Of a stretch of 64,000 bases of DNA, positions 1-64,000 are shown in pieces. Both the position numbers and the translations under genes were made by a program. The DNA comes from Fischerella sp. CENA71. GTDB lineage: Bacteria; Cyanobacteriota; Cyanobacteriia; Cyanobacteriales; Nostocaceae. Location: positions 16,812 through 80,811 of the forward strand of contig JANBVI010000029.1 in assembly GCA_024239075.1 (NCBI GenBank), written 5' to 3'. The notes beneath the pieces were generated by a model that saw only the letters and a program-made list of their open reading frames with translations, did not search any database and was not told the origin of the DNA. Position 1 is the stretch's first letter; every line of letters starts with the position of its first letter.

Positions 1-71
1 GGCTCACTTTATAATCAGCACACTATAAGTTAGCTTAGGGACTTGTTGATTAGACTCAAAGGAGAGTGGCG

Positions 72-605
72 GTGAAAAAAGTAGCTGTGTTTGGCAATGC
101 TGGAGGCGGTAAATCAACTCTAAGCAAAAGATTATCGGAGATCACTGGTTTGCCACTTCACATCTTAGACAAAATTCAATATCAATCAGGGGGTATTGAG
201 GTTCCACAGGAAGACTATAAGCACATCCATGAACAAATTTTGCTTACTGATCGTTGGATTATTGACGGGTTTGGTTGCATGGAAACCCTCTGGTTGCGAC
301 TGAAAGAGGCGGATACTCTGATTTTTGTCGATCTACCGCTATATGTGCATTTCTGGTGGGTGACTAAACGACTAATCACAGGGCGCTTTAAACCGCCACA
401 AGGCTGGCCGGAAAACAGTCCAATATTGAAGAGTTCGCTTACTAGCTACCGGGTGCTTTGGTTATGTCATAAATATTTGACCCCAAAATATCGTGAGTAT
501 ATCAAGCAGGCTCAAAGCACCAAAAGTGTTTATCATATTCGATCAACTGAACAGATTTCGCAATTTTTTGAATTAATTGAATATGAAGATGGTGTATCAG
601 CCTAA
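72..605 (+). CDS. P-loop adenylate kinase-like protein (FlaR/topology-modulation type)
   Basis: Small P-loop NTPase of the adenylate-kinase-like group often annotated as DNA topology modulation protein. The Walker A loop GNAGGGKST is at residues 8-16, followed by the family's ILDKIQYQ stretch and a WIIDGFG segment that resembles the substrate-side lid of small kinases. About 177 residues, normal for the family. A GTG at 66 is also in frame, but AAAGGAG ends two bases before it, whereas the GTG at 72 sits 7 bases after AGGAG and gives the usual MKKVAVFGNAGGGKS start, so 72 is preferred. Physiological substrate cannot be read from the sequence. Convergent with the aminotransferase downstream. 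Confidence 0.8.
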   Translation: MKKVAVFGNAGGGKSTLSKRLSEITGLPLHILDKIQYQSGGIEVPQEDYKHIHEQILLTDRWIIDGFGCMETLWLRLKEADTLIFVDLPLYVHFWWVTKRLITGRFKPPQGWPENSPILKSSLTSYRVLWLCHKYLTPKYREYIKQAQSTKSVYHIRSTEQISQFFELIEYEDGVSA

Positions 606-656
606 TTATAAATGAGTGCCTTTTTACTTTTTATTTTTGCTTTGTTTGGTAAACCA

Positions 657-1964
657 CTAGTTCAAAATCTCTGCTAGCACATCCGCGAAAATTTCCACAG
701 CAGTCTCAATCTGCTCACTATCAATTACCAATGGTGGACAAAAACGAATAGCTGCTTTCCCGCAACCAAGTAATAATAAACCATGTAAAAAAGCTGTTTG
801 TAAAATGCGATCGCGTAACTGTCGATCCAAATTTCCTTGATCATCAAACAAATCCACCGCCACCATCAAACCTTTACCACGCGGTAGGGAAACTCTGGGA
901 AACTGTTGATGTAACTTCACTAAACCAGCTTGCAGTAATTCTCCCATTTTGGTGGCATTTGTCATTAAACCACTTTCTAATAGTTCCAAAGTGGCAAGGC
1001 CAGCAACACAAGCAACAGGGTTGCCACCAAAGGTGGTAGCATGGGAACCAGGCGGCCAAGTCATGATTTCGGATCGGGCAAGAATTGCACCTAAAGGTAA
1101 ACCACTAGCAATCCCCTTAGCAGTAGTAATAATATCTGGTATGACTTCCCAATGTTCGATCGCAAACAATCGACCTGTACGCCCCATACCTGATTGCACT
1201 TCATCTACTACCATCAGGATGCCATAGCGATCGCAGATTTCGCGAATCCGTTGTAAAAATCCCTCTTCTGGTACAACATAACCACCTTCGCCTTGAATTG
1301 GTTCAACCACAATTGCTGCCACTTCATGAGGTGGTAGCATAGCAGGAAATAGTTGTTTTTCCAGGTAATCTAAACTGGCGTGAGTCCCATAAGGAATATG
1401 TGTCACCCCCGGAACTAGAGGGCCAAAACCCTCTCTTTGCACAGCTTTGGAACCAGTCAGAGACATGGCTCCATAAGTACGTCCGTGAAATGCTCCTAAA
1501 AAGGCAATAATCAAGGAACGTTTGGTGTAGTATCTCGCCAGTTTGATGGCGCCCTCGTTAGATTCCGCACCGGAGTTAGTAAAAAATACTTTGGCTCCAT
1601 GAGAAAAATCTACGTGTTTGGCTAATTTTTCCGCCAACTCCACCATCGGTTCATAGTAAAAATCAGTACCCGACATGTGCAATAACTTACCAGCTTGTGC
1701 TTGAATAGCCTGCACAACTTTTGGATGCGCGTGTCCTGTGGCGGTGACAGCAATTCCCGCCGTCATGTCTAAAAAAACATTACCATCCACATCTTCTACC
1801 ATACAGCCTTCACCACGAGCTACAACTAAGGGATAGTCGCGGGTATAGGAAGGAGAAGTGACAGCGCGATCGCGTGCGATAATTTCTCTAGCACGAGGCC
1901 CTGGTAAAGAAGTTACTAAATAAGGCGATCGTGGTAATTGATCATTAATAGAGATACTTAACAT
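657..1964 (-). CDS. class III PLP aminotransferase (acetylornithine/4-aminobutyrate type)
   Basis: Fold-type I, class III pyridoxal-phosphate aminotransferase, 435 residues. The conserved metal-free PLP site is visible: acidic pair at DEVQSGMGRTG (Asp254, Glu255) and the Schiff-base lysine in TTAKGIASGLPLG (Lys283), plus the NSGAESNEGAIKLAR cofactor phosphate region near residue 130. The sequence resembles the GabT/ArgD branch; substrate (4-aminobutyrate, acetylornithine or another omega-amino acid) is not decidable by eye. The protein is cytosolic. It stands alone, with the start ATG at 1964 followed upstream by an AT-rich spacer. Confidence 0.85.
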   Translation of the reverse strand: MLSISINDQLPRSPYLVTSLPGPRAREIIARDRAVTSPSYTRDYPLVVARGEGCMVEDVDGNVFLDMTAGIAVTATGHAHPKVVQAIQAQAGKLLHMSGTDFYYEPMVELAEKLAKHVDFSHGAKVFFTNSGAESNEGAIKLARYYTKRSLIIAFLGAFHGRTYGAMSLTGSKAVQREGFGPLVPGVTHIPYGTHASLDYLEKQLFPAMLPPHEVAAIVVEPIQGEGGYVVPEEGFLQRIREICDRYGILMVVDEVQSGMGRTGRLFAIEHWEVIPDIITTAKGIASGLPLGAILARSEIMTWPPGSHATTFGGNPVACVAGLATLELLESGLMTNATKMGELLQAGLVKLHQQFPRVSLPRGKGLMVAVDLFDDQGNLDRQLRDRILQTAFLHGLLLLGCGKAAIRFCPPLVIDSEQIETAVEIFADVLAEILN

Positions 1965-2058
1965 GATTTTTTTTTAATGTTTAAAGAATATCTATGATTA
2001 AATGCTGAGGTGATATTGGTTGCAGTAACTTATGATTCTATTTACAGTATATTCACGA

Positions 2059-2106
2059 AAATACAGGGAGTAAAAAGTATGTAAACTCACATATCTCCCT
2101 GTATTT
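2059..2106. terminator. hairpin with 12-bp perfect arms
   Basis: Arms AAATACAGGGAG (2059-2070) and CTCCCTGTATTT (2095-2106) are exact inverse complements around a 24-base loop. The hairpin lies just downstream of the small Asp-rich minus-strand gene and upstream of the aminotransferase start, so it may terminate or attenuate minus-strand transcription. There is no long T run, so it is a candidate only. Confidence 0.4.
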
Positions 2107-2147
2107 GATAGTTTATTGGCTACTTTTAGATTTATTAGATTTAAGCT

Positions 2148-2378
2148 CTAATCATCATCGTCATCGTCATTACTATTATTGCGCCGTTGGTTATTTTCTC
2201 TGTCGTCATCATCGTCATCTGAGTCTGAGCGATTTGTGTTATTCTCTCGTTGTTCTTGGCGTTCATCTTCTGTGCCAAAGTTGCAACCAACTAATCCCCC
2301 TGGTAATATCATTAAGCTAGCAGCAGCAAGGACACCCCAAATATCTTTTGTTCTCCAACGCTCGTTTTTTTGCAACAT
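2148..2378 (-). CDS. small Asp-rich putative lipoprotein
   Basis: 76-residue ORF. A positively charged start is followed by a hydrophobic segment ending in a lipobox-like GGLVGC (Cys at residue 32), then a very polar tail rich in Asp, Asn, Arg and Gln that ends in a run of Asp residues. This order fits an exported lipid-anchored protein with an acidic, possibly cation-binding tail. The Asp run is encoded by GAT/GAC repeats (ATC/GTC on the plus strand), which may expand and contract. No strong ribosome site is seen. No family recognised. It might be a non-coding repeat with an accidental frame, but the lipobox argues for a gene. Confidence 0.5.
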   Translation of the reverse strand: MLQKNERWRTKDIWGVLAAASLMILPGGLVGCNFGTEDERQEQRENNTNRSDSDDDDDDRENNQRRNNSNDDDDDD

Positions 2379-2662
2379 AAATTCTATGTTTTGAAACTCT
2401 GCTTATTTTTTAGGGTACTGCGAGTTGAAATCTTTAAGTTAGACAAGCCAGAGAATGGGATGCAAAAGGATAAATATTTTTGCGTAGCTACTAAATTTAA
2501 TTTTAACTTGCGTTCGCTTTCACCTTTGTGCTGAATGTCGTTTCATTCGTAAACAACTTCACGACGTTGGTCACAAACGTTACCATGTTCTTTATGGATA
2601 AAACAATTTTTGTGATTAACGTTAATTTAGTTAAGTGCAAGCTTATTTTTTAATTTATAAAT

Positions 2663-3103
2663 ATGTCTCCTAAACCTAAAGCGCCAGTTCGTCTTTTACA
2701 ATCCTGTGACTGGCCGATTGAACAGTTACCAGGATTATCCCAGCAAGAAGTCTCCCAATTAAAAAACTGTGGTATTGACACCACAAAAGCACTAATTGAA
2801 CAAAGCCAAACTCTCCAGGCGAAAGTGACACTCGCCAATAAACTGCAAATTCATCTTCAGTATGTCAATAAATGGGTAGCACTAGCAGATTTAGCCCGGA
2901 TTCCTAGTGTTGGTACTCAATATTGTGGCTTGTTACTTCATGCTGGTGTTGGTTCTGTAGCTTTGTTGGCGACTCTTCCCACTCACAGATTACACAGACA
3001 AATTTTGCGTTTGCAGGTAGCGACAATGCAACGACGGGATCTATGTCCTTCTGTGGAACAAGTACAGCAGTGGATTCAGCAAGCCCAGGCTATGAGGGGA
3101 TAG
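2663..3103 (+). CDS. DUF4332 domain protein
   Basis: 146 residues, recognised as the cyanobacterial DUF4332 type: two helix-hairpin-helix-like repeats, one around PGLSQQEVSQLKNCGIDTTKALI (residues 24-46) and one around ARIPSVGTQYCGLLLHAGVGSVALLA (78-103). Such helices usually bind nucleic acid without base specificity, so a DNA-associated role is an inference. The last codons (ending MRG) and the stop run directly into a GATCGGGG repeat array, so the C-terminus may have been set by that repeat. Convergent with the TetR gene. Confidence 0.75.
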   Translation: MSPKPKAPVRLLQSCDWPIEQLPGLSQQEVSQLKNCGIDTTKALIEQSQTLQAKVTLANKLQIHLQYVNKWVALADLARIPSVGTQYCGLLLHAGVGSVALLATLPTHRLHRQILRLQVATMQRRDLCPSVEQVQQWIQQAQAMRG

Positions 3104-3148
3104 GGGATAGGGGATCGGGGATTGGGGAAAGGGGATCGGGGATTGTTT
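3098..3148 (+). repeat. GGGGAT/GATCGGGG short tandem repeat array
   Basis: Tandem GGGGATA and GGGGATCGGGGATT units directly after the DUF4332 stop. A matching complementary array (CCCCGATC units) lies at 3241-3282, so the two could pair in a transcript. The same motif recurs at 59706-59735 and 59820-59857. Confidence 0.8.
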
Positions 3149-3240
3149 GAAAATGATATTTATGCATCTTAGAAAAACTATGACTTCAAAATCCCTATCC
3201 ACATAAAGGTAATGGCATTATTAATTTTTTTCATATCTCA

Positions 3241-3282
3241 TTCCCATTCCCCGATCCCCGATCCTCGATCCCCGATCCCTAA
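3241..3282 (+). repeat. CCCCGATC short tandem repeat array
   Basis: Four to five CCCCGATC-type units ending at the stop of the TetR gene. It is the inverse complement of the array at 3098-3148; together they could form a long G-rich/C-rich stem between two convergent genes, acting as a bidirectional terminator. Confidence 0.8.
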
Positions 3283-3897
3283 CTAATCCTTGGCTAATAC
3301 ACCATTGAGGAAAATATCAGCGAGTCCTTCCGCCATTTGCTGCATTTGTTGAGGGGAAGCATCAGGTTCCATCAGGGTATTGTGAGAAAAGCCTGCGATC
3401 GCAAACATTCCCAAGAATACTTTGGCTACCAATTTGGCATCCATTTGGCGATAAATGCCTTTATCCATGGCTGTTTGGAAAAAAGCTTCGGCAACATCGG
3501 TCATTTTATCAATTACTTCTGACTGGATGCGATCGCGCAAATCTGGATGAAATTGTGCCTCCATAAAACACACCCGCATCAAGTCGGCACTTTTTTGCAT
3601 GTTCCACATCCGGCGGCGCATTACCTGCGCCACAGCTTTATAACTGCCCATTTCACTTAATTCTGTAAGCAAATCCGTAAGAATCTCCACCCAACCAGCA
3701 GTTGCTACCTCTACCAAAATCGCTTTTTTATTCGGAAAATGTCGAAATAGCGTTCCTTCCGCGACTCCTGCTGCTTGTGCTAGATCGCGGGTGGTGGTGC
3801 CATCAAATCCTTGAGAGGCAAACAAGCGCCGTGCAGCCTGTAAAATGCGGCCGCGGGTTTGTGCCTCTGATGGTGGAGGAGAGTTAAAAACACGCAT
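3283..3897 (-). CDS. TetR/AcrR family transcriptional regulator
   Basis: 204 residues. The N-terminal TetR helix-turn-helix is clear: RGRILQAARRLFASQGFDG then TTTRDLAQAAGVAEGTLFRHF (about residues 15-56), followed by a helical ligand-binding domain. It is divergent from the M16 peptidase operon, with about 200 bases between the TetR start and the likely peptidase start, so control of those genes or autoregulation is possible; no clear operator palindrome was found in the gap. Ligand unknown. Confidence 0.85.
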   Translation of the reverse strand: MRVFNSPPPSEAQTRGRILQAARRLFASQGFDGTTTRDLAQAAGVAEGTLFRHFPNKKAILVEVATAGWVEILTDLLTELSEMGSYKAVAQVMRRRMWNMQKSADLMRVCFMEAQFHPDLRDRIQSEVIDKMTDVAEAFFQTAMDKGIYRQMDAKLVAKVFLGMFAIAGFSHNTLMEPDASPQQMQQMAEGLADIFLNGVLAKD

Positions 3898-4095
3898 AAC
3901 AGTTATAGTGAAATATCCGGAACAGGACTCGTAGCATTATTGTCTTACGACAAGTACAAAAAACACAGAAAGCTTAATACAAGATTAACGCTCTACTCAC
4001 AAGTAGCCGCGATTTCCGGTAACAAAACTTTACTTTTAGCTTTGCTTATGAATGATACTAATTTTAAGTTTGGGATTTTATGTTATCGATTACGA

Positions 4096-5643
4096 ATGTT
4101 TAAACACAGACTAAATCGCCTGATTGCGATTCTGCTTTTAGCACTAACTTTATGGTGGGGATTATCACCGGAAGTTGCTTTAGCCAAAACTCAAACTCCA
4201 CCAGCCCAAAGCTCGATTCAGCCCTATCTGGATCGAGTCATGAAGCAGTTGACGGAGTTTCGCCTCGAAAATGGCATGAAGTTTATTGTCTTGGAACGTC
4301 ACCAAGCGCCAGTTGTTTCTTTTCTTACTTACGCAGATGTTGGTGGTGTCGATGAACCAGATAAAAAAACTGGTGTCGCGCACTTTTTAGAACATTTAGC
4401 TTTTAAAGGTACGACTCAGATTGGTACAAAAAACTACAAAGCAGAAAAACCGCTGCTTGATAAATTGGATCAACTAGCTGTGCAAATTGAAACAGCTCAA
4501 GCTGCTGGTAAAAAAGATGAAGTGGCTAAGTTAACACGACAATTTGAGCAAGTAGAAGCACAAGCAGCAAAACTTGTTAATCCAAATGAATTGGGACGAG
4601 TTGTGGAACAAGCAGGAGGTGTAGATTTAAATGCGAATACCTCCACAGAAGCCACTCGTTATTTTTACAGCTTTCCTGCTAACAAGTTGGAATTGTGGAT
4701 GTCGCTGGAATCGGAACGTTTCCTTGAACCTGTATTCCGGGAGTTTTATAAAGAAAAAAATGTGATTTTGGAAGAACGACGGCTGCGGGTAGATAATTCT
4801 CCAATTGGATTGATGTTAGAGAAGTTTATCGATACAGCTTTCAAAGTCCATCCCTACAGGCGTCCAATTATTGGTTATGACGAAGATATTCGCAATTTGA
4901 CGCGGGAAGATGTGCAGAAGTTTTTTGACGCCTACTATGCGCCGAGTAATTTAACTATGGCTGTTGTCGGAGATGTCAACCCCAGTGAAGTCAAACGACT
5001 AGCGCAAATTTACTTTGGACGTTACAAAGCTAAACCGAAAGCTGTAGCAAAACTACCAGCAGAACCGCCACAGAAACAAACGCGGGAAGTGACAGTTAAG
5101 TTAAATTCTCAACCTTGGTATTTAGAAGGTTATCATCGCCCTGCACTTACCCATCCAGATGATGCTGTGTATGAAATTATTGGGAGTTTGCTGAGTGATG
5201 GACGGACATCACGTTTGTATAAATCTTTGGTGGAAAAACAGCAAGTAGCACTTTCAGCCCAAGGTTTTAGCGGTTTTCCCGGAGATAAGTATCCGAATTT
5301 GATCTTATTTTATGCTCTGACGGCTCCTGGTCATACTGTTGATGAAGTGGCGATCGCTTTACGCCAAGAAATTGACAAACTCAAGACTGAACCTGTGTCA
5401 GCAATAGATTTAGAACGAGTCAAAACTCAAGCGAGAGCAGAATTGTTGCGATCGCTCGATTCTAATATGGGAATGGCGCAGCAGTTGTTGGAGTATGAGG
5501 TCAAAACTGGTTCTTGGCGAAATTTATTTAAGCAGTTGGATAAATTGGAAGCTGTGAGCGCTGCGGATATTCAACGGGTAGCAAAGGCAACTTTTATACC
5601 GGAAAATCGCACGATTGGTAAGCTGTTGTCACAACAAGGATGA
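4096..5643 (+). CDS. M16 family zinc peptidase, catalytic subunit
   Basis: Insulinase-like M16 peptidase. The inverted zinc motif HFLEH is at residues 96-100, with the distal Glu ligand in NVILEERR (about 226). Between them lies a charged coiled-coil-like insert (about residues 110-165). The ORF opens at 3940, but Met53 at 4096 begins a good signal peptide (MFKHRLNRLIAILLLALTLW, cleavage near ALA-KT), so 4096 is preferred and gives 515 residues; secretion to the periplasm follows. The next gene encodes a paralogue without the zinc motif, as in mitochondrial processing peptidase-type heterodimers. Role probably peptide degradation or processing; substrate unknown. Confidence 0.85.
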   Translation: MFKHRLNRLIAILLLALTLWWGLSPEVALAKTQTPPAQSSIQPYLDRVMKQLTEFRLENGMKFIVLERHQAPVVSFLTYADVGGVDEPDKKTGVAHFLEHLAFKGTTQIGTKNYKAEKPLLDKLDQLAVQIETAQAAGKKDEVAKLTRQFEQVEAQAAKLVNPNELGRVVEQAGGVDLNANTSTEATRYFYSFPANKLELWMSLESERFLEPVFREFYKEKNVILEERRLRVDNSPIGLMLEKFIDTAFKVHPYRRPIIGYDEDIRNLTREDVQKFFDAYYAPSNLTMAVVGDVNPSEVKRLAQIYFGRYKAKPKAVAKLPAEPPQKQTREVTVKLNSQPWYLEGYHRPALTHPDDAVYEIIGSLLSDGRTSRLYKSLVEKQQVALSAQGFSGFPGDKYPNLILFYALTAPGHTVDEVAIALRQEIDKLKTEPVSAIDLERVKTQARAELLRSLDSNMGMAQQLLEYEVKTGSWRNLFKQLDKLEAVSAADIQRVAKATFIPENRTIGKLLSQQG

Positions 5644-5665
5644 GGAAAGAAGGATGAACGAACCA

Positions 5666-5698
5666 CAAAGGACACAAAGGACACAAAGGACACAAAGG
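5666..5698 (+). repeat. 9-bp tandem repeat AAAGGACAC before the second M16 gene
   Basis: Three to four direct copies of AAAGGACAC end in AAAGGA immediately before the ATG at 5700. Each copy carries an AGGA core, so copy number could alter ribosome loading. Confidence 0.8.
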
Positions 5699-5732
5699 AA
5701 TGAAGAGGTATAAAAGAACAGGCAAAAAGCAG

Positions 5733-7208
5733 ATGAAAATCCAAGGTTTTAAATTTAAGGGGTTGGTTTATGCAGTGGTTGCTGCTTTTGTCTTGGTACT
5801 TTTAACTTTTAATTTTTCTTGGGCGGCGACAGCAGCGAAACATTACACTGAGTTACAGTTTGCGCCATTACCGGAAATCAAGTTGCCGAAGTATGAGCGA
5901 TATAAGTTAGATAATGGCATGGTGGTTTATTTGATGGAGAACCATGAATTGCCATTGGTGACTGGTGCGGCGATGATTGGTACTGGCGATCGCTTTGAAC
6001 CATCAGATAAAGTAGGTTTAGCTCAGATGGTAGGAACGGTAATGCGAACTGGGGGAACAAGTTCACATACGCCGGATGAGTTAAATCAGATGTTGGAACA
6101 ACGAGCCGCTTCAGTAGAAACTGATATTAGTGAAAGTAGTGGTACTGCTAATTTTGAAGCACTCAGTGAAGATGTTGAAACTGTATTGGGGTTGTTTGCT
6201 GAGATTCTGCGGGAACCAGTTTTTGCTGAAGATAAACTAGCTTTGGCAAAAACACAAGAGCGAGGTAAGATTTCCCGGCGTAATGATAGCCCAAATGATA
6301 TTGCCCAACGGGAATTTAAGAAATTAGTCTATGGTAAGGACAATCCCTACGCGCGCACAACAGAGTATGCGACGCTGGATAAAATTTATCGCCCTGATTT
6401 GGTGAAGTTTTATCAACAGTATTTTTATCCCAATAATATGATTTTGGGAATTGTGGGCGATTTTAATCCTCAAAAGATGAAATCTCTGATTCAAGCTAAG
6501 TTTGGTGACTGGAAACCCAACCCGAATTTTACAAAACCCCAGTTACCAGAAATAGCAGCTAAAGATAGCGGTGTCTTTTTTGTGAATCAACCACAACTGA
6601 CTCAGAGTAGTATTCTGATTGGTCATTTGGGAGGACAATTTAAAAGTCCTGATTATCCAGCATTGGATGTGTTGAATGGAGTGTTAAATGGTTTTGGTGG
6701 ACGTTTGTTTAATGAAGTGCGATCGCGTCAAGGTTTAGCTTACTCTGTATATGGTTACTGGAGTCCCCGTTATGATTATCCTGGTATGTTTGTTGCTGGG
6801 GGACAAACGCGCTCTGATGCGACTGTACAATTTGTGAAGTCTTTGCAAACAGAAATTAAACGCATCCAAACTCAACCAGTCACACCTAAAGAATTGGCTT
6901 TTGCGAAGGAATCTACTCTCAATTCGTTTGTGTTCAATTTTGAAGATCCCGCCCAAACTTTATCGCGCTTGATGCGATACGAATATTATGGTTATCCCTC
7001 TGATTTTCTCTTCCGCTACCAAAAAGCAGTAGAAGCAACTACAGCAGCTGATGTGCAAAGAGTTGCACAGAAATACTTGAAACCAGATTCTTTAGTAACT
7101 TTAGTTGTGGGTAATCAAACGGCGATTAACCCACCTTTGACACAGCTAGCTAAACAAGTCACACCAATAGATGTGACTATTCCTAAATCACCGCAAGCAC
7201 AGAGTTAG
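5733..7208 (+). CDS. M16 family peptidase-like protein, non-catalytic subunit
   Basis: Paralogue of the preceding M16 peptidase, about 491 residues from Met at 5733, which begins a signal peptide (MKIQGFKFKGLVYAVVAAFV, cleavage near SWA-AT). An upstream ATG at 5700 is also in frame, beside the AAAGGA repeat. Where the catalytic subunit has HFLEH this protein has QMVGT, so zinc binding is lost; the second M16 domain retains the Arg-Tyr region SRQGLAYSVYGYW. It most likely forms a heterodimer with the upstream subunit in the periplasm. Same operon, separated by about 90 bases holding the 9-bp repeat. Confidence 0.82.
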   Translation: MKIQGFKFKGLVYAVVAAFVLVLLTFNFSWAATAAKHYTELQFAPLPEIKLPKYERYKLDNGMVVYLMENHELPLVTGAAMIGTGDRFEPSDKVGLAQMVGTVMRTGGTSSHTPDELNQMLEQRAASVETDISESSGTANFEALSEDVETVLGLFAEILREPVFAEDKLALAKTQERGKISRRNDSPNDIAQREFKKLVYGKDNPYARTTEYATLDKIYRPDLVKFYQQYFYPNNMILGIVGDFNPQKMKSLIQAKFGDWKPNPNFTKPQLPEIAAKDSGVFFVNQPQLTQSSILIGHLGGQFKSPDYPALDVLNGVLNGFGGRLFNEVRSRQGLAYSVYGYWSPRYDYPGMFVAGGQTRSDATVQFVKSLQTEIKRIQTQPVTPKELAFAKESTLNSFVFNFEDPAQTLSRLMRYEYYGYPSDFLFRYQKAVEATTAADVQRVAQKYLKPDSLVTLVVGNQTAINPPLTQLAKQVTPIDVTIPKSPQAQS

Positions 7209-7262
7209 GTTGATGGTTAATACTGCTCGGATAAGACAAATAGATTGACATTTAAACCCACC

Positions 7263-7286
7263 AGAGACGCGCCATGGCGCGTCTCT
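7263..7286. repeat. 24-bp perfect palindrome of the GAGACGCG family
   Basis: Exact palindrome with half-site AGAGACGCGCCA. A related element with arms AGACGCGAT/ATCGCGTCT is at 52207-52226, inside a similar GTAGAGACGCG context. Dispersed REP-like hairpins of this kind are common in filamentous cyanobacteria. Confidence 0.75.
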
Positions 7287-7358
7287 ACATGGCCCAAATT
7301 ATGACGAAAAATCCTTAACCGAGAAATATTGGGTTGATGGTTAATTAAGTATGATGAG

Positions 7359-7389
7359 AACTCGGTTGATTGATCAGCCGGGTTTTTTT
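7359..7389 (+). terminator. Rho-independent terminator of the M16 operon
   Basis: Stem AACTCGGTTGAT pairs with ATCAGCCGGGTT (with two G-U pairs and a very short loop) and is followed at once by TTTTTTTA. It lies about 150 bases after the second M16 stop codon. Confidence 0.75.
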
Positions 7390-7398
7390 ATTTATATA

Positions 7399-7455
7399 AG
7401 TTCGTAGTGAGGACTAAAGTCCTCAGAATAAGGACTAAAGTCTTTACTACAAACG
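7399..7455. repeat. dispersed hairpin element, GTAGTGAG...CTTTACTAC type
   Basis: Outer arms AGTTCGTAGTGAG and CTTTACTACAAAC pair imperfectly, and the inside holds two copies of AGGACTAAAGTC. A second member with the same ends occurs at 49883-49940. No ORF. Likely a non-autonomous repeat or structured RNA. Confidence 0.7.
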
Positions 7456-7581
7456 AAAAATGAGAATTATGTGTGAGCAGTATAAATTTTTTTGTCTTAA
7501 TAGCTAAGTAAAAGACATGATTTAACAATATTTAACATATATAATAAGTAAATATATTAACAAATATATTGCATCTACTAT

Positions 7582-7836
7582 ATGGATTATTTGACTATTT
7601 TAGGCTTAGTTGCTGCCACGCTAACCACGAGTGCATTCTTTCCACAAATGCTGAAAACTTGGCAATCAAAATCAGCAAAAGATGTTTCTTACACGATGGT
7701 AATTACTTTTATTATTGGTGTTTTTTTATGGTTAATATATGGAATTTATCGTCAGGATTTAGCAATTATTTTAGCTAACTTGATCACTTTAATTTTTAAC
7801 CTGATAATTTTATGGCTTAAAATTAAATATAGATAA
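7582..7836 (+). CDS. SemiSWEET-type (PQ-loop) sugar transporter
   Basis: 84 residues with three predicted membrane helices (about 4-20, 40-56, 64-82) and the hallmark Pro-Gln of the PQ loop in FFPQMLKTWQ (residues 21-22). Bacterial SemiSWEETs have this length and work as homodimers moving mono- or disaccharides through the inner membrane. The KSAKDVSY segment after helix 1 is also typical. It sits just ahead of the radical SAM gene on the same strand with a 26-base gap; a functional link is not evident. Confidence 0.8.
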   Translation: MDYLTILGLVAATLTTSAFFPQMLKTWQSKSAKDVSYTMVITFIIGVFLWLIYGIYRQDLAIILANLITLIFNLIILWLKIKYR

Positions 7837-7862
7837 ACATTATCTTTCTGAAATTATTACCT

Positions 7863-9506
7863 GTGACATCATCTGTTTTTTCTGCCGAACGCCTTTTATT
7901 TACACCTGTTACTCCTGAAACTAACGCGATTTCGACAATCTTTGCCTTTCCCAATGAGTACACGGTAGGTATCACTAGCCTTGGCTATCAAATAGTATGG
8001 GCGACTTTGGCTATGCGTGCAGATGTGCAGGTAAGCCGCCTGTTTACTGATATGCATGAATCACTTCCCAGAGAACCAGAATTACTCGGCTTTTCTGTGT
8101 CTTGGGAGTTGGATTATGTGAATATTTTGAATTTACTAGAATTTTTAGAAATTCCGATCCGCACAGCTAATCGTGATAATCATCATCCCATAGTTTTTGG
8201 TGGTGGGCCTGTCCTCACAGCTAACCCAGAACCTTTTGCAGATTTTTTTGATGTCATTCTTTTGGGGGATGGCGAAAATCTGCTTGGTAATTTTATTGAT
8301 GCTTACCAAACTGTGAGAAATGCTAATCGGCAAACTCAACTAAAAGCACTAGCACAAGTACCAGGAATTTATGTTCCGAGTTTGTATACAGTAGAATATC
8401 ATGATGTTGATGCTGGAATTAAATCAATTCATCCTATTGCATCAGAAATTCCAGATGTAGTCCAAAAGCAAACTTATCGTGGCAATATTTTATCAGCTTC
8501 TACTGTAGTCACTCAAAAGGCTGCTTGGGAAAATATTTATATGGTAGAAGTGGTGAGAAGTTGTCCAGAAATGTGTCGTTTCTGTTTGGCAAGTTATCTC
8601 ACTTTACCTTTTAGAACTGCGAGTATTGAAGAGTCATTAATTCCAGCAATTGAGAAAGGTTTAGCTGTGACAAATCGGCTGGGATTATTGGGTGCTTCAG
8701 TGACTCAACATCCTGAGTTTGAGAATTTATTAGATTATATTAGTCATCCAAAATACGATGATGTGCGGTTGAGTATTGCTTCGGTGCGAACTAATACTGT
8801 CACGGTACAATTAGCACAAACTTTGGCGAAACGAGATACTAAATCTTTGACTATTGCTGTAGAAAGTGGTTCGGAAAAATTACGGCAAATTATTAATAAA
8901 AAGCTAGAGAATGATGAGATTATCCAAGCAGCAATCAATGCTAAAGCTGGAGGATTAACAGGTTTAAAACTTTACGGGATGGTGGGAATTCCTGGTGAGG
9001 AACCAGAGGATTTAGACGCTACTGTCACAATGATGCGTGAAATCAAAAAAGCTGCTCCTGGTTTACGCTTAACCTTGGGATGCAGTACCTTTGTACCCAA
9101 GTCGCATACACCATTTCAATGGTTTGGGGTAAATCGTCAAGCAGAAAAACGCTTACAGTTGTTACAAAAACAGCTCAAACCCCAAGGGATAGATTTTCGC
9201 CCGGAAAGTTACAATTGGTCTATAATTCAAGCTTTGATATCGAGAGGCGATCGCAGATTATCACACTTGCTAGAACTGACTCGCAACTTTGGGGATTCTC
9301 TGGGTAGCTACAAACGTGCTTTTAAGGAACTGAGAGGAAAACTACCTGAGTTAGATTTTTATGTTTATGCTAACTGGTCAAGTGAGCAAGTCTTACCTTG
9401 GGATCATTTGCATGGTCCATTACCACAGTCTACCCTACAAAAGCATCTAGCAGCAGCCACAAGTCAGTTTAAACCATCCGAGCAATTGCTAATTGCTAAT
9501 GGTTAA
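7863..9506 (+). CDS. B12-binding-like radical SAM protein
   Basis: 547 residues starting at GTG. The radical SAM 4Fe-4S motif CPEMCRFC is at residues 234-241 (CX3CX2C). The N-terminal third (FAFPNEYTVGITSLGYQIVWATL... GFSVSWELDY... VFGGGPVLTANPEPFADFFDVILLGDGE) matches the Rossmann-like cobalamin-binding domain found in front of many radical SAM proteins, although no DXHXXG cobalamin motif is seen. Probably a methyl- or sulfur-transfer type enzyme; substrate unknown. A conserved cyanobacterial protein by appearance. Followed by a CPXCG protein on the same strand. Confidence 0.8.
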   Translation: MTSSVFSAERLLFTPVTPETNAISTIFAFPNEYTVGITSLGYQIVWATLAMRADVQVSRLFTDMHESLPREPELLGFSVSWELDYVNILNLLEFLEIPIRTANRDNHHPIVFGGGPVLTANPEPFADFFDVILLGDGENLLGNFIDAYQTVRNANRQTQLKALAQVPGIYVPSLYTVEYHDVDAGIKSIHPIASEIPDVVQKQTYRGNILSASTVVTQKAAWENIYMVEVVRSCPEMCRFCLASYLTLPFRTASIEESLIPAIEKGLAVTNRLGLLGASVTQHPEFENLLDYISHPKYDDVRLSIASVRTNTVTVQLAQTLAKRDTKSLTIAVESGSEKLRQIINKKLENDEIIQAAINAKAGGLTGLKLYGMVGIPGEEPEDLDATVTMMREIKKAAPGLRLTLGCSTFVPKSHTPFQWFGVNRQAEKRLQLLQKQLKPQGIDFRPESYNWSIIQALISRGDRRLSHLLELTRNFGDSLGSYKRAFKELRGKLPELDFYVYANWSSEQVLPWDHLHGPLPQSTLQKHLAAATSQFKPSEQLLIANG

Positions 9507-9559
9507 TGATAAGTAAATTATTCATTGGCAATTAGTAATCCAAAATCTAAAATTAATAG

Positions 9560-9748
9560 ATGCAAACTACAGCAGAGTTTTATTGTGCTTATTGTGGGGA
9601 AACAAATCTGACCTTTGTTGACTTGAGTGGAGGTGGACAACAATCTTATGTCGAAGATTGTCAGGTTTGCTGTCGTCCCAATATTTTATATATCCGTGTT
9701 GATGAAGAGACTCTGGATATTGAAATTGATACTGAATATGAAGGGTGA
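9560..9748 (+). CDS. CPXCG-motif cysteine-rich protein
   Basis: 62 residues. Two cysteine pairs, CAYCGE near residue 9 and CQVCCRPN near residue 34, are placed as in the small CPXCG zinc-ribbon family; the usual Pro of CPXC is Ala here. The acidic C-terminus (IRVDEETLDIEIDTEYEG) is typical. Function of the family is not established; zinc binding is likely. Its stop overlaps the in-frame upstream GTG of the next gene. Confidence 0.8.
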   Translation: MQTTAEFYCAYCGETNLTFVDLSGGGQQSYVEDCQVCCRPNILYIRVDEETLDIEIDTEYEG

Positions 9749-9765
9749 ATTTGAGGTTGTTCTCA

Positions 9766-10221
9766 ATGCTAGACTTTAAGTACTCCTCAGTAATTAATGC
9801 ACCTGTAGAGGTTGTGTGGCGATTTCATGAAAGACCGGATGTTTTACAAATGCTAACTCCACCTTGGCAACCCATGCAAGTCATGCGTCGCGAAGGAGGG
9901 TTGGGTGTGGGTGCTGTCACGGAATTTCGCCTGTTTTTGGGGCCATTACCTTTACGTTGGTTGGCGCGTCATACCGAATACGAAGAATATCATTTGTTTA
10001 CCGATGAACAAATATCCGGCCCCTTTGAGTATTGGGTACACCGACATCTATTTGAACCCGAAAATGGTAAAACTAGGTTGACTGATGAAATTTCTTTTTC
10101 TTTACCTGGTGGATCTCCAGTCGAATTTTTGGGTGGTTGGTTAGTCAATGTGCAACTAGAAGCAATGTTTCGTTATCGCCATCACATTACTCAACGCGAA
10201 TGTGAGTCATTAAGGATTTAA
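9766..10221 (+). CDS. SRPBCC family protein (cyclase/dehydrase-like)
   Basis: About 151 residues. The START/Bet v1-like fold is suggested by the opening FKYSSVINAPVEVVWRFHERPDVLQMLTPP and the pattern of strands ending in a long C-terminal helix (LVNVQLEAMFRYRHHITQRE). ATG at 9766 is preferred because GAGG precedes it by 9 bases; an in-frame GTG at 9745 overlaps the previous gene. Such proteins bind hydrophobic ligands; the ligand is unknown. The last 12 bases overlap the end of the convergent CHAT gene. Confidence 0.8.
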   Translation: MLDFKYSSVINAPVEVVWRFHERPDVLQMLTPPWQPMQVMRREGGLGVGAVTEFRLFLGPLPLRWLARHTEYEEYHLFTDEQISGPFEYWVHRHLFEPENGKTRLTDEISFSLPGGSPVEFLGGWLVNVQLEAMFRYRHHITQRECESLRI

Positions 10222-13200
10222 AGGAAAAAATTCATATTTATTAGTAGATGCACGGCTTGGTTGAATTTGGACTATGATAATATCATTTTTGTTTTGAATA
10301 TAGCGATCGCCTGATTGTAAAAACTTGATTTTACCAGTTGCACCGTTAGCTGAAAAATTGAGATTACGCAAGACTTGTTGCAGTCCATCGCGAGTTTTCT
10401 TTTGCTGTAAACCTTTAATAATGGCTACAGTTGCATCGTAACTTGTAGCAGAGCGCCAAGTAACTAAGCTACTCCAAAGTTTCTGAGAGTTTTTACTAAA
10501 TTCACTCCCCATATTACTTCTAATTTCCCAAGGGACAGCTAATACTAAATCATTAACATCAGCTTGTCCTTTTTGTATAGTTTGTAAAGTGTATAGTGAA
10601 GTACTGGAAAATAATTTGAGTTTGCCTTTATTGGCTTTGGCTAAATCTAAAGCTTTACTAATTCTATCTATATGGGGAGCTAAAAATAAACCAGTAGCAC
10701 CATGACTAATTGCATCTGAAATAATTTTTTTAGGATCAAAATCTGGTGCAGAGAAATCACATTTGATATTCACAATACTTCCACCGTCAGCGATGGCAGA
10801 AGAAGTAAATTCATCGCGAAAAGATTGATTATCTATCGCTTTTTCATCTACACAAATCGCCAAATTTTTGACACGAGCAAAATTAATAGCATAGTGAGCC
10901 ACAGAATCAGCTAAAAAACGCAGATTTGGAGAAGTGCGAAATATATAAGAACCACATCCCGATAATTTGAGCGAAAAGCTAGTAGGAGAAATATTAACTA
11001 ATTTCCCTTCTTCGTAAATTACACAGGCTGCGACAGAAGCATCAGATGCATTATGGCCAATCACTGCTAAAATTTGCTTGTTTTTGACAAAAAATTTCGC
11101 TATTTGTTTAGAAATATCAGGATCATTATCATCATTAGCTATTTCTACTTGTAACAAATATCCTTGAATACCACCTTTATTATTAACTTCATCTTGCGCT
11201 TGAGCCACACCTTGCAGTATTTCTTTAGCAACATTGATATTGCTACCAATCGGAACACTAACAGCTATTTTTAAAACTTTGCCATGACGAGCAGCAAGAG
11301 CATTTTGTAAGTATATGCGTGTTTCGGGGTCATTGGGGATTGTTTGCAGAGATTTTTGAAATGATGCGATCGCTTGCTCATAATTTTCTGTCGCAAAAGC
11401 TTCTACACCTGCTTTTTTCTCGCTACTGAGATGATCTTTAACTAATATTTTATCCCCGAAGCTGAGGCGATTAAAAATAGAGTCTTTGAGTACAAATTTG
11501 TAGTGACTCGCATTGTCGGGATCAGGTTTGACTTCCACCAACACCGCTGTACCGATGCGATCGCCCCAAGGTGAAAATTGAATAGTTCCCGTAGCGCCTT
11601 CTAAAGAAAAACTATTAGATAAAGCTTCTTGGATGCCATCTCTGGTGTTATGATTTTCATTCTGCATGAATGCTTCGGCAATCGTGTTGGCAGCATCATA
11701 AGCATTTGCTGTGCGCCAAGTAATAGATTCTGGATTATGCCATAATTTATAGGCATCTTTGACAAAGTTTTTATTAGCAGAAGCATCGGCGTGCCAAGGA
11801 ACAGCCATCACTAAACCGTTGACAGCTTTACCAGCCATCAAAGTTTTTTTAGTTTGCATACTGGGATTGCCAAATAGCATAAATTGGCCTTTGTTGGCTT
11901 TAGCAACTTTTATAGCTTGATCAATTCTGTCAACATGGGGATTGAGAAATATGCTATCAGCTTTTTTTTCTTTAGCACGTTTAATGGCAAGTTTTGGCTG
12001 AAAATTTTTGGCTGCTAAATCGCAGTGAATATCAATTAATTGAGTGTTATTTTTGGCTAGTGCTGAAGCTATTGCAGGTTCATAAGACTGATCTTTTGCT
12101 TGAGAATCACGACAGATAGCAATGCGAGTTTTGCCTTCTTTTTTTGTATAATCAGCTAAAGTTTCAGCCATCACATCATTTCTAATTACAGTTCTGTAAA
12201 TATAGCTACCCTCACTACGATTTTGGGGATCAGTTACTAATGGAGAAGAACTAGTGGGTGAAATCATCACTAATTTTCCATCTTGGTAAATTTTAGAAGC
12301 AGGCACGCTAGCATCACTACTATTGTGTCCAATTACTGCTAAGATATTTTGATCTTGTATAAATTTATAGGCAACTCTTTCAGCAACAGCAGGATTATTA
12401 TCATCATTGACGATTTCTAACTTTAATAATTTGCCATTAATACCACCTTGACGGTTAATTTCATCTTGATATTGTGCTACCCCTCGTAAAATTTCTTGGG
12501 CAACATCAGGATTTGTACCAATCGGAACTGCAACCCCTATCGTTAATGCTGCTTGCTCGCCAATCTTGGCATTATTCAGATATATTAACGATTCTGGATC
12601 ATTAGGTTGAATTTGCAAAGATTTTTGAAATTTCTCAAATGCTTGATGATAATTTCTACCTGAAAATGCTTGTACACCTTGCTTTTTTAATTCCGTTTCT
12701 ACTGTTTTGACTAAAATTTTATTGCCATCACTAAAACGATTATGGAAGTTAATTTCATCAATACCACGCCATAAAGCTGCACCAATACACCCCAGCGAAA
12801 CTGTCGTAATAGCTGCGCGTAAAGCCTTTTGTTTCCAATTGAGAATTCGGGGATATTTGAGTTCTCTTGCAGCTGGATTCTGAAAAATTACAGGTAGCCA
12901 AGAAGCACAAGGATAGTCTCTTTCCCACTCTTCATGTAAGCGTTCTCGCGCTTGGTTTACAGATGTATATAAAGATTCACCGTTAGTAAATGCTGTGAGA
13001 AAATATTTTAAAAACTCTTGAGCAATAACATCAGGCACAGGTTCCCGCATGACAATTGTATAGGGAATGCGTAAATTAGCTAAATTACGGGCTAATCCTA
13101 GTCCGTCACAAGAGTTAAAAATAGCTAATTTTAATCCTTTTCTCACAGCATATCGGAGAGAGTAACGCAAGTTTTGTAATGATAAATAACTCTCATTATC

Positions 13201-13923
13201 ATTGATTTTAATTTTTCCTCCAGCATCACCTTCTTGACTTATACTATGTCCCGCAAAAAATAAAATATCCCAAGATTCCGTTCTGAGATTTTTAATAAGT
13301 TTCTGGCGTGTGGGTTCTATTAAGTCTTCAACTTTTGCACCTGGTAAATTTTTGAGAGAATCTAAATCTTGTTGAAGATCAATTCCTTCACTACTACCTA
13401 AAATTGCCAAAATCTTGACTGGTATTTTCAGGTGCTTTGTCGATGGTTCGTATTCTGAACTAATTACTATTTCAGCTTGGGGATGGCTAGTAGAGAAAAA
13501 ACCCCATAAATGCCAAGGTAATCTTTGCAGCAATGAATCCTGAGTCTGTAAAATAAAGCGAACATCTTCATAATTACCAATTTGTTTTGATAATTGTCGT
13601 TCTACTTCTAAAACAGATGCTTGATTTAACCAGTTGTTGAAAGTATCTTGAAATTTTTGAGCTGCTTGATTACAAGCATCTTTACTAGAGAAGTTTGTAA
13701 TCTGGTTTTTCGGGATAATTATTAACCAATTTGCTGGTAATTTCTCATAAATAGATTGCCATGCAGTGTATGTTGTCGGAACATCTGGTGCAGGTGGTAA
13801 TCTACCAGAAATCTCAGCAATATGAGGCTTCCCAGATTCACCAATTCTCACTTTGATAGGAAATCCCTTCTCAAAAGAACCCTCCCCGATTTCAAAAATG
13901 ATTAATTTAACCCGCTTCACCAC
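10210..13923 (-). CDS. membrane-anchored CHAT protease-like protein with two TPR/periplasmic-binding receptor modules
   Basis: About 1237 residues. The N-terminal part (to about 345) is a CHAT caspase-like domain with the catalytic His in DILFFAGHS (His226) and Cys in LAIFNSCDG (Cys272). A single hydrophobic helix follows (about 368-386). The rest is an internal duplication: each copy starts with a short F-S/G-D-x-KILVK motif, a TPR-like pair (AFEKFQKSLQIQPNDPESLIYL; AIASFQKSLQTIPNDPETRIYL), then a type 1 periplasmic-binding (branched-chain amino acid receptor) domain, about 459-807 and 883-1227. The plausible topology is cytosolic protease with sensors outside. Start GTG at 13923 is chosen for AAGGAG 8 bases upstream; TTG at 13947 is in frame. 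Third gene of a sigma-like/DUF1822/CHAT operon. Activity on a substrate is inference. Confidence 0.85.
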   Translation of the reverse strand: MVKRVKLIIFEIGEGSFEKGFPIKVRIGESGKPHIAEISGRLPPAPDVPTTYTAWQSIYEKLPANWLIIIPKNQITNFSSKDACNQAAQKFQDTFNNWLNQASVLEVERQLSKQIGNYEDVRFILQTQDSLLQRLPWHLWGFFSTSHPQAEIVISSEYEPSTKHLKIPVKILAILGSSEGIDLQQDLDSLKNLPGAKVEDLIEPTRQKLIKNLRTESWDILFFAGHSISQEGDAGGKIKINDNESYLSLQNLRYSLRYAVRKGLKLAIFNSCDGLGLARNLANLRIPYTIVMREPVPDVIAQEFLKYFLTAFTNGESLYTSVNQARERLHEEWERDYPCASWLPVIFQNPAARELKYPRILNWKQKALRAAITTVSLGCIGAALWRGIDEINFHNRFSDGNKILVKTVETELKKQGVQAFSGRNYHQAFEKFQKSLQIQPNDPESLIYLNNAKIGEQAALTIGVAVPIGTNPDVAQEILRGVAQYQDEINRQGGINGKLLKLEIVNDDNNPAVAERVAYKFIQDQNILAVIGHNSSDASVPASKIYQDGKLVMISPTSSSPLVTDPQNRSEGSYIYRTVIRNDVMAETLADYTKKEGKTRIAICRDSQAKDQSYEPAIASALAKNNTQLIDIHCDLAAKNFQPKLAIKRAKEKKADSIFLNPHVDRIDQAIKVAKANKGQFMLFGNPSMQTKKTLMAGKAVNGLVMAVPWHADASANKNFVKDAYKLWHNPESITWRTANAYDAANTIAEAFMQNENHNTRDGIQEALSNSFSLEGATGTIQFSPWGDRIGTAVLVEVKPDPDNASHYKFVLKDSIFNRLSFGDKILVKDHLSSEKKAGVEAFATENYEQAIASFQKSLQTIPNDPETRIYLQNALAARHGKVLKIAVSVPIGSNINVAKEILQGVAQAQDEVNNKGGIQGYLLQVEIANDDNDPDISKQIAKFFVKNKQILAVIGHNASDASVAACVIYEEGKLVNISPTSFSLKLSGCGSYIFRTSPNLRFLADSVAHYAINFARVKNLAICVDEKAIDNQSFRDEFTSSAIADGGSIVNIKCDFSAPDFDPKKIISDAISHGATGLFLAPHIDRISKALDLAKANKGKLKLFSSTSLYTLQTIQKGQADVNDLVLAVPWEIRSNMGSEFSKNSQKLWSSLVTWRSATSYDATVAIIKGLQQKKTRDGLQQVLRNLNFSANGATGKIKFLQSGDRYIQNKNDIIIVQIQPSRASTNKYEFFPLNP

Positions 13924-14006
13924 ATTTTCCACTCCTTGATAACTCAATGTTTAAGGTAATACCATAGCTCAAAATTACTGCTCAATAGCCAACGAATAAT
14001 TCATAT

Positions 14007-15164
14007 CTAAATCACAAAATTTTCTGTTACTACTGCATCATTTAAACCAACTCTAACTTGGAATCTTTCCCCAAATTCCGCACAAAACTTTAATTGAATA
14101 TAATCATCCTCTTCTCTAGCTTTAACTTCTAAAAATGGTTGTCCATTATCGTATAATCCTGCTAATTGTAAACCTGATGGTAAATAAGCATGATTCATCG
14201 GATAAACCCGCAATAACACAGCGATTGTTTGATCTGGTTTAGATAAAACCGCTACCATTAAGGCTACAGGATTACCATCTAACTGCATTCCTAAATCCAT
14301 GATGCGTCTAGCACTCACCGCAGGATGATTAGGTTTTAGAGTCCACAAAATTTCTGCAAGAGTCCAACGTGTTTCTTCATCTTCAGTAGTTTGAATTAAA
14401 TGAACCAAAATATCTAGAAGTTCGGATGAAGTATGACTATTATTATTATTCTCAATATTTTCACGACGATTGTTGAACTTTTTTGACAAAAATTTAGTTG
14501 GTAAACATTTTTGCCAACTATGATTAGGGTATAATTGCTCGATAATTTGCCAGATAATATCGGGTGATTCTAATTTCAATCCTCTGACACGTTTAATAGA
14601 ACGGAAAGCAAACTGAGGTTTGATTTTACTCGTGAATTCTTCAACAGTTTGCCACTCAGTTGTGTAAATATTTTCCAGCCACGATCGCAAAGAAACTAAA
14701 TGCGATCGCTCAATTAATTCATCTAATGGCTGTAGCTGATTAAGATCAATTTCTGTTGCTGTGACATGAGGTAAAAATCCCCAAATCTTACCCTCTTTGC
14801 AGGTTTGATTAATTTCAACAACCACATAACCAATGCGATCATCCCAAACCTCAGGCGGAATTTCACAAATGCGATCGCCTGTGCGAATCGCTCGACATTC
14901 CAAATGTCCTACCCCAGTCAACACCAAATCAGCAACATTATCAATTAACCTTCTATAAGGATTCCAACTATAACTAGATGCTAAATCTGTAGGAATATCT
15001 AGCATGTGCAAATAAGTATTAACTACCTGCACAGCTAAAGTATTTAAATAGACTTGTTTGGCTTTTGATTGTGTTGGTTGTTCCCTGGCAAATCTGAGGG
15101 CATTTTCTCGGAATTCTTCCGAAATCGGAATAGATATGGTTTGATGTTCGATTATGTAATTCAT
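14007..15164 (-). CDS. DUF1822 family protein
   Basis: 385 residues from ATG 15164 (a TTG at 15185 is in frame). It has the DUF1822 features: TLAVQVVNTYLHMLDIPTDL with SYSWNPYRRL shortly after (residues about 40-70), then LVLTGVGHLECRAI and the PPEVWDDRIGYVVVEIN strand. No transmembrane segment or enzyme motif is seen. The family is mostly cyanobacterial and uncharacterised. The gene starts 27 bases after the sigma-like gene and ends about 83 bases before the CHAT gene, all on the minus strand, so the three are probably one transcript. As the middle gene it could be the regulator or protease substrate linking the other two; that is a guess from order only. Confidence 0.75.
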   Translation of the reverse strand: MNYIIEHQTISIPISEEFRENALRFAREQPTQSKAKQVYLNTLAVQVVNTYLHMLDIPTDLASSYSWNPYRRLIDNVADLVLTGVGHLECRAIRTGDRICEIPPEVWDDRIGYVVVEINQTCKEGKIWGFLPHVTATEIDLNQLQPLDELIERSHLVSLRSWLENIYTTEWQTVEEFTSKIKPQFAFRSIKRVRGLKLESPDIIWQIIEQLYPNHSWQKCLPTKFLSKKFNNRRENIENNNNSHTSSELLDILVHLIQTTEDEETRWTLAEILWTLKPNHPAVSARRIMDLGMQLDGNPVALMVAVLSKPDQTIAVLLRVYPMNHAYLPSGLQLAGLYDNGQPFLEVKAREEDDYIQLKFCAEFGERFQVRVGLNDAVVTENFVI

Positions 15165-15191
15165 AGTTGTAGATTTCAACTTCAAATACAG

Positions 15192-15839
15192 TTAATCAAG
15201 ATAACCTTGGGATTTACAAAACTCTTCCAAAATTGGAAGACATTTTCTTTGGTAGAAACCACTGACAGTGGTAATAGATACATCAAAATCTTGAGATATA
15301 TCTTTCCAAGCAATTTCTAAAATAAAACGGCGTTCAATCAAAACTTGACAATTAATATCAGGGCGATCGCTAATATGAATCCGCTGTAATTTCTTGGCTT
15401 CTGTTGTCAGCCATTCCTGAATATCTTTGATTAGGGGAGATGGTTCGGGTGGTGCGGGAATTAAACTTACCGGATCTATTTCTTCGCCATTTTCTCCGAT
15501 TACAGGAGAAATGGTTTTTATCCGAGTTTCTTGTCTGCTGCGGTAAATATCCTTCAGGCGATACTTCAAGTAAATATTTAACCAGCATGTCACACAACCT
15601 TTATTTGGATTGTAAGCTTCTTTAGCAGTTGTGGCTTCACAGAGATTTTGACAGAAATATATCCAAGTTTGCTGCAAAGCTTCCTCAGCATCAGATACAG
15701 CAATAGTTGGCGATAATTTACCCGACTTTTGAATCAGATAAATAATTTTATTTAATTTCCTTTTGCGTTCTAAACTACCCCTCGGATGTTGACAAGCATC
15801 TTGAACAAGTTGGAGGATTTGCGCTTTGAATTCATCCAT
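15192..15839 (-). CDS. sigma-70-like (ECF-type) regulatory protein
   Basis: 215 residues. A region-2-like segment (DAEEALQQTWIYFCQNLCE... GCVTCWLNIYLKYRLKDIYR, about 50-103) is followed by a Pro-rich linker and a C-terminal helix-turn-helix that looks like sigma region 4 (ERRFILEIAWKDISQDFDVSITTVSGFYQRKCL, about 168-200). This is the layout of a small alternative sigma factor or sigma-derived DNA-binding protein. First gene of the trio with DUF1822 and CHAT. Core polymerase binding cannot be confirmed by eye. Start ATG at 15839. Confidence 0.7.
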   Translation of the reverse strand: MDEFKAQILQLVQDACQHPRGSLERKRKLNKIIYLIQKSGKLSPTIAVSDAEEALQQTWIYFCQNLCEATTAKEAYNPNKGCVTCWLNIYLKYRLKDIYRSRQETRIKTISPVIGENGEEIDPVSLIPAPPEPSPLIKDIQEWLTTEAKKLQRIHISDRPDINCQVLIERRFILEIAWKDISQDFDVSITTVSGFYQRKCLPILEEFCKSQGYLD

Positions 15840-15933
15840 ACTGTAAAGAATTAATTAACTTTTAACAGTCTTAGCTCAACCTACTGCTACAGTTTATAGG
15901 GGCGTTTATCCAGATTTGATTTCACTTCCGTAA

Positions 15934-15999
15934 TCAGAATTTTTCCAAAACTCCCAAGGGGACTGTAATACCAGCAATTACCAAAATTAAATTCTTCAT
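15934..15999 (-). CDS. possible 21-residue hydrophobic peptide
   Basis: Short ORF beginning MKNLILVIAGITVPLG and ending EKF. It has a plausible ribosome site (GGAAG, 5 bases before the ATG) and lies only 12 bases after the stop of the Gly/Cys-tailed membrane protein, on the same strand, and ahead of the sigma-like gene. It would be a single hydrophobic helix. Too short to judge by composition; could be chance. Confidence 0.3.
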   Translation of the reverse strand: MKNLILVIAGITVPLGVLEKF

Positions 16000-16011
16000 A
16001 AATCTTCCAAC

Positions 16012-17517
16012 TTAACCGCCACACCCGCCACACCCAGCACCACATCCAGCACCGCAACCAGCGCTACAACCACTACCGCCACCATCCCCACTACAGCCAG
16101 CAGTAAAACCAATATCACCGCCACTACTAGTACTACTGATAGTGCTTGGCGCTGCGAAGGCTTGTTTTAAATCTGCGAAAGAATCTATTAAGACTGCACT
16201 ACCAAATAAAGCAAAAGCAAATGCAATGTCAGATGATTTAGAGTAAGACGAGCGATAGTAATTAAGAGTGCGATCGCCAGATCGAGTCCGGTGTGGTTTA
16301 GCCAATAGCGAGAATCCAATAATAGCACTCACAATGCACATTACTATTAACAAACCTACAGGTTTATCGCGGGAAATTCCCACGATAATCTTGCTGATTC
16401 CCAACAGCAATAATACTAAGACGGGTGTTGCAGTTGCAATTTGAATCATCTTTGCTTGGCGATCGCTAACTAATAAACCTTGATTTTGCAAGTTTCGCTT
16501 AATCGAATTTGTTGCTGATATTACCCTTGTGCGGATAGTTTCAATCGGAGCATAATTAGTACCACTAATGCTTTCCTCAATCAGTGCTTCTGCTATTGAT
16601 TTTTCCAAACGGTGACTATTGGCAGATGGAGCTTTTTCTAGATGTAAAGTACGGCTTGTCGCTGATACTTTCAGAACTTTATCTTGAACAAGTTTAGCGA
16701 TCGCAGCATCTACGGCTCTATATGCGCCAACATTTAAATATGCTAATTCATAAGCATCTAGAGAACTAGATTCACCCAGAGAATTATTCACAGATGTACT
16801 TAAAAACCAACGCAAAAATCTAGTGCAGAAAAAAGCAAAAATTGCTAGTACAAAATAAAACCAGAGAAACTCAGACCCATTTAAATTCAGTGGATTATTA
16901 ATCGAAGCTGCTAATAAAGGCTCATTGTTTGCTACTATTAATCCCAAAGAAAATGGCATGACTAAAACTGGTGATATATTTCCTAAAGAACGTAGTCTCA
17001 AACGAGCTAAATTTATCTTGGGAAACTTGATTAATAATTTAGGTAAAATCCAGTTTTCTTGAATATTCACCCGCACAAACTTGGTATCACTACCAAAACG
17101 AATATGCGGTGTTGACCAAATATCTGCTGGTGGAATTTGCCCAAAAAAATGCTTGTAACTTGCCAAAGTCTGAACATAGAAATCTTGAAATTTATGATGT
17201 TCAACACTACCACCACGAGTCGGATTGTGATGCAGTGGTCTTTGTAAAACATTTGCACAAAATTCGTTCCAATAAGAATGTGTATAAGTTAGGTGGAGAT
17301 GCCAAACTTGATCTACTTGTTCTGATGGCGTTACCGTATGTCCTGCAACAACTGATAAAAAAGCAAACTTTTTATACTCCTCAATTGCCCGTTTTGTATA
17401 TTCAACACTCCAACCATTTTCTTTCGCTAGTCTCTTGCTGAACGGATAAACAGCATCATTTTCATCTAAAGAAAACGCTTGAATACGTGTATATAATTCT
17501 GCTTGTTGAAGATTCAT
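16012..17517 (-). CDS. TIGR04222-like membrane protein with GRDP-like N-terminus and Gly/Cys tail
   Basis: About 501 residues from ATG 17517, which has AGGAAA 5 bases upstream (GTG 17535 is also in frame). The N-terminal 130 residues hold a glycine-rich-domain-protein-like motif, DQVWHLHLTYTHSYW, seen also in plant GRDP proteins. The middle has several membrane helices (about 200-240 and 350-400) around a soluble segment, AYELAYLNVGAYRAVDAAIAKLVQDKVL, that matches the TIGR04222 type. The end is a low-complexity tail with eight Cys among Gly, Ala and Ser (GCSAGCGAGCGAGCGGCGG). Function of the family unknown. Upstream of the sigma-like/CHAT operon on the same strand. Confidence 0.72.
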   Translation of the reverse strand: MNLQQAELYTRIQAFSLDENDAVYPFSKRLAKENGWSVEYTKRAIEEYKKFAFLSVVAGHTVTPSEQVDQVWHLHLTYTHSYWNEFCANVLQRPLHHNPTRGGSVEHHKFQDFYVQTLASYKHFFGQIPPADIWSTPHIRFGSDTKFVRVNIQENWILPKLLIKFPKINLARLRLRSLGNISPVLVMPFSLGLIVANNEPLLAASINNPLNLNGSEFLWFYFVLAIFAFFCTRFLRWFLSTSVNNSLGESSSLDAYELAYLNVGAYRAVDAAIAKLVQDKVLKVSATSRTLHLEKAPSANSHRLEKSIAEALIEESISGTNYAPIETIRTRVISATNSIKRNLQNQGLLVSDRQAKMIQIATATPVLVLLLLGISKIIVGISRDKPVGLLIVMCIVSAIIGFSLLAKPHRTRSGDRTLNYYRSSYSKSSDIAFAFALFGSAVLIDSFADLKQAFAAPSTISSTSSGGDIGFTAGCSGDGGGSGCSAGCGAGCGAGCGGCGG

Positions 17518-18037
17518 AATTTTCCTATCATCCACTATTCACAGAACTCTCCCAATTGGCGCCTTGGTTCTATAAGTTCTTCAGTTGGAACAGGAAAAAT
17601 TTATTCTTGTGTTTACAGATATTTACAATTAAGCAACAATCAAGCCCATTTTATATAGATTCTGAGCTTGAATTTAATTCCTAGCGAATTTTCCATAGCA
17701 AAGACTCTGCGTACCTCCGCGCTGACTCTGCGCCACTCTGCGTTTAAAAACCCTAGCTTTTAACAACCAACAGCCTTGATTTCTGCATAAGTAACTTGAT
17801 TTTTACCGATATATTAAATAGAAGAGCTTGTTTAAATATATGCCTTTTTCTAGATATTTATTTCACCTTTGACGCTGAAAGCTTTATTTCAGGGCTATTT
17901 ACTTCGAGATATGTACTGAAGAAAATTATATTTTAGAGATCCCAACACGAAGCGAGACCTTCGGTAAGCTTCGCTAACGCGACAATGCTTTTGCTGAAGA
18001 ATAGGATGAGTAATCTTTTGATCGCCTTTACACAAAT
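17518..18037. other. gene-free region with dispersed repeat fragments
   Basis: Contains a CTCTGCG-type repeat (17703-17745, with relatives at 40866-40908) and a fragment rich in AGCGAGACC/AAGCTTCGCTAACG (17947-17982) that looks like a cyanobacterial dispersed repeat next to the truncated PIN gene. No gene or RNA recognised. Confidence 0.6.
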
Positions 18038-18250
18038 ATGAACATCAAGGATGTGATCGGGCTAAGATTGATCAATCTAAATATTTTTGAATCTGCATCA
18101 GATATCCGCAGTCGATATAATTTTTCTTTTTGGGATGGTTTAATTGTTGCTTGTGCGCTGGGAGCAGGTGCAAGTATTCTTTATTCTGAAGATATGCAGG
18201 ATCGGTTAGTAGTAGCTGGTCAATTAGAAATTGTCAATCTGTTTAAATGA
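18038..18250 (+). pseudogene. PIN-domain (VapC-like) C-terminal remnant
   Basis: 70 residues that match only the C-terminal half of a VapC-type PIN ribonuclease: RYNFSFWDGLIVACALGAGASILYSEDMQDRL carries the typical SFWD and YSEDMQ motifs with two of the acidic metal ligands, ending IVNLF. The N-terminal half with the first catalytic Asp (usually in a DTN motif) is missing, and upstream sequence is repeat-like. No antitoxin gene is next to it. Likely a dead remnant of a toxin-antitoxin locus; a short expressed peptide cannot be excluded. Confidence 0.65.
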
Positions 18251-18303
18251 AAGTAGAGACTTAGCCAAGACTTAAGCGCCACATCTTCTTAAACCTGTTA
18301 CAC

Positions 18304-19002
18304 CTAAACATTCCCGTAAACAGGAATTGCTGCACCTCGGATATCTTTGGCTGCTTCTGAGGCTAAAAAACAGATAACCTCTGCCAAAGATTCAGCTTTT
18401 ACCCATTTATCAGCATTTTCTGTACCCATTGCTTCGCGGTTTGTGGGGGTATCAATGATGCTGGGAAGAACGACATTTGCAGTAATATTAGTACCTTTGG
18501 TTTCGTCTGCGATCGCTTTCGTTAATGCAACCACACCAGCTTTGGATGCACAATAAGCTGCGAGTTGTCCAGATGGTTCTACTGCACCTTTTGAACCAAC
18601 AGTCACAATCCGTCCATAGCCATGTTCTAACATTCTCCTCAGACTGTGTTTGCAAACCAAAAAAGTTGTAGTCAGGTTTAAATCAAAATCTCGTTTCCAA
18701 TTTTCCAAGCTGTATTCATGGGTTTTCCCCATCGCAAAACCACCCACCAGATGAATTAATACATCTACTCTTTGCATCTGGTTGATAATCTTCTCTACCG
18801 AAGCTTCTTCGACTAAATTTGCAGAGACAAAATTGATTCTGACAAAATCAGCAGGTGAGAGGATTCCTTTTAGGCGTTCCACTTCTTTCGGGTTGTGATA
18901 AGGAATTGTGATTGTTGCTGCACCTTGCGCTAAAACTGCTGGTGTCACGCCTAAACCCAATCCACCAGTACCACCTGTCAGTAAAATGTGTTTACCTTTC
19001 AT
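18304..19002 (-). CDS. SDR family oxidoreductase
   Basis: 232 residues, classical short-chain dehydrogenase/reductase. Cofactor motif GGTGGLG is at residues 10-16 and the catalytic Tyr-Lys pair in YCASK (about 149-153) with the Ser in VTVGSKG shortly before. The final segment DIRGAAIPVYGNV is the usual end. NAD(P)-dependent oxidation or reduction of an unknown alcohol or ketone in the cytosol. It lies next to broken genes on its upstream side, which may mark a rearrangement. Confidence 0.85.
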   Translation of the reverse strand: MKGKHILLTGGTGGLGLGVTPAVLAQGAATITIPYHNPKEVERLKGILSPADFVRINFVSANLVEEASVEKIINQMQRVDVLIHLVGGFAMGKTHEYSLENWKRDFDLNLTTTFLVCKHSLRRMLEHGYGRIVTVGSKGAVEPSGQLAAYCASKAGVVALTKAIADETKGTNITANVVLPSIIDTPTNREAMGTENADKWVKAESLAEVICFLASEAAKDIRGAAIPVYGNV

Positions 19003-19010
19003 GAGTTTGT

Positions 19011-19340
19011 TTAGTCCTGCAATATATCAAATTTTCGGCGAATTTCTAATAAAGAACACTCAAATAACGCTTTGTAATCAAAATACGGCCAATATTGTTT
19101 CCTACTACGATTCTTGATCCAGATTAAAACTAGCTCTGGTAATAATCGTGGCAATACTGCCAATATAGAACTATACAACCATAGTAAACCCTGACGCTCC
19201 ACTAGGTCGTTATACATCACCTCTACTGCTGGATGTTGGCGATCGCGCAGATAGTCTCGAAACTTGTAATCACTAACAATAAAAGTTAGAGGTAGTAATT
19301 TTAACTCATCATCGCAACCAAATACAACATGAGTCAATGC
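19011..19340 (-). pseudogene. C-terminal fragment of an unrecognised protein
   Basis: Reading frame of about 110 residues with a sensible C-terminal half (DYLRDRQHPAVEVMYNDLVE, then hydrophobic WLYSSILAVLPRLLPELVLIWI and a basic end) but no credible start: further upstream the frame runs into sequence that is TetR-coding on the other strand. The family is not recognised. It appears to be the 3' end of a gene once divergent from the TetR remnant. Alternatively a short real membrane-associated protein starting at Met in VEVMYND. Confidence 0.4.
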
Positions 19341-19344
19341 TGTG

Positions 19345-19638
19345 CAAACAACCCTGACGCCTATTGGTCGGCAAATTTTAGCTATGATTATCAGTGCTGC
19401 TTCCAGCAATCCAAAGTTTGCTCAAGTCTACTGGCAAAAATACTTACAACCACGACGAGCAGGTTTTCATGTTGTAATTGAGCGCGCTAAAGCCAGACAA
19501 GAAATTCAAACTGATGTAGATAGCGATTTAGTCTTTGATATTATTAGCGGCATCATGCTTTATGCAATGGTATTCACACCCACAAGTGAACCAGTTTCAG
19601 CTTATATCCGTCGTGCTATCGGACTGATTCTGAAATAA
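19345..19638 (+). pseudogene. TetR regulator C-terminal remnant
   Basis: About 95 residues matching only the ligand-binding end of a TetR_C_11-type regulator: NPKFAQVYWQKYLQPRRAG, then IERAKARQEIQTDVDSDLVFDIISGIMLYAMVF, then IRRAIGLIL. The DNA-binding helix-turn-helix is absent. The 5' edge abuts the 5' edge of the minus-strand fragment at 19011-19340, as expected if one deletion removed the promoter region and the N-terminal halves of two divergent genes. Confidence 0.65.
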
Positions 19639-19810
19639 AAATAAAAAAAATCAAAGATTGCACTTCTCAGGAATTCCAGAGTGCCATAAAGTAGTAAGGT
19701 AGGAAAACAAGTTGAGTAATTAGGAATTATGAATTATAAATTATGAATTTATAACTATGAAAAATAACTTATGACTGTAGTCTTTAACTTGAATTTAACC
19801 TATTTATTCT

Positions 19811-20875
19811 ATGGCTAGACGTACCTCTTCACCATCTCCTGTTACTGGCACAACTACACTAGCTCTTTCATCGCTCCATATTCGTATAGAAGCGCTAGAG
19901 AAAGAACATCAATGGCTGCTCAAACAGATCAAGAGGAAACAAAAAGAACTGAATAATTTTGTTGAGCAAATGCGATCATTTGCCACAGATATCTTTCATA
20001 GAGGGACTCCCAGCTTTCAAAAACTTGCAGCACTAGACGAAGAAATTCATAGATTATTTGATGAAATATTTGCCACAAGAAAGTTCGGTAAACAAACGAA
20101 GAAAAATGTTGAAGGAATTTACCGCAATCTTCAGATGATGGGAATCATCAGTCCCAAACGCGATCGCGATGATTCAGACACAGAACTAGATGAACTGTTT
20201 GAGACAGATGAACAAACAGATGAGCAAGAGAATGAATTTTTTGGTTCTGCTCAAAATAGCCGCGAACAGCATCAACAAGACTCAGAATTTACCCCGACAA
20301 GTAAATCTGATGAGTCGAGAAAAATTAGAAACACATTTTTAAGATTAGCGGAAATATTTCACCCTGATAAGGTAACTGATGACGAGACGCAAATGCGTCA
20401 TACAGAAATCATGAAGGAAATAAATAAGGCTTATCAAGAGGGTGATTTAGCGAGACTTTTAGAAATTGAACGACAACATCAAGCGGGAGAATCTGTAGAT
20501 AGCAACAGTGAAGATGATTTAACCCGTAAATGTAACCGCTTAGAGCAGGAAACAGAATTCCTCAAAACGCAATATGAAACTATTAAAAGGGAATTACGTT
20601 TAGTTAAAAATACCCCAGAAGGAATGATCGTTGCTGATTGTCGGAAAGTTGCTAAAGAAGGAATTGATCCGATAGATCAGATGTTAGAACAAGTTGAATC
20701 TGAAATTGAGGTGATTGCAAATATTCGCGATTTTGTCAAGGATTTTCGAGAACAGAAAATTACAATTAAAGAGTTTCTGTGTGGTCCACCACTGATGAAA
20801 CAGATGAGCCAGGAAGTGGTGGAAGATTTGCTTGAGCAGATGTTGGAAGATTTAGGTGTAAAAATAGTGTTTTAA
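19811..20875 (+). CDS. J-domain protein with coiled coils
   Basis: 354 residues. An N-terminal coiled coil (about 25-55) is followed by an acidic Gln-rich stretch (120-165), then a J-domain with the HPD tripeptide at 184-186 (AEIFHPDKVTDDETQMRHTEIMKEINKAYQEGD) and a second coiled coil (about 225-265). The J-domain would stimulate an Hsp70 (DnaK) ATPase. Unlike canonical DnaJ there is no Gly/Phe or zinc region, and the J-domain is internal. Client unknown. Confidence 0.8.
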   Translation: MARRTSSPSPVTGTTTLALSSLHIRIEALEKEHQWLLKQIKRKQKELNNFVEQMRSFATDIFHRGTPSFQKLAALDEEIHRLFDEIFATRKFGKQTKKNVEGIYRNLQMMGIISPKRDRDDSDTELDELFETDEQTDEQENEFFGSAQNSREQHQQDSEFTPTSKSDESRKIRNTFLRLAEIFHPDKVTDDETQMRHTEIMKEINKAYQEGDLARLLEIERQHQAGESVDSNSEDDLTRKCNRLEQETEFLKTQYETIKRELRLVKNTPEGMIVADCRKVAKEGIDPIDQMLEQVESEIEVIANIRDFVKDFREQKITIKEFLCGPPLMKQMSQEVVEDLLEQMLEDLGVKIVF

Positions 20876-20924
20876 ATCATAATAATTCCCCTTGCTTTTG
20901 ACAATCCCTCTTTAATTCCACAAA

Positions 20925-21608
20925 TTACGCAGCTACAGGAGCATTTGCGAGCCTACCATCTTCCATATAAACAATGCGATCAGCTATGTCTAAAATCCGG
21001 TTGTCGTGAGTTACCAAAAGAATAGTACAACCTTGCTCTTTGGCTAACTTCTGCATCAAATTAACCACATCTCGACCTGATTTACTATCTAAGGCCGCCG
21101 TCGGTTCATCTGCAAGGACTATTTTCGGATGACTCACCAAAGCACGAGCGATCGCTACTCTTTGTTTTTGTCCTCCTGATAAATCATCAGGATAATAATT
21201 CAGACGTTCTCCTAACCCTACCATCTCTAACATTTCGGCGGCGCGGGTATACATTTCTTTTGGGGAAAGTTCATGGTGCAGTTCTAACCCCATTTTGACG
21301 TTCTGCACAGCTGTTAAACTACCATGTAGGTTGTGCGCTTGGAAAATATAACCATTACTGCGTCGTGCTAGTGTCAGTTGTTTGTCATTTGCACCGCACA
21401 GTTCCCTTCCCAAAACCTGCAAACTCCCTTCTTGAGCAGAACGCAACCCACCAACTAAGGTTAATAGAGTTGTTTTCCCTGAACCAGAAGGGCCTGTCAT
21501 GATAATAATTTCACCAGCGTTAATTTCTAGATTGATATCAAATAACGCTTGTTTGCGAAGTTGTCCTTTACCGAAATAGTGATTGAGATTTTTAACAGAA
21601 ATAACCAT
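20925..21608 (-). CDS. devA: DevA-type ABC transporter ATP-binding protein
   Basis: About 227 residues. Walker A GPSGSGKTT at 39-47, signature LSGGQKQR, Walker B IVLADEPT and the switch His in LLVTHD. The sequence has the form of DevA, the ATPase of the DevBCA exporters, which in Anabaena lay down heterocyst glycolipids; paralogous DevBCA sets export other compounds. ATG 21608 is preferred; the GTG at 21626 is in frame and lies at the edge of a 7-mer repeat. Last gene of the devB-devC-devA operon. Confidence 0.85.
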   Translation of the reverse strand: MVISVKNLNHYFGKGQLRKQALFDINLEINAGEIIIMTGPSGSGKTTLLTLVGGLRSAQEGSLQVLGRELCGANDKQLTLARRSNGYIFQAHNLHGSLTAVQNVKMGLELHHELSPKEMYTRAAEMLEMVGLGERLNYYPDDLSGGQKQRVAIARALVSHPKIVLADEPTAALDSKSGRDVVNLMQKLAKEQGCTILLVTHDNRILDIADRIVYMEDGRLANAPVAA

Positions 21609-21628
21609 ATTTAAATAAGTCAGCACAA

Positions 21629-21658
21629 ATGATCAATGACAAATGACAAATGACAAAT
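21629..21658 (+). repeat. 7-mer AATGACA repeat between devC and devA
   Basis: Tandem copies of AATGACA fill the gap between the devC stop and the devA start. Member of the window-wide 7-mer family. Confidence 0.8.
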
Positions 21659-22839
21659 TAAAACATATCTGCGGGATCAGCACTTAAGACTTTGCGAGTG
21701 GCGATTGCACCCGAAATCATACACATAACTATTGTCATAATTAGTACTTGCAATGCTCGTGCTAATGTCATGTATAGTGGCAAATTTGTTGCAGTCCGTG
21801 TGAGTGCGTAGAGTCCCGTAGATATAGCAATTCCAGGTATAAAACCTAATATTGCCATAATGATTGCTTCTTCAAATACCACACTCAGCAAGTAGCGGTT
21901 TTGATAACCCATAGCTCGGAAGGTGGCGTATTCTTTCATATGGGCGTTAACGTCTGTGGAAAGAACTTGATAGACGATAATGACGCCGACAATAAATCCC
22001 ATTGACACACCCAAGCTGAAGATAAAACCAATCGCAGTGTTGGTTTGCCAATAATATTCCTCAAATTTTACAAATTCTTCTTTAGTTAAAACTTTGACAT
22101 CTGGCTCATTTGCCAAATGTTTTTGTAAAGCTATTGCTACTTGTTGCGGATCATAACCTGATTGAACTTCAATTAATCCTAAGTTGACACTGCCGGCTTC
22201 GCGTCTAGGAAACATCCGCAAAAAGTTCTGATCACTGGTAATTAAACTACCATCGGCAATAAAGGAAGCTCCGATTTGAAATAACCCACTGACGGTAATT
22301 GTCCGGCGCTCGATTTCAGTAGTGACTGTTTTACCTTGGTCAATTTGGGCGATCGCTTCTTGGTAATCTCCCCTTGAACCCCGATCAAATAACACGGTAT
22401 CGGGTAGTTTAATTTTATCTAGTTGGCTATTGACTTCTGGTAAATTAAATGCTGGCACATCTGGATTAAAGCCAATCACCAAAACCATTGTCTCTTTGCG
22501 AGTTTGGGGATTTTTCCAAGAGATGGTGTTGGTGTACATCGGTTCTGCTGACTTCACCCCTGGTACATCCATTGTTTGGAATAGTCGCCGCCGGGTAAAT
22601 GTGGATAAGTTGGCAATGTTGCGCGCCTGGGGATTAATTAAAACAATATCTGCCTCTAAGCTGCGATGCATTCTGGTATTACTGTTATACAAGGCTGTTT
22701 GAAAGCCTGTTTGCATGAACATCAACAAATCAGCAAAAGCAATACCAGATAATGCAACTAAAAAACGGCTTTTATGGCGGTTGAGTTGTAGCCATCCTAA
22801 AGGTGTACGTCGCTGTAATTGTTGAATAAATCCAATCAC
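21658..22839 (-). CDS. devC: DevC-type ABC transporter permease
   Basis: About 393 residues. An N-terminal membrane helix (LVALSGIAFADLLMFMQTGF) precedes a large periplasmic MacB-like domain, followed by three C-terminal helices (about 265-385) as in DevC and the FtsX/MacB permeases. It should pair with DevA in the inner membrane and with the DevB fusion protein. GTG 22839 has GGAG about 9 bases upstream; a TTG at 22860 is in frame but lies at the edge of a repeat array. Second gene of the operon. Confidence 0.83.
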   Translation of the reverse strand: MIGFIQQLQRRTPLGWLQLNRHKSRFLVALSGIAFADLLMFMQTGFQTALYNSNTRMHRSLEADIVLINPQARNIANLSTFTRRRLFQTMDVPGVKSAEPMYTNTISWKNPQTRKETMVLVIGFNPDVPAFNLPEVNSQLDKIKLPDTVLFDRGSRGDYQEAIAQIDQGKTVTTEIERRTITVSGLFQIGASFIADGSLITSDQNFLRMFPRREAGSVNLGLIEVQSGYDPQQVAIALQKHLANEPDVKVLTKEEFVKFEEYYWQTNTAIGFIFSLGVSMGFIVGVIIVYQVLSTDVNAHMKEYATFRAMGYQNRYLLSVVFEEAIIMAILGFIPGIAISTGLYALTRTATNLPLYMTLARALQVLIMTIVMCMISGAIATRKVLSADPADMF

Positions 22840-22860
22840 TGTCGCTTTGCTCCAAGTCAA

Positions 22861-22900
22861 TGGTCATTAGTCATTAGTCATTTGTCATTTGTCATTGGTT
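22861..22900 (+). repeat. 7-mer GTCATTA/GTCATTT repeat at the devB-devC junction
   Basis: Tandem 7-mers running into the last codons of devB, so that the final residues ITNDK are encoded by repeat sequence. Confidence 0.8.
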
Positions 22901-24270
22901 ATTAGTTGTTCTCCGCGTCCCCGTGTCTCCGCGTCCCCGCGTCCCCGCGTCTTTGCATCCTCCTTGTGATCTCCAATCACCGCTTTTACTTGCAAGTTGG
23001 TGAATTTAGCTGCTTTTTGGCTGGAGGCTTTGTCTAACTGCACGTGAACTTCTACGACTCTGGCGTCGATGTTGCTGGAGGGATCACTGTTGATGACGTT
23101 TTGGCGTTGGACTTGCCAGCCAATTCTTTCTACAGTTGCGTATAATTCACCAGGAATAGAATCACTTTCTAAGCGGACTTTTTGCCCAGGATACACTTTA
23201 CTAACATCACTTTGGTAAACTTCCACTACTGCATACATCTGACCAGTTTGCCCAATTTCGGCGATCCCATCATTAGATACTAATTCACCGGGACGGGTGT
23301 ATATTTTGAAAACTTGACCATCTTGGGGCGATCGCACATAAGCTTGTTTTAAGTTGGCTTCTGCTCTTTTGACTGATGCTACGGCTTTATTTACTTCAGC
23401 TTGAGCTGCTGCGATATCTGTGGGACGAACTTCGGCGATGCGATTGAGGGTTGCTTTACCTGATTCGATTTGTTTTTGTCCAGATGCTTGAATACGTGCT
23501 AGGTTTGCTTTTGCTTCTGCTATTTGTTCTTCTAAAGATTCTTCAATGCGCTTGAGATTTGCTTGTGCTTCTGCTAGTTGTTGTTGGGCTGTTCGCAAAG
23601 TTAAACGTTTGCTATCTTGAGATGATGCCGAAATTGCTCCTTCTTGATACAGGCTTTGATAACGTTGATCTTCGGCTTGAGCATTATCTAACTGTGCTTG
23701 CAACTGCGCGATAGTTGCTTTCTGTGCTTCTGTTTGTGTGTTTTTTTCTGCCTCTAAACGAGCGATTGTAGCTTTTTGCGCTGTGATTTGTGTTTCTCTT
23801 TCTACTTGCAGGCGATCGATCTCTGCTGACTGTGCTGCGATTTCACCTTGCTTTGCGCCTGCTTTGACTTGCAACAGATTAGCTTGGGCTACTTGCACTG
23901 CTTCTTTAGCTTCTTCTAAGGCCGCTGCTAGGCGATCGCGACTGTCTAAAATTGCGACTACTTGCCCTGTTTTGACTGTATCTCCCTCTTTTACCAACAA
24001 TTGCTCTACTCGACTCCCTTCTGAGGAAGCAGGCGCAGATAATTTAATCACTTCTCCTTTTGGCTCTAGCCTACCCAAGGCTGTGACTGTTTTTATTTCT
24101 GGTACTTGCACTAGCTGTTGTTGGACTTTCTGTTGTTCAGCACTGCGGGATTGCTGCATCGCGTAAACACTGATACCACCTACAGCTAATGCTGCAAATG
24201 CTGCGATCGCAATTGAGGGACGAAAAATTGATGGTGGGAGGAAAGAACCCTCTTTGAAGTTTTGTAGCAT
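22885..24270 (-). CDS. devB: DevB-type HlyD-family membrane fusion protein
   Basis: 461 residues. One N-terminal membrane helix (about 18-35), a biotinyl-lipoyl-like half motif near 75-110 (VEQLLVKEGDTVKTGQVVAILDSRD), long coiled coils (about 115-290) and the second lipoyl/barrel part (VRSPQDGQVFKIYTRPGELV). This is the periplasmic adaptor linking DevCA to a TolC-type outer membrane channel. The last 27 residues, with TRGRGDAETRGRGE, are encoded by GCGTCCCC repeats and look like an added tail. First gene of devBCA; three operator-like palindromes precede it. Confidence 0.85.
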   Translation of the reverse strand: MLQNFKEGSFLPPSIFRPSIAIAAFAALAVGGISVYAMQQSRSAEQQKVQQQLVQVPEIKTVTALGRLEPKGEVIKLSAPASSEGSRVEQLLVKEGDTVKTGQVVAILDSRDRLAAALEEAKEAVQVAQANLLQVKAGAKQGEIAAQSAEIDRLQVERETQITAQKATIARLEAEKNTQTEAQKATIAQLQAQLDNAQAEDQRYQSLYQEGAISASSQDSKRLTLRTAQQQLAEAQANLKRIEESLEEQIAEAKANLARIQASGQKQIESGKATLNRIAEVRPTDIAAAQAEVNKAVASVKRAEANLKQAYVRSPQDGQVFKIYTRPGELVSNDGIAEIGQTGQMYAVVEVYQSDVSKVYPGQKVRLESDSIPGELYATVERIGWQVQRQNVINSDPSSNIDARVVEVHVQLDKASSQKAAKFTNLQVKAVIGDHKEDAKTRGRGDAETRGRGEQLITNDK

Positions 24271-24285
24271 AGCATTGATTCCCGC

Positions 24286-24306
24286 AAAACTAAACTGTTT
24301 AGTTTT
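24286..24306. promoter_or_regulatory. operator candidate 1 upstream of devB
   Basis: Inverted repeat AAAACTAAA-CTG-TTTAGTTTT, 9-bp perfect arms. First of three related palindromes built on CTAAAC/GTTTAG in about 97 bases. Size and symmetry fit a TetR-family dimer. Confidence 0.65.
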
Positions 24307-24317
24307 ATATTATTACT

Positions 24318-24341
24318 AAACTAAACTGTTCGGTTTAGTTT
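24318..24341. promoter_or_regulatory. operator candidate 2 upstream of devB
   Basis: Inverted repeat AAACTAAAC and GTTTAGTTT with a 6-base centre TGTTCG. Centre is about 33 bp from candidate 1. A TATAAT sequence lies shortly after it at 24351-24356. Confidence 0.65.
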
Positions 24342-24364
24342 GGCAAGTACTATAATAGAAAAAA

Positions 24365-24382
24365 CTAAACTGTATAGTTTAG
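24365..24382. promoter_or_regulatory. operator candidate 3 upstream of devB
   Basis: Inverted repeat CTAAACT-GTAT-AGTTTAG. Centre about 44 bp from candidate 2. The shared core with the other two suggests one regulator binds all three. Confidence 0.6.
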
Positions 24383-24889
24383 ACAAATTCCTTGCAGTTT
24401 CTTAACAAACACGGCACAGCATAGATTAGGAAAAAGCTTAAGGGTTAAAGGGGAAAGAAAATTTTCATTGCTGATTAATCCTGACTTCTCCAGAAATCTT
24501 ATTGTTGTGTCCGTGTTTCTCTTTATTAAATGTCACTACATATAGATTTACAGACAATACTTATGAAAAAAATAAGTTATGAGCTGTTGAGGGTGTAAAG
24601 ATAGAAGGGAGAAAGGTAAAGGTATAAGGGTTAATAACTTGATATTTAGTACTTTAACTATTGCAATTTTACAAAAACTAAGGGTGTAAGGGTATAAGAG
24701 TGTAGAAGAGGGGAAAATCCTATCCCTATAGCTTTTTGAAGCCAAATCCCCATGTGATAAATCACAAAACGAGGGTATGAAAATCTATTCCCCGATCCCC
24801 GATCTTTATTCTCAAGCCAAGAGCCATAACGGGGGAATTTCAAAGCCCACATTACCAAATTGGTACATAGCAGCAGGAATCAGTAAAAC
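24383..24889. other. gene-free region between devB operators and TetR gene
   Basis: About 500 bases with short repeats (GGGTGTAAGG/GGGTATAAG at 24585-24700 and CCCCGATC at 24791-24806). Two minus-strand frames here consist of repeat sequence and are not credible. No RNA gene recognised. Confidence 0.6.
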
Positions 24890-25513
24890 ATGGTACGTGC
24901 AAAAGTAAATGAAATGGAGCGTGAGACTTCAGTTGAGAAAGTAGAACAAATTTTTCAAGGAGCAATGCAAGAGTTTTTAGCGCATGGCTTTGCTGGTACA
25001 AGCATGGATAGAGTAGCATCAGCAGCAGGCGTTTCTAAAGCTACTGTTTACAGCCATTTTGCAGATAAAGAAACATTGTTTAAAGCAATGACCGAGCGAC
25101 TAGCTCACAAAAAGTTTCAGTTGATTTTTGGTAGCGAACCTTTGGAAGGAGAGCCATTGCAAGTGTTGCGCCAAATAGCAACTAGAGCTTTAGAACAGAT
25201 GAGTACTGACCAAGAACATTGTGCATTTATGCGCGTGTTAATTGGGGAATCTGGTCGTTTTCCAGAGTTAGCTCAAGTTTGTGTTAGTTCTATGATCAAA
25301 CCATCTCTGGAAGCTCTCAATCAATTTTTGGTGTCTCATCCAGAACTTAAAATCAGTGATCCAGAGGCAATAGCTAGAATTTTAGTTGGCTCTTCAGTAT
25401 ATTTCCACATTACGCAAGAAGTGCTACATGGGGAAAGTATTATACCAATGAAAGGCGATCGCATCATTGATGCCATCATTGAGTTGATTGAGAAATCTGC
25501 TCACTCCACATGA
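24890..25513 (+). CDS. TetR/AcrR family regulator (likely devBCA regulator)
   Basis: 207 residues. HTH: EQIFQGAMQEFLAHGFAGTSMDRVASAAGVSKATVYSHFADKETLF (about 19-64), of the AefR/AcrR-like subgroup with a C-terminal domain containing MSTDQEHCAFMRVLIGE and PSLEALNQFL. It is divergent from devBCA, about 620 bases from devB, with three CTAAAC/GTTTAG palindromes in between, so control of the exporter is the natural reading, not proven. Its 3' end overlaps the convergent HD gene by 38 bases. Confidence 0.85.
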   Translation: MVRAKVNEMERETSVEKVEQIFQGAMQEFLAHGFAGTSMDRVASAAGVSKATVYSHFADKETLFKAMTERLAHKKFQLIFGSEPLEGEPLQVLRQIATRALEQMSTDQEHCAFMRVLIGESGRFPELAQVCVSSMIKPSLEALNQFLVSHPELKISDPEAIARILVGSSVYFHITQEVLHGESIIPMKGDRIIDAIIELIEKSAHST

Positions 25514-26135
25514 GTTCTGCTTTGAGGTTTTTACGAGCAGTTGATTCAAGTTTATTAAACATTAAGTCTGTCAAGTAAATGCGATCTCTGTGTAAAAACT
25601 GCTGCAAAACTTGCTTTCTTCCGCTGATAAACTCTGTATCTACCAGCCACGCATATTCTTGACGAATCAAGAGTGCATATTGACGATAATGTTGGGGATT
25701 ACTACCTAAAATAGCTAAATCTGCATCTAACAACACCTGAGCATCAAAATCATTTGGTTCGGCTTGATGATGTTTTGTGTTTAAAATAAGACTTTTAGTT
25801 TTAGTAATAATACTATCAGAAAGTCCCAACAGCTTTAAAACTTCAACAGCATAGATCGCACTTTGTTGTTCATTATCTTGTGCCTGAGTGTCATAGATAA
25901 CATCATGAAACCAGGCAGCAAGTTTAACCGCAGAAAAATCTTGAATCTGATATTGTAAAGTGTCTATTGTATTTAATACATGCTGAATATGTTCTAAGGT
26001 GTGATAGTAGCGACCCGGACTTGAGTAAGCTGCAACTAGTTGATCAAAAACTTGTCTCGCAACTATTTCCTCTACTTGCAAAGATTCGAGCAATTGCCAC
26101 CACTTAGCAAATAATTTATGAGTAATTTTGCTCAC
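25476..26135 (-). CDS. HD-domain predicted metal-dependent phosphohydrolase
   Basis: 219 residues. Metal-ligand motifs: H in RYYHTLEHI (about 42-50), the HD pair in KLAAWFHDVIYD (about 71-82), and a later Asp in VLLDADLAILG. This matches the small HD-superfamily predicted hydrolases. Substrate is unknown. Convergent with, and overlapping, the TetR gene. Confidence 0.8.
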   Translation of the reverse strand: MSKITHKLFAKWWQLLESLQVEEIVARQVFDQLVAAYSSPGRYYHTLEHIQHVLNTIDTLQYQIQDFSAVKLAAWFHDVIYDTQAQDNEQQSAIYAVEVLKLLGLSDSIITKTKSLILNTKHHQAEPNDFDAQVLLDADLAILGSNPQHYRQYALLIRQEYAWLVDTEFISGRKQVLQQFLHRDRIYLTDLMFNKLESTARKNLKAELMWSEQISQSTQ

Positions 26136-26285
26136 TAATTAAAGATTAATTGAGAGTTAATTAATTTAACATCTATAGCAACTTTAACATTACCTTAAAC
26201 CCCATTTGGTTATAGATTGGTATGTTCGTTTTGCATGGTTGAATCACCTAGAAACGAGTTGATTAATACTACCAATGGGGGCAAT

Positions 26286-27857
26286 ATGGAACTGATGGAT
26301 GGCGATCGCTTATTACCAATCCGGTGCAGACGACGGAATTTTCTGTTAGGTGCAGGATTCTTAACTGGATTGGCGATGGCTAGCCAATGGCGTCCAGTAA
26401 TGGCACAACCAAAGTTTTCTAGCTATCCATTCAGTCTTGGTGTTGCCTCTGGTGATCCATTACCAAATAGTGTAGTGTTATGGACACGTCTGGCGATCGA
26501 TCCACTAAATGGTGGTGGAATGCCACCGGAAAACATTCTAGTGCGGTGGTCGGTTGCCCTTGATGAAAATATGACCAAGATTGTGCGAAGTGGTCAAACC
26601 CTGGCAACTCCTGAACTAGCACACTCAGTACACGTTGACGTACGTGGATTAGAACCTGAGCGTTGGTATTGGTATCAATTTCGAGTGGGTAATGAAGTTA
26701 GCCCGATTGGGCGGACGCGGACAGCACCAGCATTGAATACTTCTATCTCACAACTAAAGTTTGCTTTTGCCTCTTGCCAAGATTGGCAAAACGGCTATTA
26801 CACAGCTTACAAGCACATGGCAGATGAAGAACTTGATCTGGTGGTGCATTTGGGTGATTACATTTACGAGTATGCAGCACAACCTGACAAACCACGTCAG
26901 CATATTGGTTCGGAAATTTTGACTCTAGAAGACTATCGCAACCGTCACGCTCAATACAAAACCGACCGAAATCTGCAAGCAGTTCATGCGAAGTTTCCTT
27001 GGATTGTTACTTGGGACGATCATGAAGTGGAAAATAACTATGCTGGTTTGATACCAGAAGAAAATCAAAGTCAGGAAGCGTTTGTAACTCGGCGGGCTTA
27101 TGCCTACCAAGCTTACTACGAACATATGCCGCTACGCCGCTTTTCTTTGCCTAATGGGCCGGACATGCAGCTTTATCGGCGGTTTACCTTTGGTGATCTA
27201 GCTGAATTCAATGTCTTAGATACCCGTCAGTATCGTACTGATCAGCCTTGTAATGACGGACTTAAGCCCCGTTGCGCTCAAGCTTTTGATCCAGAAGCTA
27301 CAATGACGGGCAAAGAACAAGAGCAATGGTTGCTAAAAGGTTTAGATAAATCCTCAGCACGCTGGAATGTGATTGCTCAACAAGTTATCTTTGCTGAATA
27401 CGATTTTGATCCCCGCCCAGACTCAGGAGTATTCAACATGGATCAATGGGATGGTTACGTAGCTGCACGGAATCGCATTTTGAATTTTTTGGCTCAACGT
27501 CAACCTTCTAACCCAGTGGTGATTAGCGGAGATATCCATTCTAGTTGGGTTTATGACCTCAAACTGGACTTCAAAAAACCGGATTCAGCTACAGTCGGGA
27601 CTGAGTTTGTGGGAACCTCAATCACATCAGATTTTCCAACCGAATTCATTGCTCCTGTAAAAGCAGCTTTAAGTGACAATCTCCACACTAAATTTTTTGA
27701 TGGTGCTTATCGAGGCTATGTCCGTTGTAACATCACACGCGATCGCTGGCAAAGTGATTACCGCATTGTATCAACAATTACTGAGAAAAATGCCTCTGTA
27801 AGTACCTTAGCTTCGTTTGTAGTTGAAAACGGTAAACCAGGCGCGCAAAAGATTTAA
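26286..27857 (+). CDS. phoD: PhoD-like alkaline phosphatase/phosphodiesterase, Tat-exported
   Basis: About 523 residues. A twin-arginine signal, CRRRNFLLGAGFLTGLAMAS, marks Tat export. Then a PhoD N-terminal domain (FSLGVASGDPLPNSVVLWTRL) and the catalytic metallophosphatase domain with ASCQDW, HLGDYIYEY, TWDDHEVENNY and SGDIHSSWVYDL, the residues that bind Fe/Ca in PhoD. It would release phosphate from esters in the periplasm or outside. Start at ATG 26286 is chosen for GGGGG 5 bases upstream; in-frame starts at 26235 (ATG) and 26217 (TTG) exist. No clear Pho box seen. Confidence 0.85.
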   Translation: MELMDGDRLLPIRCRRRNFLLGAGFLTGLAMASQWRPVMAQPKFSSYPFSLGVASGDPLPNSVVLWTRLAIDPLNGGGMPPENILVRWSVALDENMTKIVRSGQTLATPELAHSVHVDVRGLEPERWYWYQFRVGNEVSPIGRTRTAPALNTSISQLKFAFASCQDWQNGYYTAYKHMADEELDLVVHLGDYIYEYAAQPDKPRQHIGSEILTLEDYRNRHAQYKTDRNLQAVHAKFPWIVTWDDHEVENNYAGLIPEENQSQEAFVTRRAYAYQAYYEHMPLRRFSLPNGPDMQLYRRFTFGDLAEFNVLDTRQYRTDQPCNDGLKPRCAQAFDPEATMTGKEQEQWLLKGLDKSSARWNVIAQQVIFAEYDFDPRPDSGVFNMDQWDGYVAARNRILNFLAQRQPSNPVVISGDIHSSWVYDLKLDFKKPDSATVGTEFVGTSITSDFPTEFIAPVKAALSDNLHTKFFDGAYRGYVRCNITRDRWQSDYRIVSTITEKNASVSTLASFVVENGKPGAQKI

Positions 27858-27910
27858 ATAATTACTCTATTACCTTGTCCCAGATGTATAGGGGCAGGGT
27901 GAATAGTTTA

Positions 27911-30631
27911 TCAGTCAAGTACAGGCACAGAGGCAACCTCATCACTAGAATTTTTTTCTGTTTTAGGGCTAGGTGTATATATAGAATCAAGTTCTTTAAT
28001 CAAATCAATGGGTTGATTTAGAGTATTATTACAGCTTTTACTTACAAATTTACGCACCTCACGTTCTTCTTTTTCCCTGCCGATAAAAGCAGCTATTAAA
28101 GAACATACTCTATTTAAAAATTCCCGACAACTCCAATGAAAATTATATTCATAGGCAGCATATAAAGAAAGTGTGCCTACAACCTCTGTCTGATAAATAA
28201 GTGGAAAACAACCAAAAGATTTAAATTTGTTCTCCACAACCCACTGTTTGTTTTTAAATTTATCTATATCCTTGCTTATCTTTTCAATTATTACAGGTTT
28301 CCCAGACTCTAATACTTTTCCTACTATCCCTTCTCCTAACTTAATCCCTTCATTTTTTCTGTGTTCCCAATTAAAAATGCGTGAAACAGATTTTTTAGCT
28401 TTTATTTCTAAAATATCTGCTTGATTTTTAATTCGTAATATACATACCTCAAAAGCGGTATGCTCAGATATCAGCCTACTGACGACCTCATCATAAGCTT
28501 TTTCTTCGTTTTGTTGATAGTTAACTAAAAAGCTACTAATATCTGACTCTAGTTGGTTTTGTCTATTCCTGCGTATATTAGAAAGAGCAGTTGCTACTGC
28601 TGAAGCGATCGCTGAGAGCCAATAAATTTCATTTTGAGTAAAACCACAATAATTTAGAGGTTTTCCTGTACTATGATGAATTTTGTTGATGATTTCTAGA
28701 ACTCCATAAGTTTTATTTTGACCATTTAAAGGAACTGCCAGACCACAGTTAATTTTTCCTAATTTTTTTGAGTATTCAACCTGACTTTTACTATCTAAAT
28801 CCTCTTCATTTAATTTATTACTACACTGAGGTTTACCAAAGCCTTCTTTCTCTTGTGATAAAGCAGTTTTTCCTGTAAAGCTTTCGCCTATAGCATAGCT
28901 TTCTGTTGCAAACCATTGATTATCTATAGGTTTTCTCTTGACGTCTATACCTTGTATTCCTTTACGATGTAACCGTCCATCCTTACCAAACATAAAAATA
29001 GCAGCTGTTTGGGAATGTAATGTCTTTCGTACAAAGTTAAGAGCTTTGTCTATAACTTCATTTTCGTCAGTTAAACTGAGCAGTTCATTTCTGACTTTTT
29101 GTAAATCTTCGAGTAGCTGTTCCGGTGTAATATGTATTTTACTCGCAAGTACTTGCTGAGAAAGACGTTGTTCTACTTCTTTAAAAGTGTTTGTAATTTT
29201 TTCAGTATTTTCTATATGTAAAGGGATGACATCTTGAGAACATTTAATGATGTCAAAGGCTTCTTTATACAAAGCAACTTGCTCTGGAATTGCAGAAAAG
29301 TTGACGAACCTTTTGTTTCTTGTATCCTTGAGATTATCCTCGTTATACCAAACCAAGAGTTGACTATTATCCGGCGCTTCAAGAATTGCGTATTGCTTAG
29401 TAGGCAAACTATAATCTTCGTCTTGCCATTTTGTTAGTTTGAAATCATTATAAAATTCTTGAGCTAAAGGTTCGTAAGCATCTATCATCATCATATAAAC
29501 TTTATATAAAGAAGCATGTTCTAGCAGAAAATTTTTGCTTTTTTTGTATTCTTCTATATCTTGAAAAATAAATATTCTTTCACTTTCTTTATTAGCTGTC
29601 TTGCCAACTTCATCTCCTCGATCATTAGCCCAAAAATGTTCAACATAACCAACTATAGATACAGCTTGGACACGAGGCTGAATATCTTGATCTTTCTGTA
29701 AAGATACAAGATAGCGTGGATAAAGCTCTAAGGGAATTGAGTAAACGCTGCCATTTAAGCCAACATCTTCAATCTGATTACATACATCAGTCAGAACATC
29801 AAGGATGATTTTTTGAAAAAGTTTGTTAGTTTGAAAATATTTGTTGTCTTTTAGTATCTGTTGTCCTGCTTTGACAATCAACTGATAGTCTAAAGACTCA
29901 TGTTTGATTGGTTGTTCTTGTTTTTTTTGAATTATCTCTTGCCACCAATTAGCATTGGCAAGTTTGAAATTTATCCAAGCTTTGGCTTCTTGGATGTCTG
30001 TAGCAGTTATCTCATGAAAAAGTTGAGCTAAACTATCCTCACTTGTGCCATCTATGATGGGAAAATGCAGTAATGGTTCAGTTAGGTTTTCTCTGCTAAA
30101 ACGTATCAGCTTAAAGTTATTAACCTTACCAGAGAGGAAACCGATGGCAAAATTCACCCATGAATTCTGTGAGAATCCTGATGTTAAACAGATGATACCG
30201 TAATTTATGCCCTCTAGAGATTGTGTAATCTCAGCTAGCCTTAGTGAACTAGAGTTAATATCTACCTCTGATATTGATGCTTCTATCTGGGGATGCTTAA
30301 AAATATCAATTAGTTCTTCAGCAATAGTTCTCCCTGTCTTGCTAAACCAAAAGATCAGGACTTTCTTTTTACCCAGCTTGAGTTGATATCTGTCGGTGAG
30401 GATTTTTTGTAGCTTGGCTAGTTTACCTGGTCCTGCACCGGCCAGCCTAAATTTGGCGTAAATCTTACCTAGCCTTTTCTGAACTGCATTTTGCGACTCT
30501 ATCCCCAAAAGCCTTTGTATTTCGGTTGGAGACTTTCCATCCAATGCTAAAGACAATACCTCCTGTTCGGCTGGAGATAGATTTTCCTCAGCCACTAGTT
30601 CATTTAAAACATCTGGAGGAATCATAGTCAT
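27911..30631 (-). CDS. HTH + TIR-like + two GAF domain protein
   Basis: 906 residues. Residues 15-80 match the N-terminal HTH of cyanobacterial vWA-MoxR-associated/NACHT-type proteins (LSPAEQEVLSLALDGKSPTEIQRLL... GAGPGKLAKL). Residues 89-210 resemble the TIR-like domain with signature GIICLT (145-150) and WVNFAIGFLSG; where relatives have FEAGALS, the catalytic-type Glu is Ala162. Residues 250-480 are unrecognised. GAF1 spans about 510-685 and GAF2 about 715-850. It looks like a cytosolic sensor, of the type found in conflict or signalling systems, with a probably inactive TIR-like part. Divergent from the 222-residue gene. Confidence 0.7.
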   Translation of the reverse strand: MTMIPPDVLNELVAEENLSPAEQEVLSLALDGKSPTEIQRLLGIESQNAVQKRLGKIYAKFRLAGAGPGKLAKLQKILTDRYQLKLGKKKVLIFWFSKTGRTIAEELIDIFKHPQIEASISEVDINSSSLRLAEITQSLEGINYGIICLTSGFSQNSWVNFAIGFLSGKVNNFKLIRFSRENLTEPLLHFPIIDGTSEDSLAQLFHEITATDIQEAKAWINFKLANANWWQEIIQKKQEQPIKHESLDYQLIVKAGQQILKDNKYFQTNKLFQKIILDVLTDVCNQIEDVGLNGSVYSIPLELYPRYLVSLQKDQDIQPRVQAVSIVGYVEHFWANDRGDEVGKTANKESERIFIFQDIEEYKKSKNFLLEHASLYKVYMMMIDAYEPLAQEFYNDFKLTKWQDEDYSLPTKQYAILEAPDNSQLLVWYNEDNLKDTRNKRFVNFSAIPEQVALYKEAFDIIKCSQDVIPLHIENTEKITNTFKEVEQRLSQQVLASKIHITPEQLLEDLQKVRNELLSLTDENEVIDKALNFVRKTLHSQTAAIFMFGKDGRLHRKGIQGIDVKRKPIDNQWFATESYAIGESFTGKTALSQEKEGFGKPQCSNKLNEEDLDSKSQVEYSKKLGKINCGLAVPLNGQNKTYGVLEIINKIHHSTGKPLNYCGFTQNEIYWLSAIASAVATALSNIRRNRQNQLESDISSFLVNYQQNEEKAYDEVVSRLISEHTAFEVCILRIKNQADILEIKAKKSVSRIFNWEHRKNEGIKLGEGIVGKVLESGKPVIIEKISKDIDKFKNKQWVVENKFKSFGCFPLIYQTEVVGTLSLYAAYEYNFHWSCREFLNRVCSLIAAFIGREKEEREVRKFVSKSCNNTLNQPIDLIKELDSIYTPSPKTEKNSSDEVASVPVLD

Positions 30632-30776
30632 ACTTCTACATCATATAAAAGCCTCATTAATTTTAACAGAAGTGCTTAAACAATTCTATCGATCCAATAT
30701 TGACAGAAAAAAGCCTCATTTAGTAGATTAAGTAGAACATTCTCACTTATATGAGGGATTTAGGGGAATCTACATT

Positions 30777-31445
30777 ATGTATTTTTCAAAAAATCGTCAA
30801 TCTATTGACAAAACTCATAGAATAACAATTCGAGCTTTAAACCTTGTGGGTGCTATCACGATCGCTTTTTATGCTGGATTCTGTGCTTGTGACTCGACTA
30901 CTTGGAACAAAATACACCACAATCCAGTTCAAATCCAAGCACAACCTATTGCCAAAGTTCCAAGTCCAAATCTTAAAATCACTGAGTTTGAATATCAAGC
31001 GATCGCATCTTTGCTGGTTACCCTCCTCATCGAAATCATGAATGCTACTAAAGCTCATCGTCTTCAAATACCTTTTGAAGTTGATGATGATGATGTTTAT
31101 AGGCGGCTAATATCTTTACGTATTCCCAGCACAAATACTACTCTGATCATGAATTTGCAAGGTGAAGGTTCGACGTTTTTAAGTGACTTATATATGTCAA
31201 TAGAACCTTCAAAACGTATCATTCACTTTGAACAACTTTTGCAACATCGTAACCAAAGCTTTGCTTGTGGATTTCGGATGTTACTGAATGAGTTACAACA
31301 CCCGAATTTAGATTGGATTAAGGTAAACCATGACGGAAGTTGGTATGTGCCTAAACAGGCTTATTTCCCATTTATAAATTGGATCAAGGAAGAAATAATT
31401 CGTCAATGGGAATTAGAAGCAGATATCTTTGATAAATGGTGCTGA
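30777..31445 (+). CDS. hypothetical protein with N-terminal membrane anchor
   Basis: 222 residues, not recognised. A hydrophobic segment (about 19-36, LNLVGAITIAFYAGFCAC) after a basic N-terminus suggests a membrane anchor or signal. The middle, FEYQAIASLLVTLLIEIMNATKAHRLQIPFEVDDDDVYRRLISLRIPS, is followed by a mixed fold ending in a Trp-rich acidic helix. It is divergent from the HTH/TIR-like/GAF gene with a 145-base gap, so shared regulation is possible. No catalytic motif visible. Confidence 0.6.
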   Translation: MYFSKNRQSIDKTHRITIRALNLVGAITIAFYAGFCACDSTTWNKIHHNPVQIQAQPIAKVPSPNLKITEFEYQAIASLLVTLLIEIMNATKAHRLQIPFEVDDDDVYRRLISLRIPSTNTTLIMNLQGEGSTFLSDLYMSIEPSKRIIHFEQLLQHRNQSFACGFRMLLNELQHPNLDWIKVNHDGSWYVPKQAYFPFINWIKEEIIRQWELEADIFDKWC

Positions 31446-31573
31446 TTAACGTTAGTTAATCTGTAAGGGTAGCGATCGCATATTGTACTGTAGGTATTCG
31501 CCCCTTTGGTACTTCCCTCAAAATTAGCGATAATGTGAAGATGTGTTTAAAAAGCTGCTTTGATTAGGCTTTT

Positions 31574-31834
31574 ATGTCTGAACCTGCAATTAAAATTACA
31601 GTCAAGTTATTCGCTGCTTACCAAGAAGCTTATGGAGTACCAGAACTAGTACTGGAATTTCCTAAAAATACACCAGTTGTTGCAGTATGCGATCGCCTAG
31701 TTACTGAACATCCAGAACTGAGTCAATGGCGAGATGTAACCCGGTTTGGAGTTAATTTGGTATTTGTCGAACCGGATACCATCTTGCAAGAGGGTGACGA
31801 GGTGGTATTAATTCCTCCTGTGAGTGGTGGTTAA
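31574..31834 (+). CDS. MoaD/ThiS family ubiquitin-like sulfur carrier
   Basis: 86 residues, beta-grasp fold, ending in the diagnostic Gly-Gly (VVLIPPVSGG), which is adenylated and thiocarboxylated to deliver sulfur. The pattern ITVKLFAAYQEAYG... VAVCDRLVTEHPEL is MoaD-like, so molybdopterin synthase small subunit is likely, but no other mo genes are nearby and a ThiS-like role cannot be excluded. Its stop is adjacent to the convergent holin-like gene. Confidence 0.8.
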   Translation: MSEPAIKITVKLFAAYQEAYGVPELVLEFPKNTPVVAVCDRLVTEHPELSQWRDVTRFGVNLVFVEPDTILQEGDEVVLIPPVSGG

Positions 31835-32197
31835 CTACACTGCCACCAAACCAACTTGACGCAAAATAAAGAATAGAATGGAGTTGATAATGCTCAGAGC
31901 GATCGCTCCAATAATCGCGCTAGCAATTCCCCATCGTAGTCGAAATCCTTCTACTAGCCAAGCTGCTAAACCAAATACAATAATGCTGCCGATCAAAGGA
32001 ATTAAGCCTAAACTGATAACGGCACTGGTTGTTCTAAACCATCCAGGGAAAAGACTCCAGAAGCCATTAAAAGCACCAATAATTGCTCCTGCAATCAGAG
32101 CAATCCAGGGACTGTCTATTTCCACACCCGTAGGTAGCTTTGAGATAATTAACAAGCTAATTGCAATCACTACAACAGAAATGATAAAACCAGCCAT
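31835..32197 (-). CDS. phage holin family (four-helix) membrane protein
   Basis: 120 residues, nearly all hydrophobic with four predicted helices (about 3-20, 29-48, 58-80, 89-115) and a conserved-looking PTGVEIDSPWIALIAGAIIG. This is the widespread bacterial holin superfamily IV-like family (PF04020 type), common in cyanobacteria outside prophages. No lysis genes are nearby, so a lysis role is not implied. Confidence 0.75.
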   Translation of the reverse strand: MAGFIISVVVIAISLLIISKLPTGVEIDSPWIALIAGAIIGAFNGFWSLFPGWFRTTSAVISLGLIPLIGSIIVFGLAAWLVEGFRLRWGIASAIIGAIALSIINSILFFILRQVGLVAV

Positions 32198-32440
32198 TGA
32201 TACACCTCAGTATAAAATTGGGATTATCAACTGTAGACTTCGTAGCGTTAGTTAGGGAAAAGATTAGAAGTAAAGGGTTATACTCCTTCTTAAATTGCCA
32301 ACCGTCACTATGAGCGATCGCCCATCACATAGAAATTATTTTTTCACCTTTTATAGTATTGTTTCAAGAGCAAATAAGCTAGTTAAGATAAATTAGTTTA
32401 TTTTTTGTATTCAGAGTTTTTTCTCAAAAGCATTCTTAAA

Positions 32441-33067
32441 TCAATTCGTGAACCAGAATATTCCCGACTTCGCAGAATTTATCAGCGATTTTACCTCTAA
32501 ATTTGCAATTCCGTAGCGATCGCTGCGTGGCTCTGATTGTTTAGAACCTGTAATATAACTCAATTCATCTAACAATTCTAAAAAATCTTTGACACTAATT
32601 TGAATATCTGTGGGAAAGTGACGTATAAAAGTTAAGCCAGTTAATCCTTCTGGATCTGCTGCTGCTACTAATAAGGCTGAACGGATGGCATAAAAACCAT
32701 TTTGACCTGTTCGTGTCTTGATAATAGCACCATATTGGCGTATGTATTCTTCGCCGATTGGAGAGTAGGTGAGTTTGGAAATTGCAACAGGATTAGTATT
32801 AAATTTATACTGTAATAAATTGCGAAGAGTTTGTAATTTTTCTGGTTTAAGTTGTTGAGCAAAAAACTCAAATTCTTTGGTAATTCGACCTTCCTTTGCA
32901 AAAACTTCTAAAGATTTAACTGATAGACGTAACTTCGTAGAGCCAACAGGTAAATAAATATTCTCTGCACTAATAGCAGGTTGGATTGGAAATCCTGTGA
33001 TGAAAGTGCTACAAGTAACAAACATCAATGTGGAAATTAAGTAAGAAGTTAATTTCAAAGGGAGCAT
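32441..33067 (-). CDS. DUF1400 domain exported protein
   Basis: About 208 residues from Met at 33067, which starts a signal peptide (MLPLKLTSYLISTLMFVTCS, cleavage near ISA-EN). The mature part is the DUF1400 domain: IYLPVGSTKLRLSVKSLEVFAKEG, then LQTLRNLLQYKF, then AIRSALLVAAADPEGLTGLTFIRHFPT. In many cyanobacterial proteins this domain precedes an alpha/beta hydrolase; here there is no hydrolase domain, so it stands alone. An in-frame start at 33154 would overlap the upstream permease gene and is not favoured. Probably cotranscribed with that permease. Confidence 0.75.
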   Translation of the reverse strand: MLPLKLTSYLISTLMFVTCSTFITGFPIQPAISAENIYLPVGSTKLRLSVKSLEVFAKEGRITKEFEFFAQQLKPEKLQTLRNLLQYKFNTNPVAISKLTYSPIGEEYIRQYGAIIKTRTGQNGFYAIRSALLVAAADPEGLTGLTFIRHFPTDIQISVKDFLELLDELSYITGSKQSEPRSDRYGIANLEVKSLINSAKSGIFWFTN

Positions 33068-33102
33068 TTTAGATTTTAAAGATATTTGTGTATTGATTAT
33101 GG

Positions 33103-34128
33103 TTATTGCTCTGGTAAAGATTGCTGTGCTTTTAAGTCTTCTGATCTTAACCAAGCAGCAATCATCCCAGCAATAGGAATAGATAAAAATATACCCAGTA
33201 AACCAGCTACTCGCTCACCAATAAATAGAGCTAAAAATAGTAATACTGGACTAATTTCCAAGGCATTGCCCATAACTTTGGGACTAATAAAGTTATCTTG
33301 AATTTGCTGAAGAATTATGCAAGCAATCACAACTTGAACTGCAACTATCCAGCCTTGAGATGCCAGAACTAATACAGTAATCGTCAGTACTCCTAGTGTT
33401 GCGCCAATACCAGGAATAGCATCTAAAATGCCAATTATAAGTGCTAAAAATAACGCATAGTTGATTCCCAATACTAAAAAGATAAGAAAACTCGTACTTG
33501 ATAGGAATAATATTAACAACAACTGTCCTCGCAGAAACCCTAAGAAACTGCGTTGAAAAGTTGTAGCAAAGCGATCGCGTGACTCGGCAGGAATCAGCTG
33601 TAAACTAGAAAACCAGAGTTTTTCGCCATCTATGAGCATATAAAGACTGATAACGGCGAGAAAAATTAATGTAAAGACGCTAGAGAAAATATTTTGAGCA
33701 ATTCCTAATCCAGATATTAAACCAGTTTGTAGGCTTTGTAAAAGCCTTGCCAGATTAAGATTGCCGATAAATTCTTTTAGTGGTAGTAAATCTTGTGTAT
33801 TTACTGCTTGAGTGATGCGATCAATTAAACTCTGTCCTTGATTTAACACTTCTAGCCCCAAAGCAGTTACCAAAGCAATAAAAATAACAACAGCGCCCAA
33901 GAAAGTGATAATAATTGCTAATCCGCGAGGAATATAACGAGACAACCACTGAACAGGATAATTTAGTAATACAGCAAAAATAGCAGCTGTGGTAAAAATG
34001 GCGATCACGTTATAAAAGTAACTAATTAGTATCACGAGCGCCCAACCACAGGCAAAGACTAACAATAAGCGCAGTAGAGTGGAATTATTTAAGTTTTGCC
34101 AAAAGCTTGGTTTTGAAGATTGACTCAT
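33103..34128 (-). CDS. AI-2E/PerM family transporter
   Basis: 341 residues with about eight membrane helices and the PerM/AI-2E family pattern: two N-terminal helices (LLVFACGWALVILISYFYNVIAIF), a cytosolic linker with NQGQSLIDRI, and the C-terminal signature DAIPGIGATLGV followed by VACIILQQIQDNFISPKVMGN. Substrate cannot be assigned; family members export autoinducer-2 or exchange sodium and protons. The DUF1400 gene follows after about 35 bases. Confidence 0.85.
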   Translation of the reverse strand: MSQSSKPSFWQNLNNSTLLRLLLVFACGWALVILISYFYNVIAIFTTAAIFAVLLNYPVQWLSRYIPRGLAIIITFLGAVVIFIALVTALGLEVLNQGQSLIDRITQAVNTQDLLPLKEFIGNLNLARLLQSLQTGLISGLGIAQNIFSSVFTLIFLAVISLYMLIDGEKLWFSSLQLIPAESRDRFATTFQRSFLGFLRGQLLLILFLSSTSFLIFLVLGINYALFLALIIGILDAIPGIGATLGVLTITVLVLASQGWIVAVQVVIACIILQQIQDNFISPKVMGNALEISPVLLFLALFIGERVAGLLGIFLSIPIAGMIAAWLRSEDLKAQQSLPEQ

Positions 34129-34498
34129 AATATCAGGTCATTTGTCATTGGTCATTTGTCATTTGTCATTGGTTGTTTACAAAAGATAAGTGATTAATGA
34201 CAAAGGACTAATTTATTTTGTTCTTGACGAACAGAATGATCTGCTTTTCTGGCGATATCTTAATAAAGAATTACATCTCCCAGCTGATAATTATTGATGT
34301 CATATGCTTGGCTAAATTTCTATGCCAAGCTATTACTTCGTTTACATATAAATATAAATAATTAATAAAGAAAATATAAAAACTAGGTTAATTAAATTTA
34401 GGATAGCTCTAGTGTTGTATGCGATCGCACATGTTAACCTCAAAACATCATGCTTTTAAAATAGGTATGCGATCGCTGATTCTTAACTCTTAAAGATA
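34129..34498. other. gene-free region with 7-mer repeat
   Basis: A GTCATTT/GTCATTG 7-mer array occupies 34137-34175; the rest is AT-rich with two HIP1-containing spots (34420, 34469). No gene, RNA or terminator recognised. Confidence 0.65.
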
Positions 34499-34894
34499 CT
34501 ACGCGGTTTGGTTATTATCAGTTAATGTCTCCTCTATACCGCGTTTTAAGCGGCTGGCTGTACTTCTGCGGACACGTTCGCTTTTACGTACGCCACCTGC
34601 CATTTCATATTCAACACTATTTTTGCCATACTTAAAAGCAACCCCGATTAACATCTTGTCTATAAGTTCACCCAAGTTTTTTTCCAACTCTTGAATCTCT
34701 GTTCTCGAAGAGTCAATTACCACTAGAGCAGTATTATAAGCATCAATCTTGGTACGTAACTGTTCCATTAGTTGCGTCATATTTTGGAGATTGCGAGTAT
34801 CCCCAAAATCCATGTTTGCATCAATTGCTTTTAGTCCAGAGGATCTTAACTGAGCTTTTTCCAGAATCCGGGATGTACGTCTTTGACGAGTCAT
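34499..34894 (-). CDS. conserved hypothetical protein
   Basis: 131 residues, not assigned to a named family. A basic N-terminus (TRQRRTSRILEKAQLR) is followed by a helical, coiled-coil-like middle (NLQNMTQLMEQLRTKIDAYNTALVVIDSSRTEIQELEKNLGEL, about 36-80) and a segment GVAFKYGKNSVEYEMAGGVRKSERVRR that looks conserved. Not secreted. The 21-bp tandem repeat array lies about 200 bases upstream of its start and could control it. Confidence 0.6.
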   Translation of the reverse strand: MTRQRRTSRILEKAQLRSSGLKAIDANMDFGDTRNLQNMTQLMEQLRTKIDAYNTALVVIDSSRTEIQELEKNLGELIDKMLIGVAFKYGKNSVEYEMAGGVRKSERVRRSTASRLKRGIEETLTDNNQTA

Positions 34895-35306
34895 AGATAA
34901 ACTCTTTACAGAAGGTTCTAGAGCTAGCTTGTCCTACAATATCCGGATTTTGAATCAGCAAAATTAGCAAATAATTATATTTTTTCTAACAATTTTTTGT
35001 GCTTATCTTAGTGATTTCTCTTAAGCGTTTATAGAAACCTAGACAAAGCTACCCAAAGTGTAGTCATTTTTTAAGCAGATGCATCAAATTATCGTGTCGT
35101 AACGACAGCTTGTTGTGATCTAACGACAGCTTGTTGTGATCCAACGACAGCTTGTTGTGATCTAACGACAGCTTGTCGTGATCTAACGACAGCTTGTTAG
35201 GGAATAGTGATCGCTTATTTTTATTTTGATATTATGTTGTGCGATCGTACTACTGTAACAGCCATCAGTAAAGATCAGGTTTTTTGTTCAAGAAATTATA
35301 AAAGCT
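34895..35306. other. intergenic region holding the 21-bp repeat array
   Basis: Spacer between two minus-strand genes. Its centre is the tandem array at 35100-35200; the rest is AT-rich and shows no gene. Confidence 0.7.
35100..35200. repeat. tandem 21-bp repeats with internal dyad
   Basis: Four full 21-bp units (35100, 35121, 35142, 35163) and a partial fifth (35184-35200), built on AACGACAGCTTGTTGTG. Each unit holds a near palindrome, ACGACA-GCT-TGTTGT; the fourth copy is perfect (TGTCGT). A period of 21 bp is two DNA turns, so a protein would meet the same face each time. Confidence 0.9.
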
Positions 35307-36878
35307 TCAAATTTCAAACGCTTCCAATTCTTTATTCAACCACTCTCCTTGAAACCGTTCAGCAACCAGTGGTTTGACAACAAACTTGGGTGGAGTACCC
35401 CCTCTAATATCAATTCGCACACATGAGTATGGCAAGCGCTTGAAATTATCGTATCCATTGCGACCAATAAATAAAAGCGAATCCGCAATTTTACGAGTGG
35501 GTTTTTCTTCTATATATTCAAACGTCTCCATTAATTCAGTCCCTTCATCTCGTTGACGACGGGGACGACGACCGCTACCACCGCAGACTATACAATTGAG
35601 GTGAGAGTCAGCATATCCAGTGTCGGTAGTGCGGAGATATTCCAAACAGTGAGCATGACCGTTTAAAATCAAATCAACAATCGGGCGTCCTTGAGTTAAA
35701 GCACCAAGAGTTTGGGCGACATTGTCAAATACCCAACGCAAACGCCGACGCACTGCTAAAGTTTGGGCTTGATGCCATTTACTCGCTTCGGTAACATAAG
35801 GGGGATGATGGAAATAAACTACTCTTCCCCGTACTTCTTGGGTATGCCAAGATGCAATCAATCTTTGCTTGAACCATTCTAATTGTTCAAAGTCGATCGC
35901 TGGTTCGTCGTGGGATGCAAGTTGTTTTTCGATGTCAATTTTAACTTCGTCAATTTGGTATAACTTGGCTTTGAGAGCGTCGAGTTTTTCTGCATCTTCG
36001 GGATTATCTGGGTTGAGGCGATCGCACACTTCCAAAATTTCCATCTCTTCGTCTTCGATCTCGTGGCGACGCTTTTCTAGTTGACGGCGACTGCTTTCTC
36101 CTTCTTTGGTTGCGGGTAGGGGAGATGGTTCATTAAAAGTATTCGAGTCGAGGGCAAAAAAGTCAATCCCGCCGTAACGAAAAGTATAATAACGATTGGG
36201 TAGGCGGGTAAAATTTCCAGGTTCATAGCGCAAACAGCGTCCTGTGTCTGTTTTGGCGGTGTAGTGTTCGTCGAGATGAAATTCTAACTGTTCTTTAGAA
36301 TGGAATGCTTTCAGATAATCAATAAACGCTCGTGCGTACGCATCACCTTGATCAGAACCATGCCAACCAACTTCAATATCTTTATAGCGGAACAGGCGAC
36401 GCAGTGGTAGTGTGGTTCCTGCCAAAAGTCGATACATCAACGGTACATCATAGTAATCGTGATTACCAAGCACTGGCAAAATTGGAGTTTTAAACACCAT
36501 GCGATCATAGGGAATACGTTTATAGTTTTCTCCGTCTTCGATAAACTCGCGATAAGGTTCGATAAAATTTCGCGGATAATACTCGCGGGAACCAACAATA
36601 TAAATTACATCCCCTGTATGCAAAATAAAACTAGATTCCTCTTGGTGCGGAAGCATCAGTTCAGCAACTTGGCGTTGGGGATGGTGTTTATAGTATGATT
36701 TCGTCCCACTATCACCGATTACCATAAACGAAAATTCTGGATTATCCGAGTTGCGATCGTCGATCACCATGCTAGTTTGATCAATCCCACGCTGGATAAT
36801 ACTTGCGTTACCCCAGCGCACCCGTTCTTTCATCTTTTGAATTTTTACAGGTATCGACGGTTCAGAAATGAATTTCAT
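35307..36878 (-). CDS. calcineurin-like metallophosphoesterase
   Basis: 523 residues. Two-metal motifs in order: VIGDSGT (about 53-59), LHTGDVIY (about 86-93), PVLGNHDYYD (about 137-146) and late LNGHAHCLEY. A charged, coiled-coil-like insert (about 255-320, with EKRRHEIEDEEMEILE) sits inside the catalytic domain and is unusual. No signal peptide is seen, so it appears cytosolic. Substrate unknown; purple acid phosphatase-like or a nucleotide/protein phosphatase are alternatives. Confidence 0.8.
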   Translation of the reverse strand: MKFISEPSIPVKIQKMKERVRWGNASIIQRGIDQTSMVIDDRNSDNPEFSFMVIGDSGTKSYYKHHPQRQVAELMLPHQEESSFILHTGDVIYIVGSREYYPRNFIEPYREFIEDGENYKRIPYDRMVFKTPILPVLGNHDYYDVPLMYRLLAGTTLPLRRLFRYKDIEVGWHGSDQGDAYARAFIDYLKAFHSKEQLEFHLDEHYTAKTDTGRCLRYEPGNFTRLPNRYYTFRYGGIDFFALDSNTFNEPSPLPATKEGESSRRQLEKRRHEIEDEEMEILEVCDRLNPDNPEDAEKLDALKAKLYQIDEVKIDIEKQLASHDEPAIDFEQLEWFKQRLIASWHTQEVRGRVVYFHHPPYVTEASKWHQAQTLAVRRRLRWVFDNVAQTLGALTQGRPIVDLILNGHAHCLEYLRTTDTGYADSHLNCIVCGGSGRRPRRQRDEGTELMETFEYIEEKPTRKIADSLLFIGRNGYDNFKRLPYSCVRIDIRGGTPPKFVVKPLVAERFQGEWLNKELEAFEI

Positions 36879-37026
36879 TGGCGATCGCTCCCAGAATGCA
36901 GAACTCTCTCTATTTCTGCTTGCATTCCGATTGTATCCGCAATGGTTAGGAATCAGTTATCAGTTATCACTTATCAAATTCTATTGCTTACTGTTAACTG
37001 TTAACTGTTTACTGATAACTGACAAT

Positions 37027-37995
37027 TTATGCTTCGTAGCCGCTTAATAGTCTGAATTGGTCAGCAGGTTCTATACTCGAACCATATAGTTCAACAAATC
37101 TTCTAAACAGCCACATTGTTTTGTGAGTTGAAATCCTATTTAAGTTGATTAAACGCTCTATATTTCTTTTCGCAAGTGCGCGTAAATAAGGTAAATCTTC
37201 ATACAGTGTTAAACAAGAGGCAAAATGTAAGATAATTTGCATTATGGGCTTGGGCCATTCTAGATCACTGTAAATATCTACAAAAAACTTATGCGCGTTA
37301 TTGTTTAAAGGCAGAGCATTAAAGATGACAATGATTTTTTTGTTGTTATAAACTGGAATACTCAGTTCAACAGTAAAAGGAGTATGCAATATTAATTCTA
37401 CTTCGACTATTGGTCGTCTCCAAATTCTTAAAATATTAATATTTGAGACAGCTAACATTGTTTGAAATTTTAGCATTCCGCCATTAGTTGTAGCTTGAAC
37501 GTCATTAACATCAACAATTTTTAAATTACTCAGGCTAAAGCTGTGAACTGTTTCCAAATGTTTTAAATTTAATAAATGATAGATTTGGCAGATATAGGGA
37601 AAAGGTAGCGTATATGATTGACTGATCATATGTTGATCTTGCAGATCAAATATTCTATCTTTGACTGTGGATATAGCCTGCTGGCGATAATGAGCTAAAT
37701 CATTTTGATCAGTTGTCAGGATTTCTTCATCATCATGATTTAAGTTTTCTTCTGGCTTCAAAAATAACCAACTTAAGAATAAGAAAGAGATCGCACATAT
37801 CTGTAAAATCTCTGATGCAGATAAAAAATCATCAGCAAAAGCAGCTATCCCTCTATCGGTGATTGCGAACATCCAAGAAAAAATACCCCAAAACCAAATA
37901 CTATTTTTCAGGTTCATCAACAAAAGAGGAATTTCTACAGTTTGATGATTTTCGCCAGATTCACAAACACGGTTATGCACAATATTATTAGTCAT
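37027..37995 (-). CDS. hypothetical protein with two N-terminal membrane helices
   Basis: 322 residues, unrecognised. Two hydrophobic helices (about 29-47 and 61-79) anchor the protein; the remaining 240 residues appear cytosolic, starting with an acidic stretch and including beta-rich segments (MLKFQTMLAVSNINILRIWRRPIVEVELILHTPFTVELSIPV) and a helical end. No catalytic motif. Separated by repeat-containing spacers from both neighbours, with no sign of an operon. Confidence 0.55.
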   Translation of the reverse strand: MTNNIVHNRVCESGENHQTVEIPLLLMNLKNSIWFWGIFSWMFAITDRGIAAFADDFLSASEILQICAISFLFLSWLFLKPEENLNHDDEEILTTDQNDLAHYRQQAISTVKDRIFDLQDQHMISQSYTLPFPYICQIYHLLNLKHLETVHSFSLSNLKIVDVNDVQATTNGGMLKFQTMLAVSNINILRIWRRPIVEVELILHTPFTVELSIPVYNNKKIIVIFNALPLNNNAHKFFVDIYSDLEWPKPIMQIILHFASCLTLYEDLPYLRALAKRNIERLINLNRISTHKTMWLFRRFVELYGSSIEPADQFRLLSGYEA

Positions 37996-38651
37996 AGCAG
38001 TTCAAATAAGTAAACTTTTACTTTGTTAGACAGTAGTAAAATTCCTGTGGTTAGTTTCATTTACTGTTATGACTTAAGCTTGCTCATTTTATCCTCTTAA
38101 AAACCTCTTCCACAAGTAACAAACATACATTTGTTGAACTGTTTCATTAGATATAACTTTTTTTAGTTGATATCAAAAACTTAGCAAACCAAAATATGAT
38201 CCTTATACTTCTGAAGTAGTAATTAATTGTCATATTGTCAAATTTTATTAACATGTAGTAGTAACCTCCGTTACACTTATATTAGTCGCGCTCAATAATA
38301 GCAAACTAATCAACTCATAAAAGAAGCTTGTGTAGTATGTTATTAGGGTTTTGACAAGCTAAAACTTATTTGAATCATGCTTTAGTAGTAGGAAGTTTGA
38401 ATTGCGATCGCAATTCCTAGCTACACAGATGACTATTTGTTCAAGATGGACTTTTTTCAAAACTTGGCAATTACTAAACAAAATTGACAGCGTTGACAAC
38501 AACCAGAACTATACTACTTGGAAAATATTTTGGTTAGGCGATTAATTATTCGTGAGAAACAAGATCCCCGACTTCTCGACAGAAGTTGGGGATCTGAGTT
38601 TTATTAGGATTGCTTAGAGTACGGCCGTTCACACCTACTCGTCCCCCTTCC
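37996..38651. other. long gene-free region with palindromes
   Basis: 656 bases without a credible ORF. It contains a perfect 18-bp palindrome GAATTGCGATCGCAATTC around a HIP1 site (38399-38416) and the AGATCCCCGACTTCT hairpin at 38562-38595. No tRNA or known RNA seen. Confidence 0.65.
38562..38595. repeat. AGATCCCCGACTTCT hairpin element
   Basis: 15-bp arms AGATCCCCGACTTCT and AGAAGTTGGGGATCT around CGAC, with a single G-U pair. Followed by GAGTTTTATT. Partial relatives lie at 40777-40799 and 63876-63896. A frequent dispersed hairpin of cyanobacterial genomes; here it may also end transcription. Confidence 0.8.
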
Positions 38652-40487
38652 CTACTGATACCCGGCCGCTTGCAAATAAAACAGCCTCGCGTACCTCCCC
38701 CCATTCTGCAATAACTCCTCGTGGTTTCCCTCTTCTACCACTTCCCCAGCTTCTATTACCAAAATTTTGTCAGCCATCCGCACTGTTGAAAAACGGTGAG
38801 AGATTAAAAACACCATCTGATTTTTAGTTAAAGCGCGAAAATGATTGAAAATCTCGTACTCAGCTTGAGCATCCATTGCTGATGTTGGCTCATCCAAGAC
38901 TACTATATCTGCGTTAGTTCGCATAAAAGCACGAGCGAGGGCGATTTTCTGCCATTGTCCTCCAGAAAGTTCCTGTCCGCCTTTGAACCACTTACCCAAC
39001 TGTGTAGTAAAACCTGTAGGTAACTTTTCAATAAAAGGTAGCGCCATACCTTTTTCAGCAGCAATTTCCCACAATTCCCTATCTTCCATGCGTTCCACAT
39101 CACCTACACCGATGTTCTCTCCTACCGTAAATTGGTAGCGGACAAAGTTTTGGAAAATCACACCGATGCGTTGTCGCAACACCTCCACATCCCACTCTTG
39201 CAAATCCAAACCATCTAGTAAAATCCTGCCAGAACTAGGGTTGTAGAGTCGAGTCAGTAGTTTAATTAAAGTAGTCTTCCCAGAACCGTTTTCACCAACG
39301 ATCGCTAATTTTTCTCCTGGTTTGAGGTGAAAAGAAATATTTGTCAATGCAGGTTGGGTACTTTCTGGATAGGTAAACGTGACATTTTCAAACCGGATAC
39401 CATCTCCAGGTTTCACACCTCTGGTTGCTTTCCCTCTTGATTGTGGTACTTCTTCCTCTAAAAATTCATAAAGATTAGAAAGATATAAATTGTCTTCGTA
39501 CATTCCGCCGATGGAAGTCAAAGCACCAGAAAAAGTTGTTTGTCCTTGGCGAAACACGGTGAGATACATCGTCATATCGCCGAGAGAAATTCTCCCCGCG
39601 ACGGTTTCCAATACAATCCAAGCGTAGGCGACATAAAAAGCAACCGTACTTAGCAAACTCAGTAAGTATCCCCACATTCCCCGCCGGATTGTTAAGTTGC
39701 GGTCTTCATCGTAGAGTTGATAGAAGATATTGCGGTAACGTTCCAGCAACATCTCTCCTAATTGGTAGAGTTTGACTTCCTTGGCGAAATCTTCTCTCGC
39801 AGCCAAGGTTTCCAGATAATGCTGCTGGCGAGTTTCCGGCGCACGCCAACGAAACAAGCGAAACGCTTCCCCCGCAAATCTAGTTTCGGCAACGAATGCA
39901 GGCATGGCTGCTAAGATCAGTACAACCACTGCCCAAATAGAGAATTTGATTAACAAAGCGCCATAGGTTAACAGTGAAAGGGCGCTTTGTACCAACCCAA
40001 AAGTACGGTTGACTAGCGAAAGGGGACGAATGGAAGCTTCTCGCCGAGCGTTTGTAAGTTTATCGTAAAACTCCGAGTCTTCAAACTGTGTCAGTTCTAG
40101 AGTTAGAGCTTTTTCCAAGATTAATTCATTCACCCGTTGACCGAGTAACACCCGCAACAACGATTGACAAATTGTTAATCCCCTCTGGCTAAAAGCAAGT
40201 AAAGCTACAGCGATCGCTTCTATTCCTACATAAATCAGAGGATGAGAGTGATTGACAATATCGTTAGTTTGTGTATGATTTTGAGATGCAAAAACTACTG
40301 CATCGACAATTAACTTACCGATGTAAGCTACAGCTGCTGGTAACAAACCAGCCACCAGAGTTAAAGTTGCCAGAATAATCGTCAGAGAGTGACTAGTATT
40401 CCATACTAAAGCGATCGCTCGTCCACTATAGCGAAATACCGCCAAGGATTGGCGCAGGGCGTTACGTCTTTTACGAAGAGTTCTCAT
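38652..40487 (-). CDS. ABC exporter, fused permease-ATPase
   Basis: About 612 residues from Met at 40487. N-terminal six-helix permease (about 30-330; LTIILATLTLVAGLLPAAVAYIGKLIVDAVVF) then an ATPase with Walker A GENGSGKTT, signature LSGGQWQ, Walker B IVVLDEPTSAMD and ISHRFSTVRMAD. This is the half-transporter type that works as a dimer; cargo unknown (lipids, peptides or drugs). A TTG-like extension to 40604 is in frame but unlike the family. Monocistronic by appearance. Confidence 0.85.
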   Translation of the reverse strand: MRTLRKRRNALRQSLAVFRYSGRAIALVWNTSHSLTIILATLTLVAGLLPAAVAYIGKLIVDAVVFASQNHTQTNDIVNHSHPLIYVGIEAIAVALLAFSQRGLTICQSLLRVLLGQRVNELILEKALTLELTQFEDSEFYDKLTNARREASIRPLSLVNRTFGLVQSALSLLTYGALLIKFSIWAVVVLILAAMPAFVAETRFAGEAFRLFRWRAPETRQQHYLETLAAREDFAKEVKLYQLGEMLLERYRNIFYQLYDEDRNLTIRRGMWGYLLSLLSTVAFYVAYAWIVLETVAGRISLGDMTMYLTVFRQGQTTFSGALTSIGGMYEDNLYLSNLYEFLEEEVPQSRGKATRGVKPGDGIRFENVTFTYPESTQPALTNISFHLKPGEKLAIVGENGSGKTTLIKLLTRLYNPSSGRILLDGLDLQEWDVEVLRQRIGVIFQNFVRYQFTVGENIGVGDVERMEDRELWEIAAEKGMALPFIEKLPTGFTTQLGKWFKGGQELSGGQWQKIALARAFMRTNADIVVLDEPTSAMDAQAEYEIFNHFRALTKNQMVFLISHRFSTVRMADKILVIEAGEVVEEGNHEELLQNGGRYARLFYLQAAGYQ

Positions 40488-40626
40488 TATTATTTGTATA
40501 ACGCAAATCACCCGCAGTTGCCTATTTTCACTCACTGTGCAACTGTCCCTGATGCGGCTCTTCTGCTTTAAGTATTGTAATTTTAAGTTGTAGACTACCT
40601 TCACCCCTCACGGGGACAAAAACTCT

Positions 40627-40776
40627 TCATCTACGCGGCTTTTTAATAGTCCACTCAACAGAAAACCACGATAAATTTAATTGTTCTTTGCGATTGACTT
40701 CCAAGGGAGCAGTAATAGTGACTTTTCGCCTGAGCGATCGCTCATCAATAAAACAATTCTGTAACTCCAAATACAT
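40627..40776 (-). pseudogene. possible protein fragment beside a repeat
   Basis: Frame of about 48 residues (from MYLELQNCFIDERSLRRKV to VEWTIKKPRR). Its 5' part overlaps a partial AGATCCCCGACTTCT-type repeat at 40777-40799, so the N-terminus is likely repeat-derived. Looks like the end of a protein cut by the repeat; family not recognised. Could be non-coding. Confidence 0.25.
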
Positions 40777-41094
40777 CAGATTCCCGACTTCTTGAAGGAC
40801 ACAGCTAATGTGCTGAACTACTAAATACAAAATTGCATAAATTCATAGCGAAAATTTAGCACCAAGACTCTGCGTCACTCTGCGTTTACCTTTGCGTCCC
40901 TCTGCGTTTTTAATCGCTACGAATTAATGCAAAGCTGTACTAAGTTAAGAAATATCAAAATCTTTGAAAATCTCGTCAATGACAAAGGATAAAGAATTAA
41001 ATTTTGACGCCCACTGGGCAAACTAAAAGCAACACTGATCGTGACCGTATTAAAAATCTCATCAGTGATTAAAAATAACTTTGAGAGTCTACAA

Positions 41095-42942
41095 ATGATC
41101 AAAACAAGTTACGCATTTGACCAAGCCATATTACCTGCTGGCTCTTCATTAAAGACTAATGTGTTGCTCCGTTTTCGTGCCGACATACCTGAGTCTGGGC
41201 GACGTGATCTTAACTTGTCTCTTGTAATTGACCGTTCTGGCTCTATGGCAGGCGCTCCCTTGTTTCATGCGCTCAAGGCTGCTGAATCTGTAGTCGATCA
41301 ACTTGAGGCAAATGACATTCTTTCAGTGGTTGTTTACGATGATGCAGTAGATACCGTTGTGCCACCCCAGCCTGTAACCAACAAATCTGCATTGAAAGAT
41401 TCTATCAGCAAAGTCTACGCCGGAGGTATTACCAATTTATCTGGGGGATGGCTCAAAGGTTGTGAATATGTGAAACAGCAACTTGATCCGCAAAAAATCA
41501 ACCGTGTGCTGCTGCTGACCGATGGTCACGCCAATATGGGTATTCAAGACCCTAAAATACTCACAGCAACAGCAGGGCAAAAAGCTGAGGAAGGTATGAT
41601 CACAACTACATTAGGTTTTGCTCAGGGTTTCAATGAGGATCTGCTGATTGGTATGGCGAGAGCCGCTAGTGGCAACTTCTACTTTATTCAAAGCATTGAT
41701 GAAGCAGCCGAAGTCTTCAGTATTGAGCTAGATAGCCTCAGAGCAGTTGTCGGTCAAAACCTGAAAGTAACCCTTGAGTTGGCTGATGGCGTCAATCTCG
41801 TTGATATCTTAAGTCTGGCTAAATTTGAGCAAAATAACCTTGGTCAACCTGTAATTACTTTAGGCGAACTTTACGAGGGTGAAGACAAGCTTTTGGGATT
41901 AAGTCTAGAGATTCCTGCTGCTCAAATCGGTCAATTACCTGTGATGAAACTGCATTACAGTGCTGATGTCGTGCAGAATGACATTATTCAAAGCGTGTCT
42001 GGTACAACAGATGTCGTCGCTCAAGTTGGCACAGTTGAAGAATCTGCTTTTGCTTCTTCCAGCCATATTATCCTTGATTTGAGCCGTCTGACTATTGCTA
42101 AGGCCAAGGAAACTGCCCTTGAGCTAGCAGAGCATGGTAAACACCAAGAAGCCGAACAAATCCTACGCACATTGGTACAAGACCTGCGAAATAGAGGCTT
42201 GAATGAGAATTTTGAAATTGCTGAGGAAATAGATCAGCTGGAATATTTTGCCGGACGGATTGCCCAAAAAGCTTTAGGCAATGCTGGACGTAAAGAACTG
42301 CGCGATCAAACTTATCAGGCAATGACGCGCACTCGCAGTGATCTGGTGGGTCGTGGTGTGACTGCGGGCGATGAAATATACGCAATGCCAACAGTAAATG
42401 AAGTTGGTTCCGGTGTGGAATTATACTGTGTTCGCGAAGGTGGTAAGTTGCGGGTCAAAGTCATGTCCGATGGTTACGATGCAACTAAAAACGTTCAGTT
42501 TCCGAGAGCAATTCGTGCTGAGGGAGCGCGCTATGTTGTTGAAGGAGTGGAACTTTCAACTGATGCCTCTTTCTATCGGGTGCGTGGCGAAATTAACCGT
42601 TTTGCTAAACCCGGTGAAGCAGATATCTTCGTTGCTCCCCGACAATCAAGGTCTACTACCACCAGCAAAGCTGCCAAAGGCCCCGCCAGCGCTGCCGATC
42701 TACTTACCACTGACAGTGTAAATAATGGCGTTCTAGTGCAGTGTGTTAAAGATGGCAGTAAGCTGCGCGCTAGGGTAGTTTCTGACGGATATGAACCTGA
42801 TTGGAATATGCGTTTTCCCCGCTCAATTCGTGAAGAAGGAATGCTTTACGTCGTTGATGAAATCAAAATAGGCCCTGATGGCAAGTCTTATATTGCTTGT
42901 GGTGACATTAAGCGTTTTGTGCAACCCAACACCAGCAATTGA
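41095..42942 (+). CDS. vWA domain protein with duplicated C-terminal module
   Basis: 615 residues from ATG 41095 (GTG 41041 is in frame). The vWA domain (about 25-230) has the complete MIDAS motif: SLVIDRSGSM, a Thr in GGITNLSGG and the Asp in LLLTDGHANMG. A beta-rich middle and helical stretch follow. The C-terminus has two copies of a ~64-residue module, about 440-503 and 545-608, sharing GV-x4-C-x3-G-KLR-x5-SDGY, FPR-IR-EG-YVV and G-I-RF, joined by a Ser/Thr/Ala linker. A cytosolic metal-dependent scaffold or effector is likely. The module is not recognised. Confidence 0.8.
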   Translation: MIKTSYAFDQAILPAGSSLKTNVLLRFRADIPESGRRDLNLSLVIDRSGSMAGAPLFHALKAAESVVDQLEANDILSVVVYDDAVDTVVPPQPVTNKSALKDSISKVYAGGITNLSGGWLKGCEYVKQQLDPQKINRVLLLTDGHANMGIQDPKILTATAGQKAEEGMITTTLGFAQGFNEDLLIGMARAASGNFYFIQSIDEAAEVFSIELDSLRAVVGQNLKVTLELADGVNLVDILSLAKFEQNNLGQPVITLGELYEGEDKLLGLSLEIPAAQIGQLPVMKLHYSADVVQNDIIQSVSGTTDVVAQVGTVEESAFASSSHIILDLSRLTIAKAKETALELAEHGKHQEAEQILRTLVQDLRNRGLNENFEIAEEIDQLEYFAGRIAQKALGNAGRKELRDQTYQAMTRTRSDLVGRGVTAGDEIYAMPTVNEVGSGVELYCVREGGKLRVKVMSDGYDATKNVQFPRAIRAEGARYVVEGVELSTDASFYRVRGEINRFAKPGEADIFVAPRQSRSTTTSKAAKGPASAADLLTTDSVNNGVLVQCVKDGSKLRARVVSDGYEPDWNMRFPRSIREEGMLYVVDEIKIGPDGKSYIACGDIKRFVQPNTSN

Positions 42943-42977
42943 GTAAGTCCGCAGAAATAAAGCTAATTAGTTGGGGT

Positions 42978-43073
42978 TGTCATTTGTCATTTGTCATTTG
43001 TCATTGGTAAGAGTTTCAGCTGCACAACCAGTTAGTTTCCCAATCCAAAATCTAAAATCTAAAATCCAAAATC
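42978..43073 (+). repeat. 7-mer repeats (CATTTGT and ATCTAAA/ATCCAAA)
   Basis: Two adjacent 7-mer arrays, 42978-43008 and about 43037-43073, fill the gap after the vWA gene. Confidence 0.8.
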
Positions 43074-43076
43074 GTA

Positions 43077-43469
43077 TTAGGCTTCAATCACAGGGTGATA
43101 GTCATCTGGGTTATCAAACCCAGCAATCCAGGCTGCTGCTTGATGACAATTCTGCATATAGGGGGGGACACGTAGTATGTGAGTGTGCTTTGTGGAGGGA
43201 CAAATCACCTTCAACACCATCAGGGCTTCATCATCCTCGAAAGGAATGTAGATGAGTTGACGTTCCCCTCCTGCGTCTTGGTCGCGATCGCGTATTAACC
43301 CTCCGACTTGCTGTAAAAATTTTTCGTATCCCAGACGTTCAAGCAGCACGCGGCGCAACTCAACGTTTTGTGTATTGAGGATATCTTGTCCTGTTATGGA
43401 CTCGGTTTCAAATGGGCGTTGCTTGACTGGTTTCTTCGGCACACGCCCCTTTGACATCAAACTCAGCAT
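43077..43469 (-). CDS. DUF6745 C-terminal-like protein
   Basis: 130 residues. The core LRRVLLERLGYEKFLQQVGG, then LIYIPFEDDEALMVLKVICPSTKHTHILRVPPYMQNCHQAAAWIAGFDNPDDYHPVIE looks like the C-terminal part of DUF6745-type proteins, which are usually several hundred residues; the large N-terminal part is absent here and replaced by a short basic stretch. Its start overlaps the upstream stop as TAATG, so the two genes are translationally coupled. Function unknown. Confidence 0.6.
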   Translation of the reverse strand: MLSLMSKGRVPKKPVKQRPFETESITGQDILNTQNVELRRVLLERLGYEKFLQQVGGLIRDRDQDAGGERQLIYIPFEDDEALMVLKVICPSTKHTHILRVPPYMQNCHQAAAWIAGFDNPDDYHPVIEA

Positions 43470-43810
43470 TAATCTTCTACCTCCACGTAAGCATCAGGGC
43501 GGTATTCACGTTGTCTCCAAACACGGTAAAAACCTTGAGGTATTTCAATTACCCGATGCTCTTCATGAACTAAAGTAGCACCTGTTTGTTTCACTTCCAG
43601 AAAAAGTTCACTACCATGTACCCATAACTGCACAGCATTAGATGGCTGGATGCGATGGCTGTGTCCTGTGACTTCACCATGAGCAAGAATAGAACCTACA
43701 TGCTTTTGGGCAAGATCAGGTATACTCGCAACACGTCTGAGCAAAACGTCGCCATGTCTGTAAAGTACATTAGCTGAATTAACTGGAGAGTTTTTGCTGT
43801 TATTCAGCAT
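43469..43810 (-). CDS. conserved small protein coupled to the DUF6745-like gene
   Basis: 113 residues. Beta-rich with VLYRHGDVLLRRVASIP, then ILAHGEVTGHSHRI, then VHEEHRVIEIPQGFYRVWRQREY. The three His-containing turns (YRHGD, GHSHR, HEEHR) could form a metal site in a cupin-like fold; that is an inference. Overlaps the next gene by one base. Small proteins of this appearance are often found beside DUF6745 genes, from memory. Confidence 0.6.
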   Translation of the reverse strand: MLNNSKNSPVNSANVLYRHGDVLLRRVASIPDLAQKHVGSILAHGEVTGHSHRIQPSNAVQLWVHGSELFLEVKQTGATLVHEEHRVIEIPQGFYRVWRQREYRPDAYVEVED

Positions 43811-45893
<2,083 letters not shown>

Positions 45894-45895
<2 letters not shown>

Positions 45896-45980
45896 TCATT
45901 AGTCCTTAGTCATTAGTCCTTAGTCCTTTGTAATGACTGAGTACTAATGACAAATGACTTTTGACAAATGACAATTGACA
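45894..45980 (+). repeat. 7-mer repeats in the atpD-atpC gap
   Basis: GTCATTA/GTCCTTA then AATGACA 7-mers fill almost the whole spacer between the beta and epsilon genes; the opposite orientations could fold into a hairpin inside the bicistronic message. Confidence 0.8.
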
Positions 45981-45988
45981 AAGGAAAT

Positions 45989-46402
45989 ATGCCATTAACC
46001 GTTCGTGTAATTTCCCCAGACAAAACAATCTGGGATGCTCCTGCTGAAGAGGTAATTTTGCCCAGTACCACTGGTCAGCTAGGTATCCTATCTGGACACG
46101 CACCATTATTAACAGCCTTGGATACTGGTGTGATGCGAGTACGTCCTAGTAAAAGTCAAGGCTGGACACCAATTGCTCTTCTAGGTGGATTTGCTGAAGT
46201 TGAAGAAGATGAAGTGACCATTTTGGTCAATGGTGCAGAACGTGGCGACAGCATTGATATTGAGGAAGCTCGTGCTGCTTTTAACGATGCACAAGCCCGT
46301 TTAGGTCAAGTTAAAGAAGGCGATCGCCAAGGTCAAATCCAAGCTAACCAAGCATTTAAACGCGCCCGCGCTCGTTTTCAAGCTGCTGGTGGCATGGTAT
46401 AA
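45989..46402 (+). CDS. atpC: ATP synthase F1 subunit epsilon
   Basis: 137 residues. Starts [21 protein letters not shown] with the beta-sandwich ([31 protein letters not shown]) and the C-terminal two-helix part ([15 protein letters not shown]... [13 protein letters not shown]). It is part of the rotor and regulates ATP hydrolysis. ATG 45989 has AAGGAA 3 bases upstream; in-frame ATG 45968 lies in repeats and is rejected. Cotranscribed with atpD and ended by a strong terminator. Confidence 0.95.
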
Positions 46403-46405
46403 TTA

Positions 46406-46437
46406 AAAACCCGGTTTCTATAAAGAACCGGGTTTTT
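46406..46437 (+). terminator. Rho-independent terminator after atpC
   Basis: Stem AAAACCCGGTTTC/GAACCGGGTTTT with a short loop and trailing T run, directly after the atpC stop. Confidence 0.92.
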
Positions 46438-46445
46438 AGTTAAGT

Positions 46446-47531
46446 ATGAAATTTTATAAAATGAAAGCAGAGATTTTGGCAAGTTTAGTGGTGGCGATCG
46501 CAACTGGATGTACAAGCTTTGCGACTCCAAATGTACAGCAAGGTAACAACGGCGTCAACACTAATACACCAAGTCAAACGGTTCGAGACGACCAACAGGA
46601 AAATACCTCAACCCTCGCTTCTCAGGGTGAGAACATTCAATCCAGGACGAAAAATTCTTCCAATTCTGCCGAACAGCTCGATCTCCAAGAAGGTATGCCA
46701 TATCAGAAAGCGCGAGAGCTGCTGATTAAACAAGGTTGGCAACCCCATACCCAGGGCGAACCGCCCAATCTGAATAATACTCCTGTGAAAGAATTATTTG
46801 ATTTTGGGTATGAGGAGGTTAAAGACTGCTCAGGGACAGGAGTAGGAGCTTGTCTGTTCGAGTTTACAAATCAAGCCGGAGAACTACTGTCTGTATCGGC
46901 GAGGTTGGCTGACTCCAACAATCTCAAACGGGTGGTTTGGCGTTGGTGGATTGAGAAGGGGACAAATACTAATAAACCAGCCTCACTTTCTGCTGATTAT
47001 CAAGCAAAACCACCGTTTATCGGCACTAGATTTTTTAATTTTCTCGGTGGAAATGGAACTGGTCAATCGATTGCGATCGCAACTGATGGCACCACTATAG
47101 TTAAACTTAACGGCACAGTTAGCAGTTCAGTTCAATATCGCGGGAAATTTTCCAATCCGATCATCTTGCAAGACGGAAGTGGCTTGGGATTACTTATAAA
47201 AGACGATAAAATATACAGCCTGTCGGCTAATGGACAAATAGCCAAAGGTTGTAGAGGTGAAGGAACAGTTTGTGAGTCATCTCTGCTCGAAGCTTCATTT
47301 CCTCCAATTGTAGATGGGTTTTATGTACTCGGAGGAACAGATCAAGGTTTAGAAGTTAGAGGGGAACAATATCGATATTATGACGAGGAAGGAAATCAAG
47401 AGTGGAGACCTATTTCTGAGTTGAATTACGTCAAAGATAGGGTGGTATTCGATGGAAAAAATTATTGGTGTATCCCTCCGAGAAGCGAAGTAGGAGTCTG
47501 TTCTAAAAATGGATGGACTCCATACAGATAG
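46446..47531 (+). CDS. putative lipoprotein with cyanobacterial repeat-like domain
   Basis: 361 residues. Signal with lipobox VVAIATGC near residue 20-22, then a Gln/Asn/Thr-rich linker. A domain at about 75-155 (LQEGMPYQKARELLIKQGWQP, then EELFDFGYEEVKDCSGTG, then CLFEFTNQAGELLSV) is a common cyanobacterial module of unknown function with a conserved Cys pair. The rest is beta-rich. Likely anchored in a membrane facing the periplasm. In-frame Met at 46461 is an alternative start. Confidence 0.65.
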   Translation: MKFYKMKAEILASLVVAIATGCTSFATPNVQQGNNGVNTNTPSQTVRDDQQENTSTLASQGENIQSRTKNSSNSAEQLDLQEGMPYQKARELLIKQGWQPHTQGEPPNLNNTPVKELFDFGYEEVKDCSGTGVGACLFEFTNQAGELLSVSARLADSNNLKRVVWRWWIEKGTNTNKPASLSADYQAKPPFIGTRFFNFLGGNGTGQSIAIATDGTTIVKLNGTVSSSVQYRGKFSNPIILQDGSGLGLLIKDDKIYSLSANGQIAKGCRGEGTVCESSLLEASFPPIVDGFYVLGGTDQGLEVRGEQYRYYDEEGNQEWRPISELNYVKDRVVFDGKNYWCIPPRSEVGVCSKNGWTPYR

Positions 47532-47679
47532 ATAAGTTTTTTCAACATCAAAATTTAATTTTGCCCAAAAATATCTTGAACTGGCAAACTTCTATCAAAA
47601 TAAGAACAAGTTTAAGAAATTAGGGGAAGCCTAAGTGAAGTGATACATTGGATAATTAGTTGCCCAGAGGGGCAAATAT

Positions 47680-49875
47680 ATGGAAGGCTCACAAGATTCC
47701 TCTAATAAAAGTCAACAAAAGCACAATAAGATACTTCGTTTCGCAGCATCTGTAATCACAACTTTGACTCTAGCTGGTAGCATTCATACTGCTAGTGCTA
47801 ATCCGATTAAGAAAGCTATTCCCCAAGAATTCGCCTCAGTCCCAACCCAAATACAGCAGACACAACCAAAGACCGTTCAACTTTCAGAGATATCACCTTG
47901 GGGAGTTATTCCCATTATTGTTGTAGGTGGTGTTGTGATTTTTGTCCCTCTGTTTTTTGGTGGACTGGTTGTAATTGGTGAGCGAGAAGTTGGCGTTGTT
48001 ATTAAAAAATTTACCATTTCTGGACGTGGACTTCCTGCTGGACGCTTAATTGCCATGAATGGCGAAGCTGGTTTTCAGGCTGATACTCTAGCTCCTGGTT
48101 GGCACTGGGGTTATTGGCCTTGGCAATATTCAGTCAAAAAAGAGCCAGTCGTCGTTGTTCCTCAAGGTGAAATTGCCTTGATTGTAGCGGAAGATGGCAC
48201 CCATACCCCACCCGAACGTATTTTGGGCAAGGTTGTAGAATGCGACAATTTCCAAGACGCCCGGAAATTCCTGACTAATGGCGGGGAAAAAGGGCGACAA
48301 ATGGGTTTTCTCACAGCTGGTACTTACCGAATTAACACTGCCCTATTTAAGATCATCACAGCAGCCAACGCTGGCAAACATGGTATGAGTCCAGAACAGT
48401 TGCGGGTGTATAGTGTGGCTGGAGACAAAGTTGGTATTGTCACTACCTTAGATGGTCTTCCTATTCCTGGCGGTGAAATTGCTGGCCCGGTCATCGCCGC
48501 TCACGATAACTTCCAAAATGGACAAAGATTTATTGATGGTGGTGGACGTCGGGGTTTGCAAGAACAGATTTTGCTGTCTGGTTCTTGGAACTTGAATCCT
48601 TGGTTTGTCCAAGTTGAGCAAGTACCGATGACAGAAATTCCCATTGGTTATGTGGGTGTGGTGATTTCGTTTGTCGGTATGGCTCATGAAGATGTGAGTG
48701 GTGCAGCTTTTACCCACGGGAATTTAGTTAATCAAGGACACAAAGGTGTTTGGGTAGAACCACTTTATCCAGGTAAGCACCCAGTTAATACCCGCGTCAT
48801 GAAGATTGAATTAGTGCCAACAACCAATATTGTTTTAAATTGGTCGGGTCGCACTGAACGTCATAATTATGATGCCAAACTTGGTTCTTTAACAGTACGT
48901 TCCAAAGACGGGTTTGCTTTTGACTTGGAAATTGCCCAAATTATTCACGTTGGTGCTTTGGATGCTCCTAAGGTGATTTCCCGTGTGGGTTCGATGCAGA
49001 ATTTAGTAGACCATGTATTGGAACCAACGATTGGGAACTATTTCCGCAACTCAGCCCAAGATTACACCGTACTTGATTTCTTGAGCGCCCGTAGTGAACG
49101 GCAAGCAGAAGCTGCCGATTTTATTAGAGTAGCGCTGCGGGCTTATGACGTACAGGCGATCGATACCTTGATTGGTGATATTCAACCACCTGCAACGTTG
49201 ATGCAAACGCAAACAGACCGAAAAATTGCCGAAGAACAACGTAAAACTTTTGAAGTTCAGCAGCAGGCGCAAACTCAAAGACAGCAACTAGTAAGGGAAA
49301 CAGCTTTGGCTGATATCCAACAAGATATGGTGAAGTCTGAGCAGGGTGTAAAAATTGCCGAACTCAAAGCGCAAGCTGACATTCAGCAAGAAGCGGTGAA
49401 ATCTGAGCAAGGTGTAAAAATTGCTGAACTCAAAGCGAATGCTAAAGTTAAAGAAACTACAGGGGAAGCCCAAGCGATTCGTTTAAGAGCCGACGCCGAA
49501 GCCCAATCTCTACGACTCAAAAGCCTTGCTGAAGCCGAAGCTATCCGTGCAACTGGTAACGCCAAAGCAGAAGCTTACCGGGCTGGGGTGGAAGCTTTGG
49601 GTTCACAAGGTTACACAGCAATGCAACTCATGCAAATTATAGGCGATCGCCACGTCCGTCTCATCCCTGATGTCTTAGTTGGTACTAACAATGGTACTAG
49701 CAACGGTTTGGTAGATGGGTTACTTTCGATGATTCTCTGGAATCAAACAACTAAACCAGGCGAAGTCATATCACCGTTGCAGCCGAAACCACCAGTTACC
49801 CAACCAGAATCAGTTCAACCAAATGGTAATTCACCCGTGGTTGTTGATTTTCCATTGGATGGAAATGTTGGTTAG
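47680..49875 (+). CDS. flotillin-like SPFH/band 7 protein
   Basis: 731 residues. N-terminal signal-like helix (about 20-40) and a second strong membrane helix (about 73-97, WGVIPIIVVGGVVIFVPLFFGGLVV), then an SPFH/band 7 region beginning GEREVGVVIKKF and including KDGFAFDLEIAQIIHVGALDAPKVISRVGS. The C-terminus has the flotillin-type Ala/Glu-rich coiled coil (about 515-640) with repeated VKSEQGVKIAELKA units. Likely oligomerises as a membrane scaffold. Longer N-terminus than classical flotillins. Confidence 0.8.
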   Translation: MEGSQDSSNKSQQKHNKILRFAASVITTLTLAGSIHTASANPIKKAIPQEFASVPTQIQQTQPKTVQLSEISPWGVIPIIVVGGVVIFVPLFFGGLVVIGEREVGVVIKKFTISGRGLPAGRLIAMNGEAGFQADTLAPGWHWGYWPWQYSVKKEPVVVVPQGEIALIVAEDGTHTPPERILGKVVECDNFQDARKFLTNGGEKGRQMGFLTAGTYRINTALFKIITAANAGKHGMSPEQLRVYSVAGDKVGIVTTLDGLPIPGGEIAGPVIAAHDNFQNGQRFIDGGGRRGLQEQILLSGSWNLNPWFVQVEQVPMTEIPIGYVGVVISFVGMAHEDVSGAAFTHGNLVNQGHKGVWVEPLYPGKHPVNTRVMKIELVPTTNIVLNWSGRTERHNYDAKLGSLTVRSKDGFAFDLEIAQIIHVGALDAPKVISRVGSMQNLVDHVLEPTIGNYFRNSAQDYTVLDFLSARSERQAEAADFIRVALRAYDVQAIDTLIGDIQPPATLMQTQTDRKIAEEQRKTFEVQQQAQTQRQQLVRETALADIQQDMVKSEQGVKIAELKAQADIQQEAVKSEQGVKIAELKANAKVKETTGEAQAIRLRADAEAQSLRLKSLAEAEAIRATGNAKAEAYRAGVEALGSQGYTAMQLMQIIGDRHVRLIPDVLVGTNNGTSNGLVDGLLSMILWNQTTKPGEVISPLQPKPPVTQPESVQPNGNSPVVVDFPLDGNVG

Positions 49876-49882
49876 ATAAATT

Positions 49883-49940
49883 AGTTTGTAGTGAGCGTTT
49901 TAATGCTCAGTTTTAAGCACTAAAGTACTTACTACGAACT
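49883..49940. repeat. dispersed hairpin element, second copy
   Basis: Ends AGTTTGTAGTGAG and CTTACTACGAACT pair, as in the copy at 7399-7455; the inside differs. Sits between the SPFH gene and the WD40-kinase start. Confidence 0.7.
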
Positions 49941-49953
49941 AAATCAAAAACAA

Positions 49954-51741
49954 TTGTTTTGTGATTTCAAAATAGTGTTATTACACGAACGCTATCGCTT
50001 AATTAAACAAATTGGTCAAGGGGGAGATTGCCAAACTTTTATCGGTGTAGATGAAGGTCAATCTCTCCCATTTTTTTGTGTTGTCCAACAATTTGCCAAA
50101 CAAGATTATACACCTGAAACTTTTGGACAAACAGCACAGCGATTAGAGGAATTGGGCAAACATCCACAAATTCCCAAAGTAGTATCATACTTTGATGAAA
50201 ATGATCATTTTTATTTAGTACAAGAGTTGATTGAGGGTAAAAATTTAGCTGCTTTGGTAGAAGAACAGGGAGCTTTTGATGAAACTCAAATTTGGCAAGT
50301 TTTAGAAAGTTTGTTGCCTGTGATTAAATTTATTAGCGATCGCGATGTGATTCACTGTGATATTAAACCGGAAAATATTATTTTGGGGTCTTCTGGTAAG
50401 TTCACAAAACAGAATCTATTTTTAGTTGATTTTAGTACAGCCAACTTACTCTCAGAGCGGCAAATATCAGAGCCAAAAAGCTTAGGTAGTCCAGAATATG
50501 CTGCACCAGAACAAACTCAAGGTCATGCTGTTTTTGCTAGTGATCTTTATAGTTTGGGCGTAACTTGTATTTACTTACTCACCCATATTTCTCCTTTTGA
50601 TTTATTTGATATTGCTAATAATTCCTGGGTTTGGCAACAATATTTAACCCTGAAGGTGAGCGATCGCTTAGTTAAAATAATTAACAAACTGATAGAGATT
50701 GATGTAAATCATCGCTTTCAGTCAGCTGATGAAGTCATGCAAGCGCTGGGTATGTATTCGCCTCAAAATCTACGAGTCTGGGAACAAGGCAAAATTCAAA
50801 ATCGTGTACAAGAATGCTTGCATACTCTAACTGGATATTCAACTGTTTTGAGCAGTGTAAATTCTATTGCGATTAGTCCTGATGGTCAAATATTAGCCAG
50901 TGGTCATGATGATAAAACAATTAAATTGTGGAATTTAAACACCTACAAACTCATCTCTACTTTAACTGGCCATTCTCAAGCTGTGAAATCAGTTGCTTTC
51001 AGCCCCAAGGAAAATATTTTGGTCACAGCAAGCGATGATAGAACTATTAAATTATGGAATCTGACCACATTTGAGGAAATTTGTACTCTTTTGGGACACT
51101 CAAGCGCTGTCAAATCAGTTGCGTTTAACCTTGGGGGAATTTTAGCCAGTGGCAGCTGGGATAAAACAGTTAAACTTTGGAATATCACAACAGCTGAAGA
51201 AATAGGGACTTTAGCTGGACATCAGTTACAAGTAAGTGCTGTTGCATTTCATCCTCAAAATCAACTACTTGCTAGTGCTAGTTTTGACAGAAAAATTCGT
51301 CTCTGGGATTTGTCTTCGCTTCACACGCAAACCCAGCAAAAAATTGAAAACTGCCCATGCTACAGCCTTTGTGGTCATGCATGGGCAGTTTTGACAGTCG
51401 CCTTCAGTCCCGACGGTAAAATCTTGGCAACTGGTAGCGATGATAACACTATCAAATTGTGGGATGTAAATACTGGTCAGGTAATTCACACACTACTAGG
51501 CCATTCTTGGTCTGTTCTAGCAGTAGCTTTTAGCGCTGATGGCGAAACGCTAATTAGTGGGAGTAGAGACAATACACTCAAGCTTTGGAGAGTTTGTACA
51601 GGAGAAGAAATTGCTACTCTCACTGGACATGTGGATTCAGTAACTACTGTTGTTGTCAACCCTGTTGCACAAATAATTGTAAGTGGCAGCAGGGATAAAA
51701 CTATCAAGCTATGGCAGCTTGTACAACAGCAAAGTGGTTAA
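49954..51741 (+). CDS. Hanks-type kinase-like protein with seven WD40 repeats
   Basis: About 595 residues. The N-terminal kinase domain (about 10-260) has changed key residues: the ATP-binding Lys expected after CVV is Gln45, HRD is HCD (134-136, Asp136 kept), and DFG is DFS (159-161). The APE segment (YAAPEQ) is intact. Seven WD40 repeats follow (about 290-590), each ending in a D-x-TIKLW motif, enough for a closed propeller. It may be a pseudokinase scaffold. Start is TTG 49954 or GTG 49975; no ribosome site helps decide. Soluble, cytosolic. Confidence 0.82.
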   Translation: MFCDFKIVLLHERYRLIKQIGQGGDCQTFIGVDEGQSLPFFCVVQQFAKQDYTPETFGQTAQRLEELGKHPQIPKVVSYFDENDHFYLVQELIEGKNLAALVEEQGAFDETQIWQVLESLLPVIKFISDRDVIHCDIKPENIILGSSGKFTKQNLFLVDFSTANLLSERQISEPKSLGSPEYAAPEQTQGHAVFASDLYSLGVTCIYLLTHISPFDLFDIANNSWVWQQYLTLKVSDRLVKIINKLIEIDVNHRFQSADEVMQALGMYSPQNLRVWEQGKIQNRVQECLHTLTGYSTVLSSVNSIAISPDGQILASGHDDKTIKLWNLNTYKLISTLTGHSQAVKSVAFSPKENILVTASDDRTIKLWNLTTFEEICTLLGHSSAVKSVAFNLGGILASGSWDKTVKLWNITTAEEIGTLAGHQLQVSAVAFHPQNQLLASASFDRKIRLWDLSSLHTQTQQKIENCPCYSLCGHAWAVLTVAFSPDGKILATGSDDNTIKLWDVNTGQVIHTLLGHSWSVLAVAFSADGETLISGSRDNTLKLWRVCTGEEIATLTGHVDSVTTVVVNPVAQIIVSGSRDKTIKLWQLVQQQSG

Positions 51742-51751
51742 TCTCGCAGTA

Positions 51752-52051
51752 CTAGGCGCTACCTGTGAAAGCAACATCGGGAAATTTCCCTTGCGCTTCT
51801 GACATTGGGCGGTTTCTACCTTCCTCTTGCCAGTAGTTGATAACTTCGGTAGCTTTATTGAGTAACTCTACCCGATCTACCTCAGTAATCCAGTGTTTTG
51901 ACTCTAGCTCTTTTTTTAGTTCTTCCCAGGCGTCATTTCTGGGCCAGAAAAAGTACTTTGTCAAAGGACTAGTACCTTTACCTACCACCTGATCAACTGC
52001 CAAGGCGACGTTTTCGTCTAACCACAAAATTTTCAAAATGAACTTTGACAA
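51752..52051 (-). CDS. ycf65: 30S ribosomal protein PSRP-3 (Ycf65)
   Basis: 99 residues from TTG 52051, starting [21 protein letters not shown] as in PSRP-3/Ycf65, with [22 protein letters not shown] and [12 protein letters not shown] plastid-specific 30S protein conserved in cyanobacteria and found on the small ribosomal subunit. GGAGGTG lies about 3 bases before the TTG; this decides the start over TTG 52078 and GTG 52057, which overlaps that site. Confidence 0.85.
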
Positions 52052-52206
52052 TCGCACCTCCGCGAAATTTCCGCGCAATACTTACTAACAACAGCGATCG
52101 CTTATTCTATCGCAATCCTTGCCCGGTGGACAAATTGAATGAGGAGATTGGGGATCGGGGAGTGGGGGAAGTGTGGGAAGTGTGGGAAGTGTGGGGAGTA
52201 ATGTAG

Positions 52207-52226
52207 AGACGCGATTCATCGCGTCT
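52207..52226. repeat. palindrome of the GAGACGCG family
   Basis: Arms AGACGCGAT and ATCGCGTCT around TC, flanked by GTGTGGGGAG repeats. Related to 7263-7286. Confidence 0.7.
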
Positions 52227-52240
52227 GGGAGTGTGGGGAG

Positions 52241-52290
52241 AATAACCAATGTCCAATAACAAATGACAAGTAACAAATGACAAATGACTA
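52241..52290 (+). repeat. 7-mer AATGACA/AATAACA repeats at a start codon
   Basis: The array ends in the first in-frame ATG (52284) of the HAD gene. Confidence 0.75.
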
Positions 52291-53072
52291 TGAATATAAT
52301 TGTGATTTTTGATATTGATGGTGTTGTGCGCGATGTGAGTGGTTCTTATCGTCGTGCGATCGCAGATACGGTGGAACATTTCACTCAAGGTGAGTATCGC
52401 CCTACACCAATAGATATTGACAAATTAAAGTCTGAAGGAGTTTGGAATAATGATTGGCAAGCTTCCCAAGAGCTAATCTATCGGTATTTTGAAGCTCAAG
52501 GACAGTCCCGCGAACAATTGAGATTGGATTACAAAAATATTGTTGCTTTTTTTCAAGCTCGTTATCGAGGTACTGATCCTGAAAATTTCACTGGCTATAT
52601 TTGTGATGAACCTTTATTGTTAAGTCCTAGCTATCTCGAACAACTGACTTTAGCTGGTATTGCTTGGGGATTTTTCAGTGGTGCAACTCGTGGTTCTGCT
52701 AACTACGTTTTGCAAGGTCGCCTCGGTTTACAATCTCCGGTATTAATTGCGATGGAAGATGCACCAGGAAAACCAGATCCAACGGGACTTTTCGCTACTG
52801 TTCGCCTGTTGGAAGATGATTTTGACAAATCATCATTAATAGTGTATGTGGGAGATACAGTAGCTGACATGTATACAGTAGAGAGAGCGCGTCAGACATC
52901 GCTCCAACCCGAAAAAACTTGGATTGGTGTGGGTGTACTACCGCCACATGTCCAGGAAACAACAGCACGGCGTGATGCTTATGCTGAGACTCTGCGCCAA
53001 GCAGGAGCAGCTATAGTTTTGAATAATGTGCAGGAACTGACGCCAAGAAGGATTTTAGAATTAGTTTCGTAA
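52290..53072 (+). CDS. TIGR01548-type HAD family hydrolase
   Basis: About 260 residues. HAD motif I DIDGV (residues 8-12), motif II in WGFFSGATRG, Lys in GKPDPTG and motif III VYVGDTVADM. The length and sequence fit the cyanobacterial subfamily IA hydrolase group TIGR01548. Probably a small-molecule phosphatase; substrate unknown. ATG 52290 is favoured over 52284, which lies in a repeat. Confidence 0.85.
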   Translation: MNIIVIFDIDGVVRDVSGSYRRAIADTVEHFTQGEYRPTPIDIDKLKSEGVWNNDWQASQELIYRYFEAQGQSREQLRLDYKNIVAFFQARYRGTDPENFTGYICDEPLLLSPSYLEQLTLAGIAWGFFSGATRGSANYVLQGRLGLQSPVLIAMEDAPGKPDPTGLFATVRLLEDDFDKSSLIVYVGDTVADMYTVERARQTSLQPEKTWIGVGVLPPHVQETTARRDAYAETLRQAGAAIVLNNVQELTPRRILELVS

Positions 53073-53131
53073 AGGACTATTCTTAGGAGGTGCGTTAGGC
53101 GTTATGCCATAATGCACCCTACTTGTGACTT

Positions 53132-54076
53132 TTATGTTATGGCGATCGCAATTTTTCCCACAGCACGTCCAGTTTCGCTATAAGTATGAGCTGCGGCTAT
53201 TTCTTGCAAGGGATAGGTGCGATCAATCACTATACGGAGTTTATCGGCTTCAATCAATTCTTTCAGATAAATTAAATCTTGAGCTTTGGGCGATTCCAGC
53301 ACTAATTTGGCTTTTTTCCCAGGAATAAATTTTGTCACAATTCCCGGCAGAATATTTTCCGGGGTGGGTAGCGTAGTCACGTAAATTCCGTTAGGCTTTA
53401 ATACTTTTTTGCAATCAAAAAAAGACCGCTTTCCAACTGTGTCAAAAATAATATCGTATTGCACTGGTTCTTGAGTGAAATCTTGCTGCGTGTAATCGAT
53501 GACGCGATCTGCTCCTAAAGATTTCAAAAAGTCTAGGTTTTTTGTACTGCAAACACCAGTCACTTCTGCACCCAGTATCTTGGCAATTTGTACAGCGAAA
53601 GTACCCACACCACCAGAAGCACCATTAATTAAAACAGCTTGCCCAGGTTTAATGTTGCCTTGGTCTCGCAGTCCTTGTAAAGCAGTCAGTCCAGCGACGG
53701 GTATAGAAGCTGCTTCTGTATAGCTGATATTTGTGGGTTTGAGAGCAGCACAATTTTCTGGTACTGCTACAAATTCGGCGTAAGCACCTGCATTTGGTGG
53801 TTTGAGAGTGCCGTAAATTGAATCTCCGATTGTGAAGCGTGTAACATTAGCACCAACTTCCACGACTTCACCTGCCAAATCAAGTCCCAGAATCATGGGG
53901 AATTTATTACCTGTGACAATTTTCAACATTCCCTTGCGAATTTTCCAATCAGCAGGGTTAATACAACTGGCGTGAACTTTCACAAGTAATTCGTCAGCTT
54001 TGATTGTTGGTGGTGCTACATCTTCATATTGCAACACATCAGCAGAACCATACCGATGAATGACAGCTGCTTTCAT
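53132..54076 (-). CDS. NAD(P)-dependent MDR oxidoreductase (quinone oxidoreductase-like)
   Basis: 314 residues of the zinc-independent medium-chain dehydrogenase group. GroES-like N-terminus (SCINPADWKIRKGM), then the cofactor motif NGASGGVGTFAVQIAKILGAEVTGVCSTKN (about 150-180). No zinc-ligand set is visible. It would reduce quinones or activated enones with NADPH. Downstream of its own AT-rich promoter; convergent with the HAD gene. Confidence 0.85.
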   Translation of the reverse strand: MKAAVIHRYGSADVLQYEDVAPPTIKADELLVKVHASCINPADWKIRKGMLKIVTGNKFPMILGLDLAGEVVEVGANVTRFTIGDSIYGTLKPPNAGAYAEFVAVPENCAALKPTNISYTEAASIPVAGLTALQGLRDQGNIKPGQAVLINGASGGVGTFAVQIAKILGAEVTGVCSTKNLDFLKSLGADRVIDYTQQDFTQEPVQYDIIFDTVGKRSFFDCKKVLKPNGIYVTTLPTPENILPGIVTKFIPGKKAKLVLESPKAQDLIYLKELIEADKLRIVIDRTYPLQEIAAAHTYSETGRAVGKIAIAIT

Positions 54077-54206
54077 CCTTTTTCTCCCGGTATGCGAATT
54101 ATGAATTCACTGAATTTACTATAGTTAATTATTTTTCAGTCCACAACTTTCTTTAGAAAGGGAATAAGGGGTGGCTTTAAACTAGATTTCTTGCACGAAG
54201 GACTCG

Positions 54207-55292
54207 TCAAGTCCAATAAAGAATCCGACCTTGGGGAAAGCGTTTAGTAATCTCGTCCTCAAAAAAGCGGCGTAGTTTCTTCATTGTGTCAGCGTCGTAG
54301 ACATATTTCGTACCACCAAACTTGTTGCGCTTGACGCTGCGTGTGGCTTCGTCCATGTCGAGCTTTGATTGAGGATACCACGTCTGTAACACTTCTTTTG
54401 ATCCAGGCGTAAAGCGATGGGAAATTAGCTCAAAAGTTAGGTCACATTCAAAATCTAGTGCCTCACTTATAGAATCCAATAAGTGAGTATAATGTTCAGT
54501 CCAATTGTCTGTAGGCATAATTGGTGCAATCACCAAACCTACTGGATACCCACCACCACCTTGAGTCCGGGGTAATGCTAATTTTCTTAATGCTTGCAGT
54601 CGAGAAGCTACTGATGCTGTACCACCCTCAAATCGACCGGAAATAGGTGCAGCATTAACGCTGATGCGACAGCGTGTATGACCATTGTGGGGTAAGTCAA
54701 GTAATTCATCTACTTGATCAAACTTGGAAACCCAGCGCAGATGTCCGTTTTCAGTTGTGCCAAAATAACGGATGCATTCAGATAAGCTACCTGTTAAATG
54801 CTCAATGCCCAATGGATCAGTGTAGCAACTAACTTCAAAACTCGTGGTTTTGTCTGGAAGTAAGTAAGCTGAAAGGTTTTCCAATATTTGTGGTAAGTTG
54901 GCAAAGACGCGGATAACTGGCGCCCCTTGTAAACTACCTGCTAAATAACAGTATTGGCAATGTGCAGGACAGCCTTCAGCAATATGAAATTGCCAGTCAG
55001 CTGATGGGGGGATAGGACTAAGCTTAAAAGAACTGGGTGGAGCTGTGACGACTGCAAGGGTACGTTTGGAAATATTATAAGTTTCGCGATCGCTCTCTCC
55101 ACGTAGATTGGTTAGACGGTTTCGAGATAACTTTTTAACTGGTAAGTCCAGTGATTCTACACGCTCTAGGATCTTTTGACCGTAAGACTCTTCTAAAGCA
55201 GCGGGCGTAAATAAAACACGTTCTGGCATCCACAAACGAGGCTTACGCGCTTCAAGATGTGATGAAGTCTTTGCCGTTGGTATGACGTGCAT
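54207..55292 (-). CDS. radical SAM protein of the spore photoproduct lyase family
   Basis: 361 residues. The iron-sulfur motif CPAHCQYCY (CX3CX2C, about 109-117), then VSCYTDPLGIEHLTG and SKFDQVDELLDL, match the SplB-like family that also occurs in non-sporulating bacteria. In spore formers SplB repairs spore photoproduct; here a DNA photodamage role is possible but unproven. A Met at 55292 gives the full-length protein. Confidence 0.75.
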   Translation of the reverse strand: MHVIPTAKTSSHLEARKPRLWMPERVLFTPAALEESYGQKILERVESLDLPVKKLSRNRLTNLRGESDRETYNISKRTLAVVTAPPSSFKLSPIPPSADWQFHIAEGCPAHCQYCYLAGSLQGAPVIRVFANLPQILENLSAYLLPDKTTSFEVSCYTDPLGIEHLTGSLSECIRYFGTTENGHLRWVSKFDQVDELLDLPHNGHTRCRISVNAAPISGRFEGGTASVASRLQALRKLALPRTQGGGGYPVGLVIAPIMPTDNWTEHYTHLLDSISEALDFECDLTFELISHRFTPGSKEVLQTWYPQSKLDMDEATRSVKRNKFGGTKYVYDADTMKKLRRFFEDEITKRFPQGRILYWT

Positions 55293-55376
55293 GAAAATTT
55301 ATTCTCTTCAACTGCTGTAAACAATCCAGAATTCGGAATTCTTTAATTTGTAATTAAGAATTCCGAATTGAGTTGA

Positions 55377-55733
55377 CTAATTTTCTAGAACCTGGCGGAT
55401 ACGGCGTTCCAACCGTTCTAAATCCAAACCGCCTTCATCACGACTGATACGACGCACAGTCGAATTAACATTGCCTAAGTCTGCTAATAAATCTTGCAGA
55501 ATTTCTTGCTGTTGACGTGCTTGGGTAACTTCACGCGGTTCTTGTACTAAGTCGCGGATGATAGTATCTTCAGCTCTAGAGGCAATAATTGGGTCAGTTT
55601 GTCCCTCTAAATAAACAAAGGTTCGCCGTCCTGGCCCGCGCTCTTCTTCAATTGGTATAACTGTTGTTACTTGATCTGAGCGCACATATTTTCCAAATCC
55701 AAGATGGACTAGTACTGATGACTGTATTTTCAT
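55377..55733 (-). CDS. RemA/DUF370-like protein
   Basis: 118 residues. The first 60, VLVHLGFGKYVRSDQVTTVIPIEEERGPGRRTFVYLEG then DPIIASRAEDTII, resemble the RemA/DUF370 fold (LxNIGFGN... RR... ILS) used by a small DNA-binding matrix regulator in Bacillus. A helical C-terminus (about 65-118, rich in Gln, Arg and Glu) is extra. DNA binding is an inference. Lies 84 bases after the end of the SPL-like gene, same strand order. Confidence 0.5.
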   Translation of the reverse strand: MKIQSSVLVHLGFGKYVRSDQVTTVIPIEEERGPGRRTFVYLEGQTDPIIASRAEDTIIRDLVQEPREVTQARQQQEILQDLLADLGNVNSTVRRISRDEGGLDLERLERRIRQVLEN

Positions 55734-55923
55734 TTAAATAATGTAGTGTTTATTTATTCTCTTACTTCTATTTTAATTTCTAGCAAAATGTCTCAACAGC
55801 TATAATTGGAGCGGGTTCTACCCTAATTAAGAGTAGTAGTTTCCTGTTGCAATTTTTGTTTTCTTGAAAAGAGACGATTGGGGATCGGAAGGGGACAAGG
55901 AGGACAAGAGAGACAAAGGAATA

Positions 55924-55970
55924 GACAAATGACAAATGACCAATGACCAATGACCATTGACCAACAACCA
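55924..55970 (+). repeat. 7-mer AATGACA/AATGACC repeats
   Basis: Array between the RemA-like gene and the next plus-strand gene; member of the window-wide family. Confidence 0.8.
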
Positions 55971-56073
55971 GCAAAATCAAGCTAAAATTTAAAGTCTTTA
56001 GACAACTATCCTAAAATATAAGCGTACTTTTGTACTATTATGTTTGGTTTGCAATGGGCAATCAATAGAGACT

Positions 56074-57000
56074 ATGGCGAGACCAATCGAGCGAATTGAA
56101 CGGGATCTTGCAGCTTTAGAAGAGGCGATCGCCGCGATCGCTAAAGAACTCCAAGCCACTTATACTAGTTATTTAAACACTTTGGGGAAAGCTGTACAGC
56201 AGCAGTTGATTCTGGCAACTTATCACCTGTGTACTCAAGGGTATTCGGAAAACTTTCTCAAATTAAGCTTAAATCAGCGGCAAAATTTGCAGCAGTCGAT
56301 CCGTAAGCTAGGTAAACAGTCAACTGAACAGTTGCTAGCTCTAGTAAATGGGGAGGAAGAAAAGTCACAACAGCCGCAGGACGAAGAAAATGACAAACCC
56401 CTAGAATGGAATCAAGATGAACCTGAGATTATTTCTTTACAACAGACAACTGATGATGAAAGTGAGCTAGAGGAAGAAGAGGAACAAGAACAAGAGGAAC
56501 AAGAAGACAATACAAATTTCTCCTCTTTAGTTGCTTATCCAACTTTCCCCAGTTCTGCAAACCCGATAGAACTAGCAAAATGGCAACAGTTCCTAGAGAA
56601 AGCTACACAATATACTCTCAAAAGAATTTCTCATGAGGCTAATGTCCTCCTACAAAAAGCCAAAATCTTACCTCAAAAATTGCCAGAACCGATTTTAGAA
56701 GCAATTGGCTCAGAAGCATCTGCTGAACTCCTACCAAGTCCACCTAATCTAATGAGCTTGGTGATCGAAATTGAAAATAATCAACAATCAGAAGAGTCTG
56801 GCTTGACACAGTTCATGGCTATTAACCTGCGTCTTGTCGAGATTGAATTTGCGGATACCAAACTTTCATCTGAACGCAAACAGATTCGCAATATTTTAGC
56901 CCAGTTGAATAAACTAGGATTAGAGTATCAAAAAAAACTGCGTGAACGTTCAGTAGCCGAAGCTGAAGCCGCATGGCGCGCTAGTTGGTATGAAGATTAG
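56074..57000 (+). CDS. conserved hypothetical protein upstream of recG
   Basis: About 308 residues from ATG 56074 (TTG 56044 is in frame). The first 95 residues are helical (IERIERDLAALEEAIAAIAKELQATYTSYLNTLG), then a very acidic linker of Glu and Asp (about 100-165), then a helical C-terminal domain (about 170-308). It is predicted to be a soluble, possibly dimeric protein. No named family. recG follows after about 115 bases of 7-mer repeats, same strand. Confidence 0.65.
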   Translation: MARPIERIERDLAALEEAIAAIAKELQATYTSYLNTLGKAVQQQLILATYHLCTQGYSENFLKLSLNQRQNLQQSIRKLGKQSTEQLLALVNGEEEKSQQPQDEENDKPLEWNQDEPEIISLQQTTDDESELEEEEEQEQEEQEDNTNFSSLVAYPTFPSSANPIELAKWQQFLEKATQYTLKRISHEANVLLQKAKILPQKLPEPILEAIGSEASAELLPSPPNLMSLVIEIENNQQSEESGLTQFMAINLRLVEIEFADTKLSSERKQIRNILAQLNKLGLEYQKKLRERSVAEAEAAWRASWYED

Positions 57001-57004
57001 TTTT

Positions 57005-57120
57005 TTGTCATTTGTCATTAGTCTTTTGTCATTAGTCCTTTGTTTAAAACCAATAACCAATGACCAATGACCAATGACCAATGACCAATGACCAATGACC
57101 AATAACCAATAACCAATGAC
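57005..57120 (+). repeat. long 7-mer repeat array touching the recG start
   Basis: GTCATTT/GTCATTA units pass into at least nine CCAATGA/CCAATAA units; the last unit supplies the recG ATG (57116). Confidence 0.9.
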
Positions 57121-59704
57121 TATCGACAAACCAGACTGGATAAGATTGCAAAAAGCCCTAGCAATAGAAGAAGAACAGGGGTTTACTGATTTGGTGGGTA
57201 GACAATACCGCTTCAGCGAGTTTCTTACCTTAACTTTCGGCAAATTTCCGGCTAACTTACCAAATCATGAACGCCGCCGATGGCAACAACTGGCGGCTCA
57301 ATTTTCTAATTATCCAAATTTGGGACTTGAAGATAGAAAAAACTTAATATTGGAGACTAGTAATTATCTTTATCAACTCGAACAGCAGGATGAGGAAACG
57401 GGGACGCGGGGACGCGGTGATGGGGGGATGCGGGGAGATGGGGGATACGGAGGACAGGGGGACACGAGGAGTTTAGAGCAAACATTCTCCGCGTCACCGC
57501 GTCTTCCTCTCTCCGCGTCTTCTGAAACTGCGTCTGCTCCTAAATCTAAAAAACCCAATCCTAAATCTCCAATTGTCGCAGAGGTCAGTCGTACTCTGGC
57601 GCCAAAGCTGGAGCAGAAATTAAAGGATTTACCGGAGATTGGATTACGAAAGGCAGAAAAGTTAGCACGTCTTGGTTTATATAGTGTGCGTGACTTGCTG
57701 TTTTACTATCCCCGGGATCATATTGATTATGCGCGTCAGGTAAGTATTTGTGAATTGGATGCTGGTCAGACGGTGACGATAGTGGCGGCGGTGAAAAGTT
57801 GCAATTGTCGTACCAGCCAAAAGAATCAAAAATTAACAATTTTAGAACTGGTACTGCGGGATAATACTGGCAAGATTAAAATTAGCCGTTTTTTTGCGGG
57901 TACGCGCTTTACTAGTCGCGCTTGGCAAGAAAGTTTAAAACGTCGCTATCCGGTTGGTAGTATTGTGGCGGCGTGTGGGTTGGTGAAAGGAACTAAATAT
58001 GGTCTAACTCTGGAAGACCCAGAACTAGAAGTTTTGGCTAATCCGGGTGATACGATTGAGTCATTAACTATCGGGCGAGTAGTGCCTGTTTATGCCCTGA
58101 CTGAAGGAGTGGGTGCGGATTTGGTGCGACAGGCGATGATTTCTGCTTTACCAACTGCGGCACATCTGAAAGATCCCCTACCCAGTGGTTTAAGAGGGAA
58201 ATATGGGTTAATGGAATTGAAAGATGCGATCGCCAATATCCATTACCCTTCAGATAGCGATAGTTTACAACATGCCCGTCGTCGCCTCGTCTTTGATGAA
58301 TTTTTTTACCTGCAATTAGGTTTACTGCAACGTCAGCAGCAAGCAAAGCAAATTCAAACGAGCGCTGTGCTTGCAGCCAGAGGTGAATTATTAGAACAAT
58401 TTTATAAAATATTGCCTTTCAAATTAACTAACGCCCAGCAACGAGTTATCAACGACATTCTCAACGATTTGCAAAAGCCAGTTCCGATGAATCGTCTGGT
58501 ACAAGGTGATGTTGGTTCTGGGAAAACAATTGTTGGTGTAGTTGCTATCCTGGCTGCGATTCAATCTGGGTATCAAGCAGCACTGATGGCTCCTACAGAA
58601 GTATTAGCAGAACAGCATTATCGTAAGCTAGTAAGCTGGTTTAATTTATTATATTTACCAGTAGAACTACTGACAGGTTCCACAAAAACTGCAAAACGGC
58701 GACAAATTCACGCTCAGTTGGAAACAGGAGAATTACCTCTGTTAGTGGGAACTCATGCTTTAATTCAAGACCCTGTGAATTTTCATCGTTTGGGTTTAGT
58801 GGTAATTGACGAGCAACACCGTTTTGGAGTGGAACAACGAGCGAAGTTACAGCAAAAAGGTGAGCAACCTCATGTATTAACAATGACAGCCACACCTATT
58901 CCCCGGACTCTGGCGCTGACAATTCATGGCGATTTGGATGTGAGTCAAATAGATGAATTACCACCAGGACGACAAAAAATTCAAACTACAGCCTTAACCA
59001 GTCAGCAGCGTCCCCAAGCTTACGATTTGATGCGCCGGGAAATAGTACAAGGACGACAAGTTTATGTAGTTTTGCCCTTGGTAGAAGAATCAGAAAAATT
59101 GGATTTGCGATCGGCTGTTGATGAGCATCAAAAGTTACAAGAAAGCGTCTTTCCTGAGTTTCAGGTTGGGTTGTTGCATGGTCGCATGAGTTCTGCGGAA
59201 AAAGACGAAGCTATTAGTAAATTTCGCGACAACGAAACTCAAATCTTGGTTTCTACTACTGTTGTGGAAGTTGGTGTAGACGTACCTAATGCTACAGTAA
59301 TGCTCATAGAAAATGCGGAGCGCTTTGGCTTGTCGCAACTGCACCAGCTACGCGGACGTGTTGGTCGAGGTGCAGCACAATCCTACTGTTTGCTGATGAG
59401 TAGTTCTAGAAGTCCTGATGCTCAACAACGGCTAAAAGTTTTGGAACAATCCCAAGACGGCTTTTTTATCTCCGAAATGGATATGCGGTTTCGTGGCCCC
59501 GGTGAAGTACTGGGAACTCGCCAATCTGGTGTGCCAGATTTTACCTTAGCAAGTTTAGTGGAAGACGAAGAAGTACTCATATTAGCGCGACAAGCTGCGG
59601 AAAAAGTCATAGAAATAGATGTAACTTTAGAGCGTTGGTATTTGATGAAGGAAGAATTAAAGTATCGGTATGAGCGGTTAATGGGTGGAGCGATTTTGAC
59701 TTAG
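57116..59704 (+). CDS. recG: ATP-dependent DNA helicase RecG
   Basis: 862 residues, about 170 longer than typical RecG. N-terminal cyanobacterial extension (1-90), a repeat-derived linker rich in Gly and Arg (about 95-140, TRGRGDGGMRGDGG), then the wedge/OB domain (about 160-400), helicase motifs QGDVGSGKT (Walker A), VIDEQHRFG (DEQH box), TATPIPRTL, and the late LRGRVGRG (motif VI). It remodels stalled forks and Holliday junctions. The ATG at 57116 is the last unit of the 7-mer array and has no clear ribosome site. Confidence 0.95.
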   Translation: MTIDKPDWIRLQKALAIEEEQGFTDLVGRQYRFSEFLTLTFGKFPANLPNHERRRWQQLAAQFSNYPNLGLEDRKNLILETSNYLYQLEQQDEETGTRGRGDGGMRGDGGYGGQGDTRSLEQTFSASPRLPLSASSETASAPKSKKPNPKSPIVAEVSRTLAPKLEQKLKDLPEIGLRKAEKLARLGLYSVRDLLFYYPRDHIDYARQVSICELDAGQTVTIVAAVKSCNCRTSQKNQKLTILELVLRDNTGKIKISRFFAGTRFTSRAWQESLKRRYPVGSIVAACGLVKGTKYGLTLEDPELEVLANPGDTIESLTIGRVVPVYALTEGVGADLVRQAMISALPTAAHLKDPLPSGLRGKYGLMELKDAIANIHYPSDSDSLQHARRRLVFDEFFYLQLGLLQRQQQAKQIQTSAVLAARGELLEQFYKILPFKLTNAQQRVINDILNDLQKPVPMNRLVQGDVGSGKTIVGVVAILAAIQSGYQAALMAPTEVLAEQHYRKLVSWFNLLYLPVELLTGSTKTAKRRQIHAQLETGELPLLVGTHALIQDPVNFHRLGLVVIDEQHRFGVEQRAKLQQKGEQPHVLTMTATPIPRTLALTIHGDLDVSQIDELPPGRQKIQTTALTSQQRPQAYDLMRREIVQGRQVYVVLPLVEESEKLDLRSAVDEHQKLQESVFPEFQVGLLHGRMSSAEKDEAISKFRDNETQILVSTTVVEVGVDVPNATVMLIENAERFGLSQLHQLRGRVGRGAAQSYCLLMSSSRSPDAQQRLKVLEQSQDGFFISEMDMRFRGPGEVLGTRQSGVPDFTLASLVEDEEVLILARQAAEKVIEIDVTLERWYLMKEELKYRYERLMGGAILT

Positions 59705-59705
59705 G

Positions 59706-59857
59706 AGGGGATCGGGGACAGGGGAAAGGGGATCGGACATTGGACATTGAGAAGAAACTAGTTAAATGATTCTCCCCACACTCCCCACACTTCCCACACT
59801 CCCCACACACCCTTTCCCTGCTCCCCGATCCCTGATCCCCGATCCCCGATCCCCACA
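59706..59857. repeat. GATCGGGG and CCCCGATC arrays after recG
   Basis: GGGGATCGGGG/GGGGAAAGG at 59706-59735 and CTCCCCACAC units followed by CCCCGATC units at 59774-59857. The outer parts are complementary, as at 3098-3282. Confidence 0.8.
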
Positions 59858-59886
59858 AATGAATTTAATTTTGTGCAACTATTAAT

Positions 59887-60330
59887 TTATCTGGCTCTGA
59901 GTTGCAGATAATTTTCTAAATCTTGAGTGCGTTGTTTAGTCAGTCGTTCCAAACATTGATTGCGAAAGATTTCGTAACCTGTCCCACCACGAGATCCGTA
60001 AACTTCAAAATCACAGGTGTTATCTCGAAAGACTATCCAAGCTTGTTGTCCTTTAGTTAATAGTTGCTTTGGCTCTTTTTTAAGATTTACAAGGACTTTT
60101 TGGTAAGTTTGATTGAGTTTTTTGTCTGCGGCTGCGTAAGATTGTTGAGAACAATACTTCAATTCTGGTGTTGTTGTTGCTTGAGAGCAGTTAATTGCTG
60201 GCTTTTGTGCGATCGCTGTAGCTGTGCTTGGTGTAGCGAAGCTAGGAATAACTACGACTGATAAAAATGCGATCGCAGTCAAAATAAAAGCAATAAATAA
60301 TTTTTTATACATTTTATACATTTTATACAT
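59887..60330 (-). CDS. LprI/DUF1311-like exported protein
   Basis: About 147 residues from Met at 60330. Signal peptide (LFIAFILTAIAFLSVVVIPSFA) then the DUF1311 pattern: INCSQATTTPELKYCSQQSYAAADKKLNQTYQKVL, then AWIVFRDNTCDFE, then RNQCLERLTKQRTQDLENYL, with four conserved Cys likely in two disulfides. Family members include the lysozyme inhibitor LprI. A 9-bp repeat gives three MYK units at the start, so Met at 60321 and 60312 are alternatives. Confidence 0.78.
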   Translation of the reverse strand: MYKMYKMYKKLFIAFILTAIAFLSVVVIPSFATPSTATAIAQKPAINCSQATTTPELKYCSQQSYAAADKKLNQTYQKVLVNLKKEPKQLLTKGQQAWIVFRDNTCDFEVYGSRGGTGYEIFRNQCLERLTKQRTQDLENYLQLRAR

Positions 60331-60369
60331 AGCTTCTACATACCTTGTTGATGAAAAATCAAAAATCAA

Positions 60370-60894
60370 CTAACCCCTCGTTCGCCCATAAACCTCATAA
60401 TATGTAAATAACATAGCCTCTCTCCATATGTTAGAGAAAGGCTATGACTGAGGGCTATTTTAAGATAATTGATAAGGTTAAAGAATTCGGTATAACTCTT
60501 GAGATATTACTGAGCGATATTGTTTTACCGCTCTATAACTATCTACTCAATCACTCCAGCTTATTCCGGAAACTTTCCAAAAAATTTTTTCACAAGGTAA
60601 TCAATTCCTAAAACTGGGCTGCTCTCTGAATGATCATACACAACCTAGTGAATTACTTGAATTAGAGATATTTAAGCATAGGATGTGAACAAATGTAAAT
60701 TTTTTTGAGAAGTGACGTAAATCATTTGAAAATGAGAAACACTATGTTGGGTAAAGGTTAACAAGATGAAAGCTAAGAAAATCAACAAAAGAAGAGAACT
60801 TGTCTGATTTATTTTACTCTGTATAAATAAAATTTTAGTAAATTTACTTCCTGCTGCCAAAGTCATAACAATAGGGATAATAAAGTCAAAATAT
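60370..60894. other. gap with a hairpin and a possible small ORF
   Basis: Arms CATAGCC and GGCTATG (60411-60447 region) with TCTCT/AGAGA inside form a hairpin just before a 55-residue ORF (60444-60611). The remaining sequence is AT-rich without a recognised gene. Confidence 0.55.
60444..60611 (+). CDS. possible 55-residue small protein
   Basis: Begins MTEGYFKIIDKVKEFG, has a hydrophobic middle (TLEILLSDIVLPLYNYLL) and a basic end (FRKLSKKFFHK). GAGAAAGG lies 4 bases before the ATG. Too short for a confident call; composition fits a small membrane-associated peptide. No family recognised. Confidence 0.35.
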   Translation: MTEGYFKIIDKVKEFGITLEILLSDIVLPLYNYLLNHSSLFRKLSKKFFHKVINS

Positions 60895-61953
60895 ATGTTC
60901 AAAACGACTCAGATTGTAACGACACCTTCAGTAGAACACTTACTAAAGCTTTGGGTAAGACGTTACATACCTGACTTATCTTCTCTATCCCTATCTCAAG
61001 AAATATTGATCGCTTCATTGACAGAAACTATTTCACCAGAAGGTAGAGTGCAAACTGTTGCGAGATTAAAAAATAATTTATTAGATATTAATAGTCAAAT
61101 GGCATGGCTACAAACAAAATCTCTGCATAATTATATTCCTAATGTTTTAGATTTTAACGAAGCCAAAAAAATTACTGAATCTGCACTTATTGTTTATAAA
61201 ATTCTACTAGATTTTTACCAAAAACAAGCATCTTATACGAGTGCATTAATCACAACATCATCACAAAGATTTCTTAAGTTTGAGGATATTTTTCTTGCTG
61301 AATTTGGGATATCAACGATCAAGGAATTAGCCTACACACTGGAACCGACATTAATAGCATTTCAAGAGCAACATATGGCATGTAAAGACTGGTGTACACT
61401 AGGCTTTATGACTACGCAGTTAAAATTTACTAATAAATTAATTTTAAATCAAATTACACCGATTGAAAAAATCTTACTCAGTCCATATATCACTTTTATT
61501 GAAGAGCAAGTTGCCATTCCCTGGCAAAGATTATGTGTTGCAAGTGCTAAACATGATTTAGATTCACCTGTTTTTACTCTTGTAGAGCAAATGTTACCAA
61601 TGGCTGAAGATATTGCTCATACTGTTTACCATAAACTAGTAGAATTATTTCCTAATCATTGTAGTCGTAGCGGTTTATTACACAGTCCAACAGTCGCACA
61701 ATCAAGTATTCGTGACTTGAATATGTTCCAAGCCTATCTTTGGCTATGTGTATTAGAGGAAAGTCTCGTACCAGTAGAACAGGAACTTGTAGCTTTATGT
61801 GTAATGGTCATGGAAAAATTAGAGGTGAAATGGAAAATATTACAACAATGGAATCAAATCTTAATGGATGAAATTATTCATCGTGTAAATCCAGAGTATA
61901 AGGAGATTTTGTTACCTTATATTGAAGGAATGATACAAGCTTTTGATAGGTGA
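60895..61953 (+). CDS. conserved hypothetical helical protein
   Basis: 352 residues, unrecognised. Predicted almost fully alpha-helical and soluble, beginning MFKTTQIVTTPSVEHLLKLWVRRYIPDLSSLSL. It contains several Trp/Leu-rich helices (AYLWLCVLEESLVPVEQEL; VKWKILQQWNQIL) and five scattered Cys. No signal peptide, catalytic motif or repeats are seen. No operon partner is close; the ABC gene starts 188 bases later. Confidence 0.6.
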   Translation: MFKTTQIVTTPSVEHLLKLWVRRYIPDLSSLSLSQEILIASLTETISPEGRVQTVARLKNNLLDINSQMAWLQTKSLHNYIPNVLDFNEAKKITESALIVYKILLDFYQKQASYTSALITTSSQRFLKFEDIFLAEFGISTIKELAYTLEPTLIAFQEQHMACKDWCTLGFMTTQLKFTNKLILNQITPIEKILLSPYITFIEEQVAIPWQRLCVASAKHDLDSPVFTLVEQMLPMAEDIAHTVYHKLVELFPNHCSRSGLLHSPTVAQSSIRDLNMFQAYLWLCVLEESLVPVEQELVALCVMVMEKLEVKWKILQQWNQILMDEIIHRVNPEYKEILLPYIEGMIQAFDR

Positions 61954-62141
61954 AATGTTAGTCGGAGGGAATAGGGAACAGATTTTCCTTATTTTGTCAT
62001 CTGAGAATGCGATCGCACTACTGCATTTCAAAATCATTCGTGAACAACACGACGCTCAGAAAGAATATTTCCCGTATCTTCTGCAATCAAAAGCAAAATA
62101 TTACATAATGACAGAAAACTAACCTCCACAAAAGCTCATCC

Positions 62142-62885
62142 ATGTCTCAGGAGATTGCTGTTGAATTTCGTCATGTCACCTTTAGCCGTAACCATCGCCC
62201 ACTGGTAGCAAATCTGAATTTCAGTATTTCTCAAGGAGAAGCGCTGGTATTACTTGGGCGTAGTGGAAGCGGTAAAACTACGACAATGAAATTAATCAAC
62301 CGCTTGTTCACACCCAGCCAAGGCGAAGTGTTATTTAACAATATTCCCACAACCCAGTGGAATGAAATTAAATTACGGCGCAAGATTGGTTATGTAATTC
62401 AAGAGACAGGTTTATTTCCCCATTTTACTGTTGAGCGGAATGTGGGTTTGGTTCCCTCGCTAGAAAATTGGAAACCCAACCAAATCAAAAGCCGTGTTTA
62501 TGAAATGTTGCATTTGGTGGGTTTAGAACCTGAAAGGTTTGCTCAAAGGTATCCCCACGAATTGTCCGGAGGACAAAGACAACGAGTTGGTGTTGCGAGA
62601 GCTTTAGCAGCCGACCCGCCTGTATTGTTGATGGATGAACCTTTTGGCGCCCTTGATCCGATTACGCGGTTAGAATTGCAGCGAGAATTTAAACGGTTAC
62701 AACAGGAATTAGGCAAAACAGTTGTTTTTGTGACTCATGATATTCAAGAAGCCTTTGTTTTAGCGTCGAGAATTGGTTTAATGTATGGGGGAGAATTGGT
62801 AGTGTTGGGAACTCCAGCAGAATTTATGCGATCGCCCCACCCAGAAGCTCTTGCTTTTTTGCAATGTCTCAAACCACCTTTATGA
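62142..62885 (+). CDS. ABC transporter ATPase, glycine betaine (OpuCA/ProV) type
   Basis: 247 residues. Walker A GRSGSGKTT (about 38-46), Q-loop IQETGLFPHFT, signature LSGGQRQRVGVARAL, Walker B VLLMDEPFGALDPITR, switch FVTHDIQEAF. The ETGLFPH and DPITR segments fit the osmoprotectant/quaternary-amine importers. The C-terminal CBS domains usual in OpuCA are missing, and no permease or binding protein lies in the window. Predicted to work at the inner membrane. Confidence 0.8.
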   Translation: MSQEIAVEFRHVTFSRNHRPLVANLNFSISQGEALVLLGRSGSGKTTTMKLINRLFTPSQGEVLFNNIPTTQWNEIKLRRKIGYVIQETGLFPHFTVERNVGLVPSLENWKPNQIKSRVYEMLHLVGLEPERFAQRYPHELSGGQRQRVGVARALAADPPVLLMDEPFGALDPITRLELQREFKRLQQELGKTVVFVTHDIQEAFVLASRIGLMYGGELVVLGTPAEFMRSPHPEALAFLQCLKPPL

Positions 62886-63247
62886 ATTTCAACGACTTTT
62901 TTTAATTAAATAAGCACCACAAATCTGGGAAGGCAATTTAAAACAGCAAAGTATTAAAGGTTTTCTCATACTGTGTCTTTGTCAAGCTGCGCCCAATTCT
63001 CTTCATATTTTTCATCTGTGGATTTTTAATGGTTGTAGCGATTTAAACGATATTTACATCAATCAACCTGATTTTACCCAAAAGTATTAGTTGATATTAA
63101 TACTAATTGTTTCAGACAATTTCTATACTTTGCCTCTTATCTTGAAAACTCAACAATTATAAATCATATTTCTTTTAATAGATGTTAAAAAGAAAATAAA
63201 TATTTACTCTTAAGGTGTTTTTTTGAAAAAATATCCTTCAAGAATGT
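62886..63247. other. AT-rich gene-free region
   Basis: No ORF, hairpin or RNA recognised; presumably contains the promoter of the receiver gene. Confidence 0.6.
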
Positions 63248-63625
63248 ATGGCAAGGAAACGTATTCTGATAATTGATGATGAAGAAGATTTATGCACGAT
63301 CCTTAAAGTTTTTTTAGAAAGAATAGCAAAAATGGAAGCTCTAACAGTTCAATCTGGTCATGAAGGTTTGTCATTAGCTGAAAGAGAATTACCTGATGCA
63401 ATTTTGCTAAATGTGGTGATGTTTGACATCTCTGGAATAGAAGTGTTTAGAGAGTTAAAGAATAATCCGCAAACCCAAGACATTCCAGTTATTTTTTTAA
63501 CTGCTAAATTGGATCGACCAACTTTAAATAGATTAAAAGAACTCGATGCAGCAGGGATAATATCTAAACCTTTTGATCCTAAGAAATTTCTTGATGAAAT
63601 GAATAGTATATTAGATTGGAATTAA
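63248..63625 (+). CDS. single-domain response regulator lacking the phospho-acceptor Asp
   Basis: 125 residues, one receiver domain. The acidic pocket IDDEED (10-14), the Thr in FLTAK and Lys in SKPFDP are present, but where the phosphorylated Asp should be (LLDVMMP in relatives) the sequence is LLNVVMF, so Asn55. The protein is therefore expected not to be phosphorylated normally. No output domain. No kinase gene adjacent. Confidence 0.85.
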   Translation: MARKRILIIDDEEDLCTILKVFLERIAKMEALTVQSGHEGLSLAERELPDAILLNVVMFDISGIEVFRELKNNPQTQDIPVIFLTAKLDRPTLNRLKELDAAGIISKPFDPKKFLDEMNSILDWN

Positions 63626-64000
63626 AATTTAAATACAGACCGCTACTCTACGAGAAGCCTGAACGTCAATTTTAAGAGTACGTAGATATCTAGTAGTTTC
63701 TCAGAACGCGATCGCTTGTTGATGGATTTGAATGGCGATCGCACTATTCTAGAGGAGAACAACAAGCGATCGCACATCCGACACCAAACGCGATCGCTCT
63801 TTGATGGATTTGAATGGCGATCGCACAACTAAAGGATAATTTATGACGCGATCGCAAACTCTACACTAAACATCCAGATCCCCGACTTTTTCAAAGATAC
63901 AGCTGGCGAATAGGGGGTATGACCCCCTAATACAGATCAAGAAGTGAAATCAGAAGATACAGCTAGTTGAGAATCTAGTGACATCTCATTTGCTCATATG
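63626..64000. other. HIP1-rich intergenic region
   Basis: Six GCGATCGC sites at 63708, 63735, 63766, 63790, 63817 and 63848 within 148 bases. Two direct copies of a TTTGATGGATTTGAATGG-like segment, each between two HIP1 sites. A partial AGATCCCCGACTT repeat lies at 63876-63896. No gene recognised to the window end. Confidence 0.75.

Follow-up and report, generated by a model that had tools for sequence, protein, structure and literature searches.

A cyanobacterial sigma-like, DUF1822 and CHAT receptor-protease cassette as a putative protease-controlled transcription switch

In the RseA/RpoE system a membrane anti-sigma is attacked by separate envelope proteases. HetF, with PatU3 and CHAT, provides a cyanobacterial precedent. 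In the CRISPR-associated Craspase system (Cas7-11/Csx29/Csx30/CASP-sigma), the protease cleaves an inhibitor of sigma; the Csx29 cut in Csx30 falls between residues 427 and 429, within a loop of the C-terminal domain and not in the linker, and no substrate residue is essential for the cleavage (PMC10028731). Caspase homologues are common in cyanobacteria, with 473 putative orthocaspases and a presence in 62% of 132 strains (PMC8283722). For a CHASE2 metacaspase, an outward receptor joined to a cytosolic protease has been suggested, and sigma-70 genes share operons with metacaspase genes in Myxococcus and other genera (PMC3501461). Kaur et al. (eLife 2021; PMC8195603) record, in a single sentence, that genes for EACC2-caspases occur together with those for ECF sigma factors and DUF1822.

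The window analyzed here is a stretch of 64,000 nucleotides from Fischerella sp. CENA71. Its minus strand carries, at 10210-15839, a divergent ECF-sigma-like protein, then a DUF1822 protein and then a CHAT protease that bears two periplasmic-binding domains (Table 1). An initial annotation, made from the sequence alone, had proposed these three genes in this order, and both the open reading frames and the DUF1822 assignment (Pfam PF08852, E 6.5e-92) agree with it. With its ECF sigma and DUF1822 neighbours and its variable C-terminal sensor, the locus resembles the EACC2-caspase systems. The gene association itself is already published (PMC8195603); what is new are the linkage counts, the conservation of the catalytic dyad, the two-half organization of DUF1822 with a linker arginine as candidate cut site, and the TRADD-N hybrids. 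A PADLOC search gave no match for any of the three cassette proteins.

Table 1. Features of the cassette, in window coordinates
Feature	Position	Strand	Evidence
Conserved non-coding block, likely promoter/5' region of the sigma gene	15840..15936	-	Six-locus comparison
Divergent ECF/sigma-70-like protein, 215 aa, short family	15192..15839	-	ORF; family profile
Region-2-like part, about residues 52-102	15534..15686	-	Alignment A6 and profile match
Region-4-like HTH part, about residues 163-208	15216..15353	-	Second profile stretch, 2.3 bits only
DUF1822 protein, 392 aa; putative intermediary and substrate of the protease	14007..15185	-	PF08852
Arg195 codon (candidate P1; putative cleavage FAFR|S)	14601..14603	-	DUF1822 alignment
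Length-variable linker between DUF1822 halves, about residues 197-294	14304..14597	-	Alignment A9
CHAT protease-receptor protein, 1245 aa from first TTG	10210..13947	-	ORF, Pfam
Constant N-terminal region preceding CHAT, place of the published EACC2 domain	13348..13923	-	Conserved columns
CHAT domain, residues 204-350	12898..13338	-	PF12770, E 2.6e-11
Catalytic His234 codon	13246..13248	-	CHAT alignment
Catalytic Cys280 codon	13108..13110	-	CHAT alignment
Putative membrane helix, residues 375-393, weak in window copy	12769..12825	-	Hydropathy
First periplasmic-binding (Peripla_BP_6) domain, residues 469-807	11527..12543	-	Pfam
Second periplasmic-binding domain, about residues 905-1245 (end by eye)	10213..11235	-	Pfam

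The first protein had been called sigma-70-like. As a single sequence it finds no sigma match in Pfam or NCBIfam, and the likeness appears at the level of its family. The best PDB match of the short-family profile (A6) is 2q1z_A ('RpoE, ECF SigE', E 4e-4), with region 2 clear (20 bits) and a collinear second stretch, region 4, weak. Some relatives match TIGR02937, and one is a sigma-70 family protein in the NCBI annotation. The 73 ORFs examined upstream of DUF1822 genes include families of 38 and 32 members; profiles match sigma factors (E 4e-4 and 6e-12), and TIGR02937 is matched by 36 of 72 upstream ORFs. In profile comparison, the short family gives weak partial matches to the two long sigma families (probability 9% each), the one to longA being part of the evidence for the region-4-like part; the other long family, longB, is itself weakly sigma-like, matching SigF among solved structures at E 0.016 versus 0.015 for an unrelated chain. 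Six loci, the window's among them, are nearly identical over the roughly 97 nucleotides before the sigma gene and differ further upstream. The ECF-type GGAAC motif is not enriched upstream of 69 sigma genes (present in 11, against a shuffled mean of 13.35).

The third protein is a CHAT peptidase as judged from its domain and its His/Cys dyad, and the receptor-like domains proposed for it are found as two stretches of Peripla_BP_6 (E 3.1e-62). The second binding domain contains two stretches of PF13458 and PF01094, with PF13433 at residues 905-979, and TPR-like segments are also detected in the protein. The CHAT module profile matches the SAVED-CHAT structure 8tl0 (E 2e-4). The catalytic residues first numbered His226 and Cys272 are the same as our His234 and Cys280, which are counted from the first TTG (an offset of 8); the true start may lie near codon 9 instead. 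Both residues are kept in all 134 CHAT ORFs that span the two sites, as the initial annotation required. The N-terminal region has conserved columns too, such as Trp106 (144/144) and Pro144/Trp145 (143/143), and the EACC2 name for it is given by position and by the description in PMC8195603, not by a model. The single membrane helix proposed initially is less secure in the window copy, where the Kyte-Doolittle value at residues 375-393 (1.46) is lower than that of a stretch at residue 959 within the second binding domain (1.54); it is clearer in four orthologues (L043-L046), with values of 1.64-2.24. The genome of Fischerella sp. CENA71 contains 27 CHAT matches. Among the 25 commonest families in 57 downstream ORFs, not all of which are proteases, the sensor families include CHASE2 (26), Peripla_BP_6 (5) and WD40 (5).

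To see how widely the arrangement holds, we surveyed 78 DUF1822 ORFs in 45 genomes sampled evenly across the class. A sigma-like gene lies immediately upstream of 70 of these, far above chance, and a caspase-fold protease lies downstream of 51 (44 CHAT and 7 C14, all seven C14 assignments being confirmed by Pfam), so that the linkage expected from the initial annotation holds across cyanobacteria. Both neighbours occur together in 48 of the 78, and 23 have no nearby peptidase. Of 80 named loci, 48 lack a sigma gene next to them, and 47 combine DUF1822 and CHAT with no sigma gene adjacent. Plasmid pAQ6 of Picosynechococcus PCC 7002 carries annotated sigma-70 (RS15030), DUF1822 (RS15035), DUF6717 and CHAT (RS17140) genes in this order, and its CHAT protein gives no match to our CHAT-module HMM. 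Across 36 triads, the divergence of sigma and CHAT is nearly unrelated once DUF1822 is taken into account (partial value 0.04), and the remaining two pairs give 0.59 and 0.62, a result that gene order by itself could shape.

The pairing of sigma and DUF1822, the tightest in the cassette, which also exists without a nearby peptidase, would be expected if DUF1822 were a partner or co-activator of the sigma factor and the protease turned the module off or cleaved the sigma factor itself. The sigma alignments, like those of CHAT, do contain conserved arginine columns. We consider this reading rather improbable, since in the described precedents the protease-adjacent sigma partner is an inhibitor (PMC10028731, PMC11417357) and DUF1822 with CHAT is common where no sigma gene is adjacent. 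We infer instead that DUF1822 may act as a sigma inhibitor.

The DUF1822 protein has two conserved halves, and the variable linker between them begins with an arginine (Arg195 in the window). The mean gap fraction of the linker is 0.29-0.90 per 14-residue block in alignment A9, and in one protein (L012) the linker is nearly absent. The arginine is present in 176 of 193 aligned proteins, and the residue after it is Ser or Gly in 139 of the 176; after filtering at 50% identity the corresponding counts are 55/65 and 33/55. An R[SG] motif occurs in the linker of 157 of the 193 proteins, compared with a mean of 69.7 and a maximum of 89 in 500 shuffles, and at 50% identity in 46 of 65 (shuffle mean 28.0, maximum 40). 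We take this arginine, with the Ser or Gly that often comes after it, as the candidate cut site. In one clade (L053-L056, L058), FAD replaces FRS and the CHAT motifs are unchanged. Beyond DUF1822 itself, the protein has no Pfam family above its cut-off; its profile gives chance-level matches only to solved structures (E 0.08 and worse), and a search of phages for DUF1822 gave no match at E 1e-5.

Arg195 may also be structural, since 8 of the 9 DUF1822 rows that have no peptidase close by retain it. The three proteins would then form a ligand-controlled complex that cleaves none of its own members, and the protease would act on other host targets in cell death or defence; Kaur et al. do link such caspases to conflict systems (PMC8195603). 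The isolation of Arg195 among variable columns was dropped as an argument for a cut site, being unremarkable: other conserved DUF1822 residues are equally isolated. This account is distinctly improbable in our view, because the arginine sits at a length-variable linker and because Ser and Gly together follow arginine at a frequency of 0.36 in the linker, whereas elsewhere Ser follows at 0.06 and Gly is outside the eight commonest residues.

A separate observation concerns a possible S1 pocket in the CHAT domain. Glu302, which lies in an MREPVP stretch, is conserved in 138 of 142 proteins, and one locus (L094) has lost it together with the linker arginine motif. Against the idea, the FAD clade retains Glu302 despite the absence of the arginine, and the match to 8tl0 sets Asp306, not Glu302, opposite a target Asp, by a manual count on the alignment.

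The cassette also occurs in variant forms. An HTH-TRADD-N-DUF1822 fusion precedes a CHAT gene, and three TRADD-N ORFs have other sequence in place of the first half of DUF1822 and keep the second half only; these hybrids retain the linker arginine as Arg-Ser or Arg-Thr, and a CHAT gene directly follows two of the three. Fusion of the adaptor TRADD-N to DUF1822 or to its second half, and the many loci with CHAT, DUF1822 and no adjacent sigma gene, would suit a caspase or CHAT domain that works as an auto-peptidase on sensing, with DUF1822 as adaptor and sigma as output and DUF1822 not a substrate, as proposed for the EACC2 systems (PMC8195603). We regard this proposal as unlikely: it accounts neither for the Arg-Ser/Gly motif found at the linker of DUF1822, nor for the persistence of that motif in the TRADD-N hybrids, nor for the presence of C14 peptidases in the third position.

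We prefer the reading in which a signal-gated protease cuts DUF1822 and thereby alters sigma or other DNA-binding activity, to which we assign a probability of roughly 0.55. At the level of sequence, the linker motif, the divergence pattern and the HTH and TRADD-N variants are consistent with DUF1822 as a cleaved go-between. The cassette is most likely a protease-controlled transcription switch, in the window copy one with a receptor-type sensor, and the protease-controlled sigma factor of the initial annotation is in this sense partly supported. In the proposed mechanism, the first half of DUF1822 would hold the sigma-like protein and the second half would dock on the protease. Binding of a ligand outside would activate CHAT inside, which would cleave DUF1822 after the linker arginine and let the halves part. 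The cleavage would alter sigma activity, most simply by ending its inhibition, so that a response regulon is switched on; in the HTH and TRADD-N variants, cleavage at this site would release a part with a DNA-binding or adaptor role. Orthocaspases cleave after positively charged residues (PMC6426788); the evidence for this arginine preference comes from orthocaspases of the C14 type and not from CHAT.

More tentatively, at somewhat less than even odds, the cassettes may represent a widespread cyanobacterial family of receptor proteases in which a signal-activated caspase-fold protease cuts DUF1822 after the linker arginine and releases a dedicated transcription part. That part would be a separate sigma factor in most of the sampled cassettes and an HTH or TRADD-N part in others. 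Such a family would parallel Craspase without CRISPR, and the second half of DUF1822 would be its constant protease-docking piece. The sensors (periplasmic-binding, CHASE2, WD40/STAND) would be interchangeable, as would the proteases (CHAT or C14) and the outputs.

If DUF1822 is a substrate, the cassette proteases would have a defined target with a predicted cleavage position, and sigma-dependent transcription would serve as a readout. The wiring from protease to sigma factor that is known from CRISPR systems would also exist independently of CRISPR, with sensors and outputs that can be exchanged, and a function would be assigned to DUF1822, which occurs in 113 of the 120 genomes surveyed for the order.

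Several known systems resemble the cassette in part. Prokaryotic metacaspases likewise join a caspase-fold domain to CHASE2 or ANF_receptor (Asplund-Samuelsson et al. 2012; PMC3501461), but DUF1822 is not mentioned in the relevant passages of that work. In RseA/RpoE with DegS, an envelope signal leads to proteolysis and frees the sigma factor (PMC10028731), whereas in the cassette receptor and protease seem to be one protein. In CalpL/CalpT/CalpS, a signal-activated protease cleaves an anti-sigma bound to an ECF sigma factor, but that protease is SAVED-Lon and cA4-activated, and the passages concerned describe neither CHAT nor DUF1822 (PMC11417357). The window protease matches CHAT with Peripla_BP_6 and not SAVED-Lon, which places it outside that system.

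Craspase has in common with the cassette a CHAT protease, a go-between of two linker-joined domains and a predicted ECF-type sigma factor (PMC10028731), a likeness that we take to be one of logic. Craspase is RNA-guided, whereas the cassette has a receptor-type sensor; a direct-repeat search of the window gave no CRISPR-like array, as the initial annotation had stated, and the cassette is therefore not filed as Craspase. With the systems of Kaur et al., it shares a constant N-terminal region in the position of EACC2, the caspase-fold domain, the variable C-terminus and the ECF sigma and DUF1822 neighbours, as well as a sister set with TRADD-N proteins (PMC8195603). The two accounts differ in that Kaur et al. 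term DUF1822 a TPR protein and propose activation by auto-peptidase activity, and their passages on these systems make no mention of a DUF1822 cut, of C14 replacement or of a DUF1822-TRADD-N hybrid (PMC8195603).

The three minus-strand open reading frames that the initial annotation described as a CHAT protease-controlled sigma module were recovered in exactly the order and positions claimed. Pfam matches DUF1822 over the full length of the middle gene and finds CHAT, TPR-like segments and two Peripla_BP_6 stretches in the last; the first gene, as a single sequence, has no sigma match in Pfam or NCBIfam. A gap of 6 nt lies between the stop of the sigma gene and the earliest possible DUF1822 start, and one of 59 nt between the DUF1822 and CHAT reading frames, so a single operon fits. 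The gene after CHAT lies on the opposite strand. The block directly 5' of the sigma gene is almost identical in six Fischerella-type loci, diverges further upstream, and is likely a promoter or leader. The 7-nt units that form an array in the window are also scattered elsewhere in it.

Coordinates of the cassette, related proteins and neighbouring features
Locus	Position	Strand	Feature
window	15839-15192	minus	sigma-like gene
window	15185-14007	minus	DUF1822 gene
window	13947-10210	minus	CHAT gene
window	15840-15936		conserved block of ~97 nt
window	16012-17535	minus	gene upstream of cassette; Gly- and Cys-rich C-terminus
window	35068-35219		21-nt repeat, six overlapping register copies
window	57035-57139		array of 7-nt units (ACCAATG type)
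L197	4586-6469	minus	HTH + TRADD-like_N + full DUF1822, 627 aa
L213	1434-2783	minus	TRADD-like_N + DUF1822 second half
L214	1676-2929		TRADD-like_N + DUF1822 second half, directly before CHAT gene of cassette's type
L215	1207-2427	minus	TRADD-like_N + DUF1822 second half, directly before CHAT gene of cassette's type
L010	3574-4515		DUF928 gene 3' of CHAT gene
L143	9042-9857		DUF928 gene 3' of CHAT gene
L063	9243-15443		sigma, DUF1822, two GTPase-like ORFs, large ORF with CHAT-like C-terminal end (by sequence motifs)
L172	6443-9571		gene after sigma-DUF1822, protein of ~1040 aa
L178	1964-5089		gene after sigma-DUF1822, protein of ~1040 aa
L195 (pAQ6)	1-13056		second CHAT gene and DisA-nucleotide-binding-domain gene near sigma-70/DUF1822/DUF6717/CHAT set

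This gene linkage is kept across cyanobacteria. DUF1822 was matched in 30 of 45 genomes drawn evenly from the class, the window's own included (28 above the cut-off), and 77 loci fetched around the listed places yielded 78 DUF1822 reading frames longer than 150 aa. A sigma-like frame lies directly upstream of 70 of these, 51 are followed no more than 1.3 kb away by a CHAT or C14 protease of the same orientation (44 CHAT; 7 C14, all confirmed by Pfam as Peptidase_C14), and both are present in 48, counts that lean toward inclusion because the neighbour-calling HMMs were made from the same loci. One of the eight frames without a sigma gene is at a contig edge; in four cases the only protease is more distant or in the opposite orientation, and 23 have none nearby. 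BLAST clustering places 70 of the 73 upstream frames within 450 nt in two families (38 and 32). The Fischerella sp. CENA71 genome, at 7.5 Mb, contains 27 CHAT matches, so such neighbours should seldom arise by chance. In a further set of 80 named loci, rich in Nostoc and obtained with a query biased to the window's subfamily, 26 have sigma and CHAT, 47 CHAT without sigma, three sigma without CHAT, three sigma with CHAT on the opposite strand, and one neither. A DUF928 gene follows CHAT in the two cassettes tested, with frames of similar size in others; the L172 protein carries a TPS secretion domain in place of the protease.

Within the order, 113 of 120 genomes carry DUF1822, which is also present in 21 plasmid records; it was absent from 14 control genomes and from the phage records searched. 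Plasmid pAQ6 of Picosynechococcus PCC 7002 has annotated sigma-70, DUF1822, DUF6717 and CHAT genes, of which the sigma and DUF1822 genes match the cassette HMMs whereas the CHAT gene does not; its DUF1822 linker shows Arg-Ser by eye, yet lacks the motif scanned. On a Planktothrix plasmid, a relative named 'sigma-70 family RNA polymerase sigma factor' by NCBI is followed by DUF1822 and then by an 'ABC transporter substrate-binding protein' gene that matches the CHAT-module HMM.

Profile searches against solved structures relate the upstream families to sigma factors to differing degrees. The short family, to which the window gene belongs (28 sequences), best matches the Rhodobacter protein 2q1z_A ('RpoE, ECF SigE', E 4e-4), clearly in region 2 and weakly in a second stretch. 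The longA profile hits sigma chains (1l0o, E 6e-12; FliA, E 3e-11), and the sole sigma match of longB is SigF at E 0.016, beside an unrelated chain at E 0.015. Among 72 upstream frames (73 minus one TPR-CHAT protein), 36 match the NCBIfam sigma70-ECF model TIGR02937 and 12 match the type III-E CRISPR sigma model NF041236 at E up to 0.01, two scores seen being far below that model's cut-off.

With numbering from the first TTG, the catalytic His and Cys proposed for the protease become His234 and Cys280, eight higher than in the original count. This dyad is conserved in all 134 reading frames that span both sites, each distinct over its first 300 residues; the other seven of the 141 matching the module profile are fragments missing one or both. 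Among solved structures, the SAVED-CHAT structure 8tl0 (E 2e-4; PMC11417357) is the sole match with E no higher than 1. Scanning 57 downstream frames found CHAT in 40, CHASE2 in 26, and Peripla_BP_6 and WD40 in five each. As to the single membrane helix originally proposed, 36 of 53 short-sigma triads have a helix-like segment after the catalytic Cys (threshold 1.6), but the window copy scores 1.46, so that its likely membrane topology is taken from homology only.

An alignment of 101 DUF1822 sequences reveals two conserved halves, spanning roughly residues 15-196 and 295-392, joined by a linker that measures ~20 to 130 residues from Trp178. An Arg stands at the linker start in 176 of 193 sequences, followed by Ser or Gly in 139 of the 176. 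R[SG] occurs within the linker in 157 of 193 (500 shuffles: mean 69.7, maximum 89), and a looser motif in 165 (mean 87.6, maximum 109). After filtering at 50% identity, the Arg is retained in 55 of 65 sequences, with Ser or Gly next in 33 of the 55, and R[SG] in 46 of 65 (shuffle mean 28.0, maximum 40). The Arg is kept in sub-families ~20% identical, with CHAT or C14 neighbours alike, and may be a cut site; orthocaspases are reported to cut after positively charged residues (PMC6426788), but these are C14-type enzymes. Against a cut site, the Arg is also present in eight of nine DUF1822 rows without a nearby peptidase, and its isolation is nothing special in a control comparison. A Rivularia/Calothrix/Scytonema group (L053-L056, L058) has FAD instead of FRS at the linker, with CHAT motifs unchanged.

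The divergence of the three proteins is compatible with a go-between role for DUF1822. Among 36 non-redundant short-sigma triads (from 54 triads and 69 sigma-DUF1822 pairs), pairwise distances correlate at 0.78 for sigma-DUF1822, 0.80 for DUF1822-CHAT and 0.64 for sigma-CHAT. With DUF1822 held fixed, the sigma-CHAT partial correlation falls to 0.04 (jackknife -0.03 to 0.12); the other two are 0.59 and 0.62. This pattern agrees with DUF1822 touching both partners, though its middle gene position could contribute.

Some DUF1822 proteins are hybrids with TRADD-like_N, a domain found within the order in 30 of 120 genomes, with 47 matches listed. The L197 fusion, whose HTH is of the GerE/sigma region 4 type, directly precedes a CHAT gene of the cassette's type, and no sigma-like frame was found around it within the 11 kb fetched. 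Ten more stretches, mostly picked for long frames and covering twelve of the 47 places, include three (L213-L215) in which TRADD-N joins only the second half of DUF1822, the model matching from about 155-191 of 356 to its end (E 8e-36, 6e-28 and 4e-14); the other seven have no DUF1822 match. By eye, all three hybrids have the linker-start Arg (GWRS, AHRS, ALRT). Thus, the second half and the Arg stay with CHAT, and the first half can be swapped for HTH or TRADD-N. TRADD-N is an adaptor in the sister EACC2 systems of Kaur et al. (PMC8195603), and these proteins connect both kinds of system described there.

Our best reading is that a signal-gated CHAT protease would cut DUF1822 at its linker, which would alter the activity of a bound sigma factor. 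The sequences show the cassette, the families, the dyad, the linker statistics and the hybrids; we infer the binding, the cut, the direction of its effect, the ligand and the regulon. The initial annotation was thus right in what it observed and plausible in its interpretation, which gains a specific, testable candidate cut site and a domain-swap argument, and which is in part anticipated in print: Kaur et al. (2021) described genes with a constant EACC2 and caspase domain and a variable C-terminus, and the association of EACC2-caspase, ECF-sigma and DUF1822 genes is already published (PMC8195603). Among the matches listed in open-licence literature on CHAT, sigma factor, CHASE2 and anti-sigma, there was no study of DUF1822 as a substrate.

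In known systems, CalpL cleaves the anti-sigma CalpT (PMC11417357), and the two-domain Csx30 binds CASP-sigma through its N-terminal part and the CHAT protease Csx29 through its C-terminal part, the full-length protein preventing sigma binding to DNA (PMC10028731). Craspase cuts its substrate within a C-terminal-domain loop, not at the predicted linker, and none of the substrate residues proved essential on its own (PMC10028731); this advises caution over the proposed linker Arg. The cassette is like Craspase in its working, and we place it, as a variant, among the protease-controlled sigma modules, inside the published EACC2/ECF-sigma/DUF1822 association.
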